A stretch of DNA of 64,000 nucleotides from Capnocytophaga leadbetteri. GTDB lineage: Bacteria; Bacteroidota; Bacteroidia; Flavobacteriales; Flavobacteriaceae. The stretch is from NCBI RefSeq assembly GCF_003054025.1, contig NZ_QBKG01000006.1, forward strand, positions 1 to 64,000. The letters run 5' to 3'. A program made the position numbers and the translations under genes. Below, one piece after another: positions 1-64,000 of this stretch. Numbering within the stretch: position 1 is the first letter of the stretch; each line of letters opens with the position of its first letter. Below the pieces are notes generated by a model. It was not told the DNA's origin, did no database searches, and saw only the letters and a program-made list of their open reading frames with translations.

Positions 1-108
1 TAGTGGATACTCATCTATACTGATGTAGTAAAGGAGTTCTTGCTTACAATACTTAACTTAAAAAATGAAAAACATAAATTAAACTGACAAAATAAATGTA
101 AACCGTTT

Positions 109-1374
109 TTAGGACGTGACACTATTTATTTGTCCTTCCCCTACTTTCACCCCATTATGTTTAATAACATATGTTATAGGATAGCATACCATTGGGTTTT
201 CATTCGTTACAGACATCTCAGGAGCTTTACAAGAGCCTCCATATACAATACTTGCATTCATAAAACGCATATCGCCTGCAAGCATTGGGTCACTGTTGTT
301 ATTACAATTTTGCCCTTTGATACGGAAGTAGAACTTAGGACGTTTTGGATCTTCTTTCAGATCTTTATAGGTACGATTGTGAGCAGCCAAATCGTAGTAT
401 ATAATCTTTTTTCCTACAACTGAGGACGTACCTTCTGGCAAAGTGAAAAGATCACGCCACACTATACGTGTGTCATTAGGATTACCTCCATACTTATTAG
501 CCAAATCATCATCAGAATAAGCTGTATATTCATAGAGAGCTAACAACTCAGGTGTATTGAAATACTTATAGAATGGTGAATTGGTATTATAACCATAACG
601 AATATCTAAATAATCACAACTGGTTTGTCCTCCTCTTTGAATATCTTGATACACTTGGTCACTACCAAAGTCATTATTAGACCTGTTAGGCGCAGGGAAA
701 TCGCGTTGCATAAGAGCAATCGTTGCAGGTACAGGCTGTCCATTGGCTATATTATAAGTATGTAGCTTAGCCTTGTAGTTACCTGCTGGCATATTATAGC
801 CTGTAAATTTCACAAAGGAAATTGTCTTATCCTTATCAGTTTCTGTAATAGTAAAAGTACGAGTACCTGTATAGGTTGCTGGCATCTCAACAAGCTCTAC
901 TACATAAGTCTTACCTGCTACAGGACTTTGTATCTGGAAGCGCAACTGACCTGTTGGTATACAGTTGAGTGAATTATTGGTAGCTTGAAAGTTAAGCGTT
1001 TCATTTCCTGAAGCTCGTTGTGTTACAGTTACTGCTATTTTATCACTTTCATAAGTACCATTTCTCTGTGCTACATAATAAGTGGTGCCTGCTACCAATG
1101 GGGTAGTGCTTGCCAACGGACTTCCTCCTGTGGCACTGTTATACCATACAATGTTAGCGTCTTGCGGTTGCAAAGAGGCTATGGTTTGGCTACCTCCTCC
1201 ACATAAAGTGTGAGCAGTTTGGGTTACGGTAGGCGTTGCTACACGGCTGATAGTAATATGGCGTATAGCCGACTCACACTTACCTGCCACTGTATAAGCA
1301 TACGAATAGGTGGTTTGAGTAAGTGTAAATAATACTAATAGTGTCTGTAATTGTTTATAAATTCGTGATAACAT
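109..1374 (-). CDS. Secreted Ig-like-domain protein, possibly truncated
   Basis: The reading frame is open from 1494, but I place the start at the ATG at 1374: it gives a signal peptide (hydrophobic stretch LLVLFTLTQ, about residues 12-20), and a good promoter lies at 1402-1431, inside the longer version. Residues about 45-120 form an Ig-like module of the kind found in Bacteroidetes surface proteins (IVWYNSATGG, then GTTYYVAQ). The remaining 300 residues are Cys-containing and beta-rich with no motif I recognise. Such modules usually sit in long adhesin-like proteins that end in a type IX secretion or gliding-motility C-terminal domain. Here the frame stops at about 421 residues without one, so the protein may be a shortened copy, or simply secreted another way. 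Function is unknown; a cell-surface role is inferred. Confidence 0.6.
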   Translation of the reverse strand: MLSRIYKQLQTLLVLFTLTQTTYSYAYTVAGKCESAIRHITISRVATPTVTQTAHTLCGGGSQTIASLQPQDANIVWYNSATGGSPLASTTPLVAGTTYYVAQRNGTYESDKIAVTVTQRASGNETLNFQATNNSLNCIPTGQLRFQIQSPVAGKTYVVELVEMPATYTGTRTFTITETDKDKTISFVKFTGYNMPAGNYKAKLHTYNIANGQPVPATIALMQRDFPAPNRSNNDFGSDQVYQDIQRGGQTSCDYLDIRYGYNTNSPFYKYFNTPELLALYEYTAYSDDDLANKYGGNPNDTRIVWRDLFTLPEGTSSVVGKKIIYYDLAAHNRTYKDLKEDPKRPKFYFRIKGQNCNNNSDPMLAGDMRFMNASIVYGGSCKAPEMSVTNENPMVCYPITYVIKHNGVKVGEGQINSVTS

Positions 1375-1401
1375 TGAGATATAATTAGTGACTCTAGGGG
1401 G

Positions 1402-1431
1402 CAAAGATACAATATTTTTTAAAACCACAAA
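1402..1431 (-). promoter_or_regulatory. Flavobacterial promoter for the Ig-like protein
   Basis: On the minus strand the -7 box TATCTTTG (1402-1409) is preceded by TTTG (1428-1431) with an 18-nt spacer, close to the Bacteroidetes consensus TTTG-N19-21-TAnnTTTG. It predicts transcription starting about 20-25 nt before the ATG at 1374 and argues against the longer reading frame that starts at 1494. Confidence 0.6.
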
Positions 1432-1547
1432 AAATGAATGAAAAAAAATACACAAATGACCTCTATCCTTCTCTAATGGGTAAAATATCACCAATACAGA
1501 AGAAACAACCTGTCTTACAAGTTAATAAAACTCTCTAATAACAAATG

Positions 1548-2588
1548 CTAGTTCTCAAATTTTATCTTTATCTTATCGGTAGTAGCATACGCTTGGCAGC
1601 TTAGTATATAGCCATCGGCAACCTCTTTTTCGCTTAGGGTTTCATTCTTCGCCATTTTGGCTTCCCCCTCCTCTACTTTGGCTACACAGCTGCTGCACAC
1701 ACCATTTAGGCAAGAATAAGGCGCATCATAACCTCGCATCAGTGCCGAACTCAGCAGCGTCTGGTTTTTAGCACTCCCAAAAGTATGCGTTTGTCCGCCC
1801 AATCGCAGTGTGATTTCTACATTACCCTGTAGCTGACTGTAGTCGGTATCAGCAGGCGATGCCTCGAAGAGCTCAGTAAAAATACGGTCTTTATCTATAC
1901 CTCTTAGCAAAAGCATCTCTCGTAGGTCTTTCACTAATTGAGTAGGACCGCAAGCGTAATAGCGCCCCCAGTTGAAGTCTTTATATTTATCAAATAGTTC
2001 ATTTACTATCTTATCATTGATACGCCCCTTATAGTGGTCGCCCCAAGGCTCTTGACTAAAGGCGTAATGCACCTTGAAACGCTCAGGGTATTGCGCCTTT
2101 AGGGCTTCAATCTCATCAAAAAACAAAGTTTCTTCTTTAGATTTATTGCCGTAGACGAACACTACTTTTATTTGTGTCATCGCCAAAGCCGTCTTAGCAA
2201 TGCTCATCATAGGGGTTACCCCACTACCAGCCGAAAAGAGCATAATATCCCTATTACCAAAAATATCGTAGAAGAACACAAATGAACCCATTGGGGGCAT
2301 CACCTCTATAGTATCACCCTCTTTGAGTTCTTGGGTAGCGTAGGTAGAAAACACCCCATTGGGCACGCGCTTCACCGCCACACTCAGTTCGCCTTCATTA
2401 ACGCCAGAACAGATAGAGTAAGCGCGTCGCACTTTCTCTCCATTGATAGTTTGCTGTAGGGTGAGGTACTCGCCTGCCTCAAAACTAAAAACTTTGCGCA
2501 AGAGGTCAGGCACTTCAAAGGTAATCATCACCGATGAAGTAGTAAGGTGTGTTATTTTAGCAACTTTAAGTTCGTAAAGTTTATTCAT
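1548..2588 (-). CDS. PaaE-like flavin / 2Fe-2S oxidoreductase
   Basis: An electron-transfer reductase with three modules in family order. The N-terminal flavin-binding barrel carries RAYSICSG (about 55-62). The NAD(P)-binding domain has GSGVTPMM (about 121-128). The C-terminal plant-type 2Fe-2S ferredoxin has cysteines at about 293, 298, 301 and 331, spaced CX4CX2CX29C exactly as in that fold. At 346 residues it has normal length for the family whose best-known member is the reductase subunit of phenylacetyl-CoA epoxidase. No paaABCD genes are present, so it more likely serves another oxygenase or acts as a general ferredoxin/flavodoxin reductase. Its start lies 21 bp downstream of the S41 peptidase stop, so the two are probably co-transcribed. 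Confidence 0.85.
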   Translation of the reverse strand: MNKLYELKVAKITHLTTSSVMITFEVPDLLRKVFSFEAGEYLTLQQTINGEKVRRAYSICSGVNEGELSVAVKRVPNGVFSTYATQELKEGDTIEVMPPMGSFVFFYDIFGNRDIMLFSAGSGVTPMMSIAKTALAMTQIKVVFVYGNKSKEETLFFDEIEALKAQYPERFKVHYAFSQEPWGDHYKGRINDKIVNELFDKYKDFNWGRYYACGPTQLVKDLREMLLLRGIDKDRIFTELFEASPADTDYSQLQGNVEITLRLGGQTHTFGSAKNQTLLSSALMRGYDAPYSCLNGVCSSCVAKVEEGEAKMAKNETLSEKEVADGYILSCQAYATTDKIKIKFEN

Positions 2589-2609
2589 TTCGTTTTTTGT
2601 CTTTTGTCT

Positions 2610-4079
2610 TTACTTATACATTTCGTTATACCCGAAATAGGCGTCTTTAGAGGTTGTCAAAACCTCATAAGAGAAAGGAGTAACGCTGGGTCTGCGGCTC
2701 TGGGCTGCGCTACGGCTACCGGTTATTTGCGCTATAGCTTCGGCTAAGAAAGGTTCGGTAGGGTCGCCGAGTATGCCTATGTTAGCTAAATCTTCTTCCA
2801 TAGGTATGTCGGGCACTAACCCCTTAGTATAATCGCTAAAGCCTTTGGCGTTCTCTATACTGAGCACTATAGGCTGCATAGCCCATTTGTGCTTAGGGTT
2901 CTTTACTTTTCCAGCTTTGTCTATATAATCATAAATAGTGATAGACCCTTGGTTTTTGCCTACCGTAGTCTGTCCTATTTGTGTTATAGGCATATAGGGC
3001 TTCAAGCCGTTAATTACTAATTCGCTGGCGGAAGCGGTGCGCTCGGTAGTCAGCACGTATAGCTTAGAAAGCTGCAAGCTGTGTATGGGGGTGCCGTCTT
3101 TCATCTTATCGGTTAAATACTGCACCGTAGCCCCTTGCAAGTTGGCTGCAGCTTGCATCTTAGTATTCCATTTCTCTTTAACAAAAAGCTGCCCTTGGTG
3201 TTGCCCTGCTATCATCGATGCCAAATATACCGCTGTATCTATACTCCCCCCGCCATTGTAGCGCAAGTCGAGTACTAAGTCAGTAGTTCCTGCCGCCTTA
3301 AACTCGGCAAAAGCCTCATTCAGTTCCTTGTTATAATTAGCGATAAAAGCGTTGTACATCAGGTAGGCAATCTTATGCTGCCCAAGTGTGATAACCTTTT
3401 TTATCAGCACAGGGTTCTCTGGCGTTTCGGTGTTGTGTAGCGTAACGGTATGCCCTGTAGGCTGCAATATGCCTTGCTGGTCGATACGATAAATATCAAT
3501 AGTGTAGGTTTTGTTCTTCAGCAGTTCGTTTATATTAGTTTTCGTGATGCGCTGCCCGTTGATAGTGAGAAAAATATCACCTCTTTTCAGACCTTGTTTA
3601 TCGGCATCGGAATTAGGTATCACATAATTCACAAAGCCCGCAGCATTAACCCCGTTCCTCATCAATACATACTGAGAGTCCATACCCGTACTTGCCGAAA
3701 TACCTTTGAACTGGTTTTCTAACTTCACATAATCATCGGTGATATAGCTAAAGCGGTCTATTTGCTTGTATTTATTGAGCAAACCTCTGTAGAAAAGAGC
3801 CTCAGGACTGCCGAAACTCTTAAGGAATTTAGTATAATCAGTGTTCTTTTCTGCTTTGGTAGTCGAGAGTTTTCCGAAACGGTTATCTTGCAGATTGCTA
3901 ACCTCTTCTTGCCATAAATAGTATTGATTAAGCCCTTTCCATATAAAGTCGCGTATGCGCAAATCAGTGTCAGGGCCTGTGTAGTCAGAGCCCGTAACTA
4001 TTTGTTCTTCAACTTCTTTAACACAAGAAATCAAACTAATAGCGACTAATATACAGATAAATAAATGCTTCATTTTCAA
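2610..4079 (-). CDS. S41-family (C-terminal processing) peptidase, lipoprotein
   Basis: A 489-residue secreted serine peptidase. The N-terminus is a lipoprotein signal with lipobox LISC (Cys19). A PDZ-like segment (about 125-200) contains ADKQGLKRGDIFLTINGQ. The catalytic core has DLRYNGGGS (about 271-279), then SASE with the likely nucleophile Ser350 and the general-base Lys375 in VGKNQG. The 25-residue Ser-Lys distance equals that of E. coli Tsp (S430/K455). Expected on the periplasmic or outer-membrane side, cleaving unstructured or C-terminal protein segments; the substrate is unknown. A second possible start is Met3. The region just upstream (4091-4100) holds a near-consensus minus-strand -7 box (TTACTTTCGC). 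Confidence 0.88.
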   Translation of the reverse strand: MKMKHLFICILVAISLISCVKEVEEQIVTGSDYTGPDTDLRIRDFIWKGLNQYYLWQEEVSNLQDNRFGKLSTTKAEKNTDYTKFLKSFGSPEALFYRGLLNKYKQIDRFSYITDDYVKLENQFKGISASTGMDSQYVLMRNGVNAAGFVNYVIPNSDADKQGLKRGDIFLTINGQRITKTNINELLKNKTYTIDIYRIDQQGILQPTGHTVTLHNTETPENPVLIKKVITLGQHKIAYLMYNAFIANYNKELNEAFAEFKAAGTTDLVLDLRYNGGGSIDTAVYLASMIAGQHQGQLFVKEKWNTKMQAAANLQGATVQYLTDKMKDGTPIHSLQLSKLYVLTTERTASASELVINGLKPYMPITQIGQTTVGKNQGSITIYDYIDKAGKVKNPKHKWAMQPIVLSIENAKGFSDYTKGLVPDIPMEEDLANIGILGDPTEPFLAEAIAQITGSRSAAQSRRPSVTPFSYEVLTTSKDAYFGYNEMYK

Positions 4080-4109
4080 AATATTTTTCTGCGAAAGTAA
4101 GACTTTTTT

Positions 4110-4117
4110 TATATTTG
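4110..4117 (+). promoter_or_regulatory. Possible -7 box TATATTTG upstream of mutL
   Basis: TATATTTG matches TAnnTTTG on the plus strand, but no clear TTTG lies 19-21 nt upstream, and it would give mutL a leader of about 165 nt that includes the repeats at 4169-4201 and 4250-4280. Weak candidate. Confidence 0.3.
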
Positions 4118-4168
4118 CACAAATTTTTATAAGAATTAGCTGGTTAGATGTACTAAGATTAGAGGCTC

Positions 4169-4201
4169 ATCCTTCGGTGATCCTTCGGTGATCCTATAGT
4201 G
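4169..4201 (+). repeat. 11-bp tandem repeat upstream of mutL
   Basis: Three head-to-tail 11-bp units: ATCCTTCGGTG at 4169-4179 and 4180-4190, then a diverged ATCCTATAGTG at 4191-4201. Related 11-bp arrays with a TTCGGTG core lie before the PLP enzyme at 50427 and, more diverged, before lepA. A stretch at 4217-4248 (GTAAAGGTAAGATATAAAGG and a T-rich tail) also closely resembles one at 50284-50317. Confidence 0.7.
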
Positions 4202-4249
4202 TAAGTATATCCAAAGTAAAGGTAAGATATAAAGGATTTTTTCTGCTTT

Positions 4250-4280
4250 TCTAATTTGCTAATTTACTAATTTGCTAATC
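4250..4280 (+). repeat. CTAATTTGCTAAT direct repeats before mutL
   Basis: Four degenerate copies of CTAATTTG / CTAATTTA in tandem, ending 9 nt before the mutL ATG. The same heptamer-like units form the leader region of lepA (30355-30395), the region before the PLP enzyme (50325-50350) and part of the toxin-antitoxin promoter (7650-7680). They supply TTTG tetramers that can serve as -33 boxes. Confidence 0.6.
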
Positions 4281-4288
4281 AAAAAAAT

Positions 4289-6127
4289 ATGTCAGATATA
4301 ATAAAATTACTCCCCGACCACGTAGCAAACCAGATAGCGGCTGGCGAGGTGATACAGCGTCCGGCATCGGCAGTAAAAGAGCTGATGGAAAACGCTATCG
4401 ACGCTAAGGCTACCGTCATCAAACTGCTTATAAAAGAAGCAGGCAAAACCCTCGTGCAGGTTATTGATAATGGTATAGGTATGAGTACTACCGATGCGCG
4501 TTTGTCGTTTGAAAGGCACGCTACCTCCAAAATACAGCGCGCCGAAGACCTTTTTCAGCTACAAACTAAGGGGTTCAGAGGCGAAGCCCTTGCCTCAATA
4601 GCAGCTATTGCCCATATTGAGATGCAAACCAAGCGCCAAGAAGACGAATTAGGCACCGAAATACATATAGAAGGCAGCAAAATAACCCGACAAGAGCCTT
4701 GTGTGTGCAACAACGGCACAAGTATAGCGATGAAAAACCTATTTTTCAACATACCTGCTCGCCGCAACTTCCTAAAAAGCGATAGTGTAGAGATGCGCCA
4801 TATACTCGATGAGTTTCACCGAGTAGCTTTGGCACACCCCTCTATTCACTTTTATCTATACAACAACGGCAATGAGCTGTATAACCTGCCCCCTGCTAAC
4901 TTCCGTCAGCGTATCGTGCATCTCTTTGGCGGACGTACTAACGAAAAATTAGTACCTATCATCAGCGAGGATACGCCTGTGGTAAAAATCAGCGGTTTTA
5001 TAGTAAAACCTGAGTATCTGCCTAAGAGCAAGCAACTGCAATTCTTAATGGTTAATCACCGTTTCGTGAAGAACCAATACCTCAACCACGCTATCACCGC
5101 TGCCTACGAGGGGTTGATACGCCCTGACCAAAAACCTGAGTTTTTTATTTGTTTAGAGGTAGACCCTGCTACTATCGACATCAACATACACCCTACTAAA
5201 ACTGAAATAAAATTTGAAGAAGAGCACAGCATCTACGCCCTGCTAAAGTCGGCAATAAAGCACAGTTTGGGGCAGTTTAGCATTGCTCCTACCCTCGATT
5301 TTACTAAAGACCCCACTTTCGATATTCCTTATCAGTACAAGGATAAAGAGCCGTCTTTCCCAAAAATAGAAGTAGACCCCGACTTCAATCCTTTTAAGAT
5401 GGAAACACCTGCAGTAAAAAGTGGCAGTGGTGGGGGCGGCAATAGCTTCAGTTTTCAGAAGAAAACCGCCCAATGGGAAAGCCTGTATACCGGTATCGAG
5501 TCGGCTATCAATACGACTGCTGAGGCGGTAGAAAGCACGCTGTTCGAGGCTGAACCTGCTAAGCCTCAGGGTAAGAAAATCATCAGTTTGGCTAAAAAAT
5601 ACCTCATCACTACTTTGGGGGGCGAACTGATTATCATCAACAGCAACAGGGCTCACCAGCGCGTGCTGTACGAGGGATTTATGAAGAGTTTGGAGAGGGC
5701 GCACACTGCCAGTCAGCAGCTGATGTTCCCTTACGAGCTTTCCTTTTCGGCACACGAATTGCAGGTGATAGCACAGCTGCAAACTCTCTTTGAGAGCATA
5801 GGTTTTATGTTTACTATCGAAGATGACAAAATAGTGCTTAGCGGCATTCCTTTGCACCTGACAGACAGTCAGATACCTAATATTTTCAACGAACTCATTC
5901 AGCAGCACATCGAGCTATTACCTACTACCGAAAACACTCAGAAAGAAGCCTTTGCAAAGACCCTCAGCAAGAGTTTAGCCATCAAAACAGGACAGGTACT
6001 CAGTGAAGAGGAACAAGAAAGTTTGATAAATAATTTGTTTAGTTGTCAAGAAGTATTAATTTCGCCTTTTGGAAAACGTATTTATTACAACTTATCGATA
6101 AATGAAATAGACCGTTTGGTTAATTAA
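4289..6127 (+). CDS. mutL: DNA mismatch repair protein MutL
   Basis: A 612-residue MutL. It has the N-terminal GHKL ATPase (ENAIDAKAT at about 35-42, DNGIGM, GFRGEALASI) and the transducer domain with the family segment DINIHPTKTEIKF. A low-complexity linker (SGSGGGG, near 375) leads to the C-terminal dimerisation domain. It couples MutS mismatch recognition to downstream excision in the cytoplasm. The C-terminal segment that carries the metal-dependent endonuclease motif DQHAxxExxxE in nicking MutLs reads NSNRAHQRVLYE here, so that motif is degenerate. The rhomboid gene follows 15 bp downstream, suggesting one transcript. Confidence 0.95.
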   Translation: MSDIIKLLPDHVANQIAAGEVIQRPASAVKELMENAIDAKATVIKLLIKEAGKTLVQVIDNGIGMSTTDARLSFERHATSKIQRAEDLFQLQTKGFRGEALASIAAIAHIEMQTKRQEDELGTEIHIEGSKITRQEPCVCNNGTSIAMKNLFFNIPARRNFLKSDSVEMRHILDEFHRVALAHPSIHFYLYNNGNELYNLPPANFRQRIVHLFGGRTNEKLVPIISEDTPVVKISGFIVKPEYLPKSKQLQFLMVNHRFVKNQYLNHAITAAYEGLIRPDQKPEFFICLEVDPATIDINIHPTKTEIKFEEEHSIYALLKSAIKHSLGQFSIAPTLDFTKDPTFDIPYQYKDKEPSFPKIEVDPDFNPFKMETPAVKSGSGGGGNSFSFQKKTAQWESLYTGIESAINTTAEAVESTLFEAEPAKPQGKKIISLAKKYLITTLGGELIIINSNRAHQRVLYEGFMKSLERAHTASQQLMFPYELSFSAHELQVIAQLQTLFESIGFMFTIEDDKIVLSGIPLHLTDSQIPNIFNELIQQHIELLPTTENTQKEAFAKTLSKSLAIKTGQVLSEEEQESLINNLFSCQEVLISPFGKRIYYNLSINEIDRLVN

Positions 6128-6142
6128 CTTATCAAGAAAAAT

Positions 6143-6892
6143 ATGGAACGAATATCAAAAACAGTTTTGCACCTCATTATCATCAATACTTTGGTTTTAG
6201 TCCTTATGGTATTGAATGAAAAGGGGTTATTTTTGCCGCAGACGAATCTGACGTACTTGTTTTCGCTGCATTATTACGAAATGCCTTCCTTCCATTGGTG
6301 GCAGTACCTCAGCTATATGTTTATGCACGGGGGTATCTTCCATTTGCTTTTTAATATGTATGCGCTGTGGGCATTCGGCACACCACTCGAAAATATATGG
6401 GGGCGTAATAAGTTTTTGTTTTTCTACTTTTCTTGTGGTATAGGGGCGGCCTTGCTACAAACAGGAGTTAATTATTACTACGTACACCAAGCGGTAAATG
6501 CTTTAGCCGAAGTAGGCATTCCAGCTGAAGAGACAATTAGCCTCATACGCCAAGGCAAATACTCGCCTGAATGGGGTAACATCATCAACTACAGCACCTA
6601 CCAAAGTATGTACGATACTCTCAGGTCATATACTGTGGGGGCTTCAGGGGCTATCTATGGTATTTTAGTAGCTTTCGCAATGTTTTTCCCCGATGCTAAG
6701 CTAATGCTTTTCTTTGTGCCCTACCCTATTGCAGCGCGCTATTTCATACCAATCATTGTGGCTTTAGACCTCTTTTCAGGGGTTACCGGCACCCCTATTT
6801 TCGGAGGTAATATCGCTCACTTTGCTCACGTAGGGGGTGCCCTTGTAGGATTCCTGATAATGCTCTTTTGGCGAAAAAGAAGCTTTAATTAA
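6143..6892 (+). CDS. Rhomboid family intramembrane serine protease
   Basis: A 249-residue inner-membrane protein with about six hydrophobic segments. Rhomboid hallmarks are all present: HGGIFHLLFNM (62-72), the catalytic serine in GASGAIYG (Ser168), and the catalytic histidine in AHVGG (His229). A soluble loop of about 50 residues (about 108-160) separates two membrane segments and is longer than in minimal rhomboids. It should cleave transmembrane segments of unknown client proteins. It lies between mutL and a small secreted protein and is probably co-transcribed with both. Confidence 0.9.
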   Translation: MERISKTVLHLIIINTLVLVLMVLNEKGLFLPQTNLTYLFSLHYYEMPSFHWWQYLSYMFMHGGIFHLLFNMYALWAFGTPLENIWGRNKFLFFYFSCGIGAALLQTGVNYYYVHQAVNALAEVGIPAEETISLIRQGKYSPEWGNIINYSTYQSMYDTLRSYTVGASGAIYGILVAFAMFFPDAKLMLFFVPYPIAARYFIPIIVALDLFSGVTGTPIFGGNIAHFAHVGGALVGFLIMLFWRKRSFN

Positions 6893-6911
6893 TTGAAAAT
6901 TCATAATTACT

Positions 6912-7649
6912 ATGCGTTTTTTGTATTTCTTAATCATAGCAAGTTGCTGGGGGCTAACGGCTCAGGGGCAGGCGACTATACGCGGTAGGGTTATGCACGA
7001 CACCATTCCGCTGGTAGGGGCGCACGTGCTCAATATGCATAACAATGCGATAACCACCACCGATGCTAATGGCTATTTTAGCCTTAGTGCCCGCGAAAAC
7101 AGCACACTAAAAATTAGCTACGTAGGGATGCAAACTACCTTTCACAAAGTAGTAAAAGCCGATTTTGGTTTTTCGGGGATACTCATCGCTATGAAAGAGG
7201 ATATCAATCAGTTAGAGGGGGTAGAAGTATCAAAATACCGCAAGATTACCGCGCAAGATTTGGGTATATTGCAGCACAAACCCATAGAACGCACCTTTGC
7301 CGAGAAACGCCTTTACAGCGCTACCCATAGCGGAAGCGGAGTATTGAGTATTGATTTGGTTGTGAATGCTATCACAGGAAAAACTAAAATACTCAAAAAA
7401 GTAGTCGCTAACGAAAAGAATTTGATAGTAGCCGAGTACATAGTAGCGCACCTAAGCGATTTTATGAAAAAAGACCTCAAACTGAATGAAGAAGAGATAA
7501 ATGTTTTGGCCTATTTTGTAATGGAGCGCCCTGATTTTCACGATTTAGTACGAAAAAAAGACAATAAGCCAATGGAGTTCCTACTTATTGAGGCGTGGAG
7601 CGAGTACAAGAAATTAGCCAACACGTCAATTAATGAGTTAGAAAATTAA
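6912..7649 (+). CDS. Carboxypeptidase-regulatory-like (TonB N-terminal type) secreted protein
   Basis: A 245-residue protein with a cleavable signal (MRFLYFLIIASCWGLTAQG). A CarboxypepD_reg-like beta-sandwich follows at about residues 20-95 (IRGRVMHDTIPLVGAHVLN ... TTDANGYFSLSA ... LKISYVGMQT), the fold found at the N-terminus of SusC proteins. The C-terminal 140 residues are charged and end near WSEYKKLA. There is no barrel, so this is not a transporter. Proteins of this layout are common in flavobacteria and have no assigned role. It starts 19 bp after the rhomboid stop, the third gene of the mutL run. Confidence 0.75.
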   Translation: MRFLYFLIIASCWGLTAQGQATIRGRVMHDTIPLVGAHVLNMHNNAITTTDANGYFSLSARENSTLKISYVGMQTTFHKVVKADFGFSGILIAMKEDINQLEGVEVSKYRKITAQDLGILQHKPIERTFAEKRLYSATHSGSGVLSIDLVVNAITGKTKILKKVVANEKNLIVAEYIVAHLSDFMKKDLKLNEEEINVLAYFVMERPDFHDLVRKKDNKPMEFLLIEAWSEYKKLANTSINELEN

Positions 7650-7668
7650 AAATTTGCTACTTAACAAA

Positions 7669-7699
7669 TTTGCTAATTCAAATATTATTTGTATCTTTG
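7669..7699 (+). promoter_or_regulatory. Promoter of the toxin-antitoxin operon
   Basis: TTTG (7669-7672), a 19-nt spacer and TATCTTTG (7692-7699) match the flavobacterial consensus exactly. The antitoxin ATG follows 25 nt later at 7724, which rules out the longer open frame that begins inside the promoter at 7670. Confidence 0.75.
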
Positions 7700-7723
7700 C
7701 TGAAGAAAATAGAAGAGAAAATT

Positions 7724-7948
7724 ATGTGTGTATTAGTATATCCAAAAAATGAAGCTCAAAAATCAGCTTTAACCTCTTTTTTAGAGGAGAGAGACATTGA
7801 TTTTGATTATGAAGAGCCAAGAGCAACACCTAATGAGTATCTAAAGTTGCTTGAAAATAGAATTGATGAAATTAAGTGTAATCCTGAGAGTGCAGGAAGT
7901 AGTTTTAATGACTTCGACAAAAAAATGAGAGCTAAATATGGATTTTGA
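7724..7948 (+). CDS. Putative type II antitoxin
   Basis: A 74-residue acidic protein (MCVLVYPKNEAQKSALTSFL, then two EE-rich helices and a C-terminal FDKKMRAKYGF). I do not recognise a named antitoxin family. Its role is inferred from size, position directly before a RelE/ParE-like gene, an 11-bp overlap with that gene (shared 7938-7948) and its own consensus promoter. The N-terminal beta-strand plus helices could be a DNA-binding or dimerisation part, and the C-terminal tail the toxin-binding part, as in other small antitoxins. The start at 7724 is chosen because the promoter ends at 7699. Confidence 0.65.
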   Translation: MCVLVYPKNEAQKSALTSFLEERDIDFDYEEPRATPNEYLKLLENRIDEIKCNPESAGSSFNDFDKKMRAKYGF

Positions 7949-8258
7949 ATTAATGATTCATCGTCAAGCTGAAATAGATTTAGAAGAAATACTTATTTTT
8001 TACAATAATATCAAAGATAACTTAGGCTTTGAAGTATATGAGGAAGTTTATGACTATATTCAAGAGATAAAAAGTCGCCCTTTTTCTTTCCGAAAAGAAA
8101 CAGAACAAATACGAGTTTGTTTTACAAAAAGATTTCATTTTGCTATTTATTTCGTAGTTGTTGAAGACCTTTTTAAAATTTGGATTATAGGAGTTATAAA
8201 TCAGAAAGACAACCCTAATAAGTTAGAAAGAAGAATTTCAGTCCTTAATTTGAATTAA
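7938..8258 (+). CDS. RelE/ParE-family toxin
   Basis: A 106-residue protein with the RelE/ParE layout. The N-terminal strand and helix pair carry IHRQAEIDLEEILIFYNN, where family members typically read 'A..DL..I..Y'. RPFSFRKE follows in the middle, then the strand run VCFTKRFHFAIYFVVVED and a final WIIGVINQKDNPNKL, the position where family toxins often end in 'H..R.p..w'. It should be either an mRNA interferase or a gyrase poison; the sequence does not decide which. It overlaps the antitoxin by 11 bp in another frame, implying translational coupling. Confidence 0.75.
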   Translation: MDFELMIHRQAEIDLEEILIFYNNIKDNLGFEVYEEVYDYIQEIKSRPFSFRKETEQIRVCFTKRFHFAIYFVVVEDLFKIWIIGVINQKDNPNKLERRISVLNLN

Positions 8259-8283
8259 AGCTACTAAATATTTTAGAAACAAC

Positions 8284-8305
8284 GCTAGTAGCAGCAACTA
8301 CTAGC
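8284..8305 (+). terminator. Short hairpin between the toxin and the phosphomutase gene
   Basis: GCTAGTAG (8284-8291) pairs with CTACTAGC (8298-8305) around a 6-nt loop. No proper T-run follows. It could weakly end the toxin-antitoxin transcript or sit in the leader of the phosphomutase gene, 20 nt before its ATG. Confidence 0.4.
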
Positions 8306-8325
8306 TTATAAATAAATTTGATTTT

Positions 8326-10032
8326 ATGAAAAGTATTGAAACAGCTAAAACGTGGCTTTCTGACACTTTTGATGCAGAAACCAGAGCTACGGTACAAGCC
8401 CTCATCGATGGTAATCCTGATGAACTAAATGAGGCTTTCCACAAAAACTTAGAATTTGGTACCGGAGGAATGCGCGGTATTATGGGCATCGGTACGAATC
8501 GTATCAATAAATATACGCTCGGCAAAAATACTCAAGGATTGAGCAACTACCTCCACCAGTCGTTCCCTAATAAAGAAATAAAAGTAGCTATCGCTCACGA
8601 CTGTCGCAACAACTCTAAGAAATTTGCCAAAATAGTAGCCGATGTATTTGCGGCTAACGGCATCAAAGTATTCCTCTTCTCTGACCTACGTCCTACTCCA
8701 GAGCTTTCATTCTCTGTGCGTTACTTAGGTTGCCAAGCGGGTATAGTACTTACTGCTTCGCACAACCCCCCAGAATACAACGGCTATAAAGTATATTGGG
8801 AAGACGGCGGACAAACAGTGCCCCCACAAGACGGCGAGATAATGAAAGCTATCGATGCTATCGACTTCAAAGACATTAAATTCAATGCTGATGAGAGCCT
8901 TATACACTACATCGATAAAGAGCTTGACAATGCTTTTGCCGAAGCTTCTATTAAACACGCCGACTTTAAAGTAGCCCATAAAGAAAACCTTAAGATTGTA
9001 TTTACTTCATTGCACGGTACTTCTATCACTATGGTACCTGAAGTGCTCAAACGCGCGGGCTATACCAATGTGCATATTGTAGAAGAACAAGCAGTGCCAG
9101 ACGGCAATTTCCCTACTGTGAAATCGCCTAACCCTGAAGAACCTGAAGCATTGACTATAGCCCTTAAAAAAGCTGATGAGCTCAATGCCGACATTGTTAT
9201 CGGTACTGACCCTGACTGCGACCGTATAGGTATAGCAGTACGCGACCTCAATGGCAAAATGGTACTATTAAACGGAAACCAAACAATGGTAATGATGACC
9301 GACTTCCTTTTGGCTCATCAAAGCAAAAAAGGCTTCAAAGGTAATGAATTTGTAGCTTCTACTATTGTTTCTACTCCTATGGTAAAAGCAATTGCCGATG
9401 CTTACAAAGTAGAATATAAAGAAGGTCTGACAGGCTTCAAATGGATTGCTAAAATGATAAAAGACTTCCCTGAGCTTACTTTTATAGGTGGTGGTGAAGA
9501 AAGTTTTGGCTATATGGTAGGCGATTTTGTACGCGATAAAGACGCTGTAACCGCTACCCTATTAGCTTGCGAGATAGCTGCCGATGCCAAAGCCAAAGGC
9601 AGTACTTTCTACAAAGAGTTGCTACACGCTTATACTAAGTATGGTTTCTATAAGGAATACCTCATTTCGTTAGTGAAGAAAGGTATTTCAGGCTCTCAAG
9701 AGATAGCCCAAATGATGATAGACTTGCGCGAAAATCCGCTTAAGGAAATTAATGGTGAAAAGGTCACCCTTATCTGCGATTATCAGTCATCTAAGGCATT
9801 CCACCCTCTTACTGGCAAAGTAGAAGAAATTGATGTACCAAAATCGAATGTACTGATATACCACACCGATAAAGGTACGCGTATAGCAGCACGCCCTAGC
9901 GGTACAGAACCTAAAATCAAGTTCTACTTCAGCGTAAACACTACCCTCAGCGGTTTAGCAGCTTTTGAAGAAACCCAAAAGGTATTAGACGCTAAAATTA
10001 AGAAGATAGTAGAAGAATTGAAACTACAATAG
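8326..10032 (+). CDS. Phospho-sugar mutase (phosphoglucomutase / phosphomannomutase)
   Basis: A 568-residue alpha-D-phosphohexomutase. The four signature elements are in order: the phosphoserine loop TASHNP (Ser145), the metal loop GTDPDCDRIG (near 300), the sugar-binding loop GGEESFGYM (near 390) and the phosphate-binding RPSGTEPKIKFYF near the C-terminus. The length and the EFGTGGMRG start motif fit the long bacterial phosphoglucomutase group (PgcA/YhxB-like), which interconverts glucose-1- and glucose-6-phosphate. Activity on mannose phosphates cannot be excluded. Cytoplasmic; supplies nucleotide-sugar precursors. A strong terminator follows at 10049. Confidence 0.92.
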   Translation: MKSIETAKTWLSDTFDAETRATVQALIDGNPDELNEAFHKNLEFGTGGMRGIMGIGTNRINKYTLGKNTQGLSNYLHQSFPNKEIKVAIAHDCRNNSKKFAKIVADVFAANGIKVFLFSDLRPTPELSFSVRYLGCQAGIVLTASHNPPEYNGYKVYWEDGGQTVPPQDGEIMKAIDAIDFKDIKFNADESLIHYIDKELDNAFAEASIKHADFKVAHKENLKIVFTSLHGTSITMVPEVLKRAGYTNVHIVEEQAVPDGNFPTVKSPNPEEPEALTIALKKADELNADIVIGTDPDCDRIGIAVRDLNGKMVLLNGNQTMVMMTDFLLAHQSKKGFKGNEFVASTIVSTPMVKAIADAYKVEYKEGLTGFKWIAKMIKDFPELTFIGGGEESFGYMVGDFVRDKDAVTATLLACEIAADAKAKGSTFYKELLHAYTKYGFYKEYLISLVKKGISGSQEIAQMMIDLRENPLKEINGEKVTLICDYQSSKAFHPLTGKVEEIDVPKSNVLIYHTDKGTRIAARPSGTEPKIKFYFSVNTTLSGLAAFEETQKVLDAKIKKIVEELKLQ

Positions 10033-10048
10033 CATATTATCGCAAATA

Positions 10049-10088
10049 AATAACGCCTCTGCGCTTTAGCGCAGAGGCGTTATTTTTT
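10049..10088. terminator. Strong hairpin terminator after the phosphomutase gene
   Basis: TAACGCCTCTGCGC (10051-10064) pairs perfectly with GCGCAGAGGCGTTA (10069-10082) around a TTTA loop. Flanking AA/TT extends the stem and TTTTTT follows on the plus strand. It sits between convergent genes. Confidence 0.85.
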
Positions 10089-10098
10089 CATAAAAACA

Positions 10099-10135
10099 GA
10101 AAACAGAGCCCTTAGTACTAAGGAGCTCTGTTTTC
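10099..10135. terminator. Second hairpin, likely terminator of the nan/susCD operon
   Basis: GAAAACAGAGC (10099-10109) pairs with GCTCTGTTTTC (10125-10135). The interior CCTTAGTACTAAGG (10110-10123) is itself palindromic. Read on the minus strand, an A-rich arm precedes and a T-rich arm follows, so it can end transcription coming from susD at 10173 as well as back up the hairpin at 10049. Confidence 0.7.
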
Positions 10136-10172
10136 ATTTCAATAAAGCTAAAATCTTTATCTTTGTATAAGA

Positions 10173-11654
10173 TTAATTATAACCTTCTGTTTGAACAAGT
10201 GTTTTATCATCAGCTATCATAGATGGCGAAATAGGCAAATAAATATTCTTTTTAGCACCTCCTGAAGTCATTGAAGCTACTTCGTCATAAACAAAGTTAT
10301 CTCCTGCACGTAGTAAATCCCACCAGCGTTTGCCTTCTCCTATAAACTCCTTGTAACGTTCATCAAGAATGGCTTTAGCATTAATAGCTTTAGTGCTATT
10401 GGTATAACCATAAGTAGCAGCATTGTAGTTACTACCATAGGCTCTTGCACGCACTTGGTTTATCTCTGCAGAAGGGTCTTCACCTAAGTTATTTTTAGCC
10501 TCTGCTAATAGCAATAATACATCAGCATAACGATAGATAGGCACATTATTTTCGTTTACTATATCACCTGAGTTATTCTTACCTACAAATTTTGATAGTA
10601 TAGAGCCCAAATAATTAGTAGTATTGAAAGGTATATGTCCTGCATTATCAGAGTAAACACGTACGAATGTAGCACGGCGTTGGTCTTTTATATCATCTAA
10701 CAGACGTAATGTCTTTTCTGAAGGAGAATGATAGTTGCCACCTTCTACGTACAAGAATGATGAAATTTTTCTACCACTATCGTCATACATATCTTTAACG
10801 TCAGTATTACGTGCTGTTGTTACTTTATAGAAGTGCTCAGCTTCATCTTTCTTATAGTCTAAAGCAAAGATAAATTCGGCATTCTTTTCATTATCAATAC
10901 CCCATAATTTATCATAAGACACTAATGAACCTGACACTTGACTAAGAGCATTTTTAGCTTCTGTAAAATCAGCAGTACCACCACCTAACACTTTTCCTGA
11001 CCACAAGAACACATCGCCTTTTAGAATAAGGGTAGCGCGTTTAGACCAATATACATTATCGCGGTAGAAATTTTCATTGCCGTTAAATAAATCTAAAGAT
11101 CTTTGAATATCTTGCTTGATAAAAGCTAATACTTCTGCTTTAGGAGCACGAGCTTTTCTAAGCGCGGCTAAGTTATCAACATTTTGCAAAGGTTCTGTAA
11201 CGATAGGCACATCACCCCAACTCTTTAGCATAGTATAATAGATATAGGCTCTGAGTCCGTACATCTGTGCAAGCATATTCTTCTTTTCATTTTCATTGCT
11301 GAAAGAAGTCTGAGGCGCATTTTTAATAAAGTCATTAATATAATGCAACATAGTATACCAACCTCCCCAGCTATTAAATGCCACTTTGGTAATGTTGATA
11401 TCATTAGTAAATAGGTCTTGGTTATGCGCATTTTCAATACCTTTACCTCCCCATATATCAGAGCGAAGCTCTCCCATTAACCACATTGTATAGCCATAAG
11501 CTCTAAAACGTGAATATACGCCTGAGTGTACTGACTTAGCAGCCTCTTCTTTATTCCAAAAACCTGTATAAGTAAGATCACTTTCTGGAGGTGTTTCTAA
11601 TTCACAGGCTCCCAATAAAAGCAATGAGAGTCCTAATAATATATTTCTTTTCAT
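10173..11654 (-). CDS. SusD/RagB-family glycan-binding lipoprotein (nan locus; NanU-like by position)
   Basis: A 493-residue SusD-family lipoprotein with lipobox LLGAC (Cys17) and TPR-like helical content. The family C-terminal pattern is present (PIYRYADVLLLLAEAKN, then INQVRARAY and ERYKEFIGEGKRWWDLLRAG). It should sit on the outer leaflet as the lid of the SusC channel encoded just upstream (24-bp gap) and capture glycan. Because it closes an operon of AGE epimerase, nanM, nanT and nanA, the ligand is probably sialic acid or a sialoglycan, like NanU of Tannerella forsythia. That ligand is inferred from context only. Confidence 0.85.
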   Translation of the reverse strand: MKRNILLGLSLLLLGACELETPPESDLTYTGFWNKEEAAKSVHSGVYSRFRAYGYTMWLMGELRSDIWGGKGIENAHNQDLFTNDINITKVAFNSWGGWYTMLHYINDFIKNAPQTSFSNENEKKNMLAQMYGLRAYIYYTMLKSWGDVPIVTEPLQNVDNLAALRKARAPKAEVLAFIKQDIQRSLDLFNGNENFYRDNVYWSKRATLILKGDVFLWSGKVLGGGTADFTEAKNALSQVSGSLVSYDKLWGIDNEKNAEFIFALDYKKDEAEHFYKVTTARNTDVKDMYDDSGRKISSFLYVEGGNYHSPSEKTLRLLDDIKDQRRATFVRVYSDNAGHIPFNTTNYLGSILSKFVGKNNSGDIVNENNVPIYRYADVLLLLAEAKNNLGEDPSAEINQVRARAYGSNYNAATYGYTNSTKAINAKAILDERYKEFIGEGKRWWDLLRAGDNFVYDEVASMTSGGAKKNIYLPISPSMIADDKTLVQTEGYN

Positions 11655-11678
11655 CTTTATTCAATATTTAAAAGTTAT

Positions 11679-14600
11679 TTAAAAAGTAGCGTTGATACCA
11701 AAGGTAAAGCTACGTGGTAGAGGGAAACGTCCATTGTCCCAACCTCCTTTTTCAGGAGAATAACCAGTATACTTAGTAAAGTAAGCCAAGTTAGTACCTG
11801 AAACAAAAAGACGAATATCTTTGAAAGCATTATTCACCGCAGCTCCTGGTAGGTTATAGCTAAGAGTAATTTCGCGCAAAGCTAAATAATCTCCTTTCTC
11901 CCAATAACGAGAGCTTGCTGAATATTGTCCTTCACCTCCAGCCTTATGGTTACCACGAGGGTCGGTAAAGTCATAACGTGGAATATTAGCATTAGGATTC
12001 TCAGGTGTCCAAGTATCTCTTATCTCAGATGTCCAGTTCATATTACCTTGTACTTGCGAAATACCTCTAGTGCGCACAGCATTATTTATTAAATGCCCTA
12101 CTGCATAATCTGTTTTTACAAAAAGATTAATGTTTTTATAGGTAAAATCAGTAGTAAAACCTCCTATAAAATCAGGGGTCGTTCTACCTAACACTACTCT
12201 ATCGCGGCTATCAATAATACCATCGCCATTTACATCTTTCCAACGAGTGTCACCTACTATAGGTTTTCTATTAGCAGCAGGGATAGTACCCGCATAAAAC
12301 TGAATTTTTCTATCTTTATCAGCTTCTAATTCTGCTTGATTATGATATACTCCTTCATCCTGATAACCTACTACTAAGTCATCACCTACGCGTTCACCTT
12401 CTTGGCGACCACCTACATACATAGTTTGGGTAGGATTTGAAGGATCCCATATTTCTTGTCCTCCTATACGATTCTTATCATTACCGTTATTAGGAAGTTT
12501 CTTCACAAAGCTACGAATACGAGTGAAGTTAGCTCCTATATTCCATTTTATATTATCAGTATTGATAACTTTGAAGTTAGCCTCTATTTCAATACCTCTA
12601 TTTTGTAGTGTACCATTATTGATTTTTACTGAAGAGAACCCTGTAGAGATAGGAATTCTTTGGTCTGCCAATTTATCATAGATATCACGAATAAAATAGT
12701 CTACTAAGAAATTCACACGATTGTTAAGAAGCCCAAGGTCTAAACCAAAGTTTAGCGTAGTAGCTTTTTCCCATTTCAAATAGTACAAAGGTACCGAAGT
12801 ATTCACATAACCTTTTTTACCATTATAAGGAGATTGTACACTATATTTACCTAATAACCAATAGTAGTCATTATCTATGGTCAAAGCATCAATATTTCCG
12901 TTTACCCCATAGCTTACACGTGGTTTTAATCTGGTCACCACTTGACTTACTTTTCCTTCTTTGAAGAACTCTTCATTATGAGCATTCCAACCTATAGAAG
13001 CTCCTGGGAAGAAACCAAACTTATTATCACGTAGTTTTGAAGTACCGTCATAGCGGAAAGTAAGTCCTAAAAGGTAACGGTCATCATAATCGTAATTAAG
13101 CTGTCCAAAAGTAGACACTATACTGTAATCGCGTTTATAAGAAGAAGGAATACCACTGGCTTTTGAACCTGCATTAAGGGTACGGATAAGGTCAGTAGGA
13201 GAGCCTTCAGTTGCAGCACTCGAAGAAAACTGTTGTTGTTTGAAATACTCACCTCCTAATAGTGCGCTTAGATTATGCTTTTCAGCAAAAGTATTTTTGT
13301 AGTTCAAAGTAAGAGTTCCTTGATTATTCATAGTGCGACCATAAGCTGTACTAGCATAGCGAGAAGACACCAAAGCACCACTATTCAAATAAGATTTATA
13401 AAATTTTTCTGATGTATCGTGTATTGCAAAGTGGCTAGCACGAGCCATCAAAGAAAGATTTTTAAGCAATTTCCAATCAAATTGTATTGAAGCCGTAATG
13501 CGGTGTTCTATATTGTCCATTAAGAATTTATCTTTGTAGTAAGCAGGGTTACCAAATCCTGAGTTACTACCAGGGTTATAATTTTTAGACGAACTACCAT
13601 CAGGGTTAGTGTTGTAAATACGCGAAGTAGGCGCTTGTCCTGCAAAACGTTGGAAAATAAAATAGTCATCTTCATTGGCATAGCCACTCAAAGCATCTCT
13701 AAAAGAACCTACTCTATTAGATTGAGCGTAAAGAATATTAGAAGATACTTTAAAATCATCTGTAATCTTATAAGAGCCATTAAAAGTACCTGAATAACGT
13801 TTGAAATTAGAGCCTAATACTAAACCAGTATCATCTAAATACCCTAATCCTAAATAGTAAGAGCCTTTATCATTACCTCCTTCAAATGATACACTATAAT
13901 CTTTAGCATCACTGTATTGGTAAATGAGTTCACCTACATTATTATTTTGGAAAATAAGTGTTTTATTAGGGTCTAAAGGGTCAGTCATTGTTTGCCATTC
14001 AGGATTGTTTAGCAAATAACGATTGGCATTTGTAAGTTCCATTGTGGTATATGGCGAATCAGTAGTATTATTACCTGTTGCCATAGCGTGTGTGCCAGTA
14101 AGGAATTGGTCGAAGTTGTGCACCCCATAGTCTTGCACGTTCTTAATAGCACGTCTGTTCCAATAGATAAAGTCGCGCGCATTTAAGTAATCAGGTAGGG
14201 AACGCTTCTGATTCATTGTATACTTAGTACGTAAGGTAATATTAGAACGACCTGTTTTACCTTTTTTAGTGGTTACCAAGATTACCCCATTAGCAGCACG
14301 AGCTCCATAGATAGCGGTAGAAGCCGCGTCTTTTAGCACTTCCATAGACTCTATATCATCAGAGTTTAAAGCGTAAAAAGAACCTGGTACTCCATCAATT
14401 AACACCAAAGGAGAACCGCTACCATCAAACCCTGTACCTCCACGCAATTGTATTTCGGGGGTAGTACCTGGTTTACCAGTTACTTGCGTTACTCTAAGCC
14501 CTGCTATACTACCTTGCAAAGCTGTAGCCGCATTAGAGCGCGGTGCACTTTCTAACACTTTAGTGTCTAACTTTGAAACTGAAGTTGCCAAAGTCTTACG

Positions 14601-14951
14601 AGTCTGTACACTATAACCAGTCACTACCACCTCATCAAGCGTATTAGTCTCTTCTTTTAGCTTGATATTAAGGGTTAGATTTTTACCTCCTCCAGTGACT
14701 TTTTTCTCCTGAGTGGTATAGCCTACAAAGCTAAACACAAGAATATCACCCTCTTTTACAGTTAGGGTATAATTCCCATCAAAGTCGGTCTGAGTACCGT
14801 GAGTGGTACCCTTCACAACCACAGCAGCGCCTGGCAACGGCAACTCGTCTGACGATACCGTCCCTTTCACTATTTTTTCTTGTGCCCAACCTATAGCGGT
14901 AAAGAGCATCAAGAAGAACGAACAAAATAAAATCTTTTGTTTCATAATCAA
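11679..14951 (-). CDS. SusC/RagA-family TonB-linked outer-membrane transporter (nan locus; NanO-like by position)
   Basis: A 1090-residue TonB-dependent channel with a signal peptide ending near AIGWAQ and a carboxypeptidase-regulatory-like domain (GTVSSDELPLPGAAVVVKGT). The TonB-box region carries LDEVVVTGYSVQ, the plug has LRGGTGFDGSGSPLVLIDG and AIYGARAANGVILVTTKKGK, and a 22-strand-type barrel ends in aromatic phenylalanine (FGINATF). The start may be Met1 or Met3 (14945). With the downstream SusD it should import sialic acid or sialo-oligosaccharides into the periplasm. The gap to nanA (109 bp) holds a palindromic repeat but no clear promoter, so it is probably read from the nan promoter at 19853. 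Confidence 0.9.
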   Translation of the reverse strand: MIMKQKILFCSFFLMLFTAIGWAQEKIVKGTVSSDELPLPGAAVVVKGTTHGTQTDFDGNYTLTVKEGDILVFSFVGYTTQEKKVTGGGKNLTLNIKLKEETNTLDEVVVTGYSVQTRKTLATSVSKLDTKVLESAPRSNAATALQGSIAGLRVTQVTGKPGTTPEIQLRGGTGFDGSGSPLVLIDGVPGSFYALNSDDIESMEVLKDAASTAIYGARAANGVILVTTKKGKTGRSNITLRTKYTMNQKRSLPDYLNARDFIYWNRRAIKNVQDYGVHNFDQFLTGTHAMATGNNTTDSPYTTMELTNANRYLLNNPEWQTMTDPLDPNKTLIFQNNNVGELIYQYSDAKDYSVSFEGGNDKGSYYLGLGYLDDTGLVLGSNFKRYSGTFNGSYKITDDFKVSSNILYAQSNRVGSFRDALSGYANEDDYFIFQRFAGQAPTSRIYNTNPDGSSSKNYNPGSNSGFGNPAYYKDKFLMDNIEHRITASIQFDWKLLKNLSLMARASHFAIHDTSEKFYKSYLNSGALVSSRYASTAYGRTMNNQGTLTLNYKNTFAEKHNLSALLGGEYFKQQQFSSSAATEGSPTDLIRTLNAGSKASGIPSSYKRDYSIVSTFGQLNYDYDDRYLLGLTFRYDGTSKLRDNKFGFFPGASIGWNAHNEEFFKEGKVSQVVTRLKPRVSYGVNGNIDALTIDNDYYWLLGKYSVQSPYNGKKGYVNTSVPLYYLKWEKATTLNFGLDLGLLNNRVNFLVDYFIRDIYDKLADQRIPISTGFSSVKINNGTLQNRGIEIEANFKVINTDNIKWNIGANFTRIRSFVKKLPNNGNDKNRIGGQEIWDPSNPTQTMYVGGRQEGERVGDDLVVGYQDEGVYHNQAELEADKDRKIQFYAGTIPAANRKPIVGDTRWKDVNGDGIIDSRDRVVLGRTTPDFIGGFTTDFTYKNINLFVKTDYAVGHLINNAVRTRGISQVQGNMNWTSEIRDTWTPENPNANIPRYDFTDPRGNHKAGGEGQYSASSRYWEKGDYLALREITLSYNLPGAAVNNAFKDIRLFVSGTNLAYFTKYTGYSPEKGGWDNGRFPLPRSFTFGINATF

Positions 14952-14980
14952 GTATATTTAATTTCCAATTAGTTATGATT

Positions 14981-15063
14981 TAGTTGTTAGTTTTTAGTCG
15001 TTAGTCTTTAGTAGTTAGAATGTTGTCGCTTGCTAACGACTAATCGCTAACGACTAACAACTA
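14981..15063. repeat. Palindromic GTTAGTCGTTAG-type repeat between nanA and susC
   Basis: Nested inverted repeats: TAGTTGTTAG (14981-14990) with CTAACAACTA (15054-15063), and TTAGTCGTTAG (14994-15004) with CTAACGACTAA (15033-15043 and 15047-15057). The outer arm contains the nanA stop codon (TAG, 15061-15063). As RNA it would fold into a long hairpin between the nanA and susC coding regions. Same family as the repeats at 17288, 20121 and 21911. Confidence 0.8.
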
Positions 15064-15981
15064 TTTATTGCATTTATTAAAAAAGTCTATGCTTTCTAAC
15101 TCTTTCTTTATCACAGCTTCCTCTTCATCGGTGATGTTTTGGAAAGGTGTGCGGTTGATACCCAAGTCTAAGCCAAGCAGCTTCATTATGCGTTTGCCAC
15201 ATACTATATTACCACGGTATTTAGCAATTACATTTATCACATCTTGGGCGTAGTTTTGCAGTTCGGCAGCTTTAGCTATATTGCCTTTGTGATATTCGTC
15301 TATAATACCCACTAACACCTTGCCTATATAACTACCTGTACCACTGATACCTCCGCGAGCTCCTCCCATCACTAAGGCGTTAAGGATAGTCTCATCTAAG
15401 CCATAGAGCATATCGTATTTACCATTGTTATAGAGCATACATTGGTTGTACTCATATAGCGGCTCATAGGTGTATTTGATACCCGCTAAGTTAGGAATAC
15501 GACCGTCAGCAGCTTTTAAGAAAGGCAACATTGGCAAATACACTCCGTTAAGCACCGGTATATGGTAGAAGTAGAAAGGCAAATTAGGTGCCCCACAAGC
15601 TATTTCTTCGCAGTATTTCACTAACTCCTCTACCCTACCCGCTTTAGGGAAAGGCGATGCCATAGCTCCGATACCAAAAGCCCCTATTTGTTGGGCGTGT
15701 TGTGCCATTTTATAGCTATCTTTTATACAGGTAGCCCCGCAGTGTACTATCACTTTGAAGCCTTTAGGGGCTACTGACACCCATTTCTCTGCTATCTTCA
15801 TACGTTCTTCAACCGTCATCATATAGCCTTCGCCTGATGAACCGTTGATAAACACTCCTATTAGTCCATTTCTTTGCAAAAGTTTTGCATACTCATCTAT
15901 AGGGTCTAAATTTACCTCACCTTTCTTATCGAAAGGGGTAAAGGGCGCTACTATCAGCCCATTAATTTTTTCAAATGTCAT
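15061..15981 (-). CDS. nanA: N-acetylneuraminate lyase
   Basis: A 306-residue class I aldolase of the DHDPS/NAL family that splits Neu5Ac into N-acetylmannosamine and pyruvate in the cytoplasm. Seen are the carboxylate-binding loop GSSGEGYMM (about 47-55; GS(S/T)GE is the family form), the catalytic tyrosine in FYHIPVLNG (Tyr139) and the Schiff-base lysine in LAGIKYTYE (Lys169). Length is normal (E. coli NanA is 297). Neighbours are the MFS permease upstream (58-bp gap) and the susCD pair downstream. A dihydrodipicolinate synthase is less likely given the YHIP motif and this context. Confidence 0.92.
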   Translation of the reverse strand: MTFEKINGLIVAPFTPFDKKGEVNLDPIDEYAKLLQRNGLIGVFINGSSGEGYMMTVEERMKIAEKWVSVAPKGFKVIVHCGATCIKDSYKMAQHAQQIGAFGIGAMASPFPKAGRVEELVKYCEEIACGAPNLPFYFYHIPVLNGVYLPMLPFLKAADGRIPNLAGIKYTYEPLYEYNQCMLYNNGKYDMLYGLDETILNALVMGGARGGISGTGSYIGKVLVGIIDEYHKGNIAKAAELQNYAQDVINVIAKYRGNIVCGKRIMKLLGLDLGINRTPFQNITDEEEAVIKKELESIDFFNKCNK

Positions 15982-16039
15982 ATTATTTAGTTATTAATTT
16001 TTAATTGTTAGTTCATTGGCAAATCGACAAATTGACAAA

Positions 16040-17275
16040 TTAATTGCCACATATTTCTCTTTTAGGTTTTAAGAATACCAGCATCAGCACGATAGCTATC
16101 AAGATGATTACCGATAATTTGCTAAAATCAGCACCTAAGTTGCCCGCATCGGTAGAGCTACCGAGCATTCGGGTAACGGCATAACCTGCAAATACACCAC
16201 CCATATTCATAATGCCATACGCAGTAGCGCGCTGTTGTTGCGGTATGATTTGGCATAAGATAGGCATATTGTTGGTGTCGAACATCCCATAGCCGATACC
16301 AAAGAGCAAAGTTGCTCCTATCATTGCTATGTACGAGTGCCCAAAGCCTATCAATATTAGGGCAGGTATGGTGAGCCCTAACCCTATGGTACTGGTATAA
16401 ATACGCGCTTTGATATTGGTCTGTACCCAGCGGTCGGACAAGGTACCTCCTATAAGCACTCCTAAGAATGAAGATATAGCGATAGAAATAGTAGCCATAG
16501 GTCCTGCGGTAGCCATATCTACCCCCAAATTGGTAGCAAAAAGGGTAGGCAACCAGTTCTTAGTACCCCAACCTGGGAAACTCGATGCCATAAAGTAGAA
16601 GAGCAATATCCAGAAAGAGAAAGTGCCAAATACCAGCGTAAGCGACTGCCATAGTCCGCTCTTTTCTGTCGGAACAGCTGTTTTTACTACTACGCGTGGT
16701 TTGCGCTCTATATCGAAAAGGGTAAAGACTAAGAACACAGCATACACTATACCTGCTATACCAAACCAATGAAACACCGTGTGCCAAGTGTAGTTTGAGG
16801 CTATGGTAGCCCCAAAACCGCCTAAAGCCTGCCCCGCATAGAGCCCCGACATATGGATACCTACTGCCAACGAACGCGATTTAGAGGTGTGATAGTCAGC
16901 TATCATCGAAAGGGCTGTAGCTAAGTAAAGCGCTTCACTCACTCCCATTAAGGCGCGTAGCCAATACACTTGGTCAAAGGTAGTAGCATAACCCATTCCG
17001 TAGGTTACGGCTGACCATACAAAGAGGCTGCCTACTATCATCCACTTGCGGTTAAGACGGTCTGCCAAAATACCCGCTACCGGACTCATCAATCCGTAAA
17101 TAAGGAGGAAGATGCCCATTAGGCGACCAAAATTCTCGCCTACTGCAAGCTCTGTAATGTCCATTTTCATCGACTCTTGCATCGTAGAGAGCATTTGTCG
17201 GTCTAAATAGTTCAGTAGTGCCACCACCCATAGCAGGGCAACTACTATCCAAGGGTATATTTTACTGTTTTTCAT
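16040..17275 (-). CDS. nanT: MFS transporter, probable sialic acid permease (NanT-like)
   Basis: About 411 residues with twelve hydrophobic segments and major facilitator signatures: LNYLDRQML in helix 1, LADRLNRKWMIVGSL after helix 2 (the D-R-x-[RK] loop) and its weaker counterpart LSDRWVQTNIKAR in the second half. The helix-1 motif is typical of the hexuronate/sialate (ACS) branch. It is placed between nanM and nanA, so import of Neu5Ac across the inner membrane is the natural inference, as in the nanLET cluster of Bacteroides fragilis. The start at 17275 (MKNSKIY) is preferred; an ATG three codons earlier at 17284 is possible. Confidence 0.82.
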   Translation of the reverse strand: MKNSKIYPWIVVALLWVVALLNYLDRQMLSTMQESMKMDITELAVGENFGRLMGIFLLIYGLMSPVAGILADRLNRKWMIVGSLFVWSAVTYGMGYATTFDQVYWLRALMGVSEALYLATALSMIADYHTSKSRSLAVGIHMSGLYAGQALGGFGATIASNYTWHTVFHWFGIAGIVYAVFLVFTLFDIERKPRVVVKTAVPTEKSGLWQSLTLVFGTFSFWILLFYFMASSFPGWGTKNWLPTLFATNLGVDMATAGPMATISIAISSFLGVLIGGTLSDRWVQTNIKARIYTSTIGLGLTIPALILIGFGHSYIAMIGATLLFGIGYGMFDTNNMPILCQIIPQQQRATAYGIMNMGGVFAGYAVTRMLGSSTDAGNLGADFSKLSVIILIAIVLMLVFLKPKREICGN

Positions 17276-17287
17276 ATGAATCATTAG

Positions 17288-17317
17288 TTTTTAGTCGTTA
17301 GTGGTTCGCGGTTAGTT
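17288..17317. repeat. TTAGTCGTTAG repeat between nanM and nanT
   Basis: TTAGTCGTTAG at 17291-17301, followed by GTGGTTCGCGGTTAGTTAA. This is a shorter, decayed member of the family whose full copies are at 14981, 20121 and 21911. It overlaps the end of nanM: the stop codon lies at 17312-17314. Confidence 0.6.
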
Positions 17318-18610
17318 AATTTTCAATCGATAGGTTTTAGGGCTGCGAACACCGGGTTTGAGTTCCCCTTGCACAAGGTAAAACTCAGCTGGGGTGCCTA
17401 CTAAAGTAGCGCCTGCCCGTGCAAAGTCAGCTTGCGTATCGAGTACTGACCACTGCTGCGAGTGCGTGTCAAACAGATAGCATTCCTTATTGAATTGGTA
17501 ATATTCAATAGGTTGTGTCATATAATGCGACATATAGTCGTAATTCTTCTGCTTGCGTTGCTCATCAGTAAGGGTTGTATCTTTACCCAAGTGATAAAGG
17601 TCTGTAATAGTATTGATAAACAGACGGTGGTTCACCCCTCCAAAACAAGCTATATAACGATTGTCAATAGCCAAAGCGGTAGCCCCTGTAAGCGAAAAGA
17701 TTTCTTTATTAGGGCTTTCTTGTACCCCTACTTCCTGCCACTGCTGTTGCTTCAAACTAAAAGCCAATACCTTTTCGCCCATAGTAGGTGCTTTAGTGGC
17801 ATCACCTCCAAAAAAGCCTCCTAACACATACAAAAGGGTATCGTTTTCTTTTTCGATAGCAGCCAATACAGGCTGTACTCTCGCCTCACCAGGGAAATCA
17901 GCTAACAGCTTCCACTGTTTATCTGTAGCCGTATCTATATAAAATACTTTGTTAGAGGCTTTGCCCGAAGCATTGCCGCCTGCTACAAACACCTTGCTGC
18001 CTACGCTTGCCCCTGCAAAGTTGTCAAGAGGTTCGGGTAAGGTAGGAAAGTCAGTAAGGGTAAAGCCTTTTTCTTTTGAATATTGCACTTTATGGCAGGT
18101 AGCTAACGAATTAGTAGCTGTTTGTCCGCCTATCCACAGATAGCCATCAGGAATAGCTACCGATACGCCATAAGCAGCGGCTTCAGGTAGTTTGCCTATC
18201 GCCTGCCATTGATTTTGATTTTTATCAAAGTGAAGTATTGCCTCGTAAAACACTTTTTTGCCCCCTTCAAAACCGAGTTTATCAGGGAAATTGCAACCGC
18301 CTGCCACCAATAGGTCTTCGCCTATAAGTGCGGCATAGGCAGCCGAAACGCCTTTCTGAAGGTCGCCCTCTAAGCCTTGGGTTGCAAGTGTTGTAATATT
18401 AATCTTCATAGTTCGTTCTTTTTGGGTTTCTGTACAAGATATTAAGGCAAGGAGGAAAATTAATGATAACCTCCCCCTTACCCCCCCCAAGGGGGGAATG
18501 CAGTGATGCAAAAGCGACTGAGTAGACTTTGTCGTGAAAGACCGTAGCACGGCAGGCATTAAAAACCTTGACAAAGTTTTGTATATTATATGTTCTTTAT
18601 CATTATTCAT
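17312..18610 (-). CDS. nanM: N-acetylneuraminate epimerase (mutarotase), kelch-type, NanM-like
   Basis: Kelch beta-propeller of the cyclically permuted mutarotase family, which speeds alpha-to-beta conversion of Neu5Ac in the periplasm. Kelch blades are visible (DLLVAGGCNFPD, GYLWIGGQ, KVFVAGGNASGK, LLYVLGGFFGGD, RYIACFGGVNHR). The ATG overlaps the AGE stop as TAATG, implying coupled translation. The N-terminus is odd: about 47 residues precede the hydrophobic LSLIFLLALISC lipoprotein signal (Cys59). Part of them (MPAVLRS ... IPPLGGVRGR) is encoded by a dispersed C6-TT-G8 hairpin repeat. An in-frame ATG at 18409 (MKINITT) would give a signal-less 365-residue protein. Function is well supported; the true start is not. 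Confidence 0.85.
   Translation of the reverse strand: MNNDKEHIIYKTLSRFLMPAVLRSFTTKSTQSLLHHCIPPLGGVRGRLSLIFLLALISCTETQKERTMKINITTLATQGLEGDLQKGVSAAYAALIGEDLLVAGGCNFPDKLGFEGGKKVFYEAILHFDKNQNQWQAIGKLPEAAAYGVSVAIPDGYLWIGGQTATNSLATCHKVQYSKEKGFTLTDFPTLPEPLDNFAGASVGSKVFVAGGNASGKASNKVFYIDTATDKQWKLLADFPGEARVQPVLAAIEKENDTLLYVLGGFFGGDATKAPTMGEKVLAFSLKQQQWQEVGVQESPNKEIFSLTGATALAIDNRYIACFGGVNHRLFINTITDLYHLGKDTTLTDEQRKQKNYDYMSHYMTQPIEYYQFNKECYLFDTHSQQWSVLDTQADFARAGATLVGTPAEFYLVQGELKPGVRSPKTYRLKIN
18472..18557. repeat. C/G-tract hairpin repeat inside the 5' end of nanM
   Basis: On the plus strand: CTCCCCCTTA, C8 (18481-18488), AA, G6 (18491-18496), then about 60 bp to the GCATTAAAAA motif. The C and G tracts form a perfect hairpin. 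In the coding direction the G8 tract is read as LGGV. The element looks like a dispersed flavobacterial intergenic repeat that became part of the reading frame. The G8 run is long enough to slip in replication. Confidence 0.6.
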
Positions 18611-19779
18611 TAACCATTGATCATTTCAATTGTTTTCCAAACTTGGTACAAGCCCCTTGGCACGTGGAAACAGCCTTTCCACTTACCGCCTTTCAGGTCG
18701 AGAAGTACCTCTCCTTGGCGGTTGAGATACCCCCACCATTCAGCATATTCAGGGTCTCTAAAGTGTTGCCAAGTATAGTTATGCACTTTTTCAAACCACT
18801 GTAGGCAGTCTTTATTGCCCGTTAGTTGGTAACCTTTTATCAGCGAAATAAGCGTTTCGATATGTACCCACCACAGTTTCTGATCCCATTCTAATTGCTG
18901 AGGCGGACAGCCTTTTCTGTCCATAAAGTAGTAGATACCTCCGTACTGTTTATCCCAACCATACTCAAGCATTGTTAGGGTAGTTTGCACCGCTTTTTCT
19001 ATCAGAGCAGGGCGGTTGAGGCGCTTGCCTAAATCCATTATAAACCACATTGCCTCTATAGCGTGCCCTGGGTTGAGGTGTCTACCTTCAAAAGTATCGG
19101 ACAAGCTACCGTCAGTATTCACATTTTCTACTACTATGCCCCCCAACTCCGGACGCAAAAATACTTCCATCACCTCATGAATGCAGGCTTCCATAGCCTC
19201 TTCTATAAATGAAGGCTCTAAAAGCGGCTCTATTTCAAGGGCTAAGTTGCACAATATCATCGGTAGGGCAAAGTTTTTGAGCGAGCGGGTACCAGGGTGG
19301 GCTTTGCTCCATTTGCCTTTAGGATTGTCTTGTTTAGAGAGGATTATATCGAAAGTTTTTTTAGCGATATCAGCGTATTCTTTATTGCCTGTAGCGATGC
19401 TTAGCTGACCGAAAGCCATAGTGGCAAAGGTATAAGAGAAGATGTTATAAGGTTCTACTAAAGGGTTACCTTGTTGGTCTAACGAAAAGTACCAGTTTAG
19501 CTGCCCATCGTGTCCGTATTTTTTGAGGAACTCAGCCCCTTGTATAGCGCAGTCTAACCATTCTTGGCGTTTTTCTACGCGGTTGTATAGCATACTAAAG
19601 AGCCATACCTCACGGGCTTGTAGCCATATAAACTTATCAGTATCAAATACGTTACCTTTTCGGTCGAGGCAAGTAAAATAGCCTCCATACTGTTTGTCTT
19701 GCGATTTTTCTAACCAAAAAGGAACCACCTTTTGTAGAAGCTCATCGCGATATTGTTTTTCTAATTGTTTAAAATCCAT
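18610..19779 (-). CDS. N-acylglucosamine 2-epimerase (AGE / renin-binding-protein family)
   Basis: A 389-residue (alpha/alpha)6-barrel epimerase, the usual length for the AGE family. Characteristic stretches are WLQAREVWLFSMLYN (near 55), GHAIEAMWFIMDLG (the family NPGHxxE site, histidine near 237) and WWVHIETLISL (near 305). In this setting it should interconvert ManNAc, released by NanA, with GlcNAc, replacing the kinase / ManNAc-6-P epimerase route of enterobacteria, as shown for the nan cluster of Bacteroides fragilis. It is the first gene of the nan operon: a consensus promoter lies 74 bp upstream, and its stop overlaps the nanM start. Confidence 0.9.
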   Translation of the reverse strand: MDFKQLEKQYRDELLQKVVPFWLEKSQDKQYGGYFTCLDRKGNVFDTDKFIWLQAREVWLFSMLYNRVEKRQEWLDCAIQGAEFLKKYGHDGQLNWYFSLDQQGNPLVEPYNIFSYTFATMAFGQLSIATGNKEYADIAKKTFDIILSKQDNPKGKWSKAHPGTRSLKNFALPMILCNLALEIEPLLEPSFIEEAMEACIHEVMEVFLRPELGGIVVENVNTDGSLSDTFEGRHLNPGHAIEAMWFIMDLGKRLNRPALIEKAVQTTLTMLEYGWDKQYGGIYYFMDRKGCPPQQLEWDQKLWWVHIETLISLIKGYQLTGNKDCLQWFEKVHNYTWQHFRDPEYAEWWGYLNRQGEVLLDLKGGKWKGCFHVPRGLYQVWKTIEMING

Positions 19780-19852
19780 TGTTTTATTTATTTTTTTACC
19801 TCGAAGCTAAGAGCTACCTCATTAACCTCATTATATTTTTAAAATAGCACGG

Positions 19853-19884
19853 CAAATGTACGTCAATAATTTAAAACTGACAAA
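19853..19884 (-). promoter_or_regulatory. Promoter of the nan operon
   Basis: On the minus strand, TTTG (19881-19884), a 20-nt spacer and TACATTTG (19853-19860) match TTTG-N19-21-TAnnTTTG. It lies 74 bp before the AGE epimerase ATG and gives the six-gene nan/susCD operon its own start, separate from the upstream susCD unit. Confidence 0.7.
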
Positions 19885-19937
19885 TATTTTTTAAAGTTTT
19901 TTAATTACAAACGAACTAACACCTTACTTTAACAATC

Positions 19938-19969
19938 AAAAAACACTCACTATCAGTAGTTTAGATAGT
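19938..19969 (-). terminator. Weak terminator-like hairpin after the tandem paralogues
   Basis: ACTATC (minus strand, from 19969) pairs with GATAGT (to 19949) around a 9-nt loop. Five bases later comes TTTTTT (19938-19943). It could partly separate the upstream unit from the nan operon. Confidence 0.35.
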
Positions 19970-20120
19970 AAAATTTTCTTTTATTTTTTCTTATTCTTTC
20001 TATTAGCTCTCACTTTCCGTACAAAACCTATCTTTACTCCATTATAAAAAGTAAAAAACGAAAGTTTTAAAAAGACAAAACACTAAAATAAAGAAAATTA
20101 GTATTTTAAAATATTTTAGT

Positions 20121-20201
20121 TTAGTCGTTAGAAAGCGACACTATGCTAACGACTAGCGACTAGCGACTAGCGACTAGCGACTAACGACTAACGACTAACG
20201 A
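20121..20201. repeat. 7-bp tandem array (CTARCGA)8 with inverted partner
   Basis: Eight contiguous 7-bp units at 20146-20201: CTAACGA, four CTAGCGA-type and further CTAACGA units. TTAGTCGTTAG at 20121-20131 is their inverted complement, with the spacer GAAAGCGACACTATG between. The array runs directly into the stop codon of the gene at 20202. This is the expanded member of the palindromic repeat family at 14981, 17288 and 21911. Confidence 0.85.
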
Positions 20202-21893
20202 CTAATTAGGTAAATCAATCCCCGAAGGGTTCAGCCCTTTACCACCGCCTGCAGTATAGCCTCTACTTTCTCCTGTTTCCCAAGGCGATACCCAGAAAGC
20301 GTATAAATCGCCATTAGTAAGGTAGAACCTAAAACGCAAAGGTTTATCTCTGAGTGCCGCAAGGGTAGCATTGCCTTTCCACTGTACGCGAGCTTTGGTG
20401 CTGTCAGTTTTCTGTAGCCCTATACAGTCTTTTTTAGTAAAACCACTGATAGGAGTACCGTTTTCGTCTAATACTTCTACTAATAACTTACCTTTGGCTA
20501 CAGCGGCATTTACAAACAGATATTCACCGTCAAAGCTCACTTTCTCGGTAGTGGCAAACGCTTCTTTCTTGTCAGCTTTTAGCGATACAAACCCATCACG
20601 GCGCAAGGTAGCTAAGCCGGTGCTCATACCAGCATCCCACCAAATACCATTTTTAGAGCGACCGCTGCTGTAAAAATAAAGCGAATCGCCTACTATAATA
20701 GGCACCCCATTTACTGACTGCATATTGCCGTAATTCCACGCCCCTTCAGTAGGATTTACTCCCATAAACGACTGGTGTGTAGGGCGCGCAAAGTGAAACC
20801 CATCACGGCTGTAGCCTAACTGCACCTCATTGCGCTTGGGCATCATCGCTTTTTTAGCAATACCATTTTCAGGGCCTTGCCACTGACTGTAAAAACCTAA
20901 AATAATACTCTCGTAGGCAATAGCATCAAAATTGTAAATACCAGGGGCTACTTCAGGATAATCAGGGTGGTGTTTCTCTTTGTCGTCAGGCGTAAACCAA
21001 AAAACATTATACTTATCGTTAATTTGTCGGCTCTTCATATGGGCAAGGCTTACGGCATCTTCAGCGTTAGGGTGCTCTAAATAAGCCCGCGAACGGTTAG
21101 AGACCGCTGGCACTGAATAGCGCATACTAATAACCCAGCGATGCGTAAAAGGATTGTAAAACACTGAAGCTCTATCGGTTATACTACCTGAGTGCGCTAC
21201 GCCTTTATCCGTCCAATGAATACCATCAGATGAATATTTTAGCACAAACTGATATTGCGCTTTATCGCTTTTATGCTCATTATTATTCATCACTTTATAC
21301 TCTACATTGAAGAATTTCCAGCGCTTAGCAGGGTCTTTTTCATTGCGGTCAAGCCATACCGTAGCGGCATCGCGGTTGTTTATATCTACGTAGTTAGTAC
21401 CGGGCACTATATCTAACGAGGGTTTCGTCCAATGTTTACCGTCTACCGATTCGGCATAGCAGGTAGCCAAACCGTGTTTAGCTTCATTTGCCTGCGAAGC
21501 TCCTGCCAAATACCACATCTTAAATTTCTGATCAGCTTCGTCATACCACACCCCATCGCTAAACGGAGCTGCATACGGATAGCCCTCTTTAGTGTTTTCC
21601 CAAGGCTTATCAGCTTTTAGCACAGGATTTTGCGCATAGAAATTGGGGGTATGATAAACTTTCTGCAAATGATTCTCGCTGAGCAAAAAGTCATCTACAA
21701 ATAGCTGCCTGCCAGTATTGATAGGTATCACTGCTGGCTTGTGTTGTAGGTAGGGCACTGGCATTTCTTTTCTCTCAGTAGGCTCTTCATAACGGGGTGG
21801 CCACTGTGCGGGTAGCGTTATACCGTTATGAAGTACCTGACCGAAAGCGGTATTTGCCAATACCATATTGAAAATTAAATATACTTTCTTCAT
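20202..21893 (-). CDS. Secreted beta-propeller glycoside-hydrolase-like protein (tandem paralogue B)
   Basis: A 563-residue exported protein (signal peptide to about AFGQ, residue 19). The N-terminal two thirds look like a five-bladed propeller of the GH32/GH43/GH68 kind. INTGRQLFVDDFLL comes early, then three SxDGxHW/F turns (SVDGKHW near 149, SSDGIHW at 221, SRDGFHF at 362) and NRDAATVWLDRNEKDPAKRW. The last 130 residues form a beta-sandwich-like domain (GEYLFVNAAVAKGKLLVEVL). No classical GH33 Asp-box or FRIP motif was found. It is closely similar along its whole length to the next gene upstream. Its substrate is unknown; the context suggests a glycan that yields sialic acid or a co-occurring sugar. 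Confidence 0.7.
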   Translation of the reverse strand: MKKVYLIFNMVLANTAFGQVLHNGITLPAQWPPRYEEPTERKEMPVPYLQHKPAVIPINTGRQLFVDDFLLSENHLQKVYHTPNFYAQNPVLKADKPWENTKEGYPYAAPFSDGVWYDEADQKFKMWYLAGASQANEAKHGLATCYAESVDGKHWTKPSLDIVPGTNYVDINNRDAATVWLDRNEKDPAKRWKFFNVEYKVMNNNEHKSDKAQYQFVLKYSSDGIHWTDKGVAHSGSITDRASVFYNPFTHRWVISMRYSVPAVSNRSRAYLEHPNAEDAVSLAHMKSRQINDKYNVFWFTPDDKEKHHPDYPEVAPGIYNFDAIAYESIILGFYSQWQGPENGIAKKAMMPKRNEVQLGYSRDGFHFARPTHQSFMGVNPTEGAWNYGNMQSVNGVPIIVGDSLYFYSSGRSKNGIWWDAGMSTGLATLRRDGFVSLKADKKEAFATTEKVSFDGEYLFVNAAVAKGKLLVEVLDENGTPISGFTKKDCIGLQKTDSTKARVQWKGNATLAALRDKPLRFRFYLTNGDLYAFWVSPWETGESRGYTAGGGKGLNPSGIDLPN

Positions 21894-21910
21894 TTGATTT
21901 GGTTTTAGGT

Positions 21911-21967
21911 GTTAGTCGTTAAAAAGCGACACTGTGCTAACGACTAAAGTCTAAAGACTAACGACTA
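21911..21967. repeat. Palindromic GTTAGTCGTTA repeat between the tandem paralogues
   Basis: GTTAGTCGTTA (21911-21921) is the inverted partner of CTAACGACTA (21937-21946) and of the later ACTAACGACTA. The spacer AAAAGCGACACTGTG nearly matches that of the copy at 20121. The repeat encodes the last residues and stop of the upstream paralogue: SR-stop is read from AGT CGT TAG. Confidence 0.8.
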
Positions 21968-23631
21968 TTATTGGGTAAGTCAATCCCCGAAGGGTTCAGT
22001 CCTTTACCACCGCCAGCGGTATAGCCTCGGCTTTCGCCTGTTTCCCAAGGCGATACCCAGAAAGCGTATAAGTCGCCATTAGTAAGGTAGAACCTAAAGC
22101 GCACCGGTTTGCCTTTAAGGATGGCAAGGGTAGCGTTGCCTTTCCATTGTACGCGTGCTTTAGTACTATCAGTTTTTTGTAGCCCTATACAGTCTTTTTT
22201 GCTAAAACCACTAATAGGGGTACCGCTTTCATCTAATACTTCCACTAACAATTTTCCTTTAGGAAGAGCCGCATTTACAAATAAATAGTCGCCGTCAAAA
22301 CTTACTTTTTCAGTAGTGGCAAAAGCCTCTTTTTTGTCTGCTTTCAGCGATACAAACCCATCGCGGCGCAAGGTAGCCAAGCCTGTTGAAGTATGACTAT
22401 CCCAAAACACATCGCTAAGCCTACGCCCGCTGGCATAGAAGTAAAGCGAATCGCCTACGATGATAGGCACTCCATTCACTGACTGCATATTTCCCCAGTT
22501 CCACGCGCCTTTGGTCTCATTTACATTCATAAAAGGTTGGTGGGTAGGGCGTGCAAAGTGAAAACCATCGCGACTATAGCCGAGCGAAATCACATTGCGC
22601 TTCTGTATCTTATCTTGCTCACACACCTTGTTTTCAGGCCCTGCCCACGCACTGTAGAAACCGAGTATGATACTCTCGTACGCAATAGCATCAAAGTTAT
22701 AGATACCGGGTTCTACTTCAGGGTATTTTTCGTGGCGTAGCTCTTTGTCATCAGGAGCAAACCAGTAGTGCACGTGCTTATCGCGGTCGTCTTTGCGTAT
22801 GCGGTGGGTTACCGATACCAGCTCCTCAGGGTCAGAGTGCTCTACATAAGCACGCGAGCGGCTAGATACAGGGGTACCATAACGCATACTAATCACCCAT
22901 TTTTTAGTAAATGGATTGTAGAAAGCTGATGAACGGTCGTATATATCACCCGATTGTGCTACCCCTTTGCTCCAATGAATACCATCAGCAGAGTATTTAA
23001 GCACTATCTGCCAACGGCGGTCTGAAGGACGGCGTTCTACATTAAAAAGTTTCCAACGCTTAGCAGGGTCTTTCTCATTGCGGTCGAGCCATACAGTAGC
23101 AGCATCGCGGTTAGAGGTTTCTACTATGTTTGTATTGCTATACACGCCTGCGGCAGGTTTCACCCAATGCTTACCGTCAGCCGATTCGGCATAACCGGTG
23201 TAGAAAGTTTGGGGGTCTCCTTTGTGTAGGGTACCTGCCCCTGTTAGGTACCACATTTTGTACTTGCCATCGCGCTCGTCATACCATATACCATCGCTAA
23301 AAGGAGAAGCGTAAACGGCACCTTGGGTAGTTTTCTCCCATTCTTTATCAGGCTCTAACACAGGGTTGCCTGCATAATAAGTAGGGGTGTGATATACCTT
23401 CTGTAGCTTATTTTCGCTAAGCAAAAAGTCATCTACGAATAGCTGTCTACCGGTGTTGATAGGTATTACGGCTGGTTTTTGCTGCAAGTACGGTACCGGC
23501 ATTTCTTTCCTCTCGGTAGGCTCTTCATAACGTGGTGGCCATTCTGCTGGCAACACTATACCGTTATGAAGTTCCTGACCAAAAGACTTTATACATAAAG
23601 TAATTGAAAGTAAAATGATTATTCTTTTCAT
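21958..23631 (-). CDS. Secreted beta-propeller glycoside-hydrolase-like protein (tandem paralogue A)
   Basis: A 557-residue paralogue of the adjacent downstream gene. It has the same signal peptide layout, the same ITGRQLFVDDFLL-type start (INTGRQLFVDDFLL here), SADGKHW, SADGIHW and SRDGFHF turns, NRDAATVWLDRNEKDPAKRW, and a nearly identical C-terminal domain. Divergence is concentrated in the middle (about 130-310), as expected if the two copies keep a common scaffold but differ in substrate loops. It lies 16 bp after susD and 64 bp before its paralogue, so susC-susD-A-B form one unit. The enzyme class is unproven. Its C-terminus ends in NNSR because a palindromic repeat supplies the final codons. 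Confidence 0.7.
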   Translation of the reverse strand: MKRIIILLSITLCIKSFGQELHNGIVLPAEWPPRYEEPTERKEMPVPYLQQKPAVIPINTGRQLFVDDFLLSENKLQKVYHTPTYYAGNPVLEPDKEWEKTTQGAVYASPFSDGIWYDERDGKYKMWYLTGAGTLHKGDPQTFYTGYAESADGKHWVKPAAGVYSNTNIVETSNRDAATVWLDRNEKDPAKRWKLFNVERRPSDRRWQIVLKYSADGIHWSKGVAQSGDIYDRSSAFYNPFTKKWVISMRYGTPVSSRSRAYVEHSDPEELVSVTHRIRKDDRDKHVHYWFAPDDKELRHEKYPEVEPGIYNFDAIAYESIILGFYSAWAGPENKVCEQDKIQKRNVISLGYSRDGFHFARPTHQPFMNVNETKGAWNWGNMQSVNGVPIIVGDSLYFYASGRRLSDVFWDSHTSTGLATLRRDGFVSLKADKKEAFATTEKVSFDGDYLFVNAALPKGKLLVEVLDESGTPISGFSKKDCIGLQKTDSTKARVQWKGNATLAILKGKPVRFRFYLTNGDLYAFWVSPWETGESRGYTAGGGKGLNPSGIDLPNNSR

Positions 23632-23647
23632 TATATTAATTTAATAA

Positions 23648-25300
23648 TTACCAACCTGGGTTGTTACGAGTGATGTGTGGGTTGCCTTCTACCTCATCTA
23701 CTGGTAGGGGTAGCCACTCATTTTTGTTTTCTTGGAAACCAAGATAAGCAGAGTTGCTATACTTTTTAAAATTAGGGTCTGTGCGCTCTAATTCGTGGAA
23801 ACGTTGTGCTACCTTGCCCCAACGCAATAGGTCGAAAAAGCGATGCCCTTCTTGGGTAAGCTCTAAGATGCGTTCGTGCTCTATCACATCCATATCTACA
23901 GTGCTTACTGCTGGCATACCTACGCGGGCACGCACTTGGTTTACAGCGTCTAACGCCGTTAGTGAGCCTTGTGTACCGCCTTTTACCACAGCTTCGGCAT
24001 ACATTAGCAACACATCAGCATAACGGATTTCTGTTTGGTTAAGACCATTGGCTCTACCATTCCACATATAGAAGTTATCACCAGGGTTGCGAGTAGCAAG
24101 CGTCCAGTCAATACCTTTACGGCAAGCCGCTTTGTACTTCTTTGCTTGTGCTTTAGCTACCCCAAAACCTTTAGCTCCGTAATACTCTCTGAATGTTTTA
24201 TTATCAAAAATACGGACTTCATCACCTGTACGAGCGTTAATTTCTGATTTGGTATCGTCAAAAATCAAAGTGCCGAACATACGTGGGTCGGTGTGCCCCG
24301 AAGCGTCTTTAGAATTTACAAAGGTGTTATACACCCAATCGTGTATCACACTGCTATTCGCATTTTTATTGGTAGGTGGCAAATAACCACGTGGGTCGCG
24401 CCATACCCCACTATTAGATAGCCCTGGGTTAAATCCGGTATTGGTTACATCGCCCAAGAATTGCAACTCAAATATAGACTCATCGTTGTTTTCAGTAGCC
24501 ACCTTAAAGTTGTCGTTATAATCGGCTACTAAGCGATATTTACCACTGAGTATTAGCTCGTTAAACTCGGCTGCGGCTTCGTTATAATAAGTAGTGTTGC
24601 TATGGCCGTAGTAGTGCTCAATGCCTGAGCGGTACAAATAGGCTTTACCAAGCAGGGCAATAGCCGAACCTTTGGTCACACGCCCTACTGATTCGCCTGT
24701 CCAAAAACCTTTTTCTGGCAAGAGTTCTTTAGCGCGTTTAAGGTCTGATATAATAAAGTCCCAAGCCTCTTCAGGGGTAGCCTGTGGTTTGTAGTCTTTG
24801 GCTGACGAAGGTAACTCTTTCATCAGTGGTATATTGCGGAAGTTCAAAAACAAAAACCAATGCGTATAGGCTCTTAAAAAATAAGCCTCGCCCAAATAGG
24901 CATTCTTTAGTTGTTGGTTGCTAAAATTCACTTTAGGTATCTCCTCTATCATTTGGCAGGCTTGCGAAGCTGCTGTATAGAAAAGCGAATAAGGCTGTAC
25001 TATGGTATACCAAGAGCTAGAAAGGTTCGCAGAATACTGTCCTGGCACTCCATAGTCCGAAGCATCGCTACTCTCATCGCCTCGGTTAATTTGCAAGCGT
25101 CCTGCTGTACCCATCGCTCTCGGAGTAGTGATGTAGGCATAAATACCTATCACCCCTTTGTTAATGTTTTGCGGCGTGTTGTAAAACCCATTTACGTCTT
25201 GTTGGTTAGGGTTGCTAGCCAATTCGTCAAAAGTCTTTTCGCAAGCGGTTAGCCCTATAAGTGAGGCTATACATATGGCTTTATATATTATCTTTTTCAT
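23648..25300 (-). CDS. SusD/RagB-family glycan-binding lipoprotein
   Basis: A 550-residue SusD-like lipoprotein with lipobox GLTAC (Cys20) and NPNQQDVNGFYNTPQNINKG after the signal. The family hallmarks are YLGEAYFLRAYTHWFLF, EIRYADVLLMYAEAV, VNQVRARVGMP and ERILELTQEGHRFFDLLRWG. It is an outer-surface partner of the SusC encoded 12 bp upstream. The ligand is unknown and differs from that of the second SusD in this window, to which it is only distantly similar. It is followed directly by the two beta-propeller proteins. Confidence 0.88.
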   Translation of the reverse strand: MKKIIYKAICIASLIGLTACEKTFDELASNPNQQDVNGFYNTPQNINKGVIGIYAYITTPRAMGTAGRLQINRGDESSDASDYGVPGQYSANLSSSWYTIVQPYSLFYTAASQACQMIEEIPKVNFSNQQLKNAYLGEAYFLRAYTHWFLFLNFRNIPLMKELPSSAKDYKPQATPEEAWDFIISDLKRAKELLPEKGFWTGESVGRVTKGSAIALLGKAYLYRSGIEHYYGHSNTTYYNEAAAEFNELILSGKYRLVADYNDNFKVATENNDESIFELQFLGDVTNTGFNPGLSNSGVWRDPRGYLPPTNKNANSSVIHDWVYNTFVNSKDASGHTDPRMFGTLIFDDTKSEINARTGDEVRIFDNKTFREYYGAKGFGVAKAQAKKYKAACRKGIDWTLATRNPGDNFYMWNGRANGLNQTEIRYADVLLMYAEAVVKGGTQGSLTALDAVNQVRARVGMPAVSTVDMDVIEHERILELTQEGHRFFDLLRWGKVAQRFHELERTDPNFKKYSNSAYLGFQENKNEWLPLPVDEVEGNPHITRNNPGW

Positions 25301-25312
25301 TTCGTTTTCAGT

Positions 25313-28300
25313 TTAGAATGTTAATTTCAATCCCATATTATACACGCGGGCGTTGATAGCAGGCGAAGTGCCTAAACCGTCAATCCCCTTGTTGAACAAG
25401 GCATTGCTACCCACTTCAGGGTCGTATAGCGAATACTTAGTAAGCGTAAAGAGGTTTTGAGCGCTACCGTAGATGCGTAGCGAGCGCAAGCCTCCTATCT
25501 TTTTCAGAATAGTTAGCGGGAAGGTATAACCTATTTGTACGTTTTTAAGGCGCAAATAAGAACCGTCTTCTATATAAAAGGTACTTGGCAATGCGTTGCC
25601 GCCGCTGTAGTTGTCAGTCTTAGCGATAGGCAACTTAGTATTCCGATTGGTAGGTGTCCAAGAGTTCAAAGCATCTACAGGAGCGTTAGTGTCGTAATTG
25701 AAGTACAAATCATACTTAGCTGCTGAGAAAATCTCATTGCCTGCTACCCCTTGGAAGAAAGCGGTAAAATCCCAATTGCGGTAGTTTAAGTTAAGGTTAT
25801 AACCAAAAGTAAAGTCTGGGGTAGGATTACCTATTACTTGTTTGTCTTCTTCTTTTAGCTGTTTAGCCACTTTAGCAGTACCGTCTTTGCCTTCAAAAAG
25901 GAAGTCGCCTTGGTCATTAGTGCCTACTACTTTGTAGCCTAAGAAAGAGCCTATTGGCAAACCTTCTTTAGTGATAGTAGGACGGTCGTTAAACTTACCA
26001 CTCATCAGCTCTCCGCGAATAGGTTGTACCCCTTCGCCCAATGACAATACCTTGTTTTGCATATAGGTTAAGTTGGTTTGGAAGTTAAGAGTGAAATCGT
26101 CCCATTTCTTTCTAAATTCTAATGAAAACTCTAACCCTTTGTTTTCTACAGAAGCGGTGTTGTAGTTAGGCACAGCTCCTTTGTTGATAGTGATAGTTTG
26201 TCCTGAAGAAGGAAGTGATTCGAGCGGTGCTAACAGATTGTTATTGCGCTTGATAAAGTATTCAGCAGTAAGGGTAAGCATATTGTTGAGTACTCCTACC
26301 TCAATAGCCGCGTTAGATGAAATGGAAGTTTCCCAAGTAAGGTCTTGTTGCGCAAAACGAGTAACATAACCATATTGGCGCGAGTTGCCAAAAGCAGCAG
26401 GTACAGGGCCATATGCCAAGTTTAAGAACGTATAAGGGTCGATAAAGTTAGCCCCCAACTCGCCATAGCTGGCGCGTAGTTTCAGTTTGCTAAGCAGTTC
26501 AGGGTTAAACCAATGCTCTGAATGCAAATTCCAACCTACTGATACTGAAGGGAAGTAACCCACGCGATGCCCTTTAGCAAATTTAGACGACTCATCACGG
26601 CGCAAACTAAGCGATAGCAAATATTTATTGCTATAATCGTAATTAAGCCTACCAAAGAAAGAAAGCAGTGCAGCATTTTCCTGATTAGACCCCACTACCC
26701 CTTCGCCGTTATACGTTTTTACCGTAGGGGCTCCTAAATCGTGTACGCCTGAGCTAATTGAGTTTTTGCGGTAAAACTCGCGCATCCAGCTCGTACCCAA
26801 TAGGGCATCAATATGGTGTTTCTTTTGGAAAGTACGGTTGAGTGTAAGTAGGTTATCAATAGTATAATTGAAGTTTTCAGCTCTTCCTTCAGATAGCGAA
26901 GTGCGTGCGGTTTGGTTAAGTTTGTTATCAGCAGTACCATCAGCGTTAAAGAAGGTATCATAAGCTGGTACGTGCTTATAGGTATTAGTATTTACATAAG
27001 TTCCTGCTACGTTTAGCTTGTACTGCAAACCTTTCATCAGTTTAAAAGTACCTGCCAAACTACCTGTAGCACTAGTATTGCGAGTAAAAGCGTCTTGCTT
27101 ATAGATAGCTGCCAAAGGGTTAGAAATATTGGTATTAGTGATAGAATAACCTTTTGATGCAGCGGTTGATACATAACGCCCGTGTTCGTCTGTTACCGGT
27201 ATAGTAGGCATCTCAAGAGTGCGACCCCCCGGAGGCGATACTTTTTTAGTATTAGTGATAGACAGCTTTTCACTCAAAGAAAATCTACCTTTTTTAAAAG
27301 TAGCATTAATACGCGCCATATACTTATCGTATTCTGATTTAATGATGATACCCTCTTGTCTTACATAGCCCAAACTGGTATTAAAAGTAGAGTTTTCACT
27401 TCCTCCTGATACGCTGGCGTTAAAGCTACTCATTGGCGCATTGCGGTAGTACAAATCTTGCCAATCAGTACTGCGATTAGGGTCAGTGGGGTTTACGTTC
27501 TGAGGAGCGCGGTCGTAAGCCGGACTGTTGTCTGCCACTTGGTTAGCAAAAGTACGCCATTGCTCTGCGTTCATCATATCGAGCATTTTTGAAGGGGTTT
27601 GGTAAGAGTACGAAGCATCTACTTGCACTATAGTCTTACCGCTCTTACCGTCTTTAGTAGTAACGAGTACTACCCCATTAGCAGCGCGCGAACCGTAGAT
27701 AGCGGCTGCCGAACCGTCTTTAAGTATCTCTATCGACTCAATATCCGAAGGGTTAAGCGCATCAAGCCCATCGGCTATTGCCCCATCGATGATGTATAAC
27801 GGTGCGGTAGCGCCAAACGAACCTGCACCACGTACTACTATATTTACCTCAGCCCCTGCGATACCGCCACGTTGCAAGATTTCTACCCCTGGGGTACGCC
27901 CTTGTAGGGCTGAAGCCACATTGGCAGTAACTTGCTTTTGCACCTCTTTAGCCGATACCGAAGATACTGCTGCCGTCATACTCGACTTTTTCTGAACTCC
28001 GTAGCCTACTACCACTACTTCTTCTAACTGTTGGTTTTCGTCTTTCATTTGCACATTGATAGTGCCACGACCATTTATTGCAATATTTTGCGTTACCATA
28101 CCGATATACGAAAACTCCAAAGTAGCCCCTTTGGCTACATTATCGAGTGCGTAATTACCATTCATATCGGTACTGACTCCTTTAGTAGTGCCTTTTACCA
28201 CTACACTTACCCCCATAAGAGGTTCTTTGTTAGCATCGGTTACCTTTCCTTTTACGTTAAGCGACTGTGCCCACGCCGAAAAAGTACACAGACATAGCAA

Positions 28301-28345
28301 CAGTAATGCTGCCCAATGTCTTTTCATCATTGCTTTGTCTCGCAT
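25313..28345 (-). CDS. SusC/RagA-family TonB-linked outer-membrane transporter
   Basis: A 1010-residue TonB-dependent channel. The signal peptide ends near TFSAWAQ and a carboxypeptidase-regulatory-like domain follows (VKGKVTDANKEPLMGVSVVV). Next come EEVVVVGYGVQKKSSMT at the TonB box, plug motifs (IVVRGAGSFGATAPLYIIDG and AAIYGSRAANGVVLVTTKDG), and a barrel ending in phenylalanine (MGLKLTF). A start at Met7 (28327, MKRHWAALLL) gives the better signal peptide. It opens a unit of susC-susD and two propeller proteins. No sensor gene (hybrid two-component, SusR or ECF sigma/anti-sigma) sits next to it. Confidence 0.9.
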   Translation of the reverse strand: MRDKAMMKRHWAALLLLCLCTFSAWAQSLNVKGKVTDANKEPLMGVSVVVKGTTKGVSTDMNGNYALDNVAKGATLEFSYIGMVTQNIAINGRGTINVQMKDENQQLEEVVVVGYGVQKKSSMTAAVSSVSAKEVQKQVTANVASALQGRTPGVEILQRGGIAGAEVNIVVRGAGSFGATAPLYIIDGAIADGLDALNPSDIESIEILKDGSAAAIYGSRAANGVVLVTTKDGKSGKTIVQVDASYSYQTPSKMLDMMNAEQWRTFANQVADNSPAYDRAPQNVNPTDPNRSTDWQDLYYRNAPMSSFNASVSGGSENSTFNTSLGYVRQEGIIIKSEYDKYMARINATFKKGRFSLSEKLSITNTKKVSPPGGRTLEMPTIPVTDEHGRYVSTAASKGYSITNTNISNPLAAIYKQDAFTRNTSATGSLAGTFKLMKGLQYKLNVAGTYVNTNTYKHVPAYDTFFNADGTADNKLNQTARTSLSEGRAENFNYTIDNLLTLNRTFQKKHHIDALLGTSWMREFYRKNSISSGVHDLGAPTVKTYNGEGVVGSNQENAALLSFFGRLNYDYSNKYLLSLSLRRDESSKFAKGHRVGYFPSVSVGWNLHSEHWFNPELLSKLKLRASYGELGANFIDPYTFLNLAYGPVPAAFGNSRQYGYVTRFAQQDLTWETSISSNAAIEVGVLNNMLTLTAEYFIKRNNNLLAPLESLPSSGQTITINKGAVPNYNTASVENKGLEFSLEFRKKWDDFTLNFQTNLTYMQNKVLSLGEGVQPIRGELMSGKFNDRPTITKEGLPIGSFLGYKVVGTNDQGDFLFEGKDGTAKVAKQLKEEDKQVIGNPTPDFTFGYNLNLNYRNWDFTAFFQGVAGNEIFSAAKYDLYFNYDTNAPVDALNSWTPTNRNTKLPIAKTDNYSGGNALPSTFYIEDGSYLRLKNVQIGYTFPLTILKKIGGLRSLRIYGSAQNLFTLTKYSLYDPEVGSNALFNKGIDGLGTSPAINARVYNMGLKLTF

Positions 28346-28680
28346 AGTTCCTTTTTTTTAGTTGTTAATTTTCTAATTATTTTTATTGACGGTGCAAAGT
28401 AAAAACAAAAAAAAAAAAATGCAAGCATTTTATTAAATATTTTTATTTAAATAGCCATTTTTTAGTCAGTATAAAATATAAAATACAGATTATCAGTTAA
28501 ATATACAAAATAGCTATTTATAAAATATTTCGTACTTTTTCGCATTTCTGATAAAAACGCATTTATTTTTACCCTAAAAAAGGGGTAATTACACTAAAAA
28601 CGAAAATAAAACCCCCAAGTTTTCCAAAGAAAAAGGGGGTAAATAATAAAAATTTTAATTATTATCAATATTTCAATTAA
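28346..28680. other. AT-rich intergenic region between susC and pabC
   Basis: A 335-bp gap with no coding frame. It has an A13-type run near 28407-28419, a small hairpin TTACCC...GGGTAA (28569-28588) and the pabC terminator (28611-28640). A minus-strand near-match to the -7 box (TTACTTTG, 28395-28402) may serve susC, but no clear -33 box accompanies it. Confidence 0.5.
28604..28640 (-). terminator. Terminator of the pabB-pabC operon
   Basis: On the minus strand, ACCCCC (28640-28635) pairs with GGGGGT (28616-28611) around a loop that can itself fold (TTTTC with GAAAA). TTTTATTTT follows at 28610-28602. Confidence 0.65.
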
Positions 28681-29277
28681 CTAATTAACTAATTGGCTAA
28701 TTGGCAAACTAAGCTCTCCCATATCGAGCATAGCATTGATAAAGCCTATTTGTTCAAAGTGATGAATATCGGTGTAGTGTATCGGGGCTTCCTTTATTTT
28801 ACCTTCTTTAAGCAATCGCTGACGACAGGTGCCATTAAGAAGATAAGTAGAGGGCGTAACCCATTGTCGTCCGTCAAAAAAGATGATATTAGCATAGCTA
28901 CTATCGGTTACCTTGCCGTTTTTAACAAAGATAACCTCATCAGTACCCGCACTTTCCTTTAGTGTATTGAGGAAAGTGCGGTCTAAAAACTTATAGCTAT
29001 AGTCCAAAAAGTCGGCTTCTACGCATTTAATAGTAGCAATAGGGCGTATCTGATAAGGTAGCACCTCTATCGTGGGACACTCACTGCCGTATACTATGCG
29101 GATTTTGTGCTTCCCTTGGGTAGGCAAAGTGACTTTTTCGATAATATCGGACAGCGAAAGTACCTTTTTGTTAGCAAAGAAATGCGAAAAAGTATTGCAC
29201 ACGCGCTCTTGGTGATATTCCAAATGAAAAACACGTCCGTCAGAGAGCTTTATCGTTTCAATAAATTGGTGAAGCAT
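28681..29277 (-). CDS. pabC: Aminotransferase class IV, probable 4-amino-4-deoxychorismate lyase
   Basis: A 198-residue PLP enzyme, a short form of the class IV family that is common in Bacteroidetes (E. coli PabC is about 269). Seen are the PLP lysine in DYSYKFLDRTFLN, the VTDSSYANIIFFDG cofactor-binding strand (the usual E before SSxxN is replaced by D) and LLNGTCRQRLL, the phosphate/substrate segment. It should convert aminodeoxychorismate to p-aminobenzoate and pyruvate for folate synthesis. Its ATG overlaps the pabB stop as TGATG, indicating coupled translation. The alternative, a D-amino-acid or branched-chain transaminase, is less likely next to pabB. Confidence 0.8.
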   Translation of the reverse strand: MLHQFIETIKLSDGRVFHLEYHQERVCNTFSHFFANKKVLSLSDIIEKVTLPTQGKHKIRIVYGSECPTIEVLPYQIRPIATIKCVEADFLDYSYKFLDRTFLNTLKESAGTDEVIFVKNGKVTDSSYANIIFFDGRQWVTPSTYLLNGTCRQRLLKEGKIKEAPIHYTDIHHFEQIGFINAMLDMGELSLPISQLVN

Positions 29278-30224
29278 CAGATAGGTATATATATTTTCTC
29301 AATAATCTCGTTATACTCGTTTAGCGGCTGGCTTTGGGCAGTAATCCCTGCGCCACTCTTGTAGAAATAGCGGTCGCCTATGCGCTCTATAAAGCGTATC
29401 AACACAAAACTATCTACCGTCTTGCCGTCAAAAACGCCTGCAATGCCGGTATAAAAACCGCGCTCATAGGTCTCTGCCTCATCAATCACCACTACCGATT
29501 TCTCTTTAGGCGCTCCTGCTATAGAGCCTGCCGGAAGCATAGCCGCTAACAAGTCGCCTAAATGTTCTTGCCAATTGGCAGGCAACTCCCCTACTATTTC
29601 AGAGCTGGTCTGAAGGAGGTCGCCAGTAGATTTTTTGATAACATCTACATACCTAAAGCGAGTGGTATGCACATTGGTAGCTACTTTTTGCAAATCGTCA
29701 GACAAGAGCCGCACCACCTTATGATGCTCGTCAATCTCCTTTTCATTATGCAATAAAGTAGCCTCGGCATCGGGGATAGTGGCACTGATAGTCCCTTTCA
29801 TCGGATAGGTTTTTATCAAATTATCTTCTATTTTCACAAAAATCTCGGGCGAAAAGCACACCCAATCGTCTTTGTATAGCATTTTATACTTAGCAGAAGC
29901 ATTCTGATACACTTCAGGCAGTGAAACTGGCGATATTTCGGTAGCAAAAGTGAGATTTACAAGCTCAGTATCGCCATTTTTCAGATGAGAATGCACTTTA
30001 TTAAAGGCTTTTTCAAACTCTGGGTAAGCAACAGGGTGTTTTTCTATAGGGATAGGGACAGCATTTGCCTTTTTCTCTTCTGAAAAAGAGAATTGTATAT
30101 CGCTCGGAAGCTCAGAGAGCGGAAATACGTGTCCGTTTTCTCCTTTGTAATCAATAATAAACAGACAGGGTGTGCCTTGCTGTCCGAAGTCGTTAAGACT
30201 TTTTTTCCAATTGTTAGTGTTCAT
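29277..30224 (-). CDS. pabB: Aminodeoxychorismate synthase component I
   Basis: A 315-residue chorismate-binding enzyme lacking most of the N-terminal domain of full-length PabB (about 450), as in the compact forms of this group. Recognisable are FSPEIFVKI, the KTYPMKGTI active-site strand, DEHHKVVRLLSDDL, the PAGSIAGAPKEKS helix-loop and YERGFYTGIAGVF near the end. With glutamine amidotransferase it makes 4-amino-4-deoxychorismate. The amidotransferase subunit (PabA) is not in the window. The KG rather than PIAGT-type motif argues against a salicylate or isochorismate synthase. The minus-strand promoter is at 30249-30276. Confidence 0.85.
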   Translation of the reverse strand: MNTNNWKKSLNDFGQQGTPCLFIIDYKGENGHVFPLSELPSDIQFSFSEEKKANAVPIPIEKHPVAYPEFEKAFNKVHSHLKNGDTELVNLTFATEISPVSLPEVYQNASAKYKMLYKDDWVCFSPEIFVKIEDNLIKTYPMKGTISATIPDAEATLLHNEKEIDEHHKVVRLLSDDLQKVATNVHTTRFRYVDVIKKSTGDLLQTSSEIVGELPANWQEHLGDLLAAMLPAGSIAGAPKEKSVVVIDEAETYERGFYTGIAGVFDGKTVDSFVLIRFIERIGDRYFYKSGAGITAQSQPLNEYNEIIEKIYIPI

Positions 30225-30248
30225 TAGTTTTTCTTAATTTTTAGGAGG

Positions 30249-30276
30249 CAAAAGTAATAAAAATAATTCATTCAAA
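30249..30276 (-). promoter_or_regulatory. Probable pabB promoter
   Basis: On the minus strand TACTTTTG (30249-30256) fits TAnnTTTG, and TTTG lies at 30273-30276, but the 16-nt spacer is shorter than the usual 19-21. It is 25 nt before the pabB ATG. Confidence 0.45.
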
Positions 30277-30282
30277 GTATAT

Positions 30283-30326
30283 TGATCTTACACTCATCTT
30301 ACACTGATCCTACACTGATCTTACAC
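30283..30326 (+). repeat. Four 11-bp tandem repeats between pabB and lepA
   Basis: TGATCTTACAC, TCATCTTACAC, TGATCCTACAC and TGATCTTACAC are head to tail, followed by a degenerate TCATATCTCG and TTCGGTGAT. The 11-bp period is close to one helical turn. The arrays before mutL (4169) and before the PLP enzyme (50227) share the period and the TTCGGTG motif. Confidence 0.75.
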
Positions 30327-30375
30327 TCATATCTCGTTCGGTGATTAAAGTTTGCTAATCTGCTAATTTGCTAAT

Positions 30376-30406
30376 TTTGCTAATTTGCTAATTATTCGTA
30401 TATTTG
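30376..30406 (+). promoter_or_regulatory. lepA promoter
   Basis: TTTG (30376-30379), a 19-nt spacer and TATATTTG (30399-30406). The -33 box is one of several TTTG tetramers supplied by the TTTGCTAA direct repeats at 30352-30391. The whole 36-bp block is nearly identical to the promoter at 50336-50366. Confidence 0.75.
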
Positions 30407-30448
30407 CCCCTTTAATTATAATAGTTAATAGCGAAATCGTAATACCCG

Positions 30449-32245
30449 ATGAAAAACATCCGTAATTTCTGCATTATTGCACATATTGACCACGGCAAGA
30501 GTACCCTTGCTGACCGCCTACTCGACTTTACCCAAACCGTAACCGAACGCGAAAAACAAGACCAATTGCTAGATAATATGGACTTAGAGCGCGAGCGCGG
30601 CATCACTATCAAAAGCCACGCTATACAGATGGAGTACGTGTATAAAGGCGAAACTTATATCCTTAACCTTATCGATACCCCCGGTCACGTGGATTTCTCT
30701 TACGAAGTATCGCGCTCTATAGCGGCTTGTGAGGGGGCGCTGCTGATAGTAGATGCAGCCCAAAGCATTCAGGCTCAGACGATTTCTAACCTGTACTTGG
30801 CTCTTGAAAACGACCTTGAAATCATACCCATACTCAACAAAATAGACCTACCCAGCGCTAACCCTGAGGAGGTGAAAGACGATATAGTAGACCTACTGGG
30901 CTGCTCGCCTGATGATATTATCCCTGCCAGTGGTAAGACCGGCTTGGGCGTAGAGGCTATTTTAGAGGCGATTATCGAGCGTATCCCTGCCCCTAAAGGC
31001 GACCCTAAAGCACCGCTGCAAGCGCTTATCTTCGACTCGGTGTACAACTCTTTCCGCGGGGTCGAAACTTACTTCCGCGTGATGAATGGCGAGATACGCA
31101 AAGGGCAGAAAATCAAATTTATGTCTAACGGCAAGACCTACGATGCCGACGAGGTGGGTACCCTTAAGCTCAACCAAGTGCCTAAGCAAGTGATTAGTGC
31201 GGGCGATGTAGGTTATCTTATCACCGGTATCAAAGATGCGCGCGAGGTGAAAGTGGGCGATACCATTACCTCGGCAGTCGATGGCTGTAAGGAGGCTATC
31301 GATGGCTTTGAGAACGTAAAACCGATGGTATTTGCGGGTATCTATCCGGTAGATACTGAAGATTACGAAGAGCTACGCGCCTCAATGGAAAAGCTACAGC
31401 TAAACGATGCTTCACTAGTGTTTACCCCAGAGAGTTCGGCGGCTTTGGGCTTTGGTTTCCGTTGTGGTTTCTTGGGTATGCTACACTTAGAGATTGTGCA
31501 AGAGCGCTTAGAGCGCGAGTTTGGTATGACGGTGATTACCACCGTGCCTAACGTTAGTTACCACGCCTTTACCAAGAAAGAACCTGAAAAAGCGATTATC
31601 GTTAATAACCCTTCTGACCTGCCAGACCCTTCGAAATTAGACCGTGTAGAAGAGCCTTATATCAAGGCGAGCATCATTACCAAATCGGACTTTGTAGGGC
31701 AAGTAATGTCGCTCTGTATAGAAAAACGCGGACAGATAACCAATCAGCACTACCTCACCCCTGAGCGTGTAGAGCTAAACTTTGATATGCCTTTGGCCGA
31801 GATAGTGTTTGACTTCTACGACCGCCTCAAAACGGTGAGCAAGGGCTATGCTTCGTTTGACTACTCCCCTATCGGAATGCGTGCTTCTAACCTTGTGAAG
31901 GTCGATATTCTTATCAACTCGCAGTCGGTAGATGCGCTTTCGGCTCTTATCCACGCTGATAATGCTTATAATATAGGTAAGAAGATGTGCGAGAAGCTGC
32001 GTGAGCTCATACCGCGCCAGCAGTTCGACATACCTATACAGGCGGCTATTGGAGCTAAAATCATCTCGCGCGAGACTATTAAAGCCTTGCGTAAGGACGT
32101 TACTGCCAAGTGTTATGGAGGGGACATCTCGCGTAAGCGTAAGCTATTGGAGAAACAGAAAGCCGGTAAGAAACGTATGCGCCAAGTCGGCAACGTAGAG
32201 ATACCACAAAGCGCCTTTATGGCGGTGTTGAAGTTGAATGACTAG
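30449..32245 (+). CDS. lepA: Elongation factor 4 (LepA)
   Basis: A 598-residue translational GTPase of normal LepA length. G motifs: AHIDHGKST (G1), RGITIKS (G2), DTPGHVDF (G3) and NKIDLP (G4). The LepA-specific C-terminal domain includes [19 protein letters not shown] and lacks EF-G domain IV. It acts on stalled or mistranslocated ribosomes. Its own promoter lies 43 bp upstream, and it faces away from pabB. Codon use and GC content are higher than in the AT-rich genes that follow. Confidence 0.97.
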
Positions 32246-32315
32246 AAAACACAATACTGTAGGCATTTTTTATATACTTTAGGCAAATAACATTTTTAAT
32301 ATATACAATATACAA

Positions 32316-33317
32316 ATGAAAAAATTAGGATTATTATTTTTATTGATTGGAACATTTTTTTCTTGCCAAAAGAAAGAAGATAGTTACTTAGAAGACCCTT
32401 ACAAAGGTAAATTAAAAGTTACATATATGGAAGAAGCAAAGGGTTGGGTAAAGAATATAGCACTGCATAATGAAGACCTTTATTTCATAAGGCAAGACCC
32501 TTTTATTGGAAAAATAGATTCAAAAGGAAATACTTCTTCTGTAACAGTTACAAAATCTGATAATTTTAATATTAACAATGATGGTTCAAGCGTTGCTTTC
32601 TCTGACAGTGGAGATATTTATTATACAGAAGGTCGTTTACGTGCTCATAAGATTTTTAAATACACACCAAGCACTCAACAAACTACAGAAATTGAAGTAA
32701 AATACACTCCCTCATATTTTGGAGGAAGTGAGGGTATCCTTGCGTTAACTCGTTACAATAGCAATGAATTTATGTTTTTTGATTTCTATTCAAAAACAAT
32801 CAAAAGATATTTTCATAATTTAGGAACTATTGTTGATGTAATGGGGTCAGGAAGAGATGAAATTTCTGATGGGACTGGCATAAACGCAAGCTTTCGAGGT
32901 ATTTTCCAAATGGCTGTGTTTGGAAAAGATATATATGTTATTGATGGAAAAAAAAGCATTCGTAAAATAGAACCAGAAGGCACATCTTTTAAAGTTACTA
33001 CTTTACTCAAAAACTACTCTGGAACCATAAACGATTTAGCTATTGATGATGATGGAGTAATTTATGTAGTTGCTCGTAATCAAGGCATTTTGAAATTTAA
33101 CCCAACAACTAACAAATTAGAAGACTACTTATCGGGAAAATACATTGAATTGAAAACTCCTAAAAGCGGACTGGGGTATAATGATGTAGATTTTGATGTA
33201 GATGTTATATCTATTAAAGGGAAAGATATGTATTTAGCTCTTTCTACAACTCTGATAAAAATAGCCAACTTCAAAGAGGAAATCGCTAAATATCTTTTAG
33301 AACGAGAAAGGAAGTAA
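32316..33317 (+). CDS. Lipoprotein with NHL/six-bladed propeller-like repeats
   Basis: A 333-residue protein with a lipoprotein signal (lipobox FFSC, Cys17). The body is a string of beta-strand blades of the NHL/SMP-30 type: NIALHNEDLYFIRQ, SVAFSDSGDIYYTEG, MAVFGKDIYVIDGKKSIRKI and DLAIDDDGVIYVVARNQG. A nearby loop reads GSGRDEISDGTGINASFRG. No catalytic residues could be assigned; such lipoproteins often bind ligands at the outer membrane. It begins an AT-rich patch of orphan genes that extends to 35215 and whose base use differs visibly from lepA. Confidence 0.65.
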   Translation: MKKLGLLFLLIGTFFSCQKKEDSYLEDPYKGKLKVTYMEEAKGWVKNIALHNEDLYFIRQDPFIGKIDSKGNTSSVTVTKSDNFNINNDGSSVAFSDSGDIYYTEGRLRAHKIFKYTPSTQQTTEIEVKYTPSYFGGSEGILALTRYNSNEFMFFDFYSKTIKRYFHNLGTIVDVMGSGRDEISDGTGINASFRGIFQMAVFGKDIYVIDGKKSIRKIEPEGTSFKVTTLLKNYSGTINDLAIDDDGVIYVVARNQGILKFNPTTNKLEDYLSGKYIELKTPKSGLGYNDVDFDVDVISIKGKDMYLALSTTLIKIANFKEEIAKYLLERERK

Positions 33318-33364
33318 TCTTTATGGCTTGAATCTGCCAATAAACCAATAATTATCAAAAAGCT

Positions 33365-34144
33365 GTGAATTTATTTAAAAATTTATTTAGTAAAGGCAAG
33401 AAATCAAATAAAAGTAATGATGCTATAGTGAACTCTATCCGAAAGAGTAAAGAATTTAGAGAAGGGAAAAGATGTTTTCATTATGCTAATTTTGGCTTTT
33501 TCTATATCTGTGATGAAAAAGAGTCTGCCTATTATAAGGATATGAACTGTTTTGCCTTAGACAATGTTAATGCTGATTGGGAAGAAAGGGGATGTATTTA
33601 CTATACCAAAGATACTGGTGAGGTGTTTTATAAATCATTTATGAAAGCTGATTATAGGCTTGTAAAAATTGCTAATTCTTTAAATGAGTTATTTGGAGAA
33701 ATTAATATCAATGAAATATTGGTAACAAGGGATGATGACGACTATTACTTGTGGGTAGAAGAAAATTTTCATTCGTATAATATTATTGAATACGTACCCA
33801 AATGTGTAGTTCCTAATATTGATTTACGGACTTATTTAAGTGAAAAACATTCGTATTTTCTTTCACATTATGAAGATTTTTCTAACAAAACATTTATTGA
33901 ATACTTAACAAGAAAAGAAAAGCATATAGCTGATTTAGTACCTTCAAATTTTTATTTTCGTCACGCTAAAGAAGAGAAAGTGATAGATTTAATTGCTGAA
34001 ATCAATTCAAAATCTAAAAAATCACATTTTGAAATAATAGAATTTCTTCCCTCTTGTTTTTTAGGAATCATAGATATGAATGATCTTTCTAAAGAAGATG
34101 CAAATGAGTTAATAAGATTGGGGTTGATATTTCCGCCTAAATAG
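33365..34144 (+). CDS. Hypothetical protein, AT-rich
   Basis: A 259-residue protein with a GTG start (33365). It opens with a basic stretch (NLFKNLFSKGKKSNKS) that can form an amphipathic helix, then mixed alpha/beta sequence with GKRCFHYANFGFFYICDEKE and a run of acidic residues (TRDDDDYYLW, near 122). No signal peptide, no membrane segment and no family I recognise. It probably belongs with its neighbours in a small accessory island. A role as an immunity or effector-associated protein is possible but unsupported. Confidence 0.55.
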   Translation: MNLFKNLFSKGKKSNKSNDAIVNSIRKSKEFREGKRCFHYANFGFFYICDEKESAYYKDMNCFALDNVNADWEERGCIYYTKDTGEVFYKSFMKADYRLVKIANSLNELFGEININEILVTRDDDDYYLWVEENFHSYNIIEYVPKCVVPNIDLRTYLSEKHSYFLSHYEDFSNKTFIEYLTRKEKHIADLVPSNFYFRHAKEEKVIDLIAEINSKSKKSHFEIIEFLPSCFLGIIDMNDLSKEDANELIRLGLIFPPK

Positions 34145-34183
34145 AAAATTCATAAAACTATATAAAGATTGTTAATCCCCTCT

Positions 34184-34564
34184 ATGTCTATCCTCATTGG
34201 CAATAACCTATTTATCGAAGAGCTCCCAATAGATTACAATGGGAAGCTGTTAGATCTCGACCCTTATATTGCACCGCTAAATGCCTTTTTTGATAAGTTG
34301 GAGGTAGAATGTGTTAGGGAGTGTTGTGGTATTGAGGCGTTTTCGTTTATGCCTGAGAATATCCACAAGGCGCTTGTAGGACTCTCTTCTGAAAGTATTG
34401 TAACACAACTTAAAGCAATGCAAACTGCCATTGAAGAACAATGGTGGTACAACACTGTAGGCAGCACTATTCTAAACAATAATTTTGATAAAAAAGTATT
34501 TTTGCAGCTATTAGCGCATATTATAAAAACTATTGAGGACAACACAAACTTTTTAGGAGAGTAA
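34184..34564 (+). CDS. Small hypothetical protein with ECCGIEAFSF motif
   Basis: A 126-residue cytoplasmic protein; the ATG at 34184 is preferred over an upstream TTG at 34169. The notable motif is VECVRECCGIEAFSFMP (about 46-62), and the C-terminal half is helical. From memory it may belong to the uncharacterised family DUF6331, but that is not certain. No signal peptide. It lies 39 bp after the preceding orphan gene and 33 bp before the PLD-like gene, so the three may be co-transcribed. Confidence 0.55.
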   Translation: MSILIGNNLFIEELPIDYNGKLLDLDPYIAPLNAFFDKLEVECVRECCGIEAFSFMPENIHKALVGLSSESIVTQLKAMQTAIEEQWWYNTVGSTILNNNFDKKVFLQLLAHIIKTIEDNTNFLGE

Positions 34565-34597
34565 TTACGATTTTCTTTTTAAAACAACAATATACTT

Positions 34598-35215
34598 ATG
34601 GATTTTTTAACCGCAAAACCCCTATCGGATACTATTTATGACACCCTTTTTAAGGCTGAAAAGGAGCTTATTATTATATCTCCTTATATTCAGATAAGTG
34701 GTTATTTGAGAGAAAATGTGTTTAAACAGCATTTAAACAACCCTAAACTGCATATTATTATAGCTTTTGATAAATATAAGGATAATAATAATACTTTTGG
34801 TTTTAGAGGGAGTGGGCTGGAGTATTTTTTGAATTTTCCCAACCTTACTTTGGTTTATATTCCTCAGCTTAATGCCAAATATTACGCCAATGAGCGACAA
34901 TTGGTTACAACTTCGATGAGTTTGCTTAGCTACCCCTTAATAAATAGTATTGATTTTGGTGTTTTTGCTGAGAAAAGCTTCAATATTGTGGGCAAAAACA
35001 ACTTTTATGAAACATCTAAAAATACTGTGATGAGTGTGATTGATAGTGGTTATACTGTTTTTGCAAAGCGCCCCCTCTACAGCAAGAAACTCTTAGGGCT
35101 TAGCAAGGCATATGCAGGTTCTGCCGTATATCTAAATTTATTAGATGATGTAATAGCTAATAGAAGTATTAAACCTATAAGATATTCTTCATTAATATCA
35201 GAAATTGGTAGGTAG
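34598..35215 (+). CDS. PLD-like protein with altered HKD motif
   Basis: A 205-residue protein with one phospholipase-D-type module. A strand-helix start (KELIIISPYIQIS) leads to the central segment LNAKYYANERQLVTTSMSLL, then IDFGVFAE. In active family members this segment reads HxKxxxx...(G/S)S.N. Here the histidine is replaced by Asn (LNAKYY), so a nuclease or phospholipase activity is doubtful. The fold resembles the DNA-repair/restriction-associated PLD nucleases more than lipid enzymes. AT-rich like its neighbours. The C-terminal 40 residues match nothing I know. Confidence 0.6.
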   Translation: MDFLTAKPLSDTIYDTLFKAEKELIIISPYIQISGYLRENVFKQHLNNPKLHIIIAFDKYKDNNNTFGFRGSGLEYFLNFPNLTLVYIPQLNAKYYANERQLVTTSMSLLSYPLINSIDFGVFAEKSFNIVGKNNFYETSKNTVMSVIDSGYTVFAKRPLYSKKLLGLSKAYAGSAVYLNLLDDVIANRSIKPIRYSSLISEIGR

Positions 35216-35224
35216 TGTTTTTTG

Positions 35225-35256
35225 TTTGCCTAATTAGGAAAAATAACCTACCTTTG
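35225..35256 (+). promoter_or_regulatory. Promoter of the porin-like gene (short or no leader)
   Basis: TTTG (35225-35228), a 20-nt spacer and TACCTTTG (35249-35256) match the consensus. The ATG follows only 5 nt later at 35261, so the mRNA would be leaderless or nearly so. Confidence 0.7.
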
Positions 35257-35260
35257 CCCT

Positions 35261-35929
35261 ATGAAAACACAGAAAACATATATCACCTTTCTTCTCTTTT
35301 TGCTTGTTGGTACTAGCTTAGCACAAGTAGCGGTGGGAATAAAAGTCAATAATCCGCTGCTTTACGGCAGTAGTCCAGGAGGTTTCGAGTCGAATAGCGG
35401 ACTGGAAATTAGTCGTTCGGGCAATTGGGGCATTATCAATGCAGGGGCTTTTGTGCGTATCCCCCTAAAAAAGCATTTAGCCCTACATACCGAACTGCTC
35501 TATAAAAACGAAGGGGCTGGTTACCACTACAGCTCTCTGCAAAGTTCTTATTATTCTGGTCGTTTTACCTATACTTATATCGATATGCCTGTTTTGCTGC
35601 AATTAGAGGGCAAACGTTTGTTCAGAGGGTTCTTTCAGATAGGGCTCTCGCCTAAATTTTTGCTCACTGCCACTCATAGTGCTGACAACCTATTTTTCGA
35701 CCGCACCTCTGATGTATATTCAAAATTTAACAAGATAGTACTCGCTGCCCATATTGGCGGAGGGGTGATGTGGAACCTCGACCGAGTGGTGCTGATGGGC
35801 GATGTGCGTATCTCGCCTAACCTTACCCCTATCGCTGGGCGTGTATACGATGTTAATTTTAGCAAAGCACGCAGTCTTTCTGTGACAATGCTCTCCTTCT
35901 CTATCGCTTATAAACTGACTAAAAACTAA
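35261..35929 (+). CDS. Outer-membrane beta-barrel protein (porin-family PorT/OmpW-like)
   Basis: A 222-residue protein with a clear signal peptide (FLLFLLVGTSLAQ). Eight or so amphipathic strands follow, typical of the small Bacteroidetes barrels (AGAFVRIPLKKHLALHTELL, FTYTYIDMPVLLQL, FFQIGLSPKFLLTA, HIGGGVMWNLDRVVLMGDVR), ending in FSIAYKLTKN. The role is structural or as a small porin; the substrate is not deducible. The promoter is placed so close that the transcript is probably leaderless. The YfcC-type transporter gene starts 8 bp later. Confidence 0.75.
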   Translation: MKTQKTYITFLLFLLVGTSLAQVAVGIKVNNPLLYGSSPGGFESNSGLEISRSGNWGIINAGAFVRIPLKKHLALHTELLYKNEGAGYHYSSLQSSYYSGRFTYTYIDMPVLLQLEGKRLFRGFFQIGLSPKFLLTATHSADNLFFDRTSDVYSKFNKIVLAAHIGGGVMWNLDRVVLMGDVRISPNLTPIAGRVYDVNFSKARSLSVTMLSFSIAYKLTKN

Positions 35930-35937
35930 AATAATTA

Positions 35938-37425
35938 ATGAAAAAACTCAAGTTCCCAACCCCTTATACCGTATTGATGCTGGTAATTATTTTAGCAGCA
36001 GGACTTACTTTCTTACTGCCTTCAGGGGCTTATAGTTCTTTGTTGTACGACAAGTCGCAAGATGTTTTTGTGATACAGACAGCCGACAGTTCTTATACAG
36101 TACCGGCTACCCAAGAGGCTTTAGACAGTAGGGGCATCAGTATTCAGCTGAGCAAATTCAAAGAAAACAAAATCAAAAAAGCTATTTCTATCCCCAACAC
36201 CTACGTACCACAGCAGGGACATCCGCAAGGGGTGCAGGCGGTGCTCTTCGCCCCTATCAAAGGAATTTACGACAGTATAGAGGTAATTCTCTTCGTATTA
36301 GTATTGGGGGGCTTTATAGGGGTATTCAACAGTTCGGGAGCTCTGAATATGGGGGTGGGCTATCTGGCGCACTTGCTAAAAGGGCGTGAGGGTATCCTTA
36401 TCATCTTGCTCACCACTCTCTTAGCGCTGGGGGGTACTTCGTTTGGGCTGGCTGAAGAAACTTTGGCTTTCTACCCTATGCTGGTACCCATTTTCTTAGC
36501 CGCTGGTTACGACCTTATAGTGCCCTTAGCGGTGATTTACATAGGTTCGAATGTAGGCTCTATGGCATCGACTACCAATCCGTTTGCGGTGATTATCGCC
36601 TCGGATGCCGCAGGGGTAGACTGGACTTCAGGACTCTATGTGCGCCTAACAGCCTTAGTGCTGTGCGTGCTTATCAGCATCATTTACATCATTAGGTATG
36701 CCGAAAAGGTAAAAAAACACCCCGAGAAGTCTATCGTCTATGGGGTTGCCTTACCCGAAATATACGCCTCTAATACGCCTGAAAAGACTACCACACTAAA
36801 GCTATCTACCAAGATAGAGCTTTTGGTCTTTGCCCTTTCGTTTATAGTGATGATTGTGGGGGTATCGCAATGGGAATGGTGGTTTGGCGAAATGACGGCT
36901 CTCTTTTTAGTAGCTGCCATTGCCATAGCTGTGCTACAACGCTGTGGCGAAGAGGCTTTTGTACAGCATTTTATAGCAGGAGCACGCGACTTGCTGGGGG
37001 TAGCTTTTATCATCGGTATTGCCAGAGGGGTATCGTTCATCTTAAATGACGGACAAATATCGGGCACTATACTGCATTACGCTACCGACTTAGTACAAGG
37101 AATGTCGCCTATACTATTCTTGCCTATGCTGATGCTTATTTTTGGGGTATTGAGCTTATTTATTGCCTCTTCTTCAGGAATGGCAGTACTGACTATGCCT
37201 ATTATTGGTTCGTTAGCCTCAGTTGTAGGCGTTGAGGGGCATAGCGTAGTAAGTGCTTACCTATTTGGTATGGGCGTAATGGCGCTCATTACCCCCACCG
37301 GACTTATCTTGCCGTCTTTGGCAATGGTGAATGTAAATTACCGACAGTGGTTGCGCTTCTGTATGCCGTTAGTGCTTATCTTTGCAGTAGTGCTAATATG
37401 CTTGCTTTTAATAACCAATAGATAG
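35938..37425 (+). CDS. YfcC-family (C4-dicarboxylate/arginine-ornithine carrier-like) transporter
   Basis: A 495-residue inner-membrane protein with about 12 hydrophobic segments. The family opening KFPTPYTVLMLVIILAAGLT and PSGAYSS are present, as are GGTSFGLAEETLAFYP and GSNVGSMASTTNPFAVIIAS, the two re-entrant-like motifs shared with ArcD/YfcC carriers. The large periplasmic insert (about 60-110) is also usual. It probably moves an amino acid or short peptide by ion coupling; the exact substrate cannot be read from sequence. Likely co-transcribed with the barrel gene just upstream. Confidence 0.85.
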   Translation: MKKLKFPTPYTVLMLVIILAAGLTFLLPSGAYSSLLYDKSQDVFVIQTADSSYTVPATQEALDSRGISIQLSKFKENKIKKAISIPNTYVPQQGHPQGVQAVLFAPIKGIYDSIEVILFVLVLGGFIGVFNSSGALNMGVGYLAHLLKGREGILIILLTTLLALGGTSFGLAEETLAFYPMLVPIFLAAGYDLIVPLAVIYIGSNVGSMASTTNPFAVIIASDAAGVDWTSGLYVRLTALVLCVLISIIYIIRYAEKVKKHPEKSIVYGVALPEIYASNTPEKTTTLKLSTKIELLVFALSFIVMIVGVSQWEWWFGEMTALFLVAAIAIAVLQRCGEEAFVQHFIAGARDLLGVAFIIGIARGVSFILNDGQISGTILHYATDLVQGMSPILFLPMLMLIFGVLSLFIASSSGMAVLTMPIIGSLASVVGVEGHSVVSAYLFGMGVMALITPTGLILPSLAMVNVNYRQWLRFCMPLVLIFAVVLICLLLITNR

Positions 37426-37476
37426 CCAAGCTACTGGTAATTATTATTAATTCACTTTTTAAAATATTAGTAATCT

Positions 37477-37641
37477 ATGGAATATATTATATTATTGTGC
37501 TTTTTATACATTTTAGGAATATTGTTCCTAAATCTTAAAAGAGCTATTAAAAACAAAGAGATGTTTATTCATATTCTTATTGCCTTTTTGGTTGTTCTTT
37601 TATATACAGTACTCTTTATCTATAATAAGAAGTTGTTTTAA
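37477..37641 (+). CDS. Small two-helix membrane protein (54 aa)
   Basis: ATG at 37477, stop TAA at 37639. The product has two hydrophobic segments (MEYIILLCFLYILGILFL, then ILIAFLVVLLYTVLFIY) joined by a basic loop KRAIKNKEMF, and ends NKKLF. Orientation by the positive-inside rule puts the loop in the cytoplasm. No family recognised. It lies 51 bp after the YfcC transporter and 50 bp before the DUF3592 gene, both on the same strand. Confidence 0.5.
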   Translation: MEYIILLCFLYILGILFLNLKRAIKNKEMFIHILIAFLVVLLYTVLFIYNKKLF

Positions 37642-37691
37642 ACTGTTTTTTTGAAGTATCTATTTCAATCAATAGACTAAAAAATAAGAAA

Positions 37692-38483
37692 ATGATGGGT
37701 TCTTCTATTATTTACATACTCTTTTTAATAGCAATAATCCTTACTTATTGCGTGGTAAAGCGTTTTCGCTCTGAATCAGGTATTTTTATTTACCTCATCA
37801 CTTTTGCTACAGTACCCACCATTACTTTAGCTGGAGGCTTGCTCCCTATAGCTGTTTTTAGTTATATTGAAGACCTATACCAAAATGAAACTTACAACGC
37901 TAAAATAGTAGATTTTGCATATGAAAAGAGAGAGAAAACCGATGAATATGGTTATACTAAAGAAGTTACCGTAAAAGTACCTGTATTTCAGCTAATAACC
38001 ACTCAAGGTGATACCATTACAAAGCAAGCCTCACACTACTATAGTTCACACACTTATAATTCAAAGTCAATAATTTACAAGGTAAACTACAACCCGCATA
38101 CAGGAAATATTTTCATAGCAGATAGAGGCTTCTATACCATACTATCCGTAATGGTCTTCTTTGCCCTGCTTTTTGATTTTCTCCTTGTAGGAATTGTGCT
38201 TTACATATTGAATAAAGATATGATACCTTATAAGCAAATATTGGGTATTGCCTTTTTTTGCATTGTCATTCCGATGATAATACTTGGTTTTGCTATAGTC
38301 CTTTTGCTCGCCGCTTATGAAGAGGACGACTTGCCTTTGCCTGCTAAAATAGCTTGTATTGTTTTTGGAGTACTCCTTTTATTGGTTTTTATGGGCTATG
38401 TAAAAAATTTTATATCTAAAAGTAAAAAGAGCCATAGAGGCAACCGCCGCTCTCGCCCTCCTTTCTTAGTTTTCAGAAGATAA
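37692..38483 (+). CDS. DUF3592-like membrane protein
   Basis: A 263-residue protein. Two N-terminal hydrophobic segments (IIYILFLIAIILTYCVV and a second to about residue 60) precede an extracytoplasmic beta domain (about 68-145: YNAKIVDFAYEKREK ... VPVFQLITTQGDTI ... VNYNPHTGNIFIADRG), the usual arrangement of DUF3592 proteins. Three more membrane segments follow. The C-terminus is strongly basic (KSKKSHRGNRRSRPP). No enzymatic motif. Function unknown. Confidence 0.65.
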   Translation: MMGSSIIYILFLIAIILTYCVVKRFRSESGIFIYLITFATVPTITLAGGLLPIAVFSYIEDLYQNETYNAKIVDFAYEKREKTDEYGYTKEVTVKVPVFQLITTQGDTITKQASHYYSSHTYNSKSIIYKVNYNPHTGNIFIADRGFYTILSVMVFFALLFDFLLVGIVLYILNKDMIPYKQILGIAFFCIVIPMIILGFAIVLLLAAYEEDDLPLPAKIACIVFGVLLLLVFMGYVKNFISKSKKSHRGNRRSRPPFLVFRR

Positions 38484-38512
38484 TCCCTATCACACGTTAA
38501 TTGTTAATTGAT

Positions 38513-41278
38513 ATGCCGTATTTAAAAGAAGTTATTGCTGATGTTTTAGAAAACTATCCTAATAAGATAGACCGCCTCGTATTTGTAACTACAGGTAAAC
38601 GCCCTGCCCTCTTTCTAAAAAAACACTTTGCCGAACAGGTAAAGCACGCTACTATTGCACCCGAATTTATAGGGATAGCCGACCTTTTCACGCGCATTTC
38701 GGGGGTACAACCTATCAGTACCTTACCCCTGCTCTTTGAGTTTTATGATTGTTATACAAAAGTGCATCAAGAGCAGCATAAAGACACGCCCGACACTTTT
38801 GAGGAGTTCCTTTCTTGGGGGCAAACCGCTCTGAAAGATTTTAGCGAGATAGACCAATACTTAGTAAACCCCGAGAAGATATTCCCTTACATTCACGCCC
38901 TCAAAGAAGTAGAGCACTGGTCGGGTATGGACGAGCGTACCGAAATGCAAGAGAAGTATTTGGCTTTCTGGCGCAGATTAGGCGACTATTATTTTGCTCT
39001 AAACAAACGCCTTGAAGAGCTCGGCAAGGGCTATGGGGGTTATATAGCCAAAAAAGCAGTAGAAAAACTACCTCAGTACCTGCAAACTCATACGGATACC
39101 ATACATATTTTTGTAGGGTTTAACGCGCTATCGGAGGCTGAACAGAAAGTTATACAATCTATTTTGATAGATATAGGAGGCGAAATCTATTGGGACGGCG
39201 ACACGTATTTCTTTAAAAATGAGACACACGAGGCGGGTTACTTCCTCCGCAAATACCTTAAAAATTGGCGGTATTACAACACCCTCAACCATACGCCCAA
39301 ATTTATAGGCAGTCATTACGAAGAGGAAAAAGAGTTTCACCTGACAGGCGTACCCAAAAACGTAAATCAGGCGCATAGTGTGGCAACTCTGCTAAAAGAG
39401 CTCCCCTCGGCCGAGTTAGAGAAGACAGCTCTTATCATAGCCGATGAAAATTTGCTAATACCGATGCTACAATCGGTACAAACCGGCACCGCTGTTAATA
39501 TCACTATGGGTTACCCCCTACAGCAAACGCCCCTAAACGACCTTTTTACAACGTATTTCCGCTTGCACCTCTCCAAAAGTTTCTATTACAAAGATGTTCT
39601 CAACCTACTGAGTCAACCATTTTTGCACAGCCTACTTTCAGCAGAGGCAGTAACGACCATTGCCACCTACATCAAAGACAATAATCTTACCTACCTATCG
39701 CGCGAAAAGCTACTTGAAAATACGCCAAAAGACCAACAAGAGATACTAAACTTATTATTCCCTAAAGGAAAAGACAAAGCCTTTATCACTACCCTAATAG
39801 ACAATGCTATAAAGCTGATTTACCAGCTTAAAAGCACTCTTGACCCCGAAAACGCTCAGCACGTACTCATACAAGAGTACGCCTATCGTTTCTACGAACT
39901 TTTCAATCAGTTAAGCCTGCTACAGAAACGTTATGGGCATATTGATTCGGTGAAAACGCTGTACCACTTCTACTTAGATGTACTGCAAAAAAGCACCCTC
40001 AACTTTCGCGGTGAACCTTTAGAAGGACTGCAAGTAATGGGGGTACTAGAAAGCAGAAGTTTAGATTTTGAAAATGTGATTATCACCTCGGTAAATGAGG
40101 GCGTTTTACCCTTAGGAAAAAGCGACAATTCGCTAATACCCTACGATGTGAAGTGCGAGTTAAATCTACCTACTTACAGAGAGCGCGATGCTGTGTACAG
40201 CCATAACTTCTACCACATCTTGCAACGTACCAAAAAGGCGTATCTGTTTTACGATACCGAGATGAACAGCCTAAAAAGCAGGGAGAAAAGCAGATTTATA
40301 CTGCAATTGCTAACAGAGAAAGTCCCCACCCATAAGGTCACCCACCAAATCAAAGCCCCCGAGGTATATGCTACTACACAGTCACCTTTAAGCATTGAGA
40401 AAACTCCTGAAGTGATGACACGACTCAAAGAGATGGCAGAAAAAGGACTTTCGCCTTCAGCCCTAACTACCTACATACGCAATCCGCTGACTTTCTACGA
40501 GCAATATGTGCTGCAAATACGCGAAGAAAGAGAGGTGGAAGAAACAGTAGAAGCGCGCACTTTTGGCGAGATAGTGCATGGCACCTTAGAAGATTTGTAC
40601 GAAATACCGAGAAGTAAAAATAAAATACTGACAGAAGAGGACATTAAAGAGATGCAAAATAAGCTAAAACACGCTATAGAAGTCCGTTTTGAGAAAGAAT
40701 ACAAGAATACAGACTTCAAGAGTGGTAAAAACTGGCTGATTTTTAATGTTATAGAGAAGTATATACGCAGCTTTTTGTCGTTTGAGCTATCAGAAATAAA
40801 GAATAACTGCCAAATAAAAGTACTTCTTTTAGAAGAAAAGATAACAAAAGTACCTTTCTGTAGCGATAAACTACCTTTCCCTGTCTATTTCAAAGGAATT
40901 ATTGACCGTGTAGACCTGCGCGATGATGAGTATTACGTTATAGACTACAAAACAGGCGTGGTAGAGCGTACCGATGTACGGCTAAAAGAGTGGGAAAACC
41001 TGACCCAAGACATCAAGTACGGGAAAGCCTTTCAGCTGCTTACCTATGCTTATATGCTAGCACAGCAAGACCCTAAATATCAAGAAAAAACAATGACCGT
41101 AGCTAACTTTTCATTCAAACGAATGCAATTAGGCTTACAGCCTTTTCATACCTATATAGACAAACAAGAAAATAGAAGTATAGACTCAGATACACTTACC
41201 CTTTACAAAGACTATACTGAAAAGCTACTTTTAGAAATATTTGACGAGCATACCCCTTTTAAAGAAAAGACTAATTAA
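38513..41278 (+). CDS. AddB-like PD-(D/E)XK nuclease protein
   Basis: A 921-residue protein (ATG at 38513; a TTG at 38501 would add four residues). The N-terminal two thirds are an inactivated superfamily 1 helicase-like scaffold: VTTGKRPALFLKKHF stands where a Walker A loop would be and has no GKS/T. ESRSLDFENVIITSVNEG is the motif near the helicase end. The C-terminal RecB-type nuclease shows FGEIVHGTLEDLYE, FKGIIDRVDLRDD and YVIDYKTG, the D...DYK catalytic set. It should act in processing double-strand breaks for recombination. The AddA/RecB-type helicase partner is not in the window. Confidence 0.82.
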   Translation: MPYLKEVIADVLENYPNKIDRLVFVTTGKRPALFLKKHFAEQVKHATIAPEFIGIADLFTRISGVQPISTLPLLFEFYDCYTKVHQEQHKDTPDTFEEFLSWGQTALKDFSEIDQYLVNPEKIFPYIHALKEVEHWSGMDERTEMQEKYLAFWRRLGDYYFALNKRLEELGKGYGGYIAKKAVEKLPQYLQTHTDTIHIFVGFNALSEAEQKVIQSILIDIGGEIYWDGDTYFFKNETHEAGYFLRKYLKNWRYYNTLNHTPKFIGSHYEEEKEFHLTGVPKNVNQAHSVATLLKELPSAELEKTALIIADENLLIPMLQSVQTGTAVNITMGYPLQQTPLNDLFTTYFRLHLSKSFYYKDVLNLLSQPFLHSLLSAEAVTTIATYIKDNNLTYLSREKLLENTPKDQQEILNLLFPKGKDKAFITTLIDNAIKLIYQLKSTLDPENAQHVLIQEYAYRFYELFNQLSLLQKRYGHIDSVKTLYHFYLDVLQKSTLNFRGEPLEGLQVMGVLESRSLDFENVIITSVNEGVLPLGKSDNSLIPYDVKCELNLPTYRERDAVYSHNFYHILQRTKKAYLFYDTEMNSLKSREKSRFILQLLTEKVPTHKVTHQIKAPEVYATTQSPLSIEKTPEVMTRLKEMAEKGLSPSALTTYIRNPLTFYEQYVLQIREEREVEETVEARTFGEIVHGTLEDLYEIPRSKNKILTEEDIKEMQNKLKHAIEVRFEKEYKNTDFKSGKNWLIFNVIEKYIRSFLSFELSEIKNNCQIKVLLLEEKITKVPFCSDKLPFPVYFKGIIDRVDLRDDEYYVIDYKTGVVERTDVRLKEWENLTQDIKYGKAFQLLTYAYMLAQQDPKYQEKTMTVANFSFKRMQLGLQPFHTYIDKQENRSIDSDTLTLYKDYTEKLLLEIFDEHTPFKEKTN

Positions 41279-41283
41279 TAGAC

Positions 41284-41313
41284 TTGCTATTTAATAATTA
41301 ATTCGTAACTTTG
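41284..41313 (+). promoter_or_regulatory. metG promoter
   Basis: TTG (41284-41286), a 19-nt spacer and TAACTTTG (41306-41313), 27 nt before the metG ATG. Confidence 0.6.
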
Positions 41314-41340
41314 CATTTCATTAAGAAGAACTAATAAAAA

Positions 41341-43407
41341 ATGTCAAAACGATATACCATTACGGCAGCTTTGCCGTATACTAACGGACCTATTCATATA
41401 GGGCATTTGGCGGGCGTATATGTGCCTGCTGATATTTTTGCACGTTATCAACGATTGAAAAACAATGAAGTAGCCTTTATTTGCGGAAGTGATGAGCACG
41501 GGGTTGCCATCTCTATCAAAGCTAAGAAAGAGCACACTACCCCTCAGGCTATCATTGATAAATATCACGCTATTATCAAGCAATCATTTGCTGATTTTGG
41601 TATCTCATTCGATAATTATTCGCGCACTTCACTGCCTATTCACCATCAAACTGCCTCTGATTTCTTCAGAAAGTTATATGAGCAAGGTGATTTTATAGAA
41701 GAAATATCAGAGCAATTATACGATGAAGAGGCGCATCAGTTTTTAGCAGACCGCTTCGTAATAGGCACTTGCCCCAAATGTGGCAACCCTGAAGCCTATG
41801 GCGACCAATGCGAGCGCTGTGGTAGTTCGCTAAACGCTACCGACCTAATAGACCCAAAATCATCTATCACCGGCAGCAAACCTACCCTCAAAGCTACCAA
41901 ACACTGGTTTTTGCCTCTAAACAGATACCAAGAGTTTTTAGAAAAATGGATATTAGAAGGTCATAAAAACGACTGGAAGCCCAATGTATACGGACAAGTA
42001 AAAAGTTGGTTAGACGATGAGCTTAAACCACGTGCTGTTACCCGCGACCTCGATTGGGGAATCCCCGTACCAGTAGAGGGGGCTGAAGGCAAGGTACTAT
42101 ACGTTTGGTTTGATGCCCCTATCGGCTATATATCATCTACCAAAGAATGGGCAGAGCGCGAGGGCAAAGACTGGCGACCTTTTTGGCAAGATAAAGATAC
42201 TGAATTAGTGCATTTTATAGGGAAAGACAACATAGTATTCCACTGTATCATTTTCCCTGCTATGCTAAAGGCTGAAGGCAGCTATATACTGCCTACCAAC
42301 GTGCCTGCTAATGAGTTTTTAAACTTAGAGGGCAACAAGCTATCAACCTCTAAAAACTGGGCTGTATGGCTACACGAATACCTGCAAGACTTTCCTAACC
42401 AACAAGATGTTTTGCGCTATGCTCTAACAGCTAATGCCCCAGAAACTAAAGATAACGACTTCACTTGGAAGGATTTCCAAGCACGTAATAACAATGAATT
42501 AGTGGCTATCTTTGGCAACTTTATCAACAGGGTAGCCGTACTAACACAAAAATACTACGAAGGCAAGGTGCCTGCCGCAGGAGTGCTGAATGCAACAGAC
42601 AGCGAAACGCTACAACAGCTTAGTGAGCTCACCAAAAAAATAGAGCAATCATTAGAGCGCTATCGTTTTAGAGAGGCACAACAAGAGCTGATGAACATCG
42701 CACGACTCGGCAATAAATATCTTGCCGATGAAGAGCCTTGGAAACTCATTAAGACCGATGCCGAACGCGTGAAAACCGTAATGTACGTAGCTCTACAAGT
42801 AGCGACTGCTTTGGCTATCACTAGCGAACCTTTCTTGCCGTTTACCTCAGAAAAGCTAAAAAACATATTACAACTCGGCACTACCGCTTGGGAGCAAGTA
42901 AAACAAAATCCTACGGCATTGCTACCTACAGGACATAAGATAGGTGTGGCAACCCTATTATTTGAAAAAATAGAAGACGCTGCAATTGCTAAACAGTTAG
43001 AAAGATTAGAAAAGACCAAGCAAGCTAACCAACAAGAAGCCCAAGCAGCTGCCGAAGTAACAGTGGCTCCACAAAAAGAACTTATCAGTTACGATGATTT
43101 TGCTAAAATGGATATTCGTATTGGCACTATTTTATCAGCTGAAAAGATGCCTAAGGCAGATAAGCTACTCATTCTAAAAGTAGATACCGGCATAGACCAA
43201 CGCACCATAGTATCAGGAATAGCACAAAGCTTTAATCCTGAAGAGATTATAGGCAAGCGAGTAACCGTATTGGCTAACCTTGCACCACGTAAGTTGCGCG
43301 GTGTTGAAAGCCAAGGAATGATACTAATGGTAGAAAATGCTGAAGGCAAATATCGCTTTATAGCTCCTGATGGCGGAGAAATAGCTAACGGAGCGGAAGT
43401 AAAATAA
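41341..43407 (+). CDS. metG: Methionyl-tRNA synthetase
   Basis: A 688-residue class I synthetase of the long form. The HIGH signature is in [13 protein letters not shown] (about 14-26). The zinc-binding insertion has [18 protein letters not shown] (two CxxC pairs). The KMSKS loop reads NKLSTSKNW. The anticodon-binding helical domain follows, and after a Q/A-rich linker (near 570) comes the C-terminal Trbp111-type tRNA-binding domain ([20 protein letters not shown]). It charges tRNA-Met, including initiator tRNA. It stands alone under its own promoter. Confidence 0.97.
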
Positions 43408-43581
43408 AGGCATAACTCTCTGATTTACTTATAGTAAGGAGATGTTTTAACAAAAATGGATAAAACTTTAACTTTTTATTAACAGTTTAATTCATTTATT
43501 TTTCTTTATTTTGCTATGAGAAAAAGTGAGAGCTTTTTAAACTCTATAAACCCATTTTTTAATCAACTAAATTTAAAGACC

Positions 43582-44514
43582 ATGTCAATCAATGCCTTTA
43601 TCATTTATTTGTCGATAGAAATGAAATATTCTATCCACACGGTCGAAGCGTACAAACACGATCTTAGAGCTTTTGAAAGATTCATCAAAAGTGAATGCGA
43701 GAAAGAGGAGGAAGATTGCCCTTTGGAAAGAGCAGACCAAGAAGACATCAAGAAATGGATTATCAGTCTATCTAACCAATCAATGTCTTTCAGAAGCATA
43801 AACAGGAAATTATCAGCATTAAAAACCTATTATACTTTTTTAAAGAAGACAAAACAGATAGAAACGAGTCCATTTGAGAGAGGAATATTCTTACTAAAAA
43901 CAGAAAAAAAGAATAAACTGCCTTTCTCGGAAGCAGAAATAGAAAAAGTATTATCTTATTTCTCAAGTAAGAGTTCATTCGATGAAGTGCGTGACAGAGC
44001 TATAATAGAAACTCTATACGCTACCGGAATGCGCCGCTCAGAACTTACCGGACTTAAACTGCAAGACTTAGATTTAGAGCAAAAGCAAATAAAAATATCC
44101 GGTAAAGGTGATAAAGAACGCTATATACCAGTAATACCAGAATTAGAAGCAACCCTTAAGGAATATCTGAGATTAAGAGAAGAAATAGCTAACAAAAAGA
44201 GTGAAGACTTTTTATTCTTAGTAAAAAATGGTAAAAAAATCTATCCTACATTGGTATATAGAATTATAAATTCATACTTTAGTGCGGTAACCAGCAAAAA
44301 AGACGTAAGTCCGCACATATTAAGACACTCATTTGCGAGTCACTTATTAGACAATGGGGCAGACCTAAATACAGTGAAAGAGCTTTTAGGACACTCTAGC
44401 TTAGCCTCTACACAAGTATATACGAATACCAGCCTAGTAGAGCTAAAACGGCAGTATAAGAAAGCCCATCCACGCGCTAATAATAGTGAGAATGAGGAAG
44501 AAACAGAAAAATAA
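43582..44514 (+). CDS. Tyrosine recombinase, XerC/XerD type
   Basis: 310 residues from the ATG at 43582 (an ATG at 43516 would add an atypical 22-residue leader). The N-terminal SAM-like domain (MKYSIHTVEAYKHDLRAF) and the catalytic domain have all tetrad elements: ATGMRRSEL (first Arg), SGKGDKERYIP (Lys region), HILRHSFASHLL (His and Arg) and LGHSSLASTQVYTN (His and the Tyr nucleophile). Length and motifs fit a chromosome-dimer-resolution enzyme rather than a phage integrase, and the neighbour hpf is a housekeeping gene. Whether it is XerC or XerD cannot be decided here. Confidence 0.88.
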   Translation: MSINAFIIYLSIEMKYSIHTVEAYKHDLRAFERFIKSECEKEEEDCPLERADQEDIKKWIISLSNQSMSFRSINRKLSALKTYYTFLKKTKQIETSPFERGIFLLKTEKKNKLPFSEAEIEKVLSYFSSKSSFDEVRDRAIIETLYATGMRRSELTGLKLQDLDLEQKQIKISGKGDKERYIPVIPELEATLKEYLRLREEIANKKSEDFLFLVKNGKKIYPTLVYRIINSYFSAVTSKKDVSPHILRHSFASHLLDNGADLNTVKELLGHSSLASTQVYTNTSLVELKRQYKKAHPRANNSENEEETEK

Positions 44515-44546
44515 TTAGATTGTTAAACCTTAAATTATTAAACATT

Positions 44547-44837
44547 ATGAAAGTACATGTACATCCTGTTGACTTTACAGTTGACCAAAAATTAGTAGAT
44601 TTTATTCAAAAGAAGCTTGATAAGCTTGATAATTTTTACGACCGAATTATAGAGGCAGATGTTCATTTAAAATTAGATAATACAACTGCAAAAGAAAACA
44701 AAATAGTAGAAGTAAAAGTACACATACCAGGAGAAAGTTTGGTAGTGAAGAAACAATTTAAAACCTTTGAAGAGGGTATAGATAGTGCAATTACACCATT
44801 AGAAAGAATGCTTTTAAAGCACAAAGAAAAACGTTAA
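44547..44837 (+). CDS. hpf: Ribosome hibernation promoting factor / HPF-YfiA family
   Basis: A 96-residue short-form HPF with the beta-alpha-beta-beta-beta-alpha pattern: MKVHVHPVDFTVDQKLVDFI, LDKLDNFYDRIIEADVHLKL, then KIVEVKVHIPGESLVVK and a C-terminal helix ERMLLKHKEKR. It binds the 30S decoding region in stationary phase to silence or dimerise ribosomes. The ATG at 44547 is chosen over an open frame from 44520 because family members start directly with the first strand. It starts 32 bp after the recombinase stop and is probably co-transcribed. Confidence 0.88.
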   Translation: MKVHVHPVDFTVDQKLVDFIQKKLDKLDNFYDRIIEADVHLKLDNTTAKENKIVEVKVHIPGESLVVKKQFKTFEEGIDSAITPLERMLLKHKEKR

Positions 44838-44855
44838 ACTTTTGTTAAAACTATT

Positions 44856-44883
44856 TTTGGTACAAAAAATAATCTTATCTTTG
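44856..44883 (+). promoter_or_regulatory. Promoter of the OmpA-family gene
   Basis: A perfect -7 box TATCTTTG (44876-44883) with TTTG at 44856-44859 (16-nt spacer, shorter than usual). The ATG lies 39 nt downstream. Confidence 0.55.
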
Positions 44884-44921
44884 CCCCGTTTTATTGTATA
44901 ATTTATTTAATTAAATAAGGA

Positions 44922-46115
44922 ATGAAAAAAAGTATTTTAGTATTGGCTTCATTGGCTTTCATTGGAGTTCAAGCACAGGAAACAGCCGGTTATAATAAAT
45001 GGTCTGTAGATTTAAATGGAGGGGTAAATAAGCCCATAACTCCACTAACAAGTGGCTACACTACAAGCACACCTAGCTTATGGGGTGCAAACTTGGGTGT
45101 ACGTTATATGTTTAACAACAAATTTGGTATCCGTTTAGGCGGTGGTTACGACAGCTTTAGCGAAAAGAAAGACACCCCTAAATTTGACTCTAGAATTTGG
45201 AATGTTAACTTACAAGGTTATGCAAACCTTGCTCGTGTATTAGGTTTTGAAGATTGGACAAGCGACTTGGGTGTATTAGTACACGCAGGGGGTGGTTACT
45301 CACAACTAAGAAGTGATAGCTTCACTGGAAAAGACCAAATGCTTTTCCTTACTGGTGGTGTAACTCCTCAAGTAAGGCTATCTAACAGAATTGCTCTTCT
45401 ATTAGATGCTTCATTATACCTAAATGCAAGACAAAACCTTACTTATGACACTAATTCTAGAGCAACTCGTCGTGGCTTCCAAGGAGCTCATTTCACTACG
45501 TCTATAGGTTTGAATATTGCTCTTGGTAAAGAAGACAAACATGCTGATTGGGCTACTAACTCAGCTAAAGACAATGAAGATGTTGCTAAACGCATAGCTG
45601 CCCTTGAAGATAATGTATCTGATTTGAAAGGTAAGGTAGCTAACAAACAAGATAAGATGAATGATGCTAATGGAAATGGTATCCCAGATGAAATTGAAAA
45701 CTACTTGAACAACAACTACCAAGCTAAAGGTGGTTCTGCTGCAAATAGTAGCGATTTCAGCGGTGATGTAGTATCAGATCTTATTAAGAAAGGTTACATC
45801 AGTGCTTACTTTGACTTTAACTCTTCAGTTCCACAAGTTTCTTCTACTTGGGCTATTGACATAGTTGTTAAGTATTTGAAAGAAAATTCTGGTGCTAATG
45901 TTCTTATTTCAGGTTATGCTGATGAGTTAGGTGGTACAAACTACAACAGTAGTTTATCACAAAAACGTGCTAATGCTGTAAAAGACATCCTAGTGAAAGC
46001 TGGTGTTAGTGCATCACGTATCAGCACAGAAGGTAAAGGAGAAGATACTTCAGTTGATAAAAGTTCTTCTAGAGCTCGTCAGATAGCACGTAGAGCTACT
46101 TTCAGCTTAAAATAA
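44922..46115 (+). CDS. OmpA-family outer-membrane protein
   Basis: A 397-residue abundant-porin-type protein. Signal peptide to about VQAQ (residue 19). An N-terminal eight-stranded barrel follows (about 25-200: LGVRYMFNNKFGIRLGGGYD, TGGVTPQVRLSNRIALLLDA). A helix and a thrombospondin-type-3-like calcium motif (NDANGNGIPDEIENYL, near 250) link to the C-terminal peptidoglycan-binding OmpA domain (YFDFNSSVPQ, NVLISGYADELGGTNYN, LSQKRANAVKDIL). It anchors the outer membrane to the cell wall. Promoter and terminator make it a single-gene transcript. Confidence 0.92.
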   Translation: MKKSILVLASLAFIGVQAQETAGYNKWSVDLNGGVNKPITPLTSGYTTSTPSLWGANLGVRYMFNNKFGIRLGGGYDSFSEKKDTPKFDSRIWNVNLQGYANLARVLGFEDWTSDLGVLVHAGGGYSQLRSDSFTGKDQMLFLTGGVTPQVRLSNRIALLLDASLYLNARQNLTYDTNSRATRRGFQGAHFTTSIGLNIALGKEDKHADWATNSAKDNEDVAKRIAALEDNVSDLKGKVANKQDKMNDANGNGIPDEIENYLNNNYQAKGGSAANSSDFSGDVVSDLIKKGYISAYFDFNSSVPQVSSTWAIDIVVKYLKENSGANVLISGYADELGGTNYNSSLSQKRANAVKDILVKAGVSASRISTEGKGEDTSVDKSSSRARQIARRATFSLK

Positions 46116-46133
46116 TGATTGAATTATAAAAAA

Positions 46134-46168
46134 TAAAAAGGCTGTCCTTATAAAGGGCAGCTTTTTTT
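46134..46168 (+). terminator. Terminator after the OmpA-family gene
   Basis: GCTGTCC (46141-46147) pairs with GGGCAGC (46155-46161). A-rich sequence precedes it and TTTTTTT follows at 46162-46168, and part of that T-run doubles as the -33 box of the next promoter. Confidence 0.8.
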
Positions 46169-46196
46169 GTTGTTTCATATTTATTTTGTATCTTTG
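46166..46196 (+). promoter_or_regulatory. Promoter of the DUF4834-yfhO unit
   Basis: TTTG (46166-46169), a 19-nt spacer and TATCTTTG (46189-46196): an exact consensus match, 18 nt before the ATG at 46214. Confidence 0.75.
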
Positions 46197-46213
46197 CAAA
46201 AAATCACACAGCA

Positions 46214-46519
46214 ATGATAGCAGAAGCATCTTTTACAGGTTTCGTACAAACCCTCTTAATTATAATCCTAATAATCTTAGGGCTTAGAATACTCTTCAGA
46301 ATAGTAGCCCCTTACTTTATGCATTTCTTCTTAAATAAGGTAGGAGAACGTATGCAGAAAGAATTTCAAAGAGCTCAGCAGCAATACCAACAAAATACAT
46401 ATCAAGGGACTGGTAATAAGCAAAATGTTAGAGAGACTGTTATAAATAATAACAGTACATCAAAAAATCCACAAGCTACTAAACAGGTAGGGGATTATAT
46501 AGAGTACGAAGAGTTATAA
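46214..46519 (+). CDS. DUF4834-like small membrane-anchored protein
   Basis: A 101-residue protein. One membrane helix (TLLIIILIILGLRILFRIV, about 14-32) precedes a short amphipathic stretch and a Gln/Asn-rich polar tail (RAQQQYQQNTYQGTGNKQNV) that ends in VGDYIEYEEL. The layout is that of the Bacteroidetes family DUF4834. The Gln/Asn-rich tail is probably disordered in the cytoplasm. It is followed after 14 bp by yfhO-like and has its own promoter; the same gene order is, from memory, common in flavobacteria. Confidence 0.7.
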   Translation: MIAEASFTGFVQTLLIIILIILGLRILFRIVAPYFMHFFLNKVGERMQKEFQRAQQQYQQNTYQGTGNKQNVRETVINNNSTSKNPQATKQVGDYIEYEEL

Positions 46520-46533
46520 GTTTTATTTTTGAA

Positions 46534-48963
46534 ATGAAAAAGATAATACCTCATTTTATAGTAATAGGGTTATTTGCCCTAATATCCTTAGCATTTTTTT
46601 ACCCTGTGTTACAAGGAAAAGCAATCTTACAAAGTGACATAGTGCAATATTCAGGTATGGCTAAGGAACGCAATGACTACAGAGAAACTGAAAATAAAGA
46701 ATCGTATTGGACGAATAGTGCCTTTGGAGGTATGCCTACCTATCAGTTAGGAGCTCACTACCCATATGATTTGGTAAAGAAATTAGACCAAACCTTGCGT
46801 TTCCTACCACGCCCAGCAGATTATTTATTCCTCTATTTTATAGGATTTTACATTCTACTATTAGTATTAAAAGTAGATATGCGAACCGCTGTATTAGGGG
46901 CTATTGCTTTTGGTCTCTCTACCTACCTTATTATTATATTGGGGGTGGGACATAATGCAAAAGCGCATGCTATTGCTTATTTTGCCCCTGTATTAGCGGG
47001 TATACTATTGGTTTTTCAGCGAAAATACCTTTGGGGAGGACTGCTTACCGCTATAGCTCTTTCATTAGAAATAGCAGCAAACCACTTTCAGATGACTTAT
47101 TATCTACTTATTTTAGTATTGCTGCTTGGAATTATATATCTTTATAAAGCTATCAAAGAGAAGGATATAAAGGATTTTTGCAAGTCAATAGGGGTACTTT
47201 TTTTAGCTTTAGTTATTAGTATACTTTGTAACACTACCTTGCTACTCACTACCAAAGAGTACGCAGACTGGAGTACGCGCAGCAAATCAACCTTAACAAT
47301 AGATACTGAAGGAAATATAAAAAAAGCGGCTGAGGGATTATCAAAAAATTATATCACCGAATATAGCTATGGAATAGCAGAATCAATGAACTTGATAGTG
47401 CCACGCCTTTTCGGTGGGTCAAACCACGAAGCATTAGGCGAAAACTCAAAAACTTATGAGTATTTGGTACAAAAAGGAGTTCCACAGCAACAAGCACTTG
47501 GCTTTTCAAATAGCCTACCCACTTATTGGGGAGACCAACCCATAGTAGCTGCCCCTGCTTATATAGGAATAGTAATATTTTTCTTCTTTGTATTGGCTCT
47601 TTTCACCGTAAAAGGACATTTAAAAGTTTGGTTATTGGCCGGAACTATCATAGCTTTAGTACTTTCGTGGGGTAAAAACCTTTCATTCGTCACTGATTTT
47701 ATGATTGATTACGTGCCGATGTATAACAAATTTAGAGCTGTATCTTCTATACAAGTATTATTAGAGTTATGCGTTCCTGCTTTAGCAATACTCGGACTCT
47801 ATCATTATACCCAAAGCACTGAGGAGGTTTGCAAAAAAGCTGTACTTCGCACTTTATATATCACTTTAGGGATACTTGTTTTACTGTTATTAGGTAAAGG
47901 TTTCTTCAGCTTTGCTGGCACCTCAGATAGTCTTTATGCACAGTATTACGGAGATGATGTAGTACAAATGATTGTAGAAGATAGAAAATCAATATATAGT
48001 GCAGATGTGTTAAGAAGTATTATCTTAGTACTGCTTACTGCATTGGCTTTGATGCTATATCAATATAAAAAAATACCTCAATGGGGTATGCAGGTAGCTA
48101 TATTAGTACTTATTTTCTTCGATTTAGGAGGTGTAGCACGTCGTTATGTGAATAAAGATAGCTTTGCTGACCGCTATATGGTTAATAATCCTTTTGAAAT
48201 CACTCCTTCTGACCAACAAATACTAAAAGATAATAGTTATTATAGAGTATATGAACCTGAAATAGGTATCAATGGAGCAAGAACCTCTTATTTTCATCAT
48301 TCGATAGGAGGATATCACGCAGCTAAGCCTAGGCGTATACAAGAGCTTTTTGACTACCAAATAGCTAAAGGAAATATGAATGTGCTGAATATGCTAAACG
48401 TAAAATACCTTATACTAAGAAATCAGCAGGGAGGACAACAAGCTATGCACAATGATAAGGCATTAGGCAATGCATGGTTCGTAAGTAAACTTAGCATTGA
48501 GAATAGTGATAATGAAGTGATGCAGCGCTTAGAAGACTTTAATCCTCAGCAGGAGGCATTAGCAACCCTTAAAGACCTTAAAACTCCCCTTCCACAGCAA
48601 TATACAGTAGATAGCACTGCTATTATAAGTCTTAAGAGCTATAAACCTGATGCTTTAGAGTACGAAAGCAAAAACTCTAATGCAGGATTGGCTGTTTTCT
48701 CAGAAATGTACTACCCACACGGTTGGAAAGCTACTATTGATGGCAAGGAAGTACCTATCTATCAGGTGGATTATGCTTTGAGAGCCTTATCAGTACCTGC
48801 TGGTAACCACCAGATACGTTTTGCTTTTGAGCCTGAAGTAGTAAGTATAGGCAGCAAAATAGCTCTTGTAGGATATGTGCTATTAGCTATTTGGGGCGCA
48901 GTGATTATAGGGGGAGCTATAATGATTGCAAGAGGATTGAGAAAGCAAAAAGTTAATCAGTAG
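46534..48963 (+). CDS. YfhO-family polytopic membrane protein
   Basis: An 809-residue inner-membrane protein with about 12-13 membrane segments. Family motifs include FFYPVLQGKAILQSDIVQY after the first helix, SYWTNSAFGGMPTYQLGAHY in the first external loop and AHAIAYFAPVLAGILLVF. The C-terminal periplasmic beta domain (LAVFSEMYYPHGWKATIDGK) precedes a final helix. This GT-C-like architecture is known in Bacillus YfhO as a candidate glycosyltransferase for lipoteichoic acid. In Bacteroidetes the donor and acceptor are unknown. Its stop codon abuts the convergent mrr stop with no gap. Confidence 0.82.
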   Translation: MKKIIPHFIVIGLFALISLAFFYPVLQGKAILQSDIVQYSGMAKERNDYRETENKESYWTNSAFGGMPTYQLGAHYPYDLVKKLDQTLRFLPRPADYLFLYFIGFYILLLVLKVDMRTAVLGAIAFGLSTYLIIILGVGHNAKAHAIAYFAPVLAGILLVFQRKYLWGGLLTAIALSLEIAANHFQMTYYLLILVLLLGIIYLYKAIKEKDIKDFCKSIGVLFLALVISILCNTTLLLTTKEYADWSTRSKSTLTIDTEGNIKKAAEGLSKNYITEYSYGIAESMNLIVPRLFGGSNHEALGENSKTYEYLVQKGVPQQQALGFSNSLPTYWGDQPIVAAPAYIGIVIFFFFVLALFTVKGHLKVWLLAGTIIALVLSWGKNLSFVTDFMIDYVPMYNKFRAVSSIQVLLELCVPALAILGLYHYTQSTEEVCKKAVLRTLYITLGILVLLLLGKGFFSFAGTSDSLYAQYYGDDVVQMIVEDRKSIYSADVLRSIILVLLTALALMLYQYKKIPQWGMQVAILVLIFFDLGGVARRYVNKDSFADRYMVNNPFEITPSDQQILKDNSYYRVYEPEIGINGARTSYFHHSIGGYHAAKPRRIQELFDYQIAKGNMNVLNMLNVKYLILRNQQGGQQAMHNDKALGNAWFVSKLSIENSDNEVMQRLEDFNPQQEALATLKDLKTPLPQQYTVDSTAIISLKSYKPDALEYESKNSNAGLAVFSEMYYPHGWKATIDGKEVPIYQVDYALRALSVPAGNHQIRFAFEPEVVSIGSKIALVGYVLLAIWGAVIIGGAIMIARGLRKQKVNQ

Positions 48964-49878
48964 TTAGAAATTTTCATCTATTCCTTTTATTTCGACAGTA
49001 CGCTTAGTTTGTATAGCTACATTATGCTTAATAGCAAGGTGCATTAGTCGGTCGTAATCAACGAGGACAATTTTATGAGAGGGGTTTTGTACCGCTTCTG
49101 CTTTGGCTTCAGGAGAAAAAGTAGAAGTGGTAATAAAAACCCCTTTATTTGTGCCCTTTAAACTCAACGCCCCTATAAAATTGCGTATGTCTTTAGAAGT
49201 AACTTGCATTTCCCACTTCTTAGCTTGCATATATACCTTCTCAATCCCTAATTCATCTTGATACATCACCCCCTCTATTCCTTCTTTTTCTTGCTTCCCT
49301 ATAACATCAAAATTAGAAGAATCTACCCCTTTATACCCTATTTTCTTGAGTAACTCTACTATAAAATACTCGAAAAAAGAAATAGGGCGACTCTTTATAA
49401 CACTTAACAACTCAAACTTCAATGATTGATAAAGCACTACTGTAGCTTTGCCTATAATGACCTCGGGAGTCTCGTTTTGCATTTCAACTTCTACAGTACG
49501 AGTATTTTCAGGGAGAGCCATACACTCATCGAACATAGTTTCCCACGCCTGAAATTGGTCGAACTTGCGGAGATAGGCAGTGTCTATAGATTTGACACTG
49601 ACCTGAGTAAGCACCTGTTCGCCAGCCTTGGTAATCTGGTAGTAGCCCTTAAAAAAGCTGGCTACCAAACCCGCCCGATATAAGTGGTTAGAAGTCCAAT
49701 CGATGCGGTTGCGAAAAAGAGATTGATTGCCATTGGGTACCTTCACCTTCATATCATCCATAGTAAGACTAAAATGCACACGAAGCATCTCCACGATTTG
49801 CTCGGTGGAATAGACGCGCCCGTCCTTGATTACCTCGAGGAAAGGATGCATTAGTTTTTGAAAATCAGGGATATTCAT
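48964..49878 (-). CDS. mrr: Mrr-type restriction endonuclease
   Basis: A 304-residue type IV-like restriction protein. An N-terminal winged-helix Mrr_N domain (about 10-95: RVYSTEQIVEMLRVHF ... ASFFKGYYQITKAGEQVL) is followed by the Mrr catalytic domain (about 165-285). That domain carries FFEYFIVELLKKIGYKG, then GIEGVMYQDELGIEKVYMQAKKWE. The usual D-(x)n-(Q/E)xK active site appears with Glu in GIEG and Gln-Ala-Lys in MQAKKW, so the acidic position is conservatively changed or offset. It should cut methylated foreign DNA. It is transcribed from the promoter at 49902, which lies beside a G-rich minisatellite. Confidence 0.85.
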   Translation of the reverse strand: MNIPDFQKLMHPFLEVIKDGRVYSTEQIVEMLRVHFSLTMDDMKVKVPNGNQSLFRNRIDWTSNHLYRAGLVASFFKGYYQITKAGEQVLTQVSVKSIDTAYLRKFDQFQAWETMFDECMALPENTRTVEVEMQNETPEVIIGKATVVLYQSLKFELLSVIKSRPISFFEYFIVELLKKIGYKGVDSSNFDVIGKQEKEGIEGVMYQDELGIEKVYMQAKKWEMQVTSKDIRNFIGALSLKGTNKGVFITTSTFSPEAKAEAVQNPSHKIVLVDYDRLMHLAIKHNVAIQTKRTVEIKGIDENF

Positions 49879-49901
49879 AACCTATGGATATTATACAAAG
49901 G

Positions 49902-49932
49902 CAAAGATACAAATAATTTGCTAATTAGCAAA
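49902..49932 (-). promoter_or_regulatory. mrr promoter
   Basis: On the minus strand TTTG (49929-49932), a 19-nt spacer and TATCTTTG (49902-49909): an exact consensus match, 24 nt before the mrr ATG. The minisatellite begins about 30 bp upstream of the -33 box. Confidence 0.75.
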
Positions 49933-49960
49933 TTAGGTGGAGCCGCTGGGGCAATAAAAT

Positions 49961-50190
49961 GGGAGAGCTGTGAAGGCTGGGAGGGCTGGGAAAGCTGAGA
50001 GGGCTGGGAAGAATGTGAAAGCTGGGAGGGCTGGGAGGATTGAGAAGGCTGGGAGGACTAGGAAAGTTTGGAAAGCTGAGAAAGCTGAGAGGGCTGGGAG
50101 GGCTGGGAAAGCTGAGAAAGCTGAGAGGGCTGGGAAGAATGTGAAAGCTGGGAGGATTGAGAAGGCTGGGAGGGATAAGCTGTGGGTAGA
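49961..50190. repeat. G/A-rich 9-bp-periodic minisatellite
   Basis: About 230 bp built from variants of a 9-bp unit (GGCTGGGAG, AAGCTGAGA, AAGCTGGGA). A higher-order duplication is visible: the block GGCTGGGAAGAATGTGAAAG occurs near 50000 and again near 50126. Strand bias is extreme (almost no C except in GCT). Because 9 is divisible by 3, all frames tend to stay open on both strands, giving spurious Ala/Gly/Lys/Arg- or Pro/Ala/Phe-rich reading frames. Several close G3 runs (GGGAGGGCTGGG) could form quadruplexes. Confidence 0.85.
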
Positions 50191-50226
50191 ATATTTTTCT
50201 GGGTTTGGGACGGTAATTAGATGTTT

Positions 50227-50259
50227 ATACTTCGGTGATTGTTCGGTCATTCTTCGCTC
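50227..50259 (+). repeat. 11-bp repeat array before the cysteate-synthase-like gene
   Basis: Three contiguous 11-bp units, ATACTTCGGTG, ATTGTTCGGTC and ATTCTTCGCTC, related to the ATCCTTCGGTG units before mutL (4169). The following sequence GTAAAGGGAAAGTATAAAAG and its T-rich tail (to 50317) also parallel the mutL upstream region. Confidence 0.65.
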
Positions 50260-50335
50260 TTCCTAAAGGGTGTGTATATCGTTTGTAAAGGGAAAGTATA
50301 AAAGATTTTTTTTTCTGATTTACTGATTTACTAAT

Positions 50336-50366
50336 TTTGCTAATTGGTAAATTATTCGTATCTTTG
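50336..50366 (+). promoter_or_regulatory. Promoter of the sulfonolipid gene pair
   Basis: TTTG (50336-50339), a 19-nt spacer and TATCTTTG (50359-50366). The sequence between, including AATTATTCGTAT, is nearly the same as in the lepA promoter (30376-30406). The ATG lies 60 nt downstream. Confidence 0.75.
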
Positions 50367-50426
50367 CGACTTCAAAGTTAGAATAGGTTCTTACTAAATT
50401 TAGTATCACCTTAAAACAAAAAAGTA

Positions 50427-51428
50427 ATGAAAATAGATAACTCATTAGGGGTGTATGACAGTTTGCTCGATTTGATTGGAAACACTCCACTATTGGAACT
50501 AAAAAAGATTACTAAAGGACTGAAAGGGCGTTTCTTCGGGAAGTTGGAAGCCTTTAATGCAGGGCACTCGGCTAAAGATAGAGTGGCTAAATACGTAATA
50601 GAAGACGCTGAACGCAAAGGTTTGCTGAAACCAGGTAGCACTATAGTAGAAACCAGCTCTGGCAATACAGGTTATAGCTTAGCGATGATTAGTGCCCTGC
50701 GCGGCTATAAATGCATTATAGCGATTAGCGATAAGTCATCGCACGATAAGGTGGAAATGCTGCAAGCCTTAGGTGCTGAAGTGCATCTATGTCCGGCAAA
50801 TGTAGCCCCTGATGACCCTCGTTCTTACTACGAAGTGGCTAAACGCATACACCAAGAGACTCCTAATTCAATTTATATCAATCAGTATTTTAATCCGTTG
50901 AACCCTGAAGCTCACTACCAATCTACTGGACGTGAGATATGGGAACAAACACAAGGCGAAATTACTCACGTGGTGGTATGTAGCGGTACGGGTGGTACTA
51001 TTTCGGGTATTGCTCGTTATCTGAAAGAACAAAATCCTAAAGTACAAGTACTAGGGGTTGATGCCTACGGGTCGGCTATAAAAAAATATCACGACACTCG
51101 CGAGTTTGACCCTGCTGAGATTTATCCGTACAAAATAGAGGGTATGGGCAAAAATCTTATCCCTACGGCTACTGACTTTGATGTAATAGACGAGTTTGTA
51201 AAGGTAACCGACAAAGATGCTGCTATAACTGCCAGAGAATTGGCACGCACTGAAGGGCTCTTTATGGGCTACACTAGCGGGGCTGCTATGCAAGCTGTAA
51301 AACAATACGCTGAGATGGGAAGATTTGACGAAAGCAGTATAGTAGTAGTGCTTTTTGCCGACCACGGTTCACGCTATATGAACAAGATATACAGCGATGA
51401 GTGGATGAAGAAAACGTTTAATATTTAA
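50427..51428 (+). CDS. Cysteine-synthase-family PLP enzyme, probable cysteate synthase
   Basis: A 333-residue fold type II PLP enzyme. The PLP lysine is in [11 protein letters not shown] (Lys near 52), the substrate loop is [12 protein letters not shown], and the phosphate loop [13 protein letters not shown] and the GYTSGAA segment follow. The loop before the lysine reads [10 protein letters not shown] rather than the NPxxSxKDR of typical O-acetylserine sulfhydrylases, so a different acceptor or donor is plausible. Directly followed (17 bp) by an alpha-oxoamine-synthase gene. In sulfonolipid-producing Bacteroidetes this pairing is associated with cysteate formation from phosphoserine and sulfite. 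Ordinary cysteine synthesis is the alternative. Confidence 0.78.
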
Positions 51429-51445
51429 CATATAAATAAAGAAGA

Positions 51446-52708
51446 ATGAAAGACTTATTTGAGCATATTTATGCAAATAAAGGTAGTATAGGACGCTGGT
51501 CAGAGCACGCAGAAGGGTATTACGTATTTCCTAAATTGGAAGGAGAATTAGGCCCTCATATGAAATTTCAAGGAAAGGAGATACTCAACTGGAGTATCAA
51601 CGATTATTTAGGGCTTGCTAATCACCCTGAAGTACGCAAAGTAGATGCTGAAGCAGCTGCTGAATACGGAGCTGCTTACCCTATGGGGGCACGTATGATG
51701 AGCGGGCATACGACTATGCACGAAGAACTTGAAAAACGCTTGGCTAAGTTCGTACACAAAGAAGCTGCTTATTTGCTAAACTTCGGTTACCAAGGAATGG
51801 TGTCTATCATCGATGCTTTAGTGACTAAAAACGATGTGATAGTGTATGACGTTGATGCGCACGCTTGTATTATTGACGGGGTACGCCTACACTTCGGGAA
51901 ACGCTACACCTATCAGCACAACGATATGGAGAGCTTTGAGAAGAACCTTGAGCGTGCGGCTAAATTGGCAGAAACTACTGGTGGCGGTATCTTGGTAATT
52001 TCGGAAGGTGTTTTCGGTATGCGAGGCGAGCAAGGCAAGCTAAAAGAAATAGTTGCGCTTAAGAAGAAATATCCGTTCCGCTTATTGGTAGATGACGCTC
52101 ACGGTTTTGGTACTTTAGGTCCTAGAGGTGAAGGTACGGGGGTACACCAAGGCATACAAGACGAAATAGATGTGTATTTCTCTACTTTTGCTAAATCGAT
52201 GGCAGGAATAGGCGCTTTCGTAGCAGGAAATGCTAAAGTGGTAGATTATCTAAAATACAACCTACGCTCGCAAATGTTTGCTAAGTCGCTACCGATGATT
52301 TACGTAAAAGGTGCCCTAAAACGCTTGGAGATGATGGAAACTATGCCTGAACTACAGCAAAAACTATGGGACAACGTGAATATGCTACAAAACGGACTAA
52401 AAGAACGCGGCTTCAACATTGGTAATACTAACACTTGTGTAACGCCTGTATTCTTACACGGTAGCATACCAGAAGCGATGGCTATGGTAAATGACCTACG
52501 CGAGCATTATGGTATTTTCTTATCGATAGTAGTGTACCCAGTGATACCAAAAGGAATGATACTGCTTCGCATTATCCCTACGGCTTCGCACAGCAAAGAA
52601 GATATATTGCGCACCTTAGATGCTTTCTCAGCAATACGTGAGAAACTTGAAACGGGTGTATATCGCGCTATGAATGCTGAACTAAGCAAAGAAATGGGTG
52701 ATATGTAA
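51446..52708 (+). CDS. Alpha-oxoamine synthase, probable cysteate-fatty acyltransferase (capnine synthesis)
   Basis: A 420-residue fold type I PLP enzyme of the serine palmitoyltransferase / KBL / AONS family. Seen are NDYLGLANHPEV, the G-rich turn YPMGARMMSGHTTMHEELE, LLVDDAHGFGTLGPRGEG (the cofactor Asp-x-x-His) and the Schiff-base lysine in YFSTFAKSMAGIGAF. It should condense an amino acid with a fatty acyl thioester and release CO2. Pairing with the cysteate-synthase-like gene points to cysteate as substrate and 3-dehydrocapnine as product, the entry to sulfonolipids for which Capnocytophaga is known. Serine (sphingolipid) is the alternative substrate. Confidence 0.82.
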   Translation: MKDLFEHIYANKGSIGRWSEHAEGYYVFPKLEGELGPHMKFQGKEILNWSINDYLGLANHPEVRKVDAEAAAEYGAAYPMGARMMSGHTTMHEELEKRLAKFVHKEAAYLLNFGYQGMVSIIDALVTKNDVIVYDVDAHACIIDGVRLHFGKRYTYQHNDMESFEKNLERAAKLAETTGGGILVISEGVFGMRGEQGKLKEIVALKKKYPFRLLVDDAHGFGTLGPRGEGTGVHQGIQDEIDVYFSTFAKSMAGIGAFVAGNAKVVDYLKYNLRSQMFAKSLPMIYVKGALKRLEMMETMPELQQKLWDNVNMLQNGLKERGFNIGNTNTCVTPVFLHGSIPEAMAMVNDLREHYGIFLSIVVYPVIPKGMILLRIIPTASHSKEDILRTLDAFSAIREKLETGVYRAMNAELSKEMGDM

Positions 52709-52741
52709 TTAAGAATTATGAATTATGAATTATGAATTCTG

Positions 52742-52797
52742 AAAACTTTGCCAAAAGTCATAGCAGAATACGCTATTTAAACTTTTGGCAAAGTTTT
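52742..52797. terminator. Long two-part hairpin after the acyltransferase gene
   Basis: AAAACTTTGCCAAAAGT (52742-52758) pairs perfectly with ACTTTTGGCAAAGTTTT (52781-52797). Inside, ATAGC (52760-52764) pairs with GCTAT (52772-52776). TTTTTG follows. It can work as a terminator, but the long perfect arms also resemble a dispersed repeat. It is preceded by three GAATTAT-type direct repeats (52711-52736). Confidence 0.65.
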
Positions 52798-52833
52798 TGT
52801 GTATGCGGAGTGGTAAAAACTTTAAGTTGAATT

Positions 52834-53532
52834 TTGTTAATAATAATTCCTACATATAATGAAATAGAGAATATAGAAGCCATCATTAGAGCGGTATTTA
52901 GTCGCGATGAAAGGTTTCATATCCTTATTGTAGATGACAACTCGCCTGACGGGACGGCGGCTAAGGTGAAAGCCCTACAAACGGAGTTTCCTACACGACT
53001 GTTTTTGGAGGTTCGCACTGAGAAAAAAGGCTTAGGGACAGCTTATATACACGGCTTTGAATGGGCATTAGCTCACCACTATGACTATATTTTTGAAATG
53101 GATGCTGACTTCTCGCACAATCCTGATGACCTACTGCGCCTATACGAGGCTTGCAGCAACGGCAGTGATGTAGCTATCGGGTCGCGGTATGTGAAAGGCG
53201 TGAATGTAGTGAATTGGCCTCTGCCGCGCATACTGCTCTCTTACGGGGCCTCTATCTATGTACGAATTATTACTGGAATGAAAATAAAAGACCCTACCGC
53301 AGGTTTCGTATGTTATAAACGACAAGTACTAGAAGCTATTAACCTTAGCAGCATACGATTTGTAGGGTATGCCTTTCAGATAGAGATGAAATACCGTGCT
53401 TATCTGAAGAAATTTAAGATAACTGAAGTACCTATTATATTCACAGACCGAATTAGAGGAAAATCTAAAATGAATAAAAGCATTATCCGTGAGGCCATAT
53501 TTGGCGTTATTGGAATGCGACTAAAGCAATAA
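52834..53532 (+). CDS. Dolichyl/polyprenol-phosphate mannose synthase-like glycosyltransferase
   Basis: A 232-residue GT2 enzyme with the Dpm1-like layout: IIIPTYNEIENIEAII at the very start, LIVDDNSPDGTA (nucleotide binding), EMDADFSHNPDDL (DxD) and GSRYVKGVNVVNWP. KDPTAGFVCYKR, then FTDRIRGKSKMNKSIIREA close the domain. It makes a polyprenyl-phosphate-linked sugar on the inner membrane. The start is unusual: the frame is closed by a TGA at 52828-52830, so translation must begin at TTG (52834) or ATT (52831), leaving a very short N-terminus. Sequencing error or frameshift just upstream should be kept in mind. Confidence 0.82.
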   Translation: MLIIIPTYNEIENIEAIIRAVFSRDERFHILIVDDNSPDGTAAKVKALQTEFPTRLFLEVRTEKKGLGTAYIHGFEWALAHHYDYIFEMDADFSHNPDDLLRLYEACSNGSDVAIGSRYVKGVNVVNWPLPRILLSYGASIYVRIITGMKIKDPTAGFVCYKRQVLEAINLSSIRFVGYAFQIEMKYRAYLKKFKITEVPIIFTDRIRGKSKMNKSIIREAIFGVIGMRLKQ

Positions 53533-53536
53533 AAAG

Positions 53537-53905
53537 ATGGAATTTATAAAAAACCGACTCAAAAGCCTACAATATGTATTTCAAGGCGTATACTACTTAG
53601 TGAAAAACGAACCTCCTGTAATAGTACACATACTAACCTCTTTGGCTTGGGTGATTTTAGGGTTTTATTTTCAAATCACTACTAACGAATGGATCATTCA
53701 GCTATTATGCATAGGAATAGTGCTCTCGGTAGAGGGATTGAACACTGCGATAGAGAAAATATGCGACTTTGTACACCCTGAACACCATAAAACCATAGGA
53801 ATTATCAAAGATATAGCGGCAGGAAGCGTGGCTTTTGCCGTAATTCCTGCTACCATAGTACTCTGCATCATCTACTACCCCTACGTGCTAACTCTTTTCT
53901 TTTAA
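53537..53905 (+). CDS. dgkA: Diacylglycerol kinase-family membrane protein
   Basis: A 122-residue DgkA-like inner-membrane enzyme: amphipathic start (FIKNRLKSLQYVFQGVYYLV), NEPPVIVH, then the catalytic signature VEGLNTAIEKICDFVHPEHH and two further hydrophobic helices. Gram-positive-type and Bacteroidetes members may use undecaprenol rather than diacylglycerol. It lies 4 bp after the glycosyltransferase and 4 bp before the EamA gene, so the three are one transcript. Placement beside lipid and lipid-linked-sugar enzymes agrees with an envelope lipid role. Confidence 0.85.
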   Translation: MEFIKNRLKSLQYVFQGVYYLVKNEPPVIVHILTSLAWVILGFYFQITTNEWIIQLLCIGIVLSVEGLNTAIEKICDFVHPEHHKTIGIIKDIAAGSVAFAVIPATIVLCIIYYPYVLTLFF

Positions 53906-53909
53906 AAAT

Positions 53910-54782
53910 ATGAGAGATACAGTAAAAGGTTATTTGGCAGCGCTTATATCGGCTGTGACCTACGGAATGATTCCGCTCTTTATGATACCTATCAAGCAGG
54001 AGGGATTTTCAGTAGATGCCGCTCTCTTTTACCGGTTTATCATCACGGCTGTTTTTATAGCGGGCTACTTGCTGTACAAGCGTGAGCCTTTGCGCATTGC
54101 GCCGCGCGAAATAGCTATCTTTGCTGTATTAGGACTGTTGTACGCACTCTCGGCTGAGTTTCTTTTCTTAGCCTACGATCTTCTTTCGCCTGCTATTGCT
54201 TCGACCATCTTTTTTATGTATCCGCTTATAGTAGCACTGGCATTGGCTTTCTTCTATAAAGAAAAGCTGACTCTGCCTACTATTGTAGCTCTTCTGATAG
54301 TATTAGTAGGTATTTTCTTGTTAAGTGTAAAAGATGTTAATAACCTTACTATCAACTATATGGGGGTGTTTGTTTCGCTTTTAGGAGCCCTGTCGTACGC
54401 CCTGTATATGATTATTGTAAACAAATCGAAAATATCGGCTTCGGGGATAAAAGTATCGCTCTACTCTACCCTATTTTCGGCTCTTTACTTCTTGATAAAA
54501 ATACCGATTACTGGCAATACCTTGCTCCTACCTGAGGTGAAAATGGGAGCCTTATTGGTAGGTTTTGGGATAGTAACGACCCTGCTATCGCTCATCACGC
54601 TCATCTACGCTATACAGATGATAGGTTCGACCCCTACTGCCATAGTAGGAGTAGTAGAGCCTATAGTGGCAGTGGCTATCAGTATTTGGGTTTTTAGGCA
54701 GGAATCTTTAACGGTGAATCTATTGGTGGGAGTGGTGCTCATCATTATGGCGGTGCTAATAGAGGTACTGAAAAAACGATAA
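53910..54782 (+). CDS. EamA/DMT-family transporter
   Basis: A 290-residue protein with ten hydrophobic helices arranged as two EamA repeats (about 7-140 and 150-287). Typical parts are GYLAALISAVTYGMIPLFMI, the helix 4 SPAIASTIFFMYPLIVALAL and, near the end, TPTAIVGVVEPIVAVAISIW. Members export or import small metabolites; no substrate can be named. Last gene of the run with the glycosyltransferase and diacylglycerol kinase. Confidence 0.8.
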   Translation: MRDTVKGYLAALISAVTYGMIPLFMIPIKQEGFSVDAALFYRFIITAVFIAGYLLYKREPLRIAPREIAIFAVLGLLYALSAEFLFLAYDLLSPAIASTIFFMYPLIVALALAFFYKEKLTLPTIVALLIVLVGIFLLSVKDVNNLTINYMGVFVSLLGALSYALYMIIVNKSKISASGIKVSLYSTLFSALYFLIKIPITGNTLLLPEVKMGALLVGFGIVTTLLSLITLIYAIQMIGSTPTAIVGVVEPIVAVAISIWVFRQESLTVNLLVGVVLIIMAVLIEVLKKR

Positions 54783-54792
54783 TTGTTATTTT

Positions 54793-54824
54793 TTTGGTTG
54801 TTTAAAAAAATATTTATATTTTTG
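54793..54824 (+). promoter_or_regulatory. Promoter of the DUF4190-like gene
   Basis: TTTG (54793-54796), a 20-nt spacer and TATTTTTG (54817-54824), which fits TAnnTTTG. The leader would be about 75 nt. Confidence 0.65.
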
Positions 54825-54903
54825 CGACTCTTTAAAAATATAAAAGGCAGTGCCCGAAAAGCCTGTAATAGAGTAGGGAGTAATTAATATTTATTTAGTT
54901 TTT

Positions 54904-55230
54904 ATGGAAAATACAGAAAACGTACAAGAACCTGTACAGCAATCTGCACAAAAAGAAGTACAACCTACCTTTGTTATTCAGCAAGCACCTGCTGCTTCTA
55001 ACGCTATGGGTACCGCAGGGTTTATCATAGCCTTAGTTACCATTTTCTTATTTTGGATACCTGTATTAGGATGGATACTCTGGTTACTAGGACTTATCTT
55101 CTCGGGAATAGGGGTAACGAGAAAACCAAAAGGTTTAGCTATTGCAGGACTTGTAATTTCGCTTATAGGATTAATACTGCTAATAGTAGTACTCGGTCTG
55201 TTTGCAGCAGCTGTTGCATTAGATCAATAA
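54904..55230 (+). CDS. DUF4190-like small membrane protein
   Basis: A 108-residue protein. A Gln/Pro-rich acidic cytoplasmic start (ENTENVQEPVQQSAQ) precedes two hydrophobic helices (MGTAGFIIALVTIFLFWIPV with LGWILWLLGLIFSGIGV, and GLAIAGLVISLIGLILLIVV) separated by the basic turn TRKPK. This pattern is that of DUF4190/TM2-like proteins, whose function is unknown. It is a single gene with its own promoter and terminator. Confidence 0.7.
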   Translation: MENTENVQEPVQQSAQKEVQPTFVIQQAPAASNAMGTAGFIIALVTIFLFWIPVLGWILWLLGLIFSGIGVTRKPKGLAIAGLVISLIGLILLIVVLGLFAAAVALDQ

Positions 55231-55233
55231 GAT

Positions 55234-55262
55234 AAAGGGCTGCTAAAAAGCAGCCTTTTTTA
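55234..55262 (+). terminator. Terminator after the DUF4190-like gene
   Basis: GGCTGC (55238-55243) and GCAGCC (55250-55255) form a stem around TAAAAA, flanked by AAAG and TTTTTT. Confidence 0.85.
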
Positions 55263-55337
55263 TAAACAATTAGTATAGTAAATTCTGCTTTTGGTATAGA
55301 AAAACAACTCTTTTTCTTCTGACAATTCGTTTTTCTG

Positions 55338-55345
55338 TACTTTTG
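55338..55345 (+). promoter_or_regulatory. -7 box before the DUF6268-like gene
   Basis: TACTTTTG fits TAnnTTTG and lies 28 nt before the GTG start at 55374. No clear TTTG stands 19-21 nt upstream. Confidence 0.4.
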
Positions 55346-55373
55346 CCACTGTAATACTTAAATCTTTATTATA

Positions 55374-56309
55374 GTGAAAGAAATATTTACTTTTATAATC
55401 TTGCTTTTGGGTGTGAATTCTTTTGCGCAAATTAGCGTAAAAACAGAATACATCGGCAACTCTGAATTCTACGATGCAGTAGCTGATACTAATACGGGCA
55501 ATGGTTCGGCTATGATTTATTCGGCAGGTGCAATGGTGCCCCTATCGATGCAAGCGTCCGCTGAAGATGACCCTTATAAGCGTGCTACCATTTGGGGCGT
55601 GGCTCTTAGCGGTACTTTTGTAAAGATGGACAATCATAATTTTCCTATAGGGAAAGAACTGCCTTCGCAAGTGATGAACTTGGGAGCAACCGTGCTTCAC
55701 TTACGTCCGTTGAAAGAGCGTTGGTCTATGTTGATGGCTCTGGGTATAGGAAGCTATACCCCTGAAAATAGACTGTCGGCTATCCGCATAGACGAAAATG
55801 TTTTGGCTAATGGGGCTTTGGTGTTTATATGGCATTGGAGACCTAACCTTGAAATAGGAGGTGGCGTAGCTCTTAATAACAGTTTTGGTTATCCTATGGT
55901 GTTTCCTGCCCTTTATTTGAAATACAAAGGAGGTTTTTCTGATAAATTCACTATAGATATCAATCTACTTGACGGTACAAAAGTAGCTTTTGGTTATGAT
56001 TATAGCGAAAACCTCAGCTTGAAATTAGTAGCTAATATAGGAGGTTATTCGGCATACCTAAGACGCAACGGACAAAAAGAAATGTTCTCTTCGCAAACTT
56101 TTTTTGTAGGATTAGAACCTGAGTTTAAACTGGGTAAGCATATAAGCATTCCGGTGACTTTTGGCGGTAGTTTTATCCGTTCGGGGCGTTATAGAGAACG
56201 TACCCTCAGTGCAATGTTTGCCAGTGAAGCTAAAAATGAAGACGGTAGTGCGCGCTCGAGTGTGTTTTTGCCTGCGTTGTATTTTGCAGCGGGAATCACG
56301 ATTAAGTAA
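55374..56309 (+). CDS. DUF6268-like outer-membrane beta-barrel protein
   Basis: A 311-residue protein with a GTG start, a signal peptide (FTFIILLLGVNSFAQ) and alternating amphipathic strands (WGVALSGTFVKM, SMLMALGIGSYTP, ALVFIWHWRPNLEIGGGVAL, LKLVANIGGYSAYL), ending LYFAAGITIK. It resembles the Bacteroidetes family DUF6268, of unknown function. It is followed at once by a sensor kinase gene (ATG 6 bp after its stop) and by a regulator and metal-efflux operon. It may be part of the same envelope-stress regulon, but this is inference. Confidence 0.65.
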   Translation: MKEIFTFIILLLGVNSFAQISVKTEYIGNSEFYDAVADTNTGNGSAMIYSAGAMVPLSMQASAEDDPYKRATIWGVALSGTFVKMDNHNFPIGKELPSQVMNLGATVLHLRPLKERWSMLMALGIGSYTPENRLSAIRIDENVLANGALVFIWHWRPNLEIGGGVALNNSFGYPMVFPALYLKYKGGFSDKFTIDINLLDGTKVAFGYDYSENLSLKLVANIGGYSAYLRRNGQKEMFSSQTFFVGLEPEFKLGKHISIPVTFGGSFIRSGRYRERTLSAMFASEAKNEDGSARSSVFLPALYFAAGITIK

Positions 56310-56315
56310 TTGACA

Positions 56316-57398
56316 ATGAGTACTGAGAATCCATACATATTTTTGAAGAACAATTTCTTTTTGCAGTTTTTTATAGCTGATAGATACCGCATTTATCGGC
56401 ATATAACTGCTTGTGGCTTGTTGCTTCTGTTCTTCCTGACGACCAAAGAATGGGGCGCCTATAAGGGTATTTTTGACCATCTGGACTGGATAGAAAGATG
56501 GTTAGTTATCACCATCGCTTTTTACCTAAACCTGTATGTACTCATTCCGCAGTTTTTATTTAGAGGCAAGCTCATTAACTATGTTATCAGTCTTGTGGGC
56601 GTACTCTTTGTTTTTCAGGTGCTTACCTACTACCTAAACAGCGTAATATGGAGAGAGTACATCATTAGTGAAGACCTTAAAAAGGCGATGGCTTTGCCTA
56701 TCCCTACCCTATTTATCTTTTCACTGTTGAGCTTGTTGCCCTTTATAATGACCTCTACTTTCTTAAAAATATTTCAATCGTGGATAAAAAACAACGAAAA
56801 GATGCAGGAATTAGAGCGACAAGCCGCCGAGAGTGAACTGCAAGCCCTAAGAAGCCAAATACAACCACACTTTTTGTTTAATATGCTCAACAGCATCAAC
56901 ACCTTGTTGTATATCGACCCTGAGAAAGCCTCTTATACCATCACAAAACTATCCGATTTCTTGCGACATTTGCTCTATCAGTCGCACGAGGAGCGGGTTT
57001 TTCTTTCGTCGGAACTGCGATTCCTAACTGACTACCTTTCATTAGAAGCTATGCGTCGTGATGATTTTACTTACGAGATTAATTACAGCGAAAAGAACGT
57101 ACAAGGCATACAAATCCCCCCTAACATTCTGCTTATCTTAGCTGAAAATGCCGTAAAACACAGTGTTGACAGCCTCTCCCCTACTTATATTTATATGGAA
57201 TGTGAGGAAAAAGAAGGACTTCTACACTTTTCAGTGCGCAATTCAGTACCTTTAGAGCCTCATCGTAAACACAAATGTAGCGGAATAGGTTTACCTAACC
57301 TCAACCGGCGGTTGGAATTGCTCTATGGCGAGCGTTTTAGCTTGTCGCAAGAGCGTTTGCCACAAGAATATATAGTAACTTTAGCTTTGCAATTATGA
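56316..57398 (+). CDS. LytS/YehU-type sensor histidine kinase
   Basis: About 360 residues; the ATG at 56316 is preferred over TTG at 56310. Four hydrophobic segments in the first 150 residues (including ITACGLLLLFFLTT and FYLNLYVLIPQFLF) are followed by a coiled coil (MQELERQAAESELQALRSQ). The His_kinase domain has the phosphoacceptor in QIQPHFLFNMLNSINTLL, then a C-terminal GHKL ATPase (NILLILAENAVKHSV, GIGLPNLNRRLELLYG). The signal is unknown. It overlaps the regulator gene by ATGA (57395-57398). Confidence 0.9.
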   Translation: MSTENPYIFLKNNFFLQFFIADRYRIYRHITACGLLLLFFLTTKEWGAYKGIFDHLDWIERWLVITIAFYLNLYVLIPQFLFRGKLINYVISLVGVLFVFQVLTYYLNSVIWREYIISEDLKKAMALPIPTLFIFSLLSLLPFIMTSTFLKIFQSWIKNNEKMQELERQAAESELQALRSQIQPHFLFNMLNSINTLLYIDPEKASYTITKLSDFLRHLLYQSHEERVFLSSELRFLTDYLSLEAMRRDDFTYEINYSEKNVQGIQIPPNILLILAENAVKHSVDSLSPTYIYMECEEKEGLLHFSVRNSVPLEPHRKHKCSGIGLPNLNRRLELLYGERFSLSQERLPQEYIVTLALQL

Positions 57399-58087
57399 AT
57401 TGTTTGATAGTAGATGATGAACCTTTGGCACGCATTGGTATGGAGCGCCTTATTAGGCAGTATAGTCACCTAAAGCTCTTGGGTTCGTTTAAAAATACGG
57501 TAGGCATCGCGGACTTTCTGAAGAAAAATGAAGTACATTTGCTCTTTTTGGATATAGAGATGCCAGGGGTAAACGGCTTGGAGTTCGCTAGAACCTTGCC
57601 CGAACAAACTTTGGTGATATTTACTACCGCCTACAGCCAATATGCCTTAGATAGCTATGAGGTAGATGCACTAGACTATTTGGTAAAGCCTATCACCCCT
57701 GAACGTTTTAAGAAAGCTGTTGCCAAAGCTGAGAGTTACCACCAATTGCTCACTCAGCAGAAAACAGATTTTGAGTCTACTGACACACAATACATTAACA
57801 TTCGTGCTAACAGGCGGAATTACCGCATCGCTCACAGTGATATCCTCTATATAGAGGCTCTGAAAGACTACGTGATTATCCACACTTTTACCGATAAATA
57901 CATTACGTGGATTAACCTTAAGAATATACACAGCCAGCTGCCCTCTGCGTTATTTATACGCGTTAATAAGAGTTGCGTGGTGAATGTACAGCACATCAGT
58001 TCGTACACCCACCAATTTGTTTGCATTGGTGAGACCGAAATTCCTATTGGTAGGGCGTATGAGGTAATTAGCAAATTTGGGAATTAG
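57395..58087 (+). CDS. LytTR-family response regulator
   Basis: A 230-residue regulator. The receiver domain (1-120) has the acidic pocket VDDEPLARIGM, phosphoacceptor Asp in LLFLDIEMPGVNGLEF (near 54), TTAYSQYA and the lysine in YLVKPI. The LytTR DNA-binding domain (about 130-230) shows YINIRANRRNYRIAHSDIL, FIRVNKSCVVNVQHI and IPIGRAYEVI. LytTR proteins bind paired direct repeats. It is translationally coupled to the kinase. Its targets may include the efflux operon that begins about 60 bp downstream, but that operon also has its own promoter. Confidence 0.9.
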   Translation: MNCLIVDDEPLARIGMERLIRQYSHLKLLGSFKNTVGIADFLKKNEVHLLFLDIEMPGVNGLEFARTLPEQTLVIFTTAYSQYALDSYEVDALDYLVKPITPERFKKAVAKAESYHQLLTQQKTDFESTDTQYINIRANRRNYRIAHSDILYIEALKDYVIIHTFTDKYITWINLKNIHSQLPSALFIRVNKSCVVNVQHISSYTHQFVCIGETEIPIGRAYEVISKFGN

Positions 58088-58109
58088 CAAAAAAATTATC
58101 ATTGATTGA

Positions 58110-58139
58110 TTGCTATATGTCATTATTTTACTATCTTTG
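58110..58139 (+). promoter_or_regulatory. Promoter of the metal-efflux operon
   Basis: TTG (58110-58112), a 19-nt spacer and TATCTTTG (58132-58139). The -33 part lies within the ATTGATTGATTG repeat (58101-58112). The ATG follows 10 nt after the -7 box, so the leader is only a few nucleotides. Confidence 0.65.
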
Positions 58140-58148
58140 CCCCCCAAT

Positions 58149-58469
58149 ATGAGATTTTTCACCTTCATACTTAGCTTATATCTGTTGGCACTCACTGGGC
58201 TGCCCTGTACGGATATGCTTGAAGGTAAGGAGTCTTCAGCTTCTTATGAATTTGTAACAGCCCCAACTGGGGAACACTCTCATTTTCATTTGGATAGCTG
58301 TTCACCTTTCTGCATTTGCACTTGCTGCCAAATGGTAATCAGCACGCCCACTACTTATGAGGCCTTAACCATTGCTCAAGCCACCGCAACCATTCCCTCC
58401 TATAGCTATCCCCTGACCGTATGGTCTTCGAACTGCTATGGGAATATCTGGACTCCTCCCAAGATATAG
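58149..58469 (+). CDS. His/Cys-rich exported small protein (DUF6660-like)
   Basis: A 106-residue protein with a signal peptide (FFTFILSLYLLALTGLPC; it could be a lipoprotein with Cys19). A metal-ligand-rich centre follows: HSHFHLDSCSPFCICTCCQM has three histidines and six cysteines close together. It precedes CusA-type pump genes in flavobacteria, and from memory the family is DUF6660. A periplasmic metal-binding or sensing role for the efflux system is inferred. The ATG at 58149 is set by the promoter; an open frame from 58110 overlaps the -33 box. Confidence 0.7.
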   Translation: MRFFTFILSLYLLALTGLPCTDMLEGKESSASYEFVTAPTGEHSHFHLDSCSPFCICTCCQMVISTPTTYEALTIAQATATIPSYSYPLTVWSSNCYGNIWTPPKI

Positions 58470-58554
58470 TCTTTTCTTTCTTCATCTCAAGTGATTGTTC
58501 ATTAGTCATCTCACCCATCATTAGTCATTAACTAATCATTAATTCTTATTAGAA

Positions 58555-61500
58555 ATGTTAGACAAAATCATACTATTTAGCATCAAAAATAAGCTATTTG
58601 TAGGATTCATGACCCTTATGCTTATTTTTTGGGGCGTATGGAGTGCTACAAGGCTCCCCATTGATGCCGTTCCAGATATTACTAACAACCAAGTACAAAT
58701 CATCACCTCTACCCCTACTTTGGCCTCACAAGAGGTAGAGCAACTGGTTACTTTTCCTATTGAGCAAGCCATCGCCAATATTCCTGGGCTGGAGGAAACA
58801 CGCAGTATTTCCCGCTTTGGTCTCTCGGTCATCACAGCCGTCTTTAGCGAGGATATGGACATCTACTTTGCCCGCCAGCTAGTCAATGAAAAGCTCAAGG
58901 AGGCACAGGAGCAAATCCCTCAAGGCATAGGCTCGCCCGAACTCTCACCCGTGAGTACCGGACTGGGGGAGGTATATCAGTATATCATTCGCCCTACGGA
59001 ACAGAGCAAAAACAAATATTCCGCCAAAGACCTCCGCACCATGCAGGACTGGATCGTGGCTCGCCAACTCTATGGTACCAAAGGAATAGCCGAAATCAAC
59101 AGCTTTGGAGGCGAACTCAAACAGTATGAGGTGGTTATAGACCCCGATCGCCTCCGTGCCATGGGGGTGAGTGTCAGTGATATTTTCACTGCTTTGGAGC
59201 AGAACAACCAAAATACAGGAGGTGCCTATATCGACAAGCGCCCCAATGCCTACTTTATCCGAGGAATAGGCATGGCTCGCTCCCTTGAAGACATAGGCAA
59301 TATAGCCGTAGGCAAGCACACCCCTCCCCTCTTTATCAAGCATGTAGCCGAGGTACGCTTGGGCAGTGCCCTCCGCTATGGTGCCCTTAGCTATAATGGC
59401 GAGGTGGATGCCGTAGGTGGGGTAGTGATGATGCTCAAGGGCGAAAACAGCCACGAGGTAGTCAGTCGTATCAAAGAAAAACTGCCCACCATACAGCAAT
59501 CCCTACCTGAAGATGTAGTGATAGAGCCATTCTTAGACCGCACGGACTTGGTACAACGCGCCATCCATACAGTAGAGAAAAACCTCTTAGAGGGGGCGCT
59601 GATTGTCATCTTCATCTTAGTACTTTTCTTAGGGAACCTGCGTGCCGGACTGATTGTTGCCACGGCCATTCCGCTCTCCTTGCTCTTTGCCTTAGGAATG
59701 ATGAACCTCTTTGGAGTAAGTGCCAACCTGATGAGCTTGGGAGCGATAGATTTCGGAATTATCGTAGATGGATCGGTTATCGTGGTAGAAGCAGTGATGC
59801 ACCACTTGGCGATCCGAAAGAACCACCAACGACTTACCCAAGCACAAATGGATGAGGAGGTATTCCATTCCGCTTCCAAAATACGCAGTAGTGCCGCCTT
59901 CGGAGAGATTATCATCCTGATGGTGTATATTCCCATTCTTACCTTGGTAGGAGTAGAGGGCAAGATGTTCCGCCCTATGGCACAAACCGTCGTCTTTGCT
60001 ATTTTGGGTGCCCTGATCCTTTCCCTGACTTATATCCCTGCCATGAGCGCTTTGCTCCTACCTAAAACAGTAAGTGACAAGCGCAGTTTTGCCGAGCGAA
60101 TGATAAGCTGGCTCTACCGTCACTACCAACCGCTCTTTGTCCGTTCTATCCGCCTTAGGGGATGGATAATAGGCAGTACCGTGGTACTGTTCGTTCTTGC
60201 GGTAGGCATTTTCAGCCGTATGGGAGGTGAGTTTATTCCACAACTACAAGAAGGCGATTTTGTTTTTGAATGTATTCTGCCACCGGGCACTTCCCTGAAG
60301 CAGAGCTTGGAGACTTCCATGCAGGCCTCTCGCCTGATTCGTGAGTTCGACGAGGTGAAAATGGTGATAGGCAAAACAGGTTCTGCCGAAATACCTACCG
60401 ATCCTATGCCGCTGGAAGCCTCCGATATTGTGATCGTACTCAAGAGCCAAGACCAATGGAAAAGTGGTCGCTCCTATGAGGAATTAGGAGATGCCATCAT
60501 TGAGCGGCTCAAGGATATTCCTGGGGTCTTCTTTGAGAAAAGCCAGCCTATACAAATGCGTTTCAACGAATTGATGACAGGTGTCAGACAGGATGTAACG
60601 ATAAAAATCTTTGGAGAAAACATGGATACCCTCGCCCACTACGCCCAAAGAGTAAGCCAACTTATCCAGAAAACAGAAGGTGCTACCGCCCCACAGGTCG
60701 AAAAAGTAAGCGGACTTCCGCAAATCAATGTTACTTACGACCGTGTGCGTTTGGCCAACTACGGACTTTCGGTGCAAGAGGTCAATGAGGTACTCAGTAC
60801 CGCCTTTGCTGGTAAGAAGGCTGGGGTTGTCTTCGAGAACGAACGAAGGTTCGACCTTGTGGTACGCCTCGATAGCCTCCATCGTACCGGAATTGACGAT
60901 GTACAGCATATGATGGTAGCTACCGAAAATGGGCAGGTGCCGATGAGCCAATTGGCCACTATCAAATATGAATTAGGCCCCGCACAAGTAAGCCGTGAAG
61001 CAGGCAAGCGCCGTATCGTCATTGGCTTCAACGTGCAAGGGCGCGATGTGCAGAGTGTGGTGAGTGATATAGAACAAAAATTAAAGGGCGTAAAGCTCCC
61101 TACGGGCTATTACTTTACCTATGGCGGTCAGTTTGAGAACCTACAACAAGCCACCGACCGACTGCTCATAGCCGTGCCTGTAGCCCTACTTTTAATATTT
61201 TTCTTGTTATACCTTGCTTTCCACTCTATAAAACAATCATTGCTCATCTTTAGCGCTATCCCGATGAGTGCCATTGGGGGCGTATTTGCCTTGCTTCTTC
61301 GGGGAATGCCTTTTAGTATTAGTGCGGGTATTGGTTTTATCGCGCTCTTTGGGGTAGCAGTGCTCAACGGTATAGTGCTTATTGGCACTTTCAACCAGCT
61401 GAAAAAAGAAGGAATGACCAACCTTTTGCATCGCGTGATTACGGGTACCGAAATGCGTTTACGCCCTGTGCTAATGACGGCTATGGTGGCGAGCTTAGGT

Positions 61501-62886
61501 TTCCTACCTATGGCACTCAGTCAAGGAGCAGGAGCAGAAGTACAACGCCCCTTAGCTACAGTGGTTATTGGGGGGTTAGTATCGGCTACCTTCCTCACCC
61601 TCTTCGTGCTTCCGTTGCTTTACATCGCTTTCAATAGTACCTTTTCTTGGCGCCGTCCTTCAGCTAAAGGACTGGTGATTATCGCTGTGCTCCTTAGCCC
61701 CATTGCCCTACAAGCACAAACCGTTTACAGCCTAACTGAAATAGAGCAAATAGCCCTCGAAAACAATGGGCTTATCAAGGCGGAACGACTCAAACTACAA
61801 GAGGCTACCGCCAAAGAGCGCACCGCCTGGGAGCTTCCCAAAACCGAACTTACAGGGCAGTTTGGCCAGTATAGCAGCCCCGAGAAAGATCTCTCGGTAG
61901 GTATATCCCAGTCTATTCCTTTCCCTACGGTATTCAGTGCGCGCAAAAAAAGCTACCTGGCAGAGACGCAACTACAACAAGGAAAAGTAAACCTTCAGGA
62001 AAATGAACTTAAGCAACAGGTGCGTACCCTATACCAACAATTGCAGTACTTAGCCTTCAAGCAGCAGCAACTCTTACAGCTCGATAGTCTTTTCAATGAT
62101 TTTATCCGTATTGCCCAGGTACGTTTTAAGGCAGGTGACACCAAGAAAATAGACATCAACACCGCACAGGTAAAAAAAGGAGAGATTACCCTCTTGCTAA
62201 AGCAAAACCAAGCCTTGGCACAGACGGCTTATCGCAACCTGCATAGCCTTATGCAAACCGAAGCGGACTTTACCATCGCCACCTCCACTGCATACGAACC
62301 TTTGTTGCTAAAAGAGACCTCTGCCCCCAGCCTCTCTCAGCACCCCTTAGTACAGCTAAGCTACCAAGAGGCTACCATCGCCCAGAATAATCAGCATTTG
62401 GAGCGTGCCCAAGCCCTACCCGATCTTACTTTGGGCTATACCAATCAGTCCCTCATCGGAATGCAAACCATCGGTGGAGTAGAATCCTACGCCGATAGAA
62501 GCCAGCGCTTTCACTTTGCCACCGTGGGGCTATCAATTCCGCTCTTTACCGCCACTCACACCAAAGTAAAAGCCTACGAATACCAAAGGCAAGCCGCCTT
62601 AGAGCAAGCTAAGCAAACAGAAAAACAGCTCAACACCCGATGGATCAATCTGTGGGAGAGCTACCAACTGAATTTGCAAAAGTATCAGTTTTACAAAGAC
62701 GAAGCCCTCCCTGAAGCACAGCGCATCGTAAAGGCCAACCAATTGGGCTACAGTGCCGGTGAAATAAGCTATGTAGAATACCTCTATACCCTACAGACAG
62801 CTGTAGATACTCGCTTGGCATTCCTTGAAAGTATAGAGGCGCTCAATCAAAAAGTAATAGAACTCCAATCCCTTTTAAATCAGTAA
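58555..62886 (+). CDS. CusA/CzcA-type heavy-metal efflux pump fused to a TolC-family outer-membrane factor
   Basis: A 1443-residue fusion. Residues 1-1035 are a complete heavy-metal RND pump: 12 membrane segments, the proton-relay motif DFGIIVDGSVIVVE (Asp399, Asp405, Glu412) in helix 4, and GGEFIPQLQEGDFVFE. Residues about 1036-1054 look like an intact signal peptide (VIIAVLLSPIALQA, then Q). The rest (1055-1443) is a TolC/CusC-type channel subunit (SLTEIEQIALENNGLIKAE, coiled-coil repeats, GYSAGEISYVEYLYTL). This is a common Bacteroidetes layout. It exports Cu(I)/Ag(I) or divalent cations; the metal is not determined. Followed 5 bp later by its adaptor gene. Confidence 0.92.
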   Translation: MLDKIILFSIKNKLFVGFMTLMLIFWGVWSATRLPIDAVPDITNNQVQIITSTPTLASQEVEQLVTFPIEQAIANIPGLEETRSISRFGLSVITAVFSEDMDIYFARQLVNEKLKEAQEQIPQGIGSPELSPVSTGLGEVYQYIIRPTEQSKNKYSAKDLRTMQDWIVARQLYGTKGIAEINSFGGELKQYEVVIDPDRLRAMGVSVSDIFTALEQNNQNTGGAYIDKRPNAYFIRGIGMARSLEDIGNIAVGKHTPPLFIKHVAEVRLGSALRYGALSYNGEVDAVGGVVMMLKGENSHEVVSRIKEKLPTIQQSLPEDVVIEPFLDRTDLVQRAIHTVEKNLLEGALIVIFILVLFLGNLRAGLIVATAIPLSLLFALGMMNLFGVSANLMSLGAIDFGIIVDGSVIVVEAVMHHLAIRKNHQRLTQAQMDEEVFHSASKIRSSAAFGEIIILMVYIPILTLVGVEGKMFRPMAQTVVFAILGALILSLTYIPAMSALLLPKTVSDKRSFAERMISWLYRHYQPLFVRSIRLRGWIIGSTVVLFVLAVGIFSRMGGEFIPQLQEGDFVFECILPPGTSLKQSLETSMQASRLIREFDEVKMVIGKTGSAEIPTDPMPLEASDIVIVLKSQDQWKSGRSYEELGDAIIERLKDIPGVFFEKSQPIQMRFNELMTGVRQDVTIKIFGENMDTLAHYAQRVSQLIQKTEGATAPQVEKVSGLPQINVTYDRVRLANYGLSVQEVNEVLSTAFAGKKAGVVFENERRFDLVVRLDSLHRTGIDDVQHMMVATENGQVPMSQLATIKYELGPAQVSREAGKRRIVIGFNVQGRDVQSVVSDIEQKLKGVKLPTGYYFTYGGQFENLQQATDRLLIAVPVALLLIFFLLYLAFHSIKQSLLIFSAIPMSAIGGVFALLLRGMPFSISAGIGFIALFGVAVLNGIVLIGTFNQLKKEGMTNLLHRVITGTEMRLRPVLMTAMVASLGFLPMALSQGAGAEVQRPLATVVIGGLVSATFLTLFVLPLLYIAFNSTFSWRRPSAKGLVIIAVLLSPIALQAQTVYSLTEIEQIALENNGLIKAERLKLQEATAKERTAWELPKTELTGQFGQYSSPEKDLSVGISQSIPFPTVFSARKKSYLAETQLQQGKVNLQENELKQQVRTLYQQLQYLAFKQQQLLQLDSLFNDFIRIAQVRFKAGDTKKIDINTAQVKKGEITLLLKQNQALAQTAYRNLHSLMQTEADFTIATSTAYEPLLLKETSAPSLSQHPLVQLSYQEATIAQNNQHLERAQALPDLTLGYTNQSLIGMQTIGGVESYADRSQRFHFATVGLSIPLFTATHTKVKAYEYQRQAALEQAKQTEKQLNTRWINLWESYQLNLQKYQFYKDEALPEAQRIVKANQLGYSAGEISYVEYLYTLQTAVDTRLAFLESIEALNQKVIELQSLLNQ

Positions 62887-62891
62887 CACAC

Positions 62892-64000
62892 ATGAAAAAA
62901 TACAGTATAAAAATCGCTTTTATCCTTATCTCACTCTTCACTTTATCCGCTTGTAATAATAACACCTCTACCACTGACCACCAGGAAGCGGAAGAAGAAC
63001 ACCACTACGAAGGAGGAAATACGACCACCCTGACCCAAACGCAAATCAAAACGGTAGACATTCGCCTGGGGCATATAGAACAAAAAGCCCTTACCGCTAC
63101 CCTGAAAGCCAATGGAGTACTGAGTGTGCCTGCCGATTATCAGGCAAAGGTATCGACCATATATACAGGGATTATCCAAAGTGTAAAGGTAGAAATAGGC
63201 ACCTATGTCCACAAAGGGCAGGTAATTGCCACCATATCCAATCCCGATTTTCTACAACAGCAACAGCGCTTGCTCACCGTAAATAGCCAAATCGAACTTG
63301 CCCAGCAAGAGCTTGACCGCCAGCAGATCCTCTACGAAGGGAATGCTGGTACTGGTAAGAACCTACAAGCCGCTACTACTCAGCTACGCACTCTCCGTAC
63401 CGAAAAAGCTTCGCTTGAAGAACAAATACGCCTAATGGGCTTAAACCCTCAAACACTCACCGATAAGGGAATGCAATCTACTTTGGCGATAGTGGCTCCT
63501 ATTAGTGGGAATATCAGTGCGGTATATACTAACAAAGGGGCTTATATAGATGCCTCCACCCCTATTGTGGAAATCATCGACAACAGTTCGCTACACCTGC
63601 ACTTGCAAGTGTATGAGCGTGACTTGCCTTACATTAAGGTAGGACAACAAGTGCACTTCAACCCTACCAATAACACCTCTCGCGAATATGATGCCCAAGT
63701 GTATAACATTGCGGCTTCGTTTGAAAACGAAAGCAAAAGCATCATTGTACATTGCCACGTAGAGGGTGACAAACAAGGGCTCATCAATGGAATGAATGTA
63801 ACAGGGGTTATCAGTCTTGACAAACAAACGACCCCTGCTGTACCTAACGAGGCTATCGTAGAGGATGCTGGTAAATCCTACATTTTTCTGGTAACCCAAA
63901 CTTCGGATAAAGAAACCTCTTTTGAGAAAGTGGAGGTAGTAAAAGGAGCTTCCGAAAGTGGGTATACTGCCATTGCCCCAGTAAAACCGATCGCCCCCGA
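62892..64000 (+). CDS. Efflux RND periplasmic adaptor (CusB/CzcB-like), partial at window end
   Basis: Runs off the right edge after 369 codons. The start MKKYSIKIAFILISLFTLSAC gives a lipoprotein (lipobox LSAC, Cys21). A His/acid-rich linker (HHYEGG), barrel-sandwich lipoyl half-motif (YTGIIQSVKVEIGTYVHKGQ), a helical hairpin (about 130-185) and the second lipoyl half (LAIVAPISGNISAVYTNKGA) follow. The beta-barrel (LHLQVYERDLPYIKVGQQ) and part of the membrane-proximal domain complete what is visible. It links the pump to the outer-membrane part encoded in the preceding fusion gene. The usual HH-rich C-terminal part, if any, lies beyond the window. Confidence 0.9.
   Translation, partial: MKKYSIKIAFILISLFTLSACNNNTSTTDHQEAEEEHHYEGGNTTTLTQTQIKTVDIRLGHIEQKALTATLKANGVLSVPADYQAKVSTIYTGIIQSVKVEIGTYVHKGQVIATISNPDFLQQQQRLLTVNSQIELAQQELDRQQILYEGNAGTGKNLQAATTQLRTLRTEKASLEEQIRLMGLNPQTLTDKGMQSTLAIVAPISGNISAVYTNKGAYIDASTPIVEIIDNSSLHLHLQVYERDLPYIKVGQQVHFNPTNNTSREYDAQVYNIAASFENESKSIIVHCHVEGDKQGLINGMNVTGVISLDKQTTPAVPNEAIVEDAGKSYIFLVTQTSDKETSFEKVEVVKGASESGYTAIAPVKPIAP

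Follow-up and report, generated by a model that had tools for sequence, protein, structure and literature searches.

Paired propeller proteins that travel with sialic-acid utilisation genes in Bacteroidota, candidates for the release or trimming of sialic acid from host glycans

Many glycans of host mucins end in sialic acid, and which bacteria of gut and mouth can feed depends in part on who removes it. In the window analysed here (the whole stretch of 64,000 nucleotides from Capnocytophaga leadbetteri), genes for the catabolism of this sugar stand beside two paralogous ORFs, PROP1 and PROP2, and the question raised by the locus is what these two proteins do, and to which sugar. Both lie on the minus strand at 20202-23631, between a susCD pair (23648-28345) and the nan genes (15061-19779), exactly as the first-pass annotation had placed them:

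25313..28345, minus strand: SusC1, the TonB-dependent transporter of the outer membrane that opens the cassette (PF07715, PF13715)
23648..25300, minus strand: SusD1, partner of the propellers (PF07980)
21958..23631, minus strand: PROP1 (P0002, 557 aa), ORF; predicted five-bladed propeller at about residues 63-429 and C-terminal beta-sandwich at about 436-527
20202..21893, minus strand: PROP2 (P0001, 563 aa), ORF, paralog of PROP1
19780..20201, minus strand: gap of 422 bp between PROP2 and AGE, with a stretch that looks by eye like a Bacteroidota-type promoter
18610..19779, minus strand: AGE, N-acylglucosamine 2-epimerase, ManNAc to GlcNAc (NF052547, 727.5 bits, above the cut-off of 600)
17312..18610, minus strand: NanM-like cyclically permuted mutarotase (TIGR03548, 260.7 bits, above the cut-off of 243.2; PF24996)
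16040..17284, minus strand: MFS transporter, NanT-like by context (PF07690; the NCBIfam models listed all score below cut-off)
15061..15981, minus strand: NanL, N-acetylneuraminate-lyase-like aldolase (PF00701)
11679..14951, minus strand: SusC2, second TonB-dependent transporter, NanO-like by position
10173..11654, minus strand: SusD2, NanU-like SusD (NF033072 NanU, 291.5 bits, below the cut-off of 425)

As a SusC/SusD pair that adjoins carbohydrate-active genes, the locus qualifies as a polysaccharide utilisation locus. The best NCBIfam model for NanL is N-acetylneuraminate lyase, at 127 bits and below its cut-off of 281, and SusD1 does not resemble NanU (37 bits, the cut-off being 425). The promoter-like stretch before AGE suggests that the nan genes are probably under their own promoter; the upstream regions of AGE and SusC1 share no motif beyond short AT-rich matches. 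As to the NanO/NanU nan loci of Bacteroidota (PMC3969230), the lyase, epimerase, MFS transporter, mutarotase and NanU-like SusD are common to those loci and the window, to which the window adds a non-NanU SusC/SusD pair and the two propellers.

PROP1 and PROP2 are 73% identical (410/564 in a pairwise alignment), and this figure hides a very uneven distribution. Residues 19-80 agree at 57/62 positions and residues 419 to the end at 127/136, which makes the ends about 92-93% identical if the signal peptide is excluded; in the propeller (residues 81-418) the count is 221/337, i.e. 66%, with 116 of 337 positions different. The earlier description of the proteins as nearly identical at both ends and divergent in the middle is thus correct except for the signal peptide itself, where residues 1-18 share 5/18. 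The pair is the product of a duplication inside the genus; its similar ends come from gene conversion, which has homogenised the C-terminal part, and the two propellers stay distinct against it. Both proteins are putatively exported, judging by eye from a signal peptide ending in ...FGQ; the N-termini look in the same way like plain signal peptides, and Cys13 of PROP1 lacks a proper lipobox.

What kind of protein this is can be asked first of its motifs. The early LFVDDF motif begins at residue 64 in both copies:

23425..23442, minus strand: LFVDDF motif of PROP1, residues 64-69
21687..21704, minus strand: LFVDDF motif of PROP2, residues 64-69

Each copy also carries three S-x-D-G-x-H-W/F turns, and neither has a FRIP motif or an Asp-box of the form S/T-x-D-x-G-x-x-W/F, so that the motif reading of the first-pass annotation is borne out on all these points. 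Neither protein matches any Pfam family at E<=0.1, PROP1 has no BNR/sialidase match in Pfam at E<=1, the GH130 and GH32/GH43 Pfam models match neither copy at E<=0.1, and neither NCBIfam nor a single-sequence PDB search returned anything useful for either copy. Among 12 PROP relatives, three touch BNR_2 weakly (best E 0.0013) and two reach E<=1 with the Pfam model of GH32. GH33 sialidases are six-bladed, with Asp boxes and a FRIP motif; they and Akkermansia Amuc_1547, which we take to be GH181, resemble PROP in the propeller fold, in short S-x-D repeats and in the release of sialic acid that is proposed for PROP. In PMC12018670 Amuc_1547 is described as six-bladed and the Asp-box reads S-x-D-x-G-x-x-W, whereas the PROP turn reads S-x-D-G-x-x-W/F. 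PROP1 and PROP2 as sialidases of the GH33 type were considered and rejected by sequence, there being neither a BNR match in the window proteins nor an Asp-box or FRIP.

The family to which the two proteins belong is large and unnamed, and is spread from Bacteroidota to Planctomycetota (the scan of relatives comprised the best 80 of 209 confirmed). Six pattern matches in viral contigs include no PROP relative, and plasmids gave a single weak planctomycete match, annotated "hypothetical protein". Among openly available papers, judged from titles and abstract openings, we found no description of this family.

The AlphaFold2 model of PROP1 (pLDDT 94.8, pTM 0.94) predicts a five-bladed propeller of the GH32/43 type, as had been guessed from the motifs, followed by a C-terminal beta-sandwich; the blade number is read from the five-bladed structural neighbours, and the C-terminal domain folded on its own gives a poor model (pLDDT 58.6). 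The closest folds are GH130, GH32/43 and the GalNAc deacetylase of F. plautii. With VIA-align the top match is the deacetylase 6n1a (Z 24.5, rmsd 3.4, 304 aligned residues, 13% identity), level with GH130; the phosphorylase and GH130-titled chains listed score Z 22.4-24.3 over about 275-286 residues, and GH43/62 Z 20-22. GH32 members take the top ranks of Foldseek, with an rmsd of about 17-21 across both domains; GH32, GH43 and GH62 share the five-bladed propeller, and GH32 members also bear a C-terminal beta-sandwich. A profile search matched a GH130 chain at 5.5e-12, and 6n1a at 2.2e-7, which weakened to 1.2e-4 with a larger alignment. The likeness to GH130 (7fip, 9fj8 and 5a7v, five-bladed mannoside phosphorylases and hydrolases) covers the fold, at Z 22-24, and an N-terminal nPvL...WE stretch, but the EDPR stretch, which holds the catalytic Asp of GH130, is without a clear counterpart in PROP, and PROP adds the C-terminal beta-sandwich and a sialic-acid context. 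None of these comparisons clearly assigns PROP to a characterised family that acts on some unrelated substrate. The structural neighbours are sugar-acting enzymes, and a fold by itself is no proof of catalysis.

The conserved residues were read from an alignment (A3) of 73 rows, in which PROP1 and PROP2 stand with 71 out of 120 PROP ORFs, chosen by length and completeness. D67, within LFVDDF, is kept in 73/73 rows. In the 47 nearest rows R233, E319 and Q383 are kept in 47 and D176, D232 and R260 in 46; D113 is replaced by G in 9 of the 47. The 24 chosen signature positions are identical between PROP1 and PROP2, which is no independent test, since these positions were picked for being conserved. 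The first-pass annotation had proposed a search for conserved acidic residues in the centre of the propeller: an acidic and polar set does exist, and conservation and blade topology would place it in a pocket. From the same two sources any assignment of active-site residues in the model is a guess. GH32 and GH43 carry an Asp/Asp/Glu catalytic triad at the starts of inner strands, to be set beside the conserved D176 and D232 and the less constant D113 of PROP, and the counterpart of the catalytic Asp of GH130 would be about D183 by profile alignment and D176 by strand order.

These comparisons bear on the possibility that PROP1 and PROP2 are deacetylases or esterases taking N- or O-acetyl groups off sialylated glycans, like the F. 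plautii enzyme, whose propeller (6n1a/6n1b) is presumably five-bladed with a metal-binding deacetylase active site. Its rank as the top structural match and its profile match speak for this, but the blade-4 His within PWHQDVQY, which we assume to be a metal ligand, aligns (in a loose profile alignment) with the residue after Y311, which is N in 44/47 near rows and, among the far rows, G or T in 21/26. PROP loci show no link to a GalNAc context, and at two related loci (L026 and L116) a separate GDSL/SASA protein, of the usual esterase type, is present. We consider an acetyl-removing role improbable.

The context of the genes is more telling. PROP relatives, 56-73% identical, occur in 13 other Bacteroidota records, and a SusC1/SusD1-type pair is found at 12 of these 13 loci; at 11 it is orthologous by identity, with PROP downstream of it (SusC1 46-64%, and a 30% match in one more locus; SusD1 46-72%, and a 27% match in one more). 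NanL lies within the examined locus DNA in 8/13 Bacteroidota, against 0/36 near and 1/30 far relatives outside that group, a comparison whose p values serve as a guide only, since loci that are related to one another are lumped together and set against those of other phyla (SusC/SusD is not expected outside Bacteroidota); L037 (62% identical, titled Bacillota, 3.3 kb) was counted in the outside group, and the tree puts it in the Bacteroidota clade. At a ninth Bacteroidota locus NanL stands just beyond the examined DNA, and it is not beside PROP at four (L029, L030, which stops at the contig end, L038 and L042). The 13 loci also hold AGE (7; matches only 32-36% identical), MFS transporters (7) and YhcH (4). 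In several of them PROP, NanL, epimerase and NanT-like transporter form one tight operon, and in L031 the gaps from SusC through MFS are <=35 bp. The sugar-catabolic genes recognised next to PROP in L031, L032, L034/L113 and L035 are those for sialic acid, and none for another sugar appeared among the genes matched or scanned there, which are a part of all genes. The family thus travels with sialic-acid utilisation genes in gut and mouth Bacteroidota, and the link drawn from one genome is repeated across operons; this makes PROP1 and PROP2 good candidates for a step that releases or trims sialic acid from host glycans. Among the nearest neighbours (60 proteins) at the 36 near loci that lie outside Bacteroidota, no recurrent family among the first 25 of 76 points to a pathway; these 25 include three GFO/IDH/MocA proteins, two sulfatases and one BNR_2.

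We propose, with a probability of roughly 0.4, that the two proteins represent an undescribed family of glycoside hydrolases that works in the periplasm, trimming the sialylated oligosaccharides that SusC/D imports, most likely through removal of sialic acid. SusC1/SusD1 would carry the oligosaccharides over the outer membrane, the two propellers would shorten them once in the periplasm, with the freeing of sialic acid as the likeliest reaction, and the NanM-like, NanT-like, NanL and AGE proteins, assigned by family to an established pathway, would pass the freed sugar to catabolism. All strongly conserved pocket-type residues are shared by the two copies, with wide divergence around them, which would fit a pocket that takes the same sugar in both while the leaving groups differ.

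A BNR_2 search of the window genome finds a single protein at E<=0.001, an ordinary GH33 on another contig, hence none in the window. The earlier remark that the window lacks an ordinary sialidase is therefore true, but it is no argument for PROP as a sialidase, since GH33 is present elsewhere in the same genome; it is also above the family cut-off in 16/19 congeners. At three of the 13 related loci GH33 is itself a neighbour: it directly follows PROP at L033 and L036, and at L042 it stands about 3.3 kb further on. This would fit PROP1 and PROP2 as glycosidases of the same sialylated oligosaccharides that cut another sugar (e.g. at a neighbouring link of Gal, GalNAc, Fuc or Man), either ahead of GH33 or once it has taken the sialic acid, and the nearest folds are glycosidases and phosphorylases of other sugars. 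L031, L032, L034/L113 and L035, with sialic-acid catabolic genes beside PROP, argue against it, as do 3/13 genomes, including that of the isolate Bacteroides propionicigenes, which keep the PROP system with no BNR_2 match and no match to the GH33 query at E<=0.1. We regard the cutting of another sugar as rather unlikely, though the strongest competitor of sialic-acid removal. The idea that the propellers free the transported sugar thus gains contextual support from the operon link and these three genomes, and loses some from the GH33 in its own genome and at three loci and from the lack of a NanL link among relatives outside Bacteroidota; PROP may serve for those linkages or variants on which the GH33 of the cell works poorly.

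A bolder form of the sialic-acid reading, which we hold slightly more tentatively, sees here a new five-bladed exo-sialidase family, in contrast to the six-bladed GH33, with D176/D232/E319 as the acidic residues and R233/R260/R403 for the carboxylate; its forms would be mostly periplasmic (A), lipobox-bearing (B) and a third (C), and with one SusC/SusD pair it would allow bacteria without GH33 to feed on sialoglycans by a system complete in itself. If PROP does act on sialic acid, it would join GH33, GH156 and GH181 as another family of sialidases and explain access to this sugar in bacteria without detectable GH33, such as B. propionicigenes; were it a hydrolase of another type, a large family that has no name would still gain its first function. 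PROP operons occur in cultured isolates, so the question is directly testable.

Propeller folds bind ligands, and the proteins could also be non-catalytic and keep sialylated oligosaccharides at hand for the transporter. In one paralog clade all five rows (L027, L028, L030, L031 and L035) have, by eye, a Cys close to the N-terminus, followed by acidic residues, as in surface lipoproteins, but the plain-looking signal peptides of the window copies and the invariant acidic residues, typical of enzymes, sit badly with this, and a protein with PKD and a PQQ-propeller, present at 6/13 loci, is a better candidate for a binder. A purely binding role therefore seems to us a poor bet.

Finally, the distribution of the lyase speaks both for and against the proposed role. 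Genome-wide, NanL is found in the 13 Bacteroidota at 66-70% identity in 10, and at 52%, at 43% and as one fragment in the others; identities are given since a match at E<=0.001 says little in so wide an aldolase family, all 20 genomes of the genus having one. On the other side, near and far relatives outside Bacteroidota (E<=1e-30) do not differ (14/31 and 11/27), a count covering 31/36 near and 27/30 far loci; those omitted (L037, L052, L053, L056 and L070; L082, L098 and L100) are mostly from bins already represented. Likewise, five congeners have the nan lyase and lack the propellers. At two related loci, L027 and L036, longer antisense ORFs overlie NanL.

On the minus strand, two open reading frames lie where the first-pass annotation had put a pair of exported propeller proteins. 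In minus-strand order, they and their neighbours are:

25313-28345, minus strand: SusC1
23648-25300, minus strand: SusD1, not NanU-like
21958-23631, minus strand: PROP1 (P0002), propeller protein, ORF of 557 aa
20202-21893, minus strand: PROP2 (P0001), its paralogue, ORF of 563 aa
gap of 422 bp between PROP2 and AGE
18610-19779, minus strand: AGE, N-acylglucosamine 2-epimerase (NF052547 above cut-off)
17312-18610, minus strand: NanM-like mutarotase (TIGR03548 above cut-off)
16040-17284, minus strand: MFS transporter
15061-15981, minus strand: NanL-like aldolase (best NCBIfam model N-acetylneuraminate lyase, below cut-off)
10173-14951, minus strand: second SusC/SusD pair (SusC2/SusD2), its SusD NanU-like

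The NanU model gives SusD1 37 bits versus 291 bits for SusD2. The NanM-like ORF carries about 85 extra N-terminal residues, its mutarotase match beginning at residue 87, and its true start is probably further downstream.

PROP1 and PROP2 are 73% identical overall, with 5/18 identities in the signal peptide, 57/62 over residues 19-80, 221/337 over residues 81-418 and 127/136 from residue 419 to the end. Both contain the LFVDDF motif reported previously (at residue 64), together with three S-x-D-G-x-H-W/F turns each, and both lack a FRIP motif and a true Asp box, in agreement with the first-pass annotation. Neither protein has a match in Pfam at E<=0.1 or in NCBIfam, and a PDB search with a single sequence returned a chance-level match only. 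When 12 family members were scanned singly, three touched BNR_2, the Pfam model used to detect GH33-type sialidases (best E 0.0013), and two touched GH32N (best E 1.5e-5).

According to the tree, the duplication took place within the genus. We compared both copies between the window's genome and that of C. periodontitidis p1a2 (G013). Sites at which the copies within a genome are alike and the genomes different number 6 in the N-terminal, 14 in the middle and 36 in the C-terminal part, and sites at which orthologs are alike and paralogs different number 2, 192 and 1, respectively (Fisher p 2e-30 for C-terminal versus middle counts). In each genome, gene conversion has therefore made the ends of the two copies alike but left their propellers different, a pattern suggesting that selection holds two propeller functions apart.

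An AlphaFold2 model from a 73-row alignment (pLDDT 94.8, pTM 0.94) predicts a five-bladed propeller of the carbohydrate-active type. Its top structural match is 6n1a, a GalNAc deacetylase of F. plautii (Z 24.5), which profile searches also reach, at 2.2e-7 from 12 rows and at 1.2e-4 from 73; the hypothesis that PROP removes acetyl groups nevertheless seems improbable to us. GH130-type enzymes are also among the best structural matches (Z 22-24), a GH130 chain being reached by profile search at 5.5e-12, and GH43 and GH62 come next (Z 20-22). Foldseek places GH32 enzymes first, with both domains aligned but an rmsd of about 17-21.

Conservation in the putative pocket was counted in the 47 nearest and the 26 far alignment rows. 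S112, G114, R233, E319 and Q383 are each kept in 47/47 nearest rows, D176, D232, R260 and N381 in 46/47, and N312 and R403 in 44/47; 24 listed positions are alike in PROP1 and PROP2. Judging from strand order in the model, many conserved residues would fall at the starts of inner strands, the site of propeller pockets. Most of them differ in the far rows, with the exception of D232 (24/26), so the two groups of relatives probably differ in what they act on. D113 is replaced by G in 9/47 nearest rows, and in all nine the usual R at position 175 has changed as well, to H in eight and to P in one; this joint change on at least two separate branches indicates that the two positions probably touch. 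The PROP proteins form a family with predicted five-bladed propellers, exported and enzyme-like, that has no match in Pfam or NCBIfam; a role in binding only is, we think, quite unlikely for it.

The scan of genome contigs confirmed 209 relatives, and the best 80 were kept: L025 in the same genus, 13 Bacteroidota records (56-73% identical), 36 near relatives, mostly from Planctomycetota, Verrucomicrobiota and Armatimonadota (36-48%; L037 62%), and 30 far relatives (25-30%). By tblastn, the 13 Bacteroidota loci have SusC1 and SusD1 matches in 12 cases (11 at 46-72%, that of L042 generic at 27-30%), NanL in eight (versus 0/36 near and 1/30 far others), AGE in seven (32-36% identical), MFS in seven, YhcH in four and GH33 in three. 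In L034, ordered YhcH-MFS-NanL-AGE-SusC-SusD-PROP, NanL lies just beyond the fetched DNA, so that NanL stands beside the propeller in 9/13 loci; in L028 it is represented by 110 residues at the end of a contig, and no gap in the SusC-to-MFS chain of L031 exceeds 35 bp. Genome-wide, NanL identity is 66-70% in ten of the 13 genomes, 52% in G463 and 43% in G462; G453 has a fragment only. A separate 3.2-kb contig of G455, the L030 genome, bears NanL-AGE-SusC1 and may be the missing neighbour of L030.

In Bacteroidota, the PROP family is linked to sialic-acid catabolism, and we think that PROP is most likely a putative glycosidase of the periplasm, where it would trim sialylated oligosaccharides and set sialic acid free (probability about 0.4). 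No ordinary sialidase occurs in the window, as had been claimed, since the only BNR_2 protein of the genome (E<=0.001) is on another contig. Counted against the sialic-acid reading are this GH33 in the window's genome and those of 16/19 congeners, the GH33 genes directly after PROP in two loci and near it in a third, and the finding that outside Bacteroidota the propellers have neither a neighbourhood nor a genome-wide link to NanL. That PROP cuts another link of the same sialylated glycans is, in our opinion, a rather doubtful but serious alternative.

Sialic-acid release by PROP can also be considered in the 13 genomes, ten of which have BNR_2 matches. None was found in G459 (the isolate B. 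propionicigenes NSJ-90), G451 or G455, the latter two being metagenome bins in which gaps are possible; a GH33 protein query gave nothing in G459 or G451 and a chance-level 83-aa frame in G455 (E 0.2). In these three genomes the propellers are obvious candidates for sugar release, as is, in G459 and G451, a remote relative of 840-923 aa. Proteins of this type adjoin PROP genes at L026:12179-14950, L027:16469-19006 and L034:6488-9010; they have no domain match, save a secretion-tail domain in L026, and the propeller profile matches those of L027 (E 2e-5) and L034 (3e-4), with no match in L026 at 1e-3.

In both window copies a plain signal peptide that ends in FGQ can be recognised by eye, so they are probably periplasmic. 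The Bacteroidota clade comprises 28 tree rows: a group of 18 that includes the window proteins, and two groups of five. One of these smaller groups (L027, L028, L030, L031, L035) resembles surface lipoproteins in that acidic residues follow a Cys close to the N terminus. Lipobox-like Cys also occurs in L034:4653 and L037 among the 18. FecR-type matches were found in 5/13 loci (domain check on one).

Within the genus, the propellers are present in only 2/20 genomes, the window's and G013, which shares the gene block of L025. Five congeners besides G013 have a NanL ortholog (73-98% identity) without propellers, and in one of them, G014, pabC- and pabB-like genes (named by eye), which flank the SusC1-SusD1-PROP1-PROP2 cassette in the window, come after AGE. 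This cassette is therefore a module gained or lost beside nan genes. The G013 locus is without a counterpart of SusC2/SusD2, so that SusC1/SusD1 may be its only pair; its phosphosugar mutase gene directly adjoins NanL (L111:3951-6662).

Several minor observations concern the other loci. A PKD and PQQ-type propeller protein, a candidate surface glycan-binding protein, lies between or after the PROP genes in 6/13 loci (L028:13379-14938, L031:13399-14961, L032:13830-15401 and three more). Of two far Bacteroidota relatives (L008:2940-3842 and L009:304-1488; neighbours judged from ORFs by eye), one has a DHDPS/NanL-like aldolase as its neighbour and the other a BNR sialidase-like gene, with no general rule of this kind in the tblastn neighbour counts. 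In Bacteroides xylanisolvens XB1A (L032:4603-8206), SusC is split into two overlapping frames (ORFs of 820 and 499 aa); the break may belong to the record or to the genome itself. Finally, the nan locus L026 encodes a two-domain GDSL and SASA (sialate O-acetylesterase) protein (10063-12129), and the L029 genome has a 52% relative of it in its own nan locus (L116:10372-12459).
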